A stretch of 24,384 nt of DNA. Origin: a virus. Of this stretch, positions 1-24,384 are shown piece by piece (position 1 is the first letter of the stretch; the number at the start of each line of letters is the position of its first letter). The stretch lies in the IMG/VR virus record IMGVR_UViG_3300007511_000146, positions 1 to 24,384 of that record; one strand, 5' to 3'. Made by a program: the position numbers and the translations under genes. The notes beneath the pieces are model-generated. The model was not told the DNA's origin. It ran no database searches and saw only the letters and a program-made list of their open reading frames with translations.

Positions 1-679
1 CTACCCAATCTTCGTAAGCCGCATCTACCGTACCTTGATATGCACGAACAATTTCCGTAGCAATAGTAACTTGACGAATGTTTGAAACGTCTGTCAGATC
101 ATCGGGATCTACCAATTTTGCTTCAAGTGTTAACCGAATCGTGTTCTCAAAAAGTCGTTCTTGGTCGGCTAGCTCGTAGCCTGTAGAATTATCGTCAATA
201 GATTCGAATTTCAGTTTATGGTAGAAATAGTTTATATTTAAGTAGATCTCATTTACGTCAAACGCCCCAACAATATCTTCTAGGATGCTATTTTGTCCAT
301 TCAAAAAGTTGTCTAACACGTTGATTTCATACTCGACATTAAGCGGAAGTGGGTGAGGCACAGTTTGGCGGCGAATGTTCTCGCTATCGTCATTGTACAC
401 AGTCGAAACTGACAAACGGGTTCCCACGCTCGGGAACACATAGCGCGACTTATCCACTTCGAAGCTCACCCTGCGAATCGCTACAAGGGGCAAGCCCTTG
501 ATTCGGTTGTAATCAAGCTGAACCGAATTACTCGGATGAAACTGATATCTCCATCTAGGCCACGCAGAGTAGAACACTCCTACAGAGTTGCCGTCAATAT
601 CGGTCAAGCCTAAGCTTGTCACCCAATCGACAACACCTTTGTCCATGTCTCTCAGCAATGATCTTACATTAACAGCCAT
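1..679 (-). CDS. Probable neck/tail completion protein, 3' end off window
   Basis: This open frame starts at the ATG at 679 and runs off the left edge after 226 codons, so its C-terminus is missing. A GGAG sits six bases before the start, and the preceding stop is three bases away. The protein begins MAVNVRSLLRDMDKGVVDWV. The middle contains a stretch (PHPLPLNVEYEINVLDN, then ILEDIVGAF) that resembles T4 gp15/gp3-type tail completion and sheath-stabilising proteins, where a 'P.P..L.YE..I....... QILE' pattern is common. That comparison is from memory. Position after two neck genes fits a role at the head-tail junction. It could also be another virion structural protein. That it is coding is clear; the function is tentative. 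Confidence 0.75.
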   Translation of the reverse strand, partial: MAVNVRSLLRDMDKGVVDWVTSLGLTDIDGNSVGVFYSAWPRWRYQFHPSNSVQLDYNRIKGLPLVAIRRVSFEVDKSRYVFPSVGTRLSVSTVYNDDSENIRRQTVPHPLPLNVEYEINVLDNFLNGQNSILEDIVGAFDVNEIYLNINYFYHKLKFESIDDNSTGYELADQERLFENTIRLTLEAKLVDPDDLTDVSNIRQVTIATEIVRAYQGTVDAAYEDWV

Positions 680-682
680 AGG

Positions 683-1162
683 TTACTCCGTGAAAACGCG
701 ATCTCTGGTAGAGTGACACTCCACTCTCAGAGTTCTAGGTGTATTTTCAAGTCCGTGGACTCGTTCTGTCTTGATTGCTTTGTGTACCACGAAGGTCTTG
801 CTCTCAAGTATGATGTAATCGCCCTCTCGTACCAAGCAATGACTTAGGTTCGCTCCATCTTCATCCAGAATTGAAACGTAGTCATAGTCAAAATAGCACT
901 CGATAGCATGGGCATGATCTACTCCGTACTTCTCTCTCGCTAACTCAGGAGGAATCCAGCGAATAAAGCACCAAACGTCACTCCACTTGAAGTAGCTTGT
1001 CGATACATTACTAGCCTCCCCGTACAAATCATCATAGCTCACAGAAGATTCATCAATCCGAAAAATATCCACGTTCTGTTGAGACAGGTCGTGTACTACC
1101 TCTTGCGAGTATTCCTTGATTCTGGATAGCTCTTTGTCTTTCGTAAAGAAATTGGTTCCCAT
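683..1162 (-). CDS. Probable head-closure / head-tail connector protein (159 aa)
   Basis: The product is 159 residues and lies between the gp13-like neck protein and the next connector gene. The C-terminal third (around residues 110-135, 'REGDYIILESKTFVVHKAI') has the 'G D x I x x x x K x F x V' turn seen in small beta-barrel head-closure adaptors, which suggests that fold. No catalytic motif is visible. The start at 1162 lies two bases after the upstream stop and has no good ribosome binding site, so translation is probably coupled to the neck gene. I infer a connector role from context and the short beta pattern. Family membership is not certain, and an unrelated small virion protein is possible. 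Confidence 0.6.
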   Translation of the reverse strand: MGTNFFTKDKELSRIKEYSQEVVHDLSQQNVDIFRIDESSVSYDDLYGEASNVSTSYFKWSDVWCFIRWIPPELAREKYGVDHAHAIECYFDYDYVSILDEDGANLSHCLVREGDYIILESKTFVVHKAIKTERVHGLENTPRTLRVECHSTRDRVFTE

Positions 1163-1164
1163 GA

Positions 1165-2709
1165 TTAACCCATGATAATAGGATCGGGCGTTGGAGTGAA
1201 CTGCAATACGCGATTCAATCCCTCGGCCTCGTTTGCTTCATTTTCAATCAACGCGGAGTCAAGAGCCTTCTCCAAGATCACGCGCAAGCTCTCGCGTAGT
1301 TCCTCTTTCTCTCTATTCGCTTCATCAATAAGTGATGGAGCGTCCAACGAAATCTCAGCATCGGGAATTGGAACAGTTGTGTACTTACCTCGGATTCTAC
1401 CAAGGATTTCCTTTGCGGTAGCAAGGGAGAACTTGTGAACCCAACGCTGCCCAATACTGTTGATGTATGTATACTGTAACTGGAAGTAGGGAATGTTCGA
1501 CATGTTCGCAATCGATCCCTCATCAGGAAGATCCTCATAAGGATTGAAGGGGATCTGATAGTCAAACCATACTTTACCCACGCCGACCTGAGTGATCTCA
1601 GAGCCAGGAACGGGCCAGATAGTGACTCGTTTGTTGTTCTCTTTGAACGAGTAGTTCTGCTTACGCACCCTTGCAGAAAGTTCATGCTGTGCGCCACGTA
1701 GAATATCGTAGAACACAGGATACATGTAGATAGGACTCTCTACCGTGTAGCCGAATCCAAAGGCTTCCGCACCAATCGTAGCACCCGCATTGTAGGGATC
1801 GTAGTATTTGAAGATCGTTGCGGGTTCCTGCCACTCAAGGCGATTGATTTCCATCTTATCTCGGTCAAGAGTGCTTACTGTATATGCCGTTCCATCTGAA
1901 TCATAGATCGGTACTGAATAGGGGGCCTTGACTGTTACGCGAGAATACCAACTGCTTCCCCCATCATAATAGCCCCCATCGGGATCGGGATCATGCCAAA
2001 TGTCCGAAGCAAGGATAGCTGTCTGAACGGCATCCATTGTGATTATAAGGGAATCAGCTACAGGCTGACTTGCAGATACAAATCTATCCGAAACATCAAC
2101 CCATTTTGTTTCTCCGTTGATAGTACGCCCGAATTCCACCTTGAATTCCCATGCGGTGAGTTCTTCATCGGTGATTCCATCAGGAACATAGAGAGTATTA
2201 ATAGGGAAAGAAGTTGTAACTTCTGCCGTATGCTCATCAATCTGGATATCTGTTGCATAGTCTCTTTCGAGAAGGTCGTAGTTCTGTCTGTTAGTTGTCG
2301 TGCGAAAATACGCTTTTACTTCCGTAACGTTACCCCCCGCCTGAACGAGTTCGCTATACTTGTTTGTCTTTTGAAGCAAGAATCCAAACGTAGAGAGTAC
2401 CCTACGCTGAGAGATATTGATGATATTGTCCTGATTTCCAGTATTCGTACCGCCAGGACTGTCAAAGGTATTCGCAAGGTTGTCTAGTGCGGACCATTCG
2501 TTAATGATCGCAGAGTATTCTTGAAGGGCATCGTCAATCGCAGCATCATAATGCCCAACACCTAACTCAACGGTGATACCAGCATCACGAACACTACTCG
2601 GATCATCACCAAGCATCGACTTAACCCAATCGATGATTGTATCACGATCCGAATTTACGATTACGTCCTCGCCAAATAGCAAGGTTGCGTGTTCATAGTT
2701 AGTAGCCAT
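1165..2709 (-). CDS. Neck protein, T4 gp13-like (514 aa)
   Basis: The 514-residue protein probably joins the portal to the tail. Residues about 43-66 (ITVELGVGHYDAAIDDALQEY) match the pattern 'I.V....i.d.IDDALq.y.eYh' typical of gp13-like neck proteins of T4-type phages, and this is the main evidence. The protein is longer than T4 gp13 (about 300 residues), with an extra middle region of beta-rich, tyrosine-rich sequence. The C-terminal 60 residues are helical and charged (about 440-500). An AAGGA lies five bases before the ATG at 2709, and the start overlaps the stop of the HNH gene by one base (TGATG). If the HNH gene is a homing insertion, the neck gene would originally have followed the capsid gene directly. 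Confidence 0.7.
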   Translation of the reverse strand: MATNYEHATLLFGEDVIVNSDRDTIIDWVKSMLGDDPSSVRDAGITVELGVGHYDAAIDDALQEYSAIINEWSALDNLANTFDSPGGTNTGNQDNIINISQRRVLSTFGFLLQKTNKYSELVQAGGNVTEVKAYFRTTTNRQNYDLLERDYATDIQIDEHTAEVTTSFPINTLYVPDGITDEELTAWEFKVEFGRTINGETKWVDVSDRFVSASQPVADSLIITMDAVQTAILASDIWHDPDPDGGYYDGGSSWYSRVTVKAPYSVPIYDSDGTAYTVSTLDRDKMEINRLEWQEPATIFKYYDPYNAGATIGAEAFGFGYTVESPIYMYPVFYDILRGAQHELSARVRKQNYSFKENNKRVTIWPVPGSEITQVGVGKVWFDYQIPFNPYEDLPDEGSIANMSNIPYFQLQYTYINSIGQRWVHKFSLATAKEILGRIRGKYTTVPIPDAEISLDAPSLIDEANREKEELRESLRVILEKALDSALIENEANEAEGLNRVLQFTPTPDPIIMG

Positions 2710-3143
2710 CAGCGTCCTTCCTTATAGCCTTGTCGGGATTCTCCGTCCCTACTTTGGCGAAGTTGTTTAGGGCAAATGCCATATTTATTGGACACTTCTT
2801 TTTGAGTTGCCCCTTCTTCTAACATTGCCATAGCTTTTCGAACAGTTTCATCTGAGTATTTAATCCCCCGATGATTGGAAGCATTACAGGAATGGTGCGA
2901 AAAGGCAATGTTATCTAAACTCCAAAAGAGTTCCTTGCTTACCCCAAGCCAAGGCTCTTTATGATCAATAGTTAGATCATCTACTTCTTCTATTGGCTTA
3001 CCACAACGAAAACAAATATTTTTCCCTGTTTCTACAAGTAGAGAAAACAGGATATTCTTTCTTAGTTTTTGAGTTGCTTGCGTATAGTGCATACCCAAAA
3101 AATCAAACCGCTTCTTATTTCTTCGTTCACTCTTATTCATCAT
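2709..3143 (-). CDS. Free-standing HNH endonuclease (144 aa), putative homing enzyme
   Basis: The predicted product is an HNH nuclease that nicks or cuts DNA and probably spreads its own gene. The zinc/active-site core is C44-x2-C47, D60-H61 (LTIDHKEPW), N78, then H84 and C86-N87 (HHSCNASNHRG). Residues 112-128 (ATQKEVSNKYGICPKQL) look like a helix-turn-helix for target binding. I place the start at 3143 because AGGGGAGG lies about ten bases upstream. A longer reading to 3356 would overlap the capsid gene antisense-free tail and the terminator, with no ribosome binding site. Two rows sampled inside the gene have 38% and 32% G+C, below the flanking structural genes, as expected for an acquired gene. 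It sits between the capsid and neck genes. Confidence 0.88.
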   Translation of the reverse strand: MMNKSERRNKKRFDFLGMHYTQATQKLRKNILFSLLVETGKNICFRCGKPIEEVDDLTIDHKEPWLGVSKELFWSLDNIAFSHHSCNASNHRGIKYSDETVRKAMAMLEEGATQKEVSNKYGICPKQLRQSRDGESRQGYKEGR

Positions 3144-3196
3144 GTTTCTTGAACCTCCCCTAAGTTGGTTATACAACATGACCACATATATAAATA

Positions 3197-3223
3197 GAGG
3201 GGAAGGCGCATTGCCTCCCCCTC
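3197..3223 (-). terminator. Terminator hairpin after the capsid gene
   Basis: Read on the minus strand, GAGGGGGAGGC pairs with GCCTTCCCCTC over 11 base pairs (one G-U) around the loop AATGC. It is followed by an A/T-rich TATTTATATAT tract rather than a pure U run. It starts about 40 bases after the capsid stop codon and lies upstream of the HNH gene. It would end or attenuate the abundant capsid transcript, leaving less message for the genes beyond. The poor U tract suggests partial read-through. Confidence 0.7.
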
Positions 3224-3256
3224 CATCTTCAACAATGATTACCAGAGTTAGTACCC

Positions 3257-3276
3257 AGTTAAGCTTAGTTAAGCTT
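3257..3276. repeat. 10-bp perfect tandem duplication spanning the capsid stop codon
   Basis: The ten bases AGTTAAGCTT (plus strand) occur twice in direct succession at 3257-3266 and 3267-3276. The capsid TAA at 3267-3265 lies across the junction of the two copies. Each copy contains the palindrome AAGCTT, so the pair could also fold as a small hairpin. Confidence 0.85.
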
Positions 3277-5100
3277 GTTAGGTGTCCAACCCTCAACGCG
3301 ACCAATATCGAAAGTGCGCTGCGCTGTGCCGAAGCCACCAGCGTAGATGTTAGCACCCAGACCCGCGCTAGGCCAGCCTGTGATTTCGAATCGGCAGAAG
3401 TAATCAGAACGAATGAGCTTCTTACCGTAGCGAGTCATAAGACCCTTACGTGGTACGAAGGTGTGCGGATCATAAACTGTAGGAGTTAGCTGGATCGGTA
3501 CGTATGGAGCGTACACGTAGCCAGTTTCCATGAAGCTTGATCCTGTGTATCCCATGATCGCTGTAGCCGCTGGCATGAGCGGATCAACGTACACTTTCAC
3601 ACGATTCTCAAGGAGTCCTGCAAGTTGCATTCCACCAGTAAGGTTGATTGTCTTGTCCGCAGTATCGCGGAGGAAGGCACCACCGTACTCTAGGATTGTA
3701 GCAAACTCAGGAGAGACAACAAGCCAGTTACCGTGGCCGCGTAGCGTTCTCTTGTAGATCATATTTGATCCAGCAAGGATCGCCTCAACAGCGATACGGT
3801 ACTTATCCTGTACAGTCTCACCACCACTGATTGCGCCAGAAAGATCAACCTTGATCTCCGCACCAGCCATACCAATGATGTCTCTGATGATTTCGCGGTC
3901 AATTTCAAGAGCAACTTCATCACTCATCGCGCCAGTCAATTCAGACTCGGCATCAACGCTGTGGTACGCCTGTAGATCCTGCTGAACCTCGGGAGTCCAC
4001 TTTGTCTTGAGCTTACGAGTCTCAGCAACGATAGCTGAACTCTTGATCTCAAGGTTGATTGAACGAATGTTCGAAGTTTCTTCACCCTGTAGAACGTATG
4101 TGTTCGTAGGCTGGTTGAAATTGTCACCAATTTCGAATGGGTTGTAACCGAAGTCAACGAGAAGATTCGCTCCGAAGAACGCTTTACCTGTCGTTGAAGC
4201 GGCCCCGCCCTCTACAGCGGGAACAACCTGCGTATCGGTTCCGTCTAGTGTGTATAGGCCACCCTGCTTGAATACCTGACCAACGCCACCTGTAGGTCCG
4301 TAGAACTGTAGGTTAAGCGCACCGCCAGCTTCCTTAGAAAGCTTGACTTGGTTAGAGGCTTCAGGCGCACCCGTCACAACGTAGAAGCGTACCCACTTGC
4401 CTGAATCATAAGCTCTGTTTGAAGGATACACGTAAACAGTAGGCATACTGTACTTGTGTAGATCCGTTGTAACAGTCTTAGTGAAGGCATCAGCGTCAAG
4501 TGTGTACTGACTATCCTGAACCGCAGTAACAGGGTTCGAAGGTGTACCTGTGTAGTAGGCCCAATTGCCATCGATACCAAGCTGTGCGCCGTTTGAAGGT
4601 GCAGAGCCAGTAGCGGTGATAATTGTACCTGAAGTGTCTAGGAAGTTAGAAGGTCCGTATCCAACCCAATACTTAGTTCCAATACCATATCCCATAGTAT
4701 AGAACTCTTGGTCCTGAACTCGGTTTCCTTCCTCATCCACAAAGTCCATGTAGAAAACAAGGCCAGAAGGAAGGCTCATAGGCTGAACAGACACAATTTC
4801 ATTAGCCAATAGTCCCGCCCAAACACGGCGAACCATCGGGAAAATCACGGTATTGTATCCTTCGGCATCTGTAGTATCGGCCTCAGAAATCATCCATTGG
4901 GCAGTATTTTCAAGAAGCTGCGAAACGTTGCTTCGCATTCTATCATTCTGTAGTCCCTTTAGAAGCCCAAACTTGTGCCACTTTTCCATAAGCTGCGTGT
5001 TAAGTTCGGGAGTATGCTGCGGCTGAAACTTATCAGAGTCCTTCTGTGCTGCTTGCAAAATGGTACTTGTAAAGGTTCTGTTTTTCTTGTAGTTATTCAT
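3265..5100 (-). CDS. 23: Major capsid protein, T4 gp23-like (611 aa)
   Basis: This is the shell-forming subunit of the T4 gp23 type. Diagnostic stretches are MVRRVWAGLLANEIVSVQPM (about residues 87-106; T4 has MVRRAIPNLIAFDICGVQPM), the 'KLKTKWTPEVQQDLQAYHSVDAE' block with 'EVALEIDREII', and the C-terminal FVPRKGLMTRYGKKLIRSDY. A protease site is likely at ISE73/A74, followed by DTTDAEGYN, which aligns with T4 LTE65/AEIGGDHGYN. The mature chain would be about 538 residues, some 80 longer than in T4; the extra sequence is a Gly/Thr/Ser-rich region after residue about 145. The start at 5100 is chosen because AGGAG lies ten bases upstream. The start overlaps the upstream stop by eight bases. A terminator follows. 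Confidence 0.96.
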   Translation of the reverse strand: MNNYKKNRTFTSTILQAAQKDSDKFQPQHTPELNTQLMEKWHKFGLLKGLQNDRMRSNVSQLLENTAQWMISEADTTDAEGYNTVIFPMVRRVWAGLLANEIVSVQPMSLPSGLVFYMDFVDEEGNRVQDQEFYTMGYGIGTKYWVGYGPSNFLDTSGTIITATGSAPSNGAQLGIDGNWAYYTGTPSNPVTAVQDSQYTLDADAFTKTVTTDLHKYSMPTVYVYPSNRAYDSGKWVRFYVVTGAPEASNQVKLSKEAGGALNLQFYGPTGGVGQVFKQGGLYTLDGTDTQVVPAVEGGAASTTGKAFFGANLLVDFGYNPFEIGDNFNQPTNTYVLQGEETSNIRSINLEIKSSAIVAETRKLKTKWTPEVQQDLQAYHSVDAESELTGAMSDEVALEIDREIIRDIIGMAGAEIKVDLSGAISGGETVQDKYRIAVEAILAGSNMIYKRTLRGHGNWLVVSPEFATILEYGGAFLRDTADKTINLTGGMQLAGLLENRVKVYVDPLMPAATAIMGYTGSSFMETGYVYAPYVPIQLTPTVYDPHTFVPRKGLMTRYGKKLIRSDYFCRFEITGWPSAGLGANIYAGGFGTAQRTFDIGRVEGWTPNKLN

Positions 5101-5608
5101 CTTTACTAGTCTCCTGCTTTTCAGCATTAGTGAAAGGATCTAGACCAGCATTGTACTGCATTGTACGTGCTAGTCTTTTGGTTTCAGTTTGTTCTGTTTC
5201 AGCATTAGCCTTCAATTCTTCTTGCTCTTGTATCAACCGCTCTTTGTCTGCTTCCAGTAACCTTATTTTCTCTGTCAATTTAGATTGAGAGTGCTTTAGC
5301 TGTTCATTAAATAGTTTCTTCTCGCGCTTTAGAGCAGAACCAAGCGAACCTAATAGCTCACGTAGCATCTCATTCTCCAAAAGCGTTTCAAAGTGGTCGT
5401 TGAAGTGTGTCATATCTTCCTCTATCACGGGTTGCTCTACAACTACGGGCGGCTTCGTAGCCTCGCGTTTCACCTTTTTCTTAGGCTGGCGGGGCTTTAC
5501 GGCTACCTTTTCTTCAACGACCTTTTCTGGTTTCACTCTCGAAAGCTCACGTAGTAAGCCTTCGGAAGTCATCAGAAATGAGTGTTCCAGTATCTTATGA
5601 CTGTTCAT
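5093..5608 (-). CDS. Coiled-coil protein in the head operon (171 aa), function unknown
   Basis: I do not recognise a family. The N-terminal third is rich in Lys, Pro and Val (about residues 25-60, including KPRQPKKKVKREATKPP). Residues about 70-150 are a long heptad-rich helix with many Glu, Lys and Leu, predicted coiled coil. No hydrophobic segment or enzyme motif is present. The gene lies between the gp22-like scaffold and the gp23-like capsid gene, overlapping the latter by eight bases, and has AAGGTGG before its start. Several Leu/Ile-x-Glu triplets (ILE, LLE, LRE, LTE) fit the cleavage rule of gp21-type proteases. A second scaffold or internal core protein is the natural inference. T4 has no gene at this place between 22 and 23. 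Confidence 0.85.
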   Translation of the reverse strand: MNSHKILEHSFLMTSEGLLRELSRVKPEKVVEEKVAVKPRQPKKKVKREATKPPVVVEQPVIEEDMTHFNDHFETLLENEMLRELLGSLGSALKREKKLFNEQLKHSQSKLTEKIRLLEADKERLIQEQEELKANAETEQTETKRLARTMQYNAGLDPFTNAEKQETSKDE

Positions 5609-5631
5609 GACAAACCACCTTGGTCAATGGT

Positions 5632-6603
5632 TTAGTCAGAAATTCCAGCCAAGTGCTGCATTCTCTTAACGTCCACAGTCTCAATGAGTGTAGGACTTGT
5701 TGTTGAAGAAGAACTCGTCATCGTAGTTTCCTTGATGATTTCCTTGATACCCTTACCAATGTTACCAAGAGCAAAGCTTTCGGAGAGGACGTTATAGATC
5801 TTCTTAACTTCCTTCTCATTCTTTGCGCGGTCGATGGCTTCAATGATGTGAGACTTCTGCTTGGCAGATAGGTTCTCACTAGATAGCAAGCGAGTTGTTA
5901 CAGCGATCTTAGATAGATACAGATCGGTTTCATTAATAGAAGCCTTCTGAGCCTTGACGACCTTTCTTAGCTTCTTATGCTCCTTGATGAGAGCATTCAT
6001 TTTCTTGTTGAGTCTCTTGTATGATTCCATGTAAGGTTCATCCTCTAATTCTTCGTCATCTTCCTCGTCCTCGATTTCATCGTCAAAGACTTCTAGGATT
6101 TCCTCATCATCTTCCTCATCAGCGAGTTCACCTTCAGGGTAATCTAGGTCGAGTTCGTCTGTAGCTTCATCAACTTCGATTTCAGCTTCATCCTCATCGT
6201 CAAGATCATCGACAGCGGTTTCATCACCAGAGGGTTCAGTATCCTCATCGCCTAGATCAACAGCGACTTCCTCATCGCCTTCATCGTCATCCACTTCGAC
6301 TTCTTCATCATCATGAGATTCATCATCGGTATGAATGTCGATATCAACGTTATCGTCATCGCCTTCATCATCGTCAGAGAATTCCTCCTCATCTTCCTCG
6401 CCTAGAAGGTCATCTTCTTCGTCGGAATCAAAGGCAGGAGCATCTCCACCCTCGGCTGAAGGGGTATCTGTTTCCTCAGTAACTTCTTCGGCATCTTCTT
6501 CGTCATCGCCGTCAATTACTTCCTCGTCCTCGTAATCGCCGTCTAGTTCTTCATCAAGTTCTTCAACTTCATTCAAGAATAGATCTTTGATTTTCTTACG
6601 CAT
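5632..6603 (-). CDS. 22: Prohead core scaffold protein, T4 gp22-like (323 aa)
   Basis: The protein guides capsid assembly and is then degraded by the prohead protease. Residues 1-190 are overwhelmingly Asp and Glu with almost no hydrophobic core. Residues about 195-280 are basic and helical: 'YKRLNKKMNALIKEHKKLRK', then 'DLYLSKIAVTTRLLS' and 'LSAKQKSHIIEAIDRAKNEKEVKKIYNVLSES', the conserved block of gp22-like core proteins. The C-terminus RMQHLAGISD matches the 'RMQ.LAG' ending common in this family. AAGGAG precedes the ATG at 6603 by six bases. It follows the protease gene and precedes the coiled-coil gene. The long acidic arm is unusual compared with T4 gp22; it may be a low-complexity internal filler that is removed on maturation. 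Confidence 0.9.
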   Translation of the reverse strand: MRKKIKDLFLNEVEELDEELDGDYEDEEVIDGDDEEDAEEVTEETDTPSAEGGDAPAFDSDEEDDLLGEEDEEEFSDDDEGDDDNVDIDIHTDDESHDDEEVEVDDDEGDEEVAVDLGDEDTEPSGDETAVDDLDDEDEAEIEVDEATDELDLDYPEGELADEEDDEEILEVFDDEIEDEEDDEELEDEPYMESYKRLNKKMNALIKEHKKLRKVVKAQKASINETDLYLSKIAVTTRLLSSENLSAKQKSHIIEAIDRAKNEKEVKKIYNVLSESFALGNIGKGIKEIIKETTMTSSSSTTSPTLIETVDVKRMQHLAGISD

Positions 6604-6612
6604 TTTGTCTCC

Positions 6613-7197
6613 TTAATACTTGTTCAAAAAGTGCGCCGACTTCTCTAGGAATTCGGATACGTCAACCACTTTTCTAACCTCTCCAAAGTTTTCACTTTCA
6701 TGCAGGAATGCTCCATGAGTCGAAGGCATGGATACCAAGTCATAACAAATCAACTGATAATCCTCTTGCACGTAGTTGTCTCCATCTACGCTGCCAACAC
6801 CTCTTGAGCTAATGCCTAATGGAACTTTGGAGGCTATTAGCTGTTTTGCAATCTTCCCTGCGGGTGTATTCAAAATCTCGACTTCGCCTTCAATAACGAG
6901 TCCGTTCCACCAGAAACGCCTGATCAAATGAGAGGCATTCTGAAGGTTAACTTCGGGAGTCGTAGGGTGATCTAACTCACCCAAGGCACGATTCTCATCC
7001 ACTAGCCTCTGATACTTGCTCATCTCACGTTCAAGAATGTCTTTCGCGTAGATGCGCCCGTTACGATTCTTCTCATCGGCTTTTTGCAATGGACCCCGAA
7101 TGATTAAAGGCTGTTCGGTTTCAATGGCCTTTACAGCTTCTCTAATTAGAGATTCATTTATATTAATTAGCGTTGTTTCTGTTATAATGCCTTTCAT
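6613..7197 (-). CDS. 21: Prohead maturation protease, T4 gp21-like (194 aa)
   Basis: This serine protease of the gp21 class sits in the prohead core and cleaves scaffold and capsid proteins. The key motifs are visible: GELDHP with H77, GISSRGVGS with S130/S131, and CYDLVSMPS with D153. The N-terminal segment RGPLQKADEKNRNGRIYAKD (about 34-53) is also typical of this family. The length is close to T4 gp21 (212). AAGGA lies six bases before the ATG, which overlaps the upstream stop by one base (TAATG). Which of the paired serines is the nucleophile, and whether D153 completes the active site, is inferred from family knowledge rather than seen directly. Confidence 0.93.
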   Translation of the reverse strand: MKGIITETTLININESLIREAVKAIETEQPLIIRGPLQKADEKNRNGRIYAKDILEREMSKYQRLVDENRALGELDHPTTPEVNLQNASHLIRRFWWNGLVIEGEVEILNTPAGKIAKQLIASKVPLGISSRGVGSVDGDNYVQEDYQLICYDLVSMPSTHGAFLHESENFGEVRKVVDVSEFLEKSAHFLNKY

Positions 7198-8063
7198 TAT
7201 GAATCCTTCTTTACTTTTTTGATGATTTTGTCGGCTTCTTCTAGTAAGTCCTTACAATCAGTTAGGACTTCGAAGTAGGATTCCCTCTTTATTGACTTAA
7301 CAGAGTGTACAACTTCCTTGGTCTGTTTCTGAACCGCTTGCTTGATTTCGTCAAGCTTTTTCACAATCAAACCAACCACCGCTGCCCCAACGCCAATCTT
7401 ACCCAACGCCCCTAGCTCAGAAATGAGTTCAACGCGCTCCCGTAGTCGAGCGTCAACCTTCGTGAATTCCTTCATCATGAAATCTGAGAAGGAGTTTTCT
7501 GATTCTAGGGCATCCAAGATGAACTGTTCTTCTAGCGGGTCTAGGTCTTTCTTCATAGCCATAGAGACTAGTTCCATCTTATCGTTGAAAAACTTGTTGT
7601 ACTTCTTGACCGCACCTACGTTTTTTCGCGTTAGATGCTCGTACAGTTCTTCAGTAGTTCTTTTGTCCTGAATTCCCGTCTGATGCGCCTCAAGCGCAAT
7701 ATTGATTGCTGAGAACATATTGTTGTACTCATCGTCAATATTGATGAACGTATCTTCTATTTCTTGCAGTATTTTCGTGCGTTTAAGGGACGAAATGAGT
7801 CTAGCATACTCTCGGCTCACCTGTTCCCCTTCGGGAAGGAAAGCAAGAGCATTTTTTACTTTCTTTTTTGCCCCCATCTTGGTTCTTGTCTTAGCATGAA
7901 TCAAGTGATTAAAGACAACCGCTTCCTTGTGAAGTGCCGCTTCTGAATGAAAATGCTCATGCATAAGGCCATGATAGATCTTTGCCCTATCTAAGTCCCT
8001 ATGAAGTAATGATTCGATGAACGAATACGATAGCATTTCGAAGATTAGACCAGAGTTAATCAT
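7197..8063 (-). CDS. Head-operon protein of unknown function (288 aa), candidate core protein
   Basis: No family is recognised. The protein is largely helical and charged, with His-rich early residues (HGLMHEHFHSEAALHKEA, about 30-50). A Gly/Ala/Val segment near residues 222-240 (LGALGKIGVGAAVVGLIV) could be a membrane-active or buried hairpin. The tail is Lys/Glu-rich and helical. It occupies the place between portal and protease where T4 carries core genes 67 and 68, so an internal head protein is a reasonable inference. The start at 8063 is preferred: AAGGAG lies seven bases before it, whereas the in-frame ATG at 8069 is only one base from the same site. It overlaps the portal end by eight bases and abuts the protease by TAATG. 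Confidence 0.85.
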   Translation of the reverse strand: MINSGLIFEMLSYSFIESLLHRDLDRAKIYHGLMHEHFHSEAALHKEAVVFNHLIHAKTRTKMGAKKKVKNALAFLPEGEQVSREYARLISSLKRTKILQEIEDTFINIDDEYNNMFSAINIALEAHQTGIQDKRTTEELYEHLTRKNVGAVKKYNKFFNDKMELVSMAMKKDLDPLEEQFILDALESENSFSDFMMKEFTKVDARLRERVELISELGALGKIGVGAAVVGLIVKKLDEIKQAVQKQTKEVVHSVKSIKRESYFEVLTDCKDLLEEADKIIKKVKKDS

Positions 8064-9705
8064 GTGCATTCTCCTTCAAAAGTGTAGTTATCTCTTTGTA
8101 CACTTTGCCTACGAAAGCTTTGTTGCTCTCCATAGCCATAGGACTATCCGTATCGGGTTTGTCTACGCCCATTTCTCCCGTGTCGTAGTTCTCCCGATCC
8201 TCACCCTCATCATCCCACATTTCGCCTTCTTCGGACTCAAGCTCATCGTGGTTGTTCTTCTTGATTCGACCAAGCTCACGCTTGATTTCCTCATCGGACA
8301 TTTTGAGAAAGTTCTGCATAGCATACTCGACAGAGAATGCCTGATCCTTACCAGTAGCTTCTTTGAATAGACTGATACGTTCCATCCACAAAGCCGCTTG
8401 CATCAACTCGGCCTGATGTGAAGGATTAGTCATGGTAAGCTGGAAGTTTAGAACGTCATCCTCATGCACACCCTTGAGATATAGGTGGATGATGGCAAGG
8501 CGTGTTAGTCCCGCAAGGAAAGCCTTCTGGATGCGTTGAATGGTACGAGAGAATCTAACGTCCTCTTGAGACAAGAGGCTCTTGGCAGAGATTTCTTCCT
8601 CGTAAGTTAGGTAGGACTTCGGTACTTTGAGAACAGAGAATAGCTTCTTCTGAATATACTCAATGTCATCAATGTCGCTAAGGTGCTGCGCTCCTGGCAG
8701 CGTGTCGATCTGTGAAGAAACCCCACCTCTAGAGGGAAGGATATAATCCTCATCTACAGCCATAGGATTGTAGCGAAGGTGGGTCATTCCAGAGTCTTTT
8801 TCTACTGTGCTTGTTTTCTTGAGCTTTCTCTTTACAGACTCAAGATAGTCCCCAACGTCTTTCGGATTCATGTTTCCGACTTCGATGTTGAACACTCTAC
8901 GCTCGGGCGCACGTGTAATACGATAGACCATCATCGCGTCCTCAAGCATTGTTAGCTGTTTGAAGATTCTACGCGCTGAGTCTAGGATGCCTCGGCTATA
9001 GGGCTTAAATCTATCGTCCCCGCCCAAGGCGAAATGCGCCATATTAATGTCCTCAATGTAGGGCTTGTCTTGTAGTCCAGAAGTAAAGAACTGTCCAGAC
9101 GCGCTTTCAAGCCGTAACCATTGGTATCTGATCTTCTCGGGATTGTCCTCATCGAATCCCATTTCCTTTGCGATCTCAACAGAAGGCAAAGGTAGGACGC
9201 GGACAATCCCGTTGGTTTCCTCTGTCTCGGTGTACATGAAAACATCACCGTACTTACAGAGATTTCGGACCCATGCCCATGCGTTGTTCTCAATGTCTAG
9301 GATATTGTAGAAGAAATCCTCAAGGTATTCCTTGTTCTTCTTGTCATCGGAATAGATCGAAACGACTTTACCTTCTTCATTGAAGATCGTGCATTCGTCT
9401 GCATAGATATCCAACGCCGAAGAAATCATGGGTTCAAACTCCATCATTTCAAAGTCGGTGTATCGAGCCTTACGATCATGTACCTGAGAATTATCAATCG
9501 CTTGCTGATAGAAGGTATAGGAAACCTTGTCCGACAAACGATCAATGATCTTCTGAGTTGTACTTACGTTATCGCCAAGATCGTCATAATAGACAGACTT
9601 TGGCCTGTGCGGAGAAATCTTACGCGCCAAACCCGAATAGTCGGTTGGTCTGCGTTCCTTACTCGCATCGATCATTGTTCTAAAGGTTGTTGGCTTTATA
9701 GGCAT
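8056..9705 (-). CDS. 20: Portal vertex protein, T4 gp20-like (549 aa)
   Basis: The product is the dodecameric portal at one capsid vertex that initiates head assembly and forms the DNA channel. Hallmarks of gp20 are YRITRAPERRVFNIEVGN (residues 261-278), DEDYILPSRGG (318-328) and the following TLPGAQHLSDIDDIEYIQKKL (335-355), each nearly co-linear with T4 gp20. The length is close to T4 gp20 (524). An acidic Glu/Asp patch at residues about 490-515 precedes the C-terminus. AGGGG lies six bases before the ATG at 9705. The gene begins eight bases after the terminase stop, so the T4 tail genes 18 and 19, which separate 17 and 20 in T4, are not here. Confidence 0.96.
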   Translation of the reverse strand: MPIKPTTFRTMIDASKERRPTDYSGLARKISPHRPKSVYYDDLGDNVSTTQKIIDRLSDKVSYTFYQQAIDNSQVHDRKARYTDFEMMEFEPMISSALDIYADECTIFNEEGKVVSIYSDDKKNKEYLEDFFYNILDIENNAWAWVRNLCKYGDVFMYTETEETNGIVRVLPLPSVEIAKEMGFDEDNPEKIRYQWLRLESASGQFFTSGLQDKPYIEDINMAHFALGGDDRFKPYSRGILDSARRIFKQLTMLEDAMMVYRITRAPERRVFNIEVGNMNPKDVGDYLESVKRKLKKTSTVEKDSGMTHLRYNPMAVDEDYILPSRGGVSSQIDTLPGAQHLSDIDDIEYIQKKLFSVLKVPKSYLTYEEEISAKSLLSQEDVRFSRTIQRIQKAFLAGLTRLAIIHLYLKGVHEDDVLNFQLTMTNPSHQAELMQAALWMERISLFKEATGKDQAFSVEYAMQNFLKMSDEEIKRELGRIKKNNHDELESEEGEMWDDEGEDRENYDTGEMGVDKPDTDSPMAMESNKAFVGKVYKEITTLLKENAHD

Positions 9706-9713
9706 CGTTTCCC

Positions 9714-11291
9714 CTAGTCATTAAGCAGCCAGCGAAGATCCCCTAGATCTGGATCTTCCCAAGGATCTTCCCCTGGAATTCCCTGTGGCGTTATCTGTGG
9801 TTCCAGCACTTCTGCAAAGGTCTGAAAGTCAGGCGTGTAATACTCAACATCAAGGGCTTGGTGTGAGTTTCGTTGCGCCTCATATCTCAAGTAGCAAGCT
9901 GTTGCAAGAGGAATAACAAGGTCATCATTGTAGCTTTGCATCGCTTGTGCTTTACCGTTGTACCAAATGAAAACGTCAAGCTCATCGAGCAGCCTCTTTG
10001 AGTAAACCTGTAACGTTCTCGGGTTCATTAGCTCAACCATAGCGTCAATGACTCTAGGACGAACTAATGGTGACATGGTGAATCCTGGGACCATTTTCAC
10101 TTCTGACTCAACAGGAGCATAGGGATTCACTTTTGTCTTTTGCGCTCTGCTAGTGTAGTAGATATTGGAATAGCCTGATTCTACGAGCGAACTAGCTACA
10201 GCCCACCCCAAACCGTTGTTTTCTACTACGATTTGCGCTTTCTTATAAGTAGTCGCGGCCTTAAGCAAAAGTTGAACAAATTCAGTCGTAGTTACCTTAC
10301 CCTTGAATTCTTCTATCTGTTCATAGTTGGTTAAGTCAAAGACCTCATAGGTAGAGAAGTCCTTTCCATCACCACGCGCAACGTCAGCCGTAATGATGAA
10401 CTCTCGGTCCATAAGGGTAGGATCATTCTTAAGATCACGCCAACGCCAAATAGCATTGTTGGGACCAGACTTACTGATTGGGTCTTTCATCTTGTGCTTG
10501 CGATACCATTGCAGCGATTCAGCATCAACTACCGTGTTACCTGAAGCAATGAATGAGCATTCATATTCCTGCGCCATGCGCTGCTTGTCAAAGCTAAGAG
10601 CCTTGAACGAATCTTCCCACCAATCCTGATCACGCTCGGGATGAAGATCCCAATTGAGAGTGATAGGCTTGAAGTCGTTTAGTTCTGATTCGGCCTCCAC
10701 AAACATTTTGTGGAAGAAGTTACCCTGACCATTCGGAGTCGAAAGAATGATAGCGTCACCACCCGTTGATAAGGTAGGATACGCAGCGGTCCATAGAACG
10801 TCAATGTTCTTAATAAAGGCAGCTTCATCAAGCACCAACAATGATAAAGCTTCGCTTCGTCCCGCATCATCTGAAGATGGAGAGGCTGTACACGTAGAGC
10901 CATTAGCAATTGTTACGCTCTGTTGGTTGTCGGACGTAAGCTCGGGCTTGAGGAAATCTGGTAGATACCTCATGAACACTTTCACCTTCGTAATGAAGTT
11001 GATAGCGGTTGACTGTTTGGTAGCGATAACCAAGATCTCTTTGTTAGGATGAAAGATCATGAGCCACGCACAGTGACCAGCCACAAGTGTTGACAAGCCA
11101 AGCTGTCTACTCTTGAGGATGATCGTAAATCGGTTCGTTAGGAAGTCCCCTAGCGTTTCCTCTTGAAAGTCGTACATTTTGAAAGGAATCAATCCCTTCA
11201 TTGGGTGTCGCACCTTTCCAAACGTAAGCAGGAAGTAAAGACAATCCCTTGCACACTTGACAAACTCTTGACGTTGTTGTTGTATATCCAT
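9714..11291 (-). CDS. 17: Terminase large subunit, T4 gp17-like (525 aa)
   Basis: The packaging motor has an N-terminal ATPase and a C-terminal RNase H-like nuclease. The ATPase contains KSRQLGLST at 60-68 (Walker A), LLVLDEAAF with D155/E156 (Walker B) and STPNG at 184-188 (coupling motif). The nuclease acidic residues are probably D303 in TADVARGDG, E357 in VVENNG and D456/D457 in YNDDLV. The usual Walker A lysine is replaced by Leu65, while Lys60 sits at the start of the loop, as in the deviant motif of lambda gpA. The length is somewhat shorter than T4 gp17 (610). The start at 11291 is one base from the upstream methyltransferase stop and has only a weak A-rich upstream sequence, which suggests translational coupling. 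Confidence 0.95.
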   Translation of the reverse strand: MDIQQQRQEFVKCARDCLYFLLTFGKVRHPMKGLIPFKMYDFQEETLGDFLTNRFTIILKSRQLGLSTLVAGHCAWLMIFHPNKEILVIATKQSTAINFITKVKVFMRYLPDFLKPELTSDNQQSVTIANGSTCTASPSSDDAGRSEALSLLVLDEAAFIKNIDVLWTAAYPTLSTGGDAIILSTPNGQGNFFHKMFVEAESELNDFKPITLNWDLHPERDQDWWEDSFKALSFDKQRMAQEYECSFIASGNTVVDAESLQWYRKHKMKDPISKSGPNNAIWRWRDLKNDPTLMDREFIITADVARGDGKDFSTYEVFDLTNYEQIEEFKGKVTTTEFVQLLLKAATTYKKAQIVVENNGLGWAVASSLVESGYSNIYYTSRAQKTKVNPYAPVESEVKMVPGFTMSPLVRPRVIDAMVELMNPRTLQVYSKRLLDELDVFIWYNGKAQAMQSYNDDLVIPLATACYLRYEAQRNSHQALDVEYYTPDFQTFAEVLEPQITPQGIPGEDPWEDPDLGDLRWLLND

Positions 11292-11292
11292 T

Positions 11293-11922
11293 CTATGCTT
11301 TTTTCTTTATGATAGCTGTTATTCCAGAGCCATAGAATATCTCTACGAATTCTATACTATCCTGTATGTATTCAATTTCTTCTTCTGTCAGGTATTTACT
11401 AGGAAATTGATTGGACTCTTTTAGAGTTTCAACAAGGGGTAGGGTCTTTGGGAAATCTTTATCATCGATAAACTTCCCCCCTAATTTAGACGTATGAAGA
11501 TCCTCGATAACGTAGTAGCCCTCTGGTTTAACGTAGGGGAATAGAAAACCAAAACTTATCTGCTGTTGTTTCATGTGATGCCCACCGTCATCAAGAATCA
11601 AATCAAAGTCTCCTCCGAATTCAGATATGAATTTTTCGAGACATTCACGATCTGCCTGATCCCCCTTAAATAGTGTGTATCTAGAATCATTGATGTCCGC
11701 AAAATGTCTATCGTCCATACCAAAGACTTTAGCCTTATTGAAATAGGCCAACCACATTTTTATGGAGCCTCCCTTATGCACACCTATTTCAAACACTTTT
11801 TCATAGGTATCTCTTTCATCTTTTAGATACCTGTAGTAGAAGTCTGTGAACCCATGTTTTTCAGAGAAACTAGTTCCCTTATTAGTATTGAATTGATTCG
11901 CTAATCTCGTTAGCTCGTTCAT
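11293..11922 (-). CDS. Class I SAM methyltransferase, MycE-like sugar O-methyltransferase (209 aa)
   Basis: The SAM-binding loop is VFEIGVHKGGS (residues 43-53). It is followed by FGMDD at 67-71 (ribose-binding acidic residues), LILDDGGHH at 108-116 and VIEDLHTS at 138-145. The paired DDGGHH and IEDLH motifs are characteristic of macrolide-sugar O-methyltransferases of the MycE/MycF kind, in which acidic residues hold a magnesium ion near the sugar hydroxyl. The likely role is O-methylation of a sugar made by the neighbouring glycosyltransferases. AAGGAG lies six bases before the start, which overlaps the upstream stop (ATGA). The gene ends one base before the terminase start. Its base composition is A/T-richer than the rest of the cassette. 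Confidence 0.85.
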   Translation of the reverse strand: MNELTRLANQFNTNKGTSFSEKHGFTDFYYRYLKDERDTYEKVFEIGVHKGGSIKMWLAYFNKAKVFGMDDRHFADINDSRYTLFKGDQADRECLEKFISEFGGDFDLILDDGGHHMKQQQISFGFLFPYVKPEGYYVIEDLHTSKLGGKFIDDKDFPKTLPLVETLKESNQFPSKYLTEEEIEYIQDSIEFVEIFYGSGITAIIKKKA

Positions 11923-12620
11923 ACAGACTCCTTAAAGTATTCCTCTACCCAAATAGACCACTTCCTACTCCTATTATTTTTAGGAACGGACCTTCCTACA
12001 TGATGGCATAGCGGTTTATCTTCTTCTAAGTATATAGACTCCCCAAAATCATAAAGACGATCATATTGTTTGGGCCAATTCCGCGAATTCGGAAGCACTT
12101 TAGTTTTTAGCTTATTCTTGAAACAGAATTGTGATAGTTTCCCTGCGGTATCCACAATGGGAATGTTTGGGTATAGGCCCTCTCGGAACTTAATCTCGTC
12201 ATCAAAAATGGCTTTTACAAAAGCCATAAAGTAAGGACGGAAAAAATTCTTATTGTAAGCCCGATCCTCAAATACTCCCGATACTAGCTCGTATTTAGAT
12301 AGCAAATCTGAAATCTTCTTATCCCAATTTTTAGACAAAAAAGCGATATCCTGATCTACTAAAATCACATACTTAGATGCCTTATCTAAGTTGTTATATC
12401 CAATAGATAACCCATCTGCATGTCCTCGGCTTCCTACTTCTTTTGTGTTAGTATTATCCACTAACTTGATATTTGACCACCTTCCATAGTCTAGCTTTGT
12501 AGGGGAATTACATACAACAACCACTTCATAGTTTAAGTGGCTCATCGATTGTTCAATTGATTCAAGGAGAATCTCCATCCAGATATCTCCTTTGTAGTTT
12601 ACTGTTATGAATGAGATCAT
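11919..12620 (-). CDS. GT2-like glycosyltransferase, GT-A fold (233 aa)
   Basis: The N-terminus MISFITVNYKGD is a typical first strand of a family 2 glycosyltransferase. YVILVDQDIAF (residues 84-94) carries a DQD in the position of the metal- and nucleotide-binding DxD. A 'GHADGLSIGYNNL' segment at 66-78 resembles the conserved 'N.G...GlN.Gl' region. The C-terminal half (Trp/Tyr/Lys-rich, ending RKWSIWVEEYF) is not recognised. I place the start at 12620: GGGAGG is ten bases upstream and the ATG overlaps the preceding TGA. The longer frame to 12668 lacks a ribosome binding site. Donor and acceptor are unknown. The gene shares low G+C with the next gene (35% and 32% in two rows counted). Confidence 0.8.
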   Translation of the reverse strand: MISFITVNYKGDIWMEILLESIEQSMSHLNYEVVVVCNSPTKLDYGRWSNIKLVDNTNTKEVGSRGHADGLSIGYNNLDKASKYVILVDQDIAFLSKNWDKKISDLLSKYELVSGVFEDRAYNKNFFRPYFMAFVKAIFDDEIKFREGLYPNIPIVDTAGKLSQFCFKNKLKTKVLPNSRNWPKQYDRLYDFGESIYLEEDKPLCHHVGRSVPKNNRSRKWSIWVEEYFKESV

Positions 12621-13189
12621 ATCAAAGCTGCCTCCCAATCTTCGGTATTCCCTTTGAGGGGATTCCAATCTTTTTCCATGCCTAGAAACTTTCGAACTAT
12701 CTGTCCTTCGGCCTCGATAGCACTCTTGACTCCCGCGCCAACTAAGCCGTAATCGTGCATCACCACAGGGATGCGGGGAAAGAGTTTACGTATGTTCTGA
12801 ATATCCCAACGTGGATACTCGCCTTCATGCATGGCATCTACAAACACAAACTCAATGGGATACTTTCCTATTACTTCCCATGCTTCGGGCCTATAGATAT
12901 CCATTGTCTTGAATACTACATGGTCTTGAAGATCAAGTTCCTCCATGAGTTTCATTGCTTTCGAAATACGCAAAGGATCGTTGTCGATAGCTAGAACCCT
13001 ACCACCGTTCTGCTTCATAGCGAGAGCAAGAGCGGCTGTCGTGTTGCCTGTATCGCATCCTAGTTCCATCACCCACATGTAGGTTTCGAGAACACATTGC
13101 TCATAGAGTTGAACCTTGAGCTTTTCGGTAGTTGTTGTTTTGTACTCAGTCTTGTCTCTTACTGCGCTTAAGATTTGCGATAGCGACAT
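12617..13189 (-). CDS. Class I SAM-dependent methyltransferase (190 aa)
   Basis: The SAM-binding motif is MELGCDTGNT (residues 41-50), followed by VLAIDNDP (65-72). FVFVDAMHEGEYPRWD (114-129) and VVMHDYG (142-148) match the 'DliFIDg.H.y.....D' and 'hDy' motifs of the Methyltransf_24 group, which includes O-methyltransferases acting on sugars and small molecules. The start at 13189 has GAGGAGG seven bases upstream and lies 44 bases inside the end of the preceding glycosyltransferase gene. It ends by ATGA overlap with the next glycosyltransferase. The substrate is unknown; position in the cassette suggests a glycan hydroxyl. Confidence 0.85.
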   Translation of the reverse strand: MSLSQILSAVRDKTEYKTTTTEKLKVQLYEQCVLETYMWVMELGCDTGNTTAALALAMKQNGGRVLAIDNDPLRISKAMKLMEELDLQDHVVFKTMDIYRPEAWEVIGKYPIEFVFVDAMHEGEYPRWDIQNIRKLFPRIPVVMHDYGLVGAGVKSAIEAEGQIVRKFLGMEKDWNPLKGNTEDWEAALI

Positions 13190-14096
13190 GGAAAACCTCC
13201 TCGTATTCGTCTGCGGCTTTTTCGATTGACTTCACTTCGATAAACTGAGTGAGTCTGTTGTAGTTCTCGCAGATAGACTTAAGCCCCCACAAGAAACTGT
13301 ACAAGGTTTGATCGTGAAAAGCTTCCCCACCAACACCTACAATTTCCCGATGCCCTCCGTCATCCAGATACAGTACAGGTAAGCCACAAGCTTGCGCTTC
13401 AATTACCGCATTGGAACAGGGATCGTTTTGTGAAGGTGCTACGTAGATATCCGCTTCATCATAATGATTCTTCAAGAAGGGTGGAGAGACAGCAGGACTA
13501 ACCTTGATCTGCTTGTACTTTCCTGGCAACCGACCAATGAAAGTGTACTCAATCGCTCTTTGTTCAAAATCGATTCGGTCCTCTAACTGTTGAAGTAGCC
13601 ACGCCGCTTTACGTGGATTATCACTCCAACTTGCAGTTATCAATCGAACACGATTGGGCATGTCCATCTCTCGTTTCTTGAACGGAAACATTTCGGTGTC
13701 TGTACCATTGACAATTGTGTACACCGATTTGTGGTCATGCGGCACAAAGCCAAGCTGAAGGTTCTTCTGAAGGCTCCAATCGGATTGAAAAACTGTAGCA
13801 TGCATTTGCTTGTTCATTTCCCAAAGCCTTTTGTCCACGCCTTCATCATGACCACGTATTAGCTGCGTAGGGCCATCAATACGATGAACCAAAGCAACGT
13901 TAGGTGATCGATAGCAGTCCTCTCCGAAGTGATGAGCATTGACTAGCACAACCTCTGCTTCTCCTGCATAACCGCGCAAACGACTATCGATCATAGTATG
14001 TCCGCGTTTTTCGAGTTCCTTGTAGAGATGCTTGAGGAATTGGTTTCCACCGCCCCAAGGTCCGTCCACAAACTCATAGTCAATCAGTATCTTCAT
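13146..14096 (-). CDS. GT4-like glycosyltransferase, GT-B fold (316 aa)
   Basis: The enzyme should transfer a sugar from a nucleotide-sugar donor with retention. MKILIDYEF with GPWGGGNQFLKHL (residues 12-24) is the N-terminal acceptor-side glycine loop. The donor side shows IVNGTDTEMF (128-137), ITASWSDNPRKA (153-164) and NDPCSNAVIEAQACGLPVLY (224-243) with E233, then DDGGHREIV. It shares several motifs with the 334-residue enzyme at 15739-16743 (RIDG/RLDG, VFQSDW/IFQSNF, ASWSDNP/ASSWRPN), so the two are probably paralogues. The start at 14096 follows GGAAGG by six bases; the longer frame to 14129 has no ribosome binding site. It overlaps both neighbours. Confidence 0.87.
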   Translation of the reverse strand: MKILIDYEFVDGPWGGGNQFLKHLYKELEKRGHTMIDSRLRGYAGEAEVVLVNAHHFGEDCYRSPNVALVHRIDGPTQLIRGHDEGVDKRLWEMNKQMHATVFQSDWSLQKNLQLGFVPHDHKSVYTIVNGTDTEMFPFKKREMDMPNRVRLITASWSDNPRKAAWLLQQLEDRIDFEQRAIEYTFIGRLPGKYKQIKVSPAVSPPFLKNHYDEADIYVAPSQNDPCSNAVIEAQACGLPVLYLDDGGHREIVGVGGEAFHDQTLYSFLWGLKSICENYNRLTQFIEVKSIEKAADEYEEVFHVAIANLKRSKRQD

Positions 14097-15048
14097 GAGC
14101 AACCTTCCAACAGTTTTCGATGATCTCATCGTACACTTTGATATGTCTGCGAATGTCCTGATTCAAAGCCTTCTTGTAGTTGTACGTAACCATAGCCGTA
14201 ACGCTGTTACCGTCAAACTCATGGATACGATTTGCCATTTCCCCTTCATCCTTACAGATTGAGTAGGGGTGCAAAGTTCTCTGTGCTGATCCCACGCGAG
14301 TTGATAGGATAGGCTTCTGTGCCAAGCTAGCTTCAAACAAGGCTTGCGGCCCACCTTCATGGCGGGAAGTCACAAGGTACAAGTCAATGACGTTGTATAG
14401 TTCATTCAATCGCTCAACGTCAGCCTTTTCAAAGTAAGAGTAAGGAATCTCAAGTTTGTCTAACTCGGCCATGATATACTGTCTGCGCCAACCCGCTAGA
14501 ACCACATGGCTATCATTCCCCGCTTCTTTCAAAGCTTTCATGATAGCCACGTATCGATCTGGCCCCTTGGACAACTTAGGGGACGCTAGATCGTGACCTT
14601 CAGTATCACGCTGGAATGATCCGAAGATGAGCTTGTCCTCGGGAATTCCTAGTTCCTCTTTAAGCTTCGTGCGTTCTTCTTCAGAGAGAGGAAAAAAGTC
14701 CTCTTTGTTACACCAGTAATCCGTAAGCATCACAGGAGAGTCACTTCCCTTGTCAATCAAATGGTAAGTGAATACATCTTGCGTGAAGTAGTGATCCACA
14801 AATTCGTCCCGTAGCTCAAACTCACGAAGATCAAACTTGCTAGGATCAATGTGATGAATGGTACAGATAACGAACTTCTCTTTAAGAACAGGAACGGGAA
14901 TTTGCGCCCAGACCCAAGGAGCAATCAACCATATGATATCTGCGTCCTCGGGCTTGTCCACGATTTCATGGGACGTAAATTCAAGGAACTCATCCCTAAT
15001 ACGATCTACAATCCAACCTTCTGCGGGATCATTGACGAATAAGTTCAT
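14080..15048 (-). CDS. GT4-like glycosyltransferase, GT-B fold (322 aa)
   Basis: The C-terminal domain carries SRHEGGPQALFEASLAQKPI (residues 228-247), with E231 and E239 forming the EX7E motif of retaining GT4 enzymes. It is followed by LSTRVGSAQ. A hinge near FGSFQRDTEG (142-151) and LAGWRRQYI (184-192) supports a two-domain GT-B fold. The N-terminal half (ADIIWLIAPWVWAQIP, ICTIHHIDPSKF) resembles acceptor domains of similar enzymes. AAAGGA lies six bases before the ATG, which overlaps the preceding stop by one base (TAATG). It differs more from the two other GT4 genes than they do from each other. The sugar transferred is unknown. Confidence 0.86.
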   Translation of the reverse strand: MNLFVNDPAEGWIVDRIRDEFLEFTSHEIVDKPEDADIIWLIAPWVWAQIPVPVLKEKFVICTIHHIDPSKFDLREFELRDEFVDHYFTQDVFTYHLIDKGSDSPVMLTDYWCNKEDFFPLSEEERTKLKEELGIPEDKLIFGSFQRDTEGHDLASPKLSKGPDRYVAIMKALKEAGNDSHVVLAGWRRQYIMAELDKLEIPYSYFEKADVERLNELYNVIDLYLVTSRHEGGPQALFEASLAQKPILSTRVGSAQRTLHPYSICKDEGEMANRIHEFDGNSVTAMVTYNYKKALNQDIRRHIKVYDEIIENCWKVAHEDTD

Positions 15049-15758
15049 TAGGCTTCCTTTCGCTTCAGTAGAACCAACCCCTGATCCGTTTCAGGACCAG
15101 CAGGGCCATCAAACAAGTGTCCTCGGAACTCAATCATTTCAACGTCCCATTCACCTGTAGCAACGATTTCATCAACTACTTCAGTCACTCCTACGCCCCA
15201 AGGACAGTTGTAATCATCAAAAAGGATCATACCACCATCAGCAAGCATGTACTCCGAAATATAGAAGTCCTCCATGATGATAGTCGGGTCATCGTGATTT
15301 CCATCGATGAAAATCAGGTCAAAGTGGTTTTGGTAGCTCATACTATCGAACCTTTTGTTATCTACATGATGAAACGTGATCTTGTCCTTGCCAGGAATAT
15401 TAAGCAATTCGTAAAGCTCTTTGTTCGAAATGTTGATCGGTTCCCACATCAAAGCCGTATCTTGCGCTTTTTCGAAGGGTACCACATCAATCGTAACGAT
15501 TTCCTCCATTTCAGGGATCAAACCAAGCACGTAGCAAGTTGTACCGCGCCCCGTCCCGATTTCAAAGAAGCTCTTAGCTCCTGTATGCTTTGCAATCGCA
15601 TGAATCAGGTATTGCTGTTCCCAACCCGCTTCGAAACGTTCTGAAGGTGGTTTTACGCGAGTTTTCGTGACTTTACAAATGGATTGGATGAGTTTCGCAT
15701 CCTTACGCCAATTGTAGCTGATTTCGCTAAAGTAGGTCTTAAGGTCGGTAGTTTTCAT
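15048..15758 (-). CDS. Class I SAM-dependent methyltransferase, Methyltransf_24 type (236 aa)
   Basis: Motifs are SFFEIGTGRGT (residues 63-73) for SAM binding, VTIDVVP (88-94), FDLIFIDGNHDD (146-157) and MILFDDYN (177-184). This order is that of the Methyltransf_24/class I O-methyltransferase group with an acidic metal-binding set. GGAGG lies six bases before the ATG at 15758, which lies 20 bases inside the upstream glycosyltransferase gene. It is the largest of the three methyltransferases in the cassette and differs from the others in sequence, so the three probably methylate different positions. The substrate is inferred from neighbours only. Confidence 0.87.
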   Translation of the reverse strand: MKTTDLKTYFSEISYNWRKDAKLIQSICKVTKTRVKPPSERFEAGWEQQYLIHAIAKHTGAKSFFEIGTGRGTTCYVLGLIPEMEEIVTIDVVPFEKAQDTALMWEPINISNKELYELLNIPGKDKITFHHVDNKRFDSMSYQNHFDLIFIDGNHDDPTIIMEDFYISEYMLADGGMILFDDYNCPWGVGVTEVVDEIVATGEWDVEMIEFRGHLFDGPAGPETDQGLVLLKRKEA

Positions 15759-16743
15759 GAATTTCCTCCAAAAAGGCTAGGTATCGGTTCGCTGTGTTCT
15801 CAATATTGATCAAATCATGCGTCCAATTGAAATTGTGCGCCATTTCCATGTTCTCGACCACTCTTGCCGCAATTGCTTCGTAATCTTCTTCCATTGACGG
15901 CGGTTCGTAGGTATTGTGGACCTTTAGACTGTATTTCTCAGGTGCAATGATCCCAGAGTCGGGATCTTGCACTAATTCACCTGTCCCGCCCGATTCAGAG
16001 CAAAGTACAGGCACAGAATGGCCCAAAGCCTCTACAACAGAGTTTGGACAGTTATCTAGGTATGTCATATGGAAGAAATAGTCGGATGAGCGGAAAAACG
16101 CCTTCATCATGTCATCATCGATCTTTTGACGGATGATATAGACATCTTCATCGTCTGAATAGACTCCGCACCAATTGAAATCACCAACCATGACGAAAGC
16201 AACCTTGTAATCGACCATTTCCTTCAAATGTTCGAAAACGGCAAGGTTATCCTCGGGTCTTTTGTTAGGTCGCCAGCTTGACGCACTAAAAATGACTCTA
16301 TCGTAGTCTGAAAGGTAATCTAGACGCTTTTTCGGCTTCGTATCGATGACTGTACCGTTTGGAATGACTTTCCAGTGCGGCTCTTCCAGGGTGAGCCAAT
16401 GCCTAAAATGCTTGGCAACAAGCTGCTTTGTGAAGTTGGATTGGAAAATATGGGCATCAACGGAATTGTAGGTGCGAATTATATGGTCGTTACCATTTTT
16501 GTGGGTCAAACCTTCGAAATTCACCTGTTCATTGATATAGATGCCGTCCAAACGCTGCACGTAGGGCCTATCGGAACGTAAATCGAAGGAATTCGATATG
16601 AAAATGAGTCCAACATCGAAATCTTCGTAGATATCCCAAATAACCTTATGCCCTTTACGGCTGAACTCGTCTGCGAGTCGTTTTGCAAACTTAGCGGGAC
16701 CAGAATTAGTCTCGGGGTTCACTCCCTGCATTTGAATCTTCAT
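15739..16743 (-). CDS. GT4-like glycosyltransferase, GT-B fold (334 aa)
   Basis: The N-terminal glycine loop is ETNSGPAKFAKRLADEF (residues 11-27). The donor domain shows VIPNGTVID (126-134), IFSASSWRPNKRPEDNL (151-167) and DNCPNSVVEALGHSVPVLCS (230-249) with E238, followed by ESGGTGELV. These are standard GT4 signatures. Similarity to the 316-residue enzyme points to gene duplication within the cassette. The start at 16743 has AGAGG upstream at about eight bases, and the gene begins 38 bases inside the preceding GT2 gene. A longer frame to 16767 adds only MTKERGSI and lacks a ribosome binding site. Acceptor and donor are not identifiable. Confidence 0.87.
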   Translation of the reverse strand: MKIQMQGVNPETNSGPAKFAKRLADEFSRKGHKVIWDIYEDFDVGLIFISNSFDLRSDRPYVQRLDGIYINEQVNFEGLTHKNGNDHIIRTYNSVDAHIFQSNFTKQLVAKHFRHWLTLEEPHWKVIPNGTVIDTKPKKRLDYLSDYDRVIFSASSWRPNKRPEDNLAVFEHLKEMVDYKVAFVMVGDFNWCGVYSDDEDVYIIRQKIDDDMMKAFFRSSDYFFHMTYLDNCPNSVVEALGHSVPVLCSESGGTGELVQDPDSGIIAPEKYSLKVHNTYEPPSMEEDYEAIAARVVENMEMAHNFNWTHDLINIENTANRYLAFLEEIHENYRP

Positions 16744-17515
16744 TATCGAACCTCTTTCCTTGGTCAATGTATAACTTCACCGCTTCAGCAATGAACTTCG
16801 CGGTTTCCACTTGGATTTTCTCCTTCACATGCTCAGAATCCCAATTTTCCATGTTATACATGCAAATCGGAAGCGAGTTGAAGTAGATTTCGTTCTTGTC
16901 CTCAATCATCTTAAGCATTGGCAGCATATATGCCATGTCATAGCTTGAATTCCAAAAGTTTCCGTTCCTGGGATCGATCATCATCTCGTAAGGTATAGCT
17001 GTAAAGCACTTTCTCTTGAAAGTCTTGAGATGCGAAGCGACCCAAGGGTAATCTTCATACGAATTCGCCAAAATCACTTGTGGCGGGTACTCTCGGCAAT
17101 GTCCATACTTCATATGCCACGGAGTCCACGGCGCATAACGCAGAAATTGACCGTATGTGATAGTAGATTGCTTATGCATGCCCAAAATTACATCAGTTGC
17201 GTTAGGCAACAGCCAATCGTCACCGTCAAGCTGTGCAATAATGGTGTCATCACCCTTCAAATGGTTCACAATGACATTGTAAACGTTGTGTAATGGGCCT
17301 TGACGCTCGGAATTCTCAAGGAGAGTGATTCGCGGCTCATTATCTACTAGAACATGTAGTCTTTTTCGGTCTGTATCGTCCCATTCTGAGGCATCCTCTA
17401 CAATATGTGCCAACCAATCGCCATTTTTCTGCGACATGAGACTTTGAATGCATCTTTCAATCAAGAAAAAGCGGCCTCGGAAGGGGATCACGTAGTTTAC
17501 TCTAGATTTGCTCAT
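16706..17515 (-). CDS. GT2-like glycosyltransferase, GT-A fold (269 aa)
   Basis: The start VNYVIPFRGR (residues 6-15) and AQLDGDDWLLPNA (94-106), with D97/D99/D100, give the DxD motif of inverting GT2 enzymes. HIVEDASEWDDT (37-48) resembles the uridine-binding strand. Downstream segments GHCREYP (138-144), WVASHLKTFKR (158-168) and YDMAYMLPMLKM (192-203) recur in the next-upstream gene as CREYP, WWASQLRTYRR and WDLSFMFPMLEM, so the two are tandem paralogues. GAGGTG lies about six bases before the ATG, which overlaps the preceding stop (ATGA). The C-terminus is poorly conserved and overlaps the GT4 gene by 38 bases. Its product probably adds one residue to the same glycan. Confidence 0.87.
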   Translation of the reverse strand: MSKSRVNYVIPFRGRFFLIERCIQSLMSQKNGDWLAHIVEDASEWDDTDRKRLHVLVDNEPRITLLENSERQGPLHNVYNVIVNHLKGDDTIIAQLDGDDWLLPNATDVILGMHKQSTITYGQFLRYAPWTPWHMKYGHCREYPPQVILANSYEDYPWVASHLKTFKRKCFTAIPYEMMIDPRNGNFWNSSYDMAYMLPMLKMIEDKNEIYFNSLPICMYNMENWDSEHVKEKIQVETAKFIAEAVKLYIDQGKRFDNEDSNAGSEPRD

Positions 17516-18270
17516 GATTTCACCTCGTTATAGGGCTTATACTTCGCCTTGGCTCGTATCTCCCAATCGTTACGCCTCTGCTCTCCTTCTTTTGAAATGA
17601 AATCGCAATTAGCATGGATATTATAATACAAAAGAGCTTCTTGGAATACCTTGACGTTCTCCTGCTCACACATTTCAAGCATGGGGAACATGAAGGATAG
17701 ATCCCAAGCGACTTTGTAGTAGTTGCCTTCCTTGTCTTTCATGTCATCTAGCTTGACTTCATCCCAAAGAAAACGCCGATAGGTTCTCAACTGAGAAGCC
17801 CACCAGCCGAACTGTCTAAAGCCCTTCTTTTTCCAGATGAAATCGGGATACTCGCGGCAAACAATATGCTCTCCTGTGGAACGCACGTGCGAACCGTAGG
17901 TAAGCCAAACGTTAGGATCTTCGTAGGCTTGGACAAGCTTCTGAAGAACCCACTTGTGCGTGAGAGCATCGTCCCCATCGACCTCAAGCAGAATATCTTG
18001 AGGATTGTCGCTATCTTCATCGCGTAGCGTCTGCCAACCATCGATCAGATTGAACATGCCGCCCATGTTCTCGGGTTGCTCCTTAAGCATAAACCGATCA
18101 TCCCCACGAATCGCTTTACGGGCGAGTTCATAGGTATCATCGGTTGTCCCGCCATCAACAATGATAATTGCCTTAAAACGATCATGTGTCTGCGACTTGA
18201 TGCTTTTTATACATGCCTTGATATAACGTTCACAATTCCAAGCAGGAATCACGATATGGAATTTGGTCAT
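17512..18270 (-). CDS. GT2-like glycosyltransferase, GT-A fold (252 aa)
   Basis: The protein opens with KFHIVIPAWNCERYIKACI (residues 3-21) and IIIVDGGTTDDT (35-46), classic GT2 first motifs. LLEVDGDDALTH (94-105) carries the DxD. WDLSFMFPMLEM (189-200) is in the acceptor half. It is a paralogue of the gene immediately downstream, with which it shares at least three blocks. GAGG lies eight bases before the ATG, and the ATG directly follows the TAA of the upstream gene. It is the first gene of the sugar-transfer cassette in the direction of transcription. There is no transmembrane segment, so the enzyme should work in the cytoplasm on a soluble or membrane-anchored acceptor. Confidence 0.89.
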   Translation of the reverse strand: MTKFHIVIPAWNCERYIKACIKSIKSQTHDRFKAIIIVDGGTTDDTYELARKAIRGDDRFMLKEQPENMGGMFNLIDGWQTLRDEDSDNPQDILLEVDGDDALTHKWVLQKLVQAYEDPNVWLTYGSHVRSTGEHIVCREYPDFIWKKKGFRQFGWWASQLRTYRRFLWDEVKLDDMKDKEGNYYKVAWDLSFMFPMLEMCEQENVKVFQEALLYYNIHANCDFISKEGEQRRNDWEIRAKAKYKPYNEVKS

Positions 18271-18768
18271 TTAGATAACCTCACCTTTTCGAGTTTGTCT
18301 GGTTCTGATTCTACTTCGGTTTCCCTCAAGCACTAGGCCCTCTACCTCGGAACCCATGCGCTCATAGAGATAGCGTCTATACGCTTTCAACAGTCTAGGG
18401 GCAGAACGCTTGAGCAGGAAGTAGAACAGCCTCCCATCTGCATTAGGAAACTTCTCCTTGAAGTTCTCCAACGTTGTCCAGTATTTTCGATTCATGTAAC
18501 GAATGTTTATGCCCTCAATGAAAGGCCGATCACATTGCTTGTCCGCATGAAGCACAAACACAACAGGGCGCGTGTCCCAAGCCCACGGCTTTAGATACGC
18601 AAACTTGACGAAGGTTCCAACTTCAATGTCGGATTCCTTGCGTCTGAATGTAGTTTCCTTTGGCCCTTTAATATCCTTGGATTGCTTGGTCGGCGTTCTC
18701 TGAATCGGCTTAACCCGTTTCGGCCTCGTTTTCCAATGGACATTTGCCATGCGTTTTATTCGTGCCAT
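18271..18768 (-). CDS. Basic phage protein of unknown function (165 aa)
   Basis: No named family is assigned. The first 45 residues are strongly basic (Arg/Lys, Pro, Thr), consistent with binding nucleic acid. Residues about 50-92 read as a compact beta region: TFVKFAYLKPWAWDTRPVVFVLH, then FIEGINIRYM. I recall this 'F.Y......D..P.v.vl......f.GiN..Y' pattern from uncharacterised proteins of many large phages, but it has no role I can name. The RLLKAYRRYL helix (125-134) is the other distinct feature. The start at 18768 lies one base after the HNH stop, with AAGGAT about ten bases upstream; the longer frame to 18819 would overlap the HNH gene without a ribosome binding site. Confidence 0.8.
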   Translation of the reverse strand: MARIKRMANVHWKTRPKRVKPIQRTPTKQSKDIKGPKETTFRRKESDIEVGTFVKFAYLKPWAWDTRPVVFVLHADKQCDRPFIEGINIRYMNRKYWTTLENFKEKFPNADGRLFYFLLKRSAPRLLKAYRRYLYERMGSEVEGLVLEGNRSRIRTRQTRKGEVI

Positions 18769-18769
18769 A

Positions 18770-19324
18770 TTATAGTAGATCCTTGAGGAAAAGTATATAC
18801 TCTGCTTTCGTTTTTGCATGCTTTTTTAGATTACACTCACAACATACAGGCTCAAGATTCTCTGTCAAGTCCGAACCACCACGACTTAAAGGGATCATAT
18901 GGTCTATCTGCATGATCTCTGAATCATACACGAAGCCAATTTCCTTACCACAGTAAGGACATAAACCTGTTCCCTGTGCGGCGATTTCTTCATGTGTCCA
19001 CACTTCGGTTTCCACTTGCATCTTTATAGCTCTCCGCTTAGTCTTGTGTCTCTTGTGAAGATCGGGATTTCTTTTCTTCCATTCCTTTTGATACGCCTTT
19101 AAGCGTTCCCTATTCTCTAAGTAGTAGTCCCTTCGCTTCTTTGCGATTCTCTCTTTATTTTCATCCTGCCACTTACGCCCTCGTTCTTTATACCTATCCT
19201 TATTCTTTTGATAGTAAGCCTTATTTCGTTCCTTTAGACAAAGGGCGCAGATCTTCCACTTCGTTTTTTCATAACGTGGAAACTGGTCTATAGGCTTATC
19301 CTCTTTGCAGTAATTACAGATCAT
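18770..19324 (-). CDS. Free-standing HNH endonuclease with zinc ribbon (184 aa), putative homing enzyme
   Basis: Residues 3-29 hold a CxxC...CxxC zinc ribbon (C3, C6, C26, C29). A long Lys/Arg/Tyr-rich helical linker (30-105) follows, probably for DNA contact. The nuclease is at 122-169: C122-x2-C125, IDHMIPLSRGGSD with D141/H142, N156, C162/C164-N165 and H169. This is a standard HNH arrangement. The start at 19324 follows AGGGGG by seven bases, and that site lies in the 3' arm of a perfect hairpin (19332-19360). A longer frame to 19363 has no ribosome binding site. The gene lies between a small unknown gene and the basic protein, unrelated in function to either, as expected of a homing insertion. 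Confidence 0.9.
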   Translation of the reverse strand: MICNYCKEDKPIDQFPRYEKTKWKICALCLKERNKAYYQKNKDRYKERGRKWQDENKERIAKKRRDYYLENRERLKAYQKEWKKRNPDLHKRHKTKRRAIKMQVETEVWTHEEIAAQGTGLCPYCGKEIGFVYDSEIMQIDHMIPLSRGGSDLTENLEPVCCECNLKKHAKTKAEYILFLKDLL

Positions 19325-19331
19325 AGAAATA

Positions 19332-19360
19332 CCCCCTAAAGATAAATAGTCTTTAGGGGG
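19332..19360 (-). promoter_or_regulatory. Perfect 10-bp hairpin enclosing the HNH ribosome binding site
   Basis: On the minus strand CCCCCTAAAG and CTTTAGGGGG pair perfectly over ten bases around a nine-base loop. The second arm contains the AGGGGG that should bind ribosomes for the HNH gene starting at 19324. In T4, several genes including homing endonucleases are kept silent on long early transcripts by hairpins that hide the ribosome binding site and are translated only from late messages starting inside. The hairpin is seen; that regulation is inferred. It could also be a weak terminator for the epimerase unit, since TATTTCT follows it. Confidence 0.75.
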
Positions 19361-19384
19361 CATTAAGGGCAGAACTAACTTAGC

Positions 19385-19588
19385 TTAGTGTTCTAAGTTG
19401 ATCCCTGCTTTGTCGAAGTCGGTGAGTAACTTTTCTACGTATGAGTCCCATCGCTCGATGAGCGATTCGTGATCTCCGTTCTCTGATACTTGCTCCAAGT
19501 TGGATGCGATATCGTCCCCCGTTGTTAGAGCCTTCTTGAGTGTTCGTACTGTATCAAAGTTCAATTGGTATTCGGGTTTCTTACTCAT
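19385..19588 (-). CDS. Small acidic protein of unknown function (67 aa)
   Basis: No family is recognised. The chain is acidic, predicted mostly helical, with no cysteine pairs and no membrane segment. A GAGGT lies six to seven bases before the ATG at 19588, which follows the epimerase stop by two bases, so it is probably translated from the same message. It is the last gene before the hairpin that precedes the HNH endonuclease gene. Confidence 0.7.
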   Translation of the reverse strand: MSKKPEYQLNFDTVRTLKKALTTGDDIASNLEQVSENGDHESLIERWDSYVEKLLTDFDKAGINLEH

Positions 19589-19590
19589 AG

Positions 19591-20556
19591 TTATACCTCA
19601 TTCAGATAGTAACTCGCTTGGTTAAGATTCTCTTTGACCCAACGAATTTGCTTCTCTATTCCATCCTTTAACAGAGTCGAAGGCAACCACCATCGTTCAA
19701 GCCGCCAATCTTCGGCAGCTTGTGTGATATTTGCATCACCACGAACTCCTGGGTTACGTAAAACGTTAATCTCCTTTCCTAGTTCTTTCTCAATGATCTT
19801 GATTGTTGCGTCCATCGAAACAACAGAACCGCCGCTGATATTGTACGTGTAACAGTCGGCCTTACGTTCTGCTGCCTTATAGAAGGCTTCGCATACGTCC
19901 TCAACGTAAGTGAATTCCCGCTTCACTCCACCATAGAGATTGAAAGGCTTGTCCATAAGTCCACTCATGATAAGTCGGCCAAACGCCATGTCGGGACGCT
20001 GGCGCGGACCATAGACGTTGAACAGTCTAAGGATCGTGTAATGAACTCCATGCCATCGATGATAAAGTCGGATCAAATCCTCGGAAGCATTTTTCGTTAC
20101 TCCATAAGGACTAACAGGCTTGGTTCTTTGGTTCACATCGAAGGGAACCATCGTATCACCATAGACAGAACTTGTCCCTGCGTAGAATAATTCTACTGAG
20201 GGAACTTCCTTCATTGCGTCCAGAAGATTCTGTGTTACGAGAATATTGTCAGAGAGATAGTGTACAAACCTTTCCCCCCAACTAGAGCGTACCCCCGCAC
20301 GTGCCGCAAGGTGGAACACTACATCAACGCTCTTGATTAGCTCCACCAATTCTTCGTGAGGCATGTAGGCCAGATCCTTCTCTATCAATTCAAAGTTATC
20401 ATTGAAGGAAAGATCATACAGGTTCAATCGTTTGAACTGAGGGTCATAATGAGTTGTGAATGAATCCACGCCCACTACGTCCCATCCTTTTTCAATCAAG
20501 TAGTCACAAAGATTAGAACCAATGAAACCCGCTGCCCCTGTTACTAGGGCTTTCAT
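19591..20556 (-). CDS. NAD-dependent nucleotide-sugar 4-epimerase/dehydratase, extended SDR (321 aa)
   Basis: The enzyme converts a nucleotide-sugar, supplying a donor for glycosyltransferases. VTGAAGFIGSN at residues 5-15 is the NAD-binding GxxGxxG (G7, G10, G13). SSVYGD (129-134) and Y151-x3-K155 give the catalytic Ser/Tyr/Lys set. FNVYGPRQRPDMAFGRL (179-195) is the substrate loop. The early 'GVDSFTTHYDPQFKRLNL' and 'HLAARAGVRSSW' segments look most like UDP-glucuronate or UDP-glucose 4-epimerases, but the exact sugar is not certain. Its start follows the upstream 49-residue gene's TAA directly. It lies 1.3 kb upstream of the glycosyltransferase cassette and probably serves it. The length is normal for the family. 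Confidence 0.92.
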   Translation of the reverse strand: MKALVTGAAGFIGSNLCDYLIEKGWDVVGVDSFTTHYDPQFKRLNLYDLSFNDNFELIEKDLAYMPHEELVELIKSVDVVFHLAARAGVRSSWGERFVHYLSDNILVTQNLLDAMKEVPSVELFYAGTSSVYGDTMVPFDVNQRTKPVSPYGVTKNASEDLIRLYHRWHGVHYTILRLFNVYGPRQRPDMAFGRLIMSGLMDKPFNLYGGVKREFTYVEDVCEAFYKAAERKADCYTYNISGGSVVSMDATIKIIEKELGKEINVLRNPGVRGDANITQAAEDWRLERWWLPSTLLKDGIEKQIRWVKENLNQASYYLNEV

Positions 20557-20706
20557 TTAGTTCTCCTCACGCTCCAACACAACTAGAAAATAGTTATGCT
20601 CAAGGGGGTAAATGTCCCACAAGCAGTATCCAATAACACTATTGGAGTATTCTTCAAGTTCCGTCATGGGAACTTTCTTGATAATGTAACGATCTTCTAC
20701 TGGCAT
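20557..20706 (-). CDS. Small protein of unknown function (49 aa)
   Basis: A 49-codon frame (MPVEDRYIIKKVPMTELEEY...) has GAGGAGG five bases before the ATG at 20706, one of the best ribosome binding sites in the window. The ATG overlaps the upstream stop by one base (TAATG), and its own TAA directly precedes the epimerase ATG. The short chain alternates hydrophobic and charged residues and ends EREEN. No family is recognised. Confidence 0.75.
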   Translation of the reverse strand: MPVEDRYIIKKVPMTELEEYSNSVIGYCLWDIYPLEHNYFLVVLEREEN

Positions 20707-20822
20707 TATTCCTCCTCGACAGGTGGGCTACTAGGCTCTACCTGTTTCTTGGGTACGTTTGCTAAAACAGGATTCTTCCCTTGTTCAAAGAATTTTCCTG
20801 GCGTTCCAAAATTGTAACTCAT
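20706..20822 (-). CDS. Very small Pro/Glu-tailed protein (38 aa)
   Basis: The 38-codon frame begins MSYNFGTPGKFFEQG and ends with a Pro/Glu-rich tail (VEPSSPPVEEE). AAGGTG precedes the ATG at 20822 by five to six bases. The start overlaps the upstream TGA (ATGA) and the stop overlaps the next ATG (TAATG). The position and coupling support real coding; the role is unknown. Confidence 0.65.
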   Translation of the reverse strand: MSYNFGTPGKFFEQGKNPVLANVPKKQVEPSSPPVEEE

Positions 20823-21124
20823 GTCATCACCTTGTAGGGTAAGAGTAGATATCGATTCGGTCCAACCTCAAGTAACCAAGTTACGCCCCCTGTAATTCCC
20901 AAGAGAACCCACTCGTTTACTTCTTGTAGGCTTGCCGTGTACACTTCAGGATAACCCACTTCACCTACCGCAAAGCCCTCAATACGAAACATCACGCCCA
21001 TTTGATTCTGGCATTCAATCAGATCATAGACACCAATCACAACAGAACCAGTATCCCCTGATTGAATTCCAACCAAGGGACTTCTATCGGCATTGATCAT
21101 TTCAACGATAGCGGTAGAAGGCAT
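20819..21124 (-). CDS. Small beta-rich protein of unknown function (101 aa)
   Basis: The sequence is glycine- and valine-rich with a repeated turn-strand pattern (SGDTGSVVIGVYD, FRIEGFAVGEVG, GITGGVTWLLEVG), suggesting a small beta-barrel. No catalytic motif or signal peptide is visible. The ATG at 21124 follows the upstream stop by two bases and has no good ribosome binding site, so it may depend on coupling. The family is unrecognised. Confidence 0.7.
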   Translation of the reverse strand: MPSTAIVEMINADRSPLVGIQSGDTGSVVIGVYDLIECQNQMGVMFRIEGFAVGEVGYPEVYTASLQEVNEWVLLGITGGVTWLLEVGPNRYLLLPYKVMT

Positions 21125-21126
21125 GC

Positions 21127-21360
21127 TTACTGTCCAATGTCTAACTTTGCTCTAGGATCATAGTTGATAAGATAGCCCAACTGGTCCGCTAGCTCTTGAT
21201 TCAGGAGCAGCTTGTGGTCGAGCATCTTCTCAATCTCTTTGCATAGCTGAACGACATGCACCACATTACGGCTGTGCTTTTTGCGTCCAGACAATCCTTT
21301 GTGGAAATTCGAAGCCATCTTATGTTCGAAAAACTCACGCATCGCGCTCGGTGTTCTCAT
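21127..21360 (-). CDS. Small helical protein of unknown function (77 aa)
   Basis: The start at 21360 (MRTPSAMREFFEH) is chosen for the AAAGGAG seven bases upstream. A longer frame to 21393 lacks one. The gene begins 26 bases inside the preceding gene. The chain is basic in the first 45 residues, then predicted helical (VVQLCKEIEKMLDHKLLLNQELADQLG). No family is recognised. Confidence 0.75.
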   Translation of the reverse strand: MRTPSAMREFFEHKMASNFHKGLSGRKKHSRNVVHVVQLCKEIEKMLDHKLLLNQELADQLGYLINYDPRAKLDIGQ

Positions 21361-21685
21361 GTAACTTCTCCTTTGTGGCAATCGCATTGGCAACCCATTC
21401 TTGAGTTGTCAAAGTCTCATCAAAATCGATTCGGCTTGAACGAAGCTGTTTCAGGATAGTATCACAACGCGCTTTGTAAGTAGATAGCGATTGAAGCATT
21501 TTTTGAAGTACGATCTGGTGGAGACTATTAGGGCGAAAAACCGTTCTGTTCTCTAGGTGGAACTGTAACCTAGCGATCTGTACGCCAAGTTCCCCGCTCA
21601 AAGCCTCGTAGTGTTCTTCCTGAGAATTCAAAGTCGATTTCAGTTCGCGGAAAAGTTCGGTGTACGAAGTCACTAGTTTGTGCAT
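21335..21685 (-). CDS. Small coiled-coil protein of unknown function (116 aa)
   Basis: The chain is almost entirely helical with heptad-like spacing of Leu and Ile (ELFRELKSTLNSQEEHYEAL and onward). There are no cysteine pairs or membrane segments. GGAGGG lies nine bases before the ATG at 21685. It is the first gene after a 69-base gap, the largest in the right half, and may start a transcription unit. The family is unrecognised. Confidence 0.75.
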   Translation of the reverse strand: MHKLVTSYTELFRELKSTLNSQEEHYEALSGELGVQIARLQFHLENRTVFRPNSLHQIVLQKMLQSLSTYKARCDTILKQLRSSRIDFDETLTTQEWVANAIATKEKLHENTERDA

Positions 21686-21710
21686 ATGAAAAAGCCCTCC
21701 ATTCAGGTTG

Positions 21711-21738
21711 TCTAAACCTAAATAGAGAGCTTCGTCAA
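21711..21738 (-). promoter_or_regulatory. Possible sigma70-like promoter in the 69-base gap
   Basis: On the minus strand TTGACG (plus 21733-21738) matches the -35 consensus at five of six positions. It is followed after 16 bases by TTTAGA (plus 21711-21716), which matches the -10 consensus at only three of six. The location in the one gap of size in the right half favours a promoter, but the -10 is poor. Confidence 0.3.
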
Positions 21739-21754
21739 TTTTATTCAGAATCGA

Positions 21755-21934
21755 TTAGTAGCGTTTCTCCCTAACAATAGCATTCGCCAGAACTAGAAGG
21801 ATAATCGCCACAAAATAACCCCAAATGAGCCAAGGCCATGATACAACGCTCAAGCCAAAGCCCTTAATGAAAGCGGTCCAACCGATAACTGTCCCGCCCA
21901 AGAGCATCACAAAAGAAACCACTAACCGCAGCAT
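21755..21934 (-). CDS. Small two-span membrane protein (59 aa)
   Basis: The 59-residue chain has two hydrophobic segments (about residues 4-23 and 34-53) joined by a short loop with one Lys, and a basic C-terminus (REKRY). AAGGAG lies seven to eight bases before the ATG at 21934, which overlaps the upstream stop (TAATG). It could be a holin-like or envelope-active protein, but no lysis gene is beside it, so the function is open. Confidence 0.8.
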   Translation of the reverse strand: MLRLVVSFVMLLGGTVIGWTAFIKGFGLSVVSWPWLIWGYFVAIILLVLANAIVREKRY

Positions 21935-22101
21935 TAGTATTCTCCTTCATCATCGAAGTTCTTACGCTTCCGATTCATCGGCGTTTCTTCTTCGTCCAAA
22001 GTGATAACGTCTTTACTTCCACATTCAGGGCAGCGATACATAAACTCAAATACCGCGCCACAGTCAACACACTCCAACTGAGTTGTTTCAAAACGTGCCA
22101 T
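21934..22101 (-). CDS. Zinc-ribbon protein (55 aa)
   Basis: The 55-residue product has CVDCG at residues 11-15 and CPECG at 24-28, a four-cysteine zinc ribbon of the kind found in small nucleic-acid-binding proteins. An acidic then basic tail follows (DEEETPMNRKRK). CAGGAG lies about ten bases before the ATG at 22101. Both ends overlap neighbouring genes by one base (TAATG). The partner is unknown. Confidence 0.85.
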   Translation of the reverse strand: MARFETTQLECVDCGAVFEFMYRCPECGSKDVITLDEEETPMNRKRKNFDDEGEY

Positions 22102-22325
22102 TACTTTTCGTTCTCCTGACGAGTAAGGGTATAGGAGAAGTCCTTAAGGAACTCATCCATATTTCTGTAGCTCTTGGTGAGCCTACGATGATCATGGCTG
22201 GTGAAGATAGTCACAAGAATGCTATCGTCCATCAGCTTGGTGAAGTAAGCCTCCGAACCCTTGTCCAGAAAATCGTCATTGAAATGGCAACGCACGAAAT
22301 CGTCAAACACGAAATCCTTGTTCAT
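22101..22325 (-). CDS. Small aromatic-rich protein of unknown function (74 aa)
   Basis: The start at 22325 (MNKDFVFDDF) has GGAGG six bases upstream; the longer frame to 22388 does not. The chain is rich in Phe, Asp and Arg, with no cysteine cluster or membrane span. It follows the upstream stop by one base and ends with a TAATG overlap. The family is unrecognised. Confidence 0.75.
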   Translation of the reverse strand: MNKDFVFDDFVRCHFNDDFLDKGSEAYFTKLMDDSILVTIFTSHDHRRLTKSYRNMDEFLKDFSYTLTRQENEK

Positions 22326-22326
22326 T

Positions 22327-22776
22327 CTAATCCTCCAAAAGTTCGATTCCAGCCTTAGCCAGAAGTCGCGTAAGATAATCCTCATCATTCATGATATCCT
22401 CGGAAAAGTAAAGCGCAAGGAAGTCACGATGCGCGGACTTGAGAAGGACACCCACAGTTTCCAGAATGTCCTTACAGTAAACGTCCCCAATGTCATACGA
22501 TCCGAAAGTATGCGGGGAAGATACCGCACAATGAAAACGCGCATATTCCTTTTCGGGATCTTTCTGCCAGTTCTTAAGAACTCGCCATTCCCAATCGCCG
22601 CCTTCGAAAATCGCCCAAGGCTTTTCAACGTCACGCCGCTTGCTACACAGGATAGGCATTCTTTTCTCCTTCTTTATACGGTAACTTCGTTGCTTTCTGC
22701 AACCCTTAAAGTCTTTCCCCTGTCCAACACCCATTCGAAAATGGCTTCTTTGGTTACTGGCCGACTTCTTAGCCAT
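22327..22776 (-). CDS. Unknown protein with two plausible in-frame starts (149 or 110 aa)
   Basis: From the ATG at 22776 (MAKKSASNQRSHF) the product has a basic 47-residue N-terminus. From the ATG at 22659 (MPILCSKRRDVEKPW) it has only the folded part. Both starts have a good AAGGAG-type site (AAAGGAG seven bases, GAAGGAG six bases upstream). The folded part is Trp/Asp-rich (IFEGGDWEWRVLKNW) with Cys in HCAVSS and YCKDI, and ends in a helix. No family is recognised. I list the longer form because its start is coupled to the upstream stop. Confidence 0.7.
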   Translation of the reverse strand: MAKKSASNQRSHFRMGVGQGKDFKGCRKQRSYRIKKEKRMPILCSKRRDVEKPWAIFEGGDWEWRVLKNWQKDPEKEYARFHCAVSSPHTFGSYDIGDVYCKDILETVGVLLKSAHRDFLALYFSEDIMNDEDYLTRLLAKAGIELLED

Positions 22777-22777
22777 G

Positions 22778-22873
22778 TTAATTCTCCTTTCCAACTTCAT
22801 GCATGAATTTCCAAAGAAATACCACCAAGCAGATTATCGGCACACTAATAGCAAATGCTTCGGGCCAAGTCAT
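22778..22873 (-). CDS. Micro-protein with one membrane span (31 aa)
   Basis: A 31-residue chain has one hydrophobic segment (AFAISVPIICLVVFLWKF, residues 6-23) and a charged C-terminus (HEVGKEN). AAGGGA lies eight bases before the ATG at 22873, and the start overlaps the upstream stop (TAATG). It is the second of two tandem single-span micro-proteins with near-identical translation starts. The function is unknown. Confidence 0.7.
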   Translation of the reverse strand: MTWPEAFAISVPIICLVVFLWKFMHEVGKEN

Positions 22874-22994
22874 TACTTCTTTCCCTTCTGTTTCATTTCG
22901 TTGATATCGATCTGAATGCTAGACACTCTCCACAGGATTACAATCAACAATCCTATTACGAAAAACATTAGCATTACTTCTTCCCCTTCTGTTT
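22871..22994 (-). repeat. Two copies of a 23-bp direct repeat, 22 of 23 identical
   Basis: Plus-strand 22871-22893 and 22972-22994 are identical except at one position. On the coding strand each copy encodes KQKGKK, the stop codon, the ribosome binding site and the next ATG. The copies are 101 bases apart and flank the 33-residue gene. Confidence 0.9.
22873..22974 (-). CDS. Micro-protein with one membrane span (33 aa)
   Basis: The 33-residue chain has a hydrophobic N-terminal segment (MLMFFVIGLLIVILW) followed by a hydrophilic, basic tail ending KQKGKK, so it should sit in the membrane with the tail in the cytoplasm or periplasm. AAGGGG lies before the ATG at 22974, and both ends form TAATG overlaps. 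It resembles small phage membrane proteins in general, with no specific family. Confidence 0.72.
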   Translation of the reverse strand: MLMFFVIGLLIVILWRVSSIQIDINEMKQKGKK

Positions 22995-23294
22995 AGCTTT
23001 ACGAGCAGCCCTAGCCTTTACCAGAGCGTCAGTATTACCTCCGCGCTTCCCGCGCTTATCGTAAGGATTCTTGCCCTTCCTGAACAGCCACAAGGGACAG
23101 CCCACGCTAGGACATTCACCTGTGCGATTCGTAGCAATGCATTGAACGCACATTGCCTTAATCGCTTTCTTGTAGCTTGTGGCATCCTTGCCATACTTAA
23201 GAAACATCTCATCGGTAGCATCACCATCGGCCTTGATGCGCTTTGCTTCCTTCTTAAGCCAAGCTTCCCTACGTTTCATTTCTGTTGCAGACAT
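22974..23294 (-). CDS. Cysteine-motif protein of unknown function (106 aa)
   Basis: The start at 23294 (MSATEMKRREAW) has GGGAG about eight bases upstream. The middle has MCVQCIATNRTGECPSVGCPLW, i.e. CxxC followed by CxxxxCP, then 'LFRKGKNP'. I recall this 'C..C......C.S..CPL..fR.GknP' signature from small uncharacterised proteins in many phages, and it probably binds zinc. The C-terminus is strongly basic (KARAARKAKQKGKK). A nucleic-acid-related role is possible but not shown. Confidence 0.85.
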   Translation of the reverse strand: MSATEMKRREAWLKKEAKRIKADGDATDEMFLKYGKDATSYKKAIKAMCVQCIATNRTGECPSVGCPLWLFRKGKNPYDKRGKRGGNTDALVKARAARKAKQKGKK

Positions 23295-23296
23295 TT

Positions 23297-23494
23297 CTAA
23301 ATCTCCCTCACATCGGGCCAAGTTTTCATCAACTCACCAAAATTTTCCATGATAGCAATCTGCTTTTCTTCAGACAGACCACTTAGCTTTTTGACAAATT
23401 TTGAATCATACATGTTAGTCACGCCAGAGGCACGAACACGCTCATACTTCTCATACTCTTGCTTAGTGATTCCCGCAACTGTTTTTTCAGACAT
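23297..23494 (-). CDS. Small conserved phage-type protein (65 aa)
   Basis: The core ITKQEYEKYERVRASGVTNM (residues 9-28), then YDSKFVKKLSGLSEEKQIAIM, matches a pattern I know from short uncharacterised proteins of bacteria and phages ('eEYekYe.VR.SGvTNMfd...v..LsgLs.e.i..Im'). No biochemical role is known to me. AGGAG lies six bases before the ATG at 23494. The stop is two bases from the next gene. Confidence 0.82.
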   Translation of the reverse strand: MSEKTVAGITKQEYEKYERVRASGVTNMYDSKFVKKLSGLSEEKQIAIMENFGELMKTWPDVREI

Positions 23495-23503
23495 GATTCT
23501 CTC

Positions 23504-23689
23504 CTAGTCCAGAGTTTTCGGTACGAGCCAAAGTATAGCGTAAAGAGTGAACGCTGTCAAGCCCAAACCGACCCAAAATGCTAACGTACTTCCTACGATC
23601 ACAGAAACCAGCATGAGCCAGAACGAGAAAGCGAGTAAGCAGATTCCCGCAATGGCACACCAGAATTTCATCTGAGTCATTAACCGCAT
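23504..23689 (-). CDS. Small two-span membrane protein (61 aa)
   Basis: Two hydrophobic segments (about residues 9-31 and 35-55) are joined by a very short turn, with little charge except near the ends (VPKTLD). The start at 23689 has GGAG eight bases upstream. An alternative ATG at 23680 overlaps the upstream stop but has a worse site. It is one of several membrane micro-proteins in this block; the function is unknown. Confidence 0.75.
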   Translation of the reverse strand: MRLMTQMKFWCAIAGICLLAFSFWLMLVSVIVGSTLAFWVGLGLTAFTLYAILWLVPKTLD

Positions 23690-23853
23690 TGCTTAGACTC
23701 CATTTCTCTCAGGCGATTCAAAAGTTCAGTAAGGACAAGGCAATCTTCGGGCGTAAAGTCTGATCCCTGATAGGACCATTCAACTATGTATGCCTGAAGA
23801 AAACCAGCAAGCTTTTCAACAGGCCAAGTCTTAACCATTTCAGCCGTAATCAT
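23680..23853 (-). CDS. Small protein of unknown function (57 aa)
   Basis: The chain (MITAEMVKTWPVEKLAGFLQA...) looks like a small helical protein with Trp and acidic residues, and ends SKQCG. AGGAG lies six bases before the ATG at 23853. The adjacent ATG at 23856 is only three bases from it, so the later start is preferred. The family is unrecognised. Confidence 0.72.
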   Translation of the reverse strand: MITAEMVKTWPVEKLAGFLQAYIVEWSYQGSDFTPEDCLVLTELLNRLREMESKQCG

Positions 23854-24056
23854 CATGCGCTCCTAAACGTATGTTTCGATTCCTCGAAAGCTTTCAGTTC
23901 CTTCAATCTGCGAATGCACGTATGGTAGAAGATACCTCCGAACCCGCCGCGCTTTCGCTGGTAATGCGCTTCCCATTCACAACGATCAATCGCAGCATCA
24001 TGAGACATGCCGTGAAGCAGACCTTGACAAAAAGCTTCTTCCTTGTTTTTGAACAT
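23853..24056 (-). CDS. Small basic protein of unknown function (67 aa)
   Basis: I start the gene at the ATG at 24056 (MFKNKEEAFCQG), which overlaps the upstream TAA (TAATG) and follows AGGGGG. A GTG at 24065 is possible but less likely. The chain contains a Gly-rich turn (QRKRGGFGGIFYH) and a basic helix (IRRLKELKAF). No family is recognised. Confidence 0.75.
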   Translation of the reverse strand: MFKNKEEAFCQGLLHGMSHDAAIDRCEWEAHYQRKRGGFGGIFYHTCIRRLKELKAFEESKHTFRSA

Positions 24057-24313
24057 TAGTCCCACCCCCTACAGCCGTTATAGTAATCGTCAAACTCATG
24101 ATCGGGACGATGCTCAAAGAAAGGCAAGTCATAGCTGGAAGGAACGATTCGCCCACACTCGGAGCATTTTGCTTCCCGTCCAGTAAGGTCAGGAGCTTCT
24201 TCGTCCACGATCTGAGATTCTACGTCAGGAAAGCAAATTACGCAGCAAGGTTTCCCTTCGGAGTTTTCACCTTGGGCAACGTGGCCGCATTTCATCAAAG
24301 GATGCTTATTCAT
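24056..24313 (-). CDS. Probable zinc-binding protein with two Cys motifs (85 aa)
   Basis: The start at 24313 (MNKHPLMKCGH) is preferred over the GTG or ATG at 24325/24322. GGTGAT lies upstream, and this ATG overlaps the previous stop. KCGHVAQGENSEGKPCCVIC (residues 8-27) is a C-x-H...C-x2-C motif common in small phage proteins. A second group, CSECG (around residue 50) followed by two His, could complete another zinc site. Role unknown. Confidence 0.8.
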   Translation of the reverse strand: MNKHPLMKCGHVAQGENSEGKPCCVICFPDVESQIVDEEAPDLTGREAKCSECGRIVPSSYDLPFFEHRPDHEFDDYYNGCRGWD

Positions 24314-24384
24314 CGTAATCATCACCCCAATCTAGTTCGGAATCCTCATCGAATTCAACCCAAGCATCAGCTTCCTTGTGAATG
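24306..24384 (-). CDS. 3' end of an acidic protein, start off window
   Basis: Only the last 25 codons are present. They are rich in Asp, Glu and Trp (FDEDSELDWGDDYDE) and end at a TAA that overlaps the next gene's ATG by eight bases (ATGAATAA). The same arrangement occurs at the capsid gene start. Nothing can be said of its function. Confidence 0.6.
   Translation of the reverse strand, partial: IHKEADAWVEFDEDSELDWGDDYDE

Follow-up and report, generated by a model that had tools for sequence, protein, structure and literature searches.

Glycosylation of phage virions has, in the literature we found, been shown for few mycobacteriophages only, and the targets of most phage glycosyltransferases are an open question. 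Two reports (PMC12363180, PMC12619734) describe glycosylated virion proteins in mycobacteriophages Che8, Corndog, and Myrna. In chlorovirus PBCV-1, the glycosyltransferase domains and two sugar O-methyltransferases of A064R/A061L act on the viral capsid glycan (PMC9614988). Here, we report a nine-gene run of glycosyltransferases (GTs) and methyltransferases (MTs) abutting the terminase large subunit gene (terL) of a T4-like virus of bacteria. The set is compact, one of its MTs can be identified as a sugar O-methyltransferase, and a conserved core is joined to an end that can be swapped; it belongs to a major phage group, the Gp23-type phages, in which related glycosyltransferases occur commonly. 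Such a locus makes the acceptor directly testable. The window is the whole stretch analysed, positions 1-24,384 (24,384 nucleotides) of IMG/VR record IMGVR_UViG_3300007511_000146, and the phage is known solely from metagenome-derived records.

Gene order and enzyme families

The cassette occupies 11293-18270 on the minus strand as nine packed genes, whose neighbours overlap or are set 1 bp apart according to ORF calling. In gene order, with alternative starts in brackets, the features are as follows.

19591..20556, minus strand: NDP-sugar epimerase, UDP-glucuronate 4-epimerase-like, 321 aa (PF01370, 2.8e-49)
18271..18819, minus strand: basic 182-aa protein that immediately precedes the first GT, conserved between the window phage and its relative G002
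17512..18270, minus strand: GT2a, GT-A family 2, DGDD motif (PF00535, 4.6e-18)
16706..17515, minus strand: GT2b, family 2, DGDD motif (PF00535, 7.9e-9)
15739..16743 (or 16767), minus strand: GT4a, GT-B family 4 (PF00534, 5.1e-10; 68% aa in G002)
15048..15758, minus strand: class I MT, metal-dependent O-methyltransferase-like (Methyltransf_24/Methyltransf_3; PF13578, 6.7e-9; PF01596, 6.4e-6)
14080..15048, minus strand: GT4b, GT-B family 4, EX7E motif (PF00534, 1.1e-8; 72% aa in G002)
13146..14096 (or 14129), minus strand: GT4c, GT-B family 4, breakpoint gene (PF13692, 4.2e-11; only 38% aa in G002)
12617..13189, minus strand: class I MT (Methyltransf_24; PF13578, 2.7e-11; weak O-methyltransferase match 7cvu)
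11919..12620 (or 12668), minus strand: GT2c, diverged GT-A (GT2-like), DQD motif (Foldseek to GT2 enzymes; 54% aa in the relative L005)
11293..11922, minus strand: predicted sugar O-methyltransferase, MycE/TylE family (phmmer, 3ssm 7.6e-24, 8ia9 1.1e-18)
9714..11291, minus strand: terminase large subunit, opening the head block (phrog_2, 2.1e-45)
3265..5127, minus strand: Gp23-type major head protein, 620 aa (phrog_138, 4.8e-70)

Downstream of the cassette, PHROGs place terL, portal, protease, and the gp23-type major head protein in that order. The first-pass annotation had described a nine-gene run fused to the head genes and ending one base before the terminase gene, and ORFs, Pfam, and PHROGs confirm both points (11293 versus 11291). 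An assembly artefact is unlikely, because a longer IMG/VR record (57,307 bp), possibly drawn from the same reads, contains the entire window at 99.98% identity, and because six cassette genes recur in the same order in a clearly different phage. The 182-aa protein shares 68-70% aa identity with its G002 counterpart, and no Pfam or PHROG family was found for it.

Five of the six GTs exceed the curated Pfam score, the three GT4-like ones (15739, 14080, and 13146) through PF00534/PF13692 with E values down to 4e-11. GT2c is the exception: no Pfam family scores above its cut-off, and neither PHROGs nor NCBIfam supplied a family. Its AlphaFold model is confident in the N-terminal half only, and we used just the GT-A match of that half, which reaches GT-A/GT2 enzymes (DPMS, GtrB) in Foldseek with probability 1.00 and E=1e-5. 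The earlier division into three GT2-like and three GT4-like enzymes stands, since this modelled half would make GT2-like the right label for 11919, but it is the weakest of the six, being GT-A-like only. Shallow alignments account for the low confidence of the models of GT2c and of the MT at 15048. A pattern search of IMG/VR with GT2a gave 100 hits, every one encoding a relative, and large Gp23-type phages widely carry this family.

The three class I MTs called initially all match Methyltransf_24 (15048, 12617, and 11293), the last at 1.4e-5, precisely on the curated cut-off. The MT at 15048..15758 has weak PDB O-methyltransferase matches and a low-confidence model, whose best Foldseek match, SafC, reaches merely 1.4e-3. 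A more specific assignment, new relative to the first-pass annotation, follows from the sequence of 11293..11922, which places it with the MycE/TylE sugar O-methyltransferases. Besides catalytic-domain similarity to MycE/TylE enzymes (8ia9 is a demethylmacrocin O-methyltransferase), its D112, H115, E140, and D141 align with MycE D275, H278, E303, and D304, among which Asp275/Asp304 bind Mg and His278 is catalytic (PMC9275233); the numbering used is chain numbering minus a 20-residue tag, which we infer and which is consistent with that paper. The alignment covers the C-terminal half of the MycE chain only. The phage protein is half as long, and both the N-terminal domain and the Tyr208 active-site loop (an alignment gap) are absent from it, so that it reads from its sequence as a relative of the MycE/TylE catalytic domain and not as a full member sharing the substrate.

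The epimerase has 6zl6 as its best solved match (2.2e-59). Compared with the UDP-GlcA 4-epimerase reference residues Thr126-Ser127-Ser128, Tyr149, and Thr178, the last a main-chain contact (PMC7984243), it retains the TSS carboxylate grip, the catalytic Tyr, and PRQRPDMAF, with Asn at the Thr178 position. Between the window phage and G002, only the window phage has it.

Predicted product of the cassette

The cassette very probably builds a short sugar chain and methylates it; the O-methylated oligosaccharide pathway proposed at first is well supported by the MycE/TylE-family MT and the UDP-GlcA 4-epimerase-like enzyme. Hydropathy predicts no membrane segments in the cassette enzymes, which all look soluble. 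Soluble GTs, two of them GT2, three GT4, and the sixth probably a diverged GT-A enzyme, would assemble a short oligosaccharide in the cytoplasm of the infected cell from host nucleotide sugars, in the window phage possibly joined by UDP-GalA/UDP-GlcA via the epimerase, and sugar hydroxyls would then be capped by the MTs, of which one or more is of the MycE/TylE sugar type.

Among solved structures, the nearest relatives of the last MT methylate the sugar of macrolide antibiotics, which could also point to a small product: the cassette would then make or modify a soluble glycoside or some other metabolite instead of a macromolecule. We consider this very improbable: aglycone-forming genes were not recognised among the contig genes examined, the substrate range of the MT family is not readable from sequence, and we know of no phage precedent. 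Glycosylation and methylation of the phage DNA, i.e., hypermodified bases, would be in keeping with one cassette MT matching a PHROG annotated as DNA methyltransferase (phrog_2675, 4.6e-9). To our knowledge, however, six sequential GTs exceed any known DNA glycan. MycE/TylE-type MTs, moreover, act on small-molecule sugars, and the thymidylate-synthase family PF00303, which would cover dCMP hydroxymethylase, is absent from G001 and G002, both incomplete contigs. A DNA target therefore appears highly unlikely, even with phage GTs that modify DNA, e.g., in T4 (work cited in PMC12619734).

Conserved core, exchanged end, and acceptor

Comparison with relatives separates two parts of the cassette. 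G002, whose terL is 82% identical (aa), has the first five cassette genes in common at 67-72% aa, but in the part nearer terL it carries a deacetylase, six methyltransferases, and GT-like genes instead. L005 retains GT2c and the MycE-type MT at terL. A further relative, L004, carries yet another reading frame ahead of terL, too short to identify. The five best-conserved shared genes have pN/pS of ~0.21-0.28, as in head genes, and no internal stops. On these sequences the cassette is a swappable module under purifying selection, with a conserved upstream core and exchanged terL-proximal genes, and outer or capping chemistry would vary from strain to strain because it is these terL-proximal genes that are exchanged.

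Scans of genome contigs with the MycE-type MT and GT4a gave no cellular relatives, and scans of viral contigs with alignments of the MT at 15048, the MycE-type MT, and GT4b returned only the same phages and weak GT matches. The closest named relatives by terL have no such run adjoining it, so particles can do without the cassette.

As for the acceptor, a virion glycosylation module would be expected to place phage-encoded GTs near structural genes, and here the cassette stops 1 bp before terL. In one head operon (L199), terL is followed by a 1471-aa GT4-FkbM-MT-MT-GT9 fusion protein and then by the next head-block gene; in another phage (L201), an FkbM gene lies between portal and protease. 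Mycobacteriophage LittleE has the order MCP, GT, kinase, MT, GT, head-tail adaptor, in prophiFSAT01-1 a GT and a MycE-like MT precede terS/terL by a few genes, and Tweety (genus Cheoctovirus) has kinase, MT, and GT in a row. This points to repeated acquisition of glycan-methylation genes by the head operons of phages that differ widely. The virion acceptor put forward in the first-pass annotation is plausible and is helped by these arrangements, and we lean, with no great confidence, towards a mycobacteriophage-like reading in which an O-methylated oligosaccharide is assembled on a virion protein. The acceptor would most likely be an abundant head, tail tube, or fibre protein that receives its glycans ahead of assembly or in the course of it, giving the particle a methylated coat. 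Against this, no dedicated protein O-glycosyltransferase was recognised.

The major head protein, with its enlarged, fast-evolving middle (~residues 160-320, from block identities to the relative L007), is a candidate acceptor only. Its insertion is enlarged to 244 residues, whereas immuto, Mel-JY01, and RM378 have 188-200; we dropped this as a sign of the acceptor because phylogeny was not controlled, and capsid proteins in the wider GT2a phage set are mostly 579-635 aa too.

The main rival, which we hold possible and no better than that, is modification of a surface glycan of the host (LPS/capsule) during infection, which would block superinfection or hide released receptors and would draw on host lipid-linked intermediates and host export. 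O-antigen loci typically hold GT2/GT4/MT mixtures, the diverged GT2c is GtrB-like in predicted fold, and pelagimyophage GT clusters were interpreted in this way by their authors (PMC7029224). Other Gp23-type phages have sugar clusters away from the head genes, which can be convergent and carry GDP-fucose-type synthesis genes (one related phage has GDP-mannose dehydratase, fucose-synthase-like, DegT, and GT10/GT11 genes), and such distant clusters also fit host-envelope modification. However, a Wzx/Wzy surface polysaccharide locus would need an initiating transferase, a flippase, and a polymerase, and PF02397 (Bac_transf), PF00953 (Glycos_transf_4, WecA/MraY), PF01943 (Polysacc_synt), and PF04932 (Wzy_C) are all absent from the 57-kb and 48-kb contigs, both fragments; for these families, the earlier remark that polymerase, flippase, and lipid-linked first-step enzyme are missing holds. 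GtrABC-type serotype conversion, which relies on a GtrA flippase, a membrane GtrB, and a Gtr-type transferase, is likewise poorly matched: the cassette has no predicted membrane proteins, and sequence similarity to GtrB is limited to a short N-terminal stretch of GT2a (2.3e-5). The nesting of GT/MT genes within head operons of several unrelated phages would also be unexpected for early host takeover.

Late expression had been argued from the run leading into terL. Co-direction is weak evidence for it, since the 57-kb contig has almost every gene, those for replication among them, on one strand, a promoter search gave no support, and in related Gp23-type phages the sugar cluster has another location and can even converge on the head genes. 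Sigma-70 promoter-like sites are fewer than the shuffled expectation, terminator-like sites are about at expectation, and no T4-type TATAAATA late promoter occurs on the coding strand.

If a virion protein is indeed the acceptor, virions of this T4-like lineage may bear a coat of O-methylated oligosaccharide, and replacement of the terL-proximal half of the cassette may change the outer chemistry of that coat from strain to strain, a serotype-like variation of the particle; we offer this tentatively, as a doubtful extension.

Comparison with known systems

The mycobacteriophage genes (Che8 gp110, Corndog gp38, Tweety 102-104, and LittleE 15-18) resemble the cassette in combining phage-encoded GTs with a class I MT, and in LittleE the run also lies among head genes, adjoining the capsid gene. 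They differ in having far fewer enzymes, a kinase, another host and lineage, and no T4-like head; the acceptor is shown for Che8, Corndog, and Myrna, and is a proposed one for the cassette phage. PBCV-1 A064R/A061L is alike in that viral GT domains are followed by sugar O-MTs capping the oligosaccharide of the major capsid protein (PMC9614988), but it belongs to a eukaryotic giant virus with a multidomain enzyme and an unrelated capsid, and we cite it as a functional precedent.

Closer in lineage is the T4-like cyanophage S-SCSM1, whose genes 123-135 place an epimerase, several GTs, and two MTs, one related to the MycE-type MT, in one overlapping run; this run does not adjoin terL, includes fucosyltransferases and an asparagine synthase, and has a function that is predicted, as here. 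Microcystis phage Mel-JY01, among the two closest named terL relatives (42%), encodes a large GT/FkbM protein ~7 kb upstream of terL and in the same orientation, but this is one fused gene with other domains and at another position.

Gene content of the cassette and its phage

The window, itself a complete IMG/VR record (24,384 bp), lies entirely within a longer record (G001/L003; 57,307 bp) at 99.98% identity in reverse orientation. On this contig, a tRNA cluster and replication genes (RecA-like, 5'-3' exonuclease, DnaB, and ribonucleotide reductase) come first; small genes follow, then the epimerase with the cassette after it, next terL and the portal, protease, and capsid genes, and then the tail genes. 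Based on terL, portal, protease, and a gp23-type major head protein, the phage is classified as T4-like; among named phages, Flavobacterium phage immuto and Microcystis phage Mel-JY01 have the nearest terL (42% amino acid identity each). A TROVE/Ro60-like protein is encoded amid the tRNA genes (1364-2695 of L090, G001); 11 tRNAs are predicted on the contig. The features considered here are as follows:

18270-11293, minus: nine-gene cassette (GT2a, GT2b, GT4a, MT, GT4b, GT4c, MT, GT2c, MycE-type MT), ORFs overlapping or abutting
11291: terL start
19591-20556, minus: epimerase
18770-19363, minus: free-standing HNH endonuclease gene, just upstream of the cassette
2709-3356, minus: free-standing HNH endonuclease gene, overlapping the capsid gene 3' end
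18271-18819: basic protein (182 aa), immediately upstream of the first glycosyltransferase (GT)
3265-5127: major head protein

The run of GTs and methyltransferases (MTs) up to terL, described in the first-pass annotation, is borne out: five of the nine genes are secure GTs by curated cut-offs, two through PF00535 and three through PF00534/PF13692, and another three are class I MTs. GT2c (11919-12620) gave no match in family searches; within its model, the N-terminal half is confident and matches GT-A/GT2 enzymes (probability 1.00), and an aspartate motif, VDQD, sits at the expected place. All nine enzymes look soluble by hydropathy. Purifying selection acts on the five core cassette genes much as on the head genes: pN/pS is 0.21-0.28 in the former and 0.15-0.31 in the latter, with synonymous sites near saturation.

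The 182-aa protein is conserved in the window phage and its relative G002, with no family match and no match in named phages. Neither HNH gene is found at the corresponding place in G002; both may therefore be mobile, helping flanking genes spread.

Chemistry and a swappable terL-proximal end

The terL-adjacent MT matches 3ssm, which we take to be MycE (7.6e-24), and 8ia9, a demethylmacrocin O-methyltransferase (1.1e-18), and no other solved structure up to E=1. The best solved match of the epimerase is 6zl6, presumably part of the B. cereus UDP-glucuronate 4-epimerase structure set, and MoeE5 is also among the top matches. MycE Asp275, His278, and Asp304, described as belonging to the conserved active site (PMC9275233), have counterparts in D112, H115, and D141 of the phage MT; MycE Tyr208 sits in a loop missing from it. 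The epimerase keeps the Thr-Ser-Ser and Tyr described for UDP-glucuronate 4-epimerase (PMC7984243), with Asn where Thr178 is expected. These matches strengthen the earlier proposal of O-methylated oligosaccharide chemistry, and a methylated, possibly uronate-containing oligosaccharide is the best-supported product.

G002 (terL 82% amino acid identity; IMG/VR 3300035698_011158, Ace Lake co-assembly, PMC8542988) retains GT2a, GT2b, GT4a, MT, and GT4b at 67-72% amino acid identity and GT4c at 38%, and lacks the epimerase. Its genes between GT4c and terL are entirely different:

G002, GT4c-terL interval: DUF2334/deacetylase-like protein, five weakly classified class I MTs, one FkbM MT, two GT-like genes

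In L005, a third phage, GT2c and the MycE-type MT remain directly against terL. Since G002 keeps the upstream genes but differs before terL, and L005 keeps this terminal pair, the locus consists of a conserved core with a swappable terL-proximal end. No cassette gene was recognizable in the available sequence of 77 other terL relatives, many of them short fragments (phmmer 1e-3), and the stretches examined of immuto, Mel-JY01, and RM378 show no comparable run, either at terL or at the head genes.

Candidate acceptors of the sugar chain

Late expression had been argued from the lead-in to terL. This argument is weak, since almost all genes of the contig point one way, and co-direction with terL accordingly says little; modification of a host glycan instead of virion decoration is a fair alternative. 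A virion protein is favored as a plausible acceptor, first because GT and sugar-type MT genes occur inside or beside the head operons of other phages. In L199, a single 1471-aa protein (2192-6607) with GT4, FkbM MT, two further MT regions, and GT9 separates terL from the next head-block gene; in L201, an FkbM gene is located between portal and protease; mycobacteriophage LittleE has GT-kinase-MT-GT immediately after the capsid gene; and prophiFSAT01-1 carries a GT and a MycE-like MT a few genes ahead of terS/terL. A second line comes from the L199 protein, one of whose MT domains is related to MTs adjoining GTs in Tweety (genus Cheoctovirus), which we take, from the genus name, to be congeneric with Che8. 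The Che8 GT is reported to glycosylate the Che8 capsid (PMC12363180). The absence of a polymerase, flippase, or first-step enzyme noted at first pass also held, as the contig fragments searched encode no family of initiating transferases, flippases, or Wzy-type polymerases, which again favors a virion protein. The interest of the cassette is mainly that the acceptor question becomes testable.

Between two phages, the major head protein shows 45-60% identity over its middle section (about residues 160-320), against mostly 82-97% elsewhere, with a few other blocks at 65-72%. This middle section, which is shorter in immuto, Mel-JY01, and RM378, is possibly an exposed, diversifying domain.

Glycan clusters in other phages

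GT2a relatives occur in 100 IMG/VR stretches, mostly at 31-39% identity. A Gp23-type capsid protein is present in 20 of 30 sampled contigs and a Terminase_6N domain in 18; FkbM or MycE-type MTs and epimerases are frequent neighbors of the GT2a relatives. The one contig examined closely, the Gp23-type G033, has a large sugar cluster, with GDP-fucose-type genes and fucosyltransferases, that is convergent with its head genes:

G033, L225 687-19576: GT2s, DegT aminotransferase, GT10, rhamnosyl-O-methyltransferase/CmcI-family MT, GT11, fucose-synthase-like epimerase, GDP-mannose dehydratase

Given this spread of GT2a relatives, MTs, and epimerases, large glycan cassettes are a recurring feature of large aquatic phages, as already noted (PMC7029224, PMC12619734); a cassette joined directly to terL occurs, within this analysis, only in the window-phage lineage.
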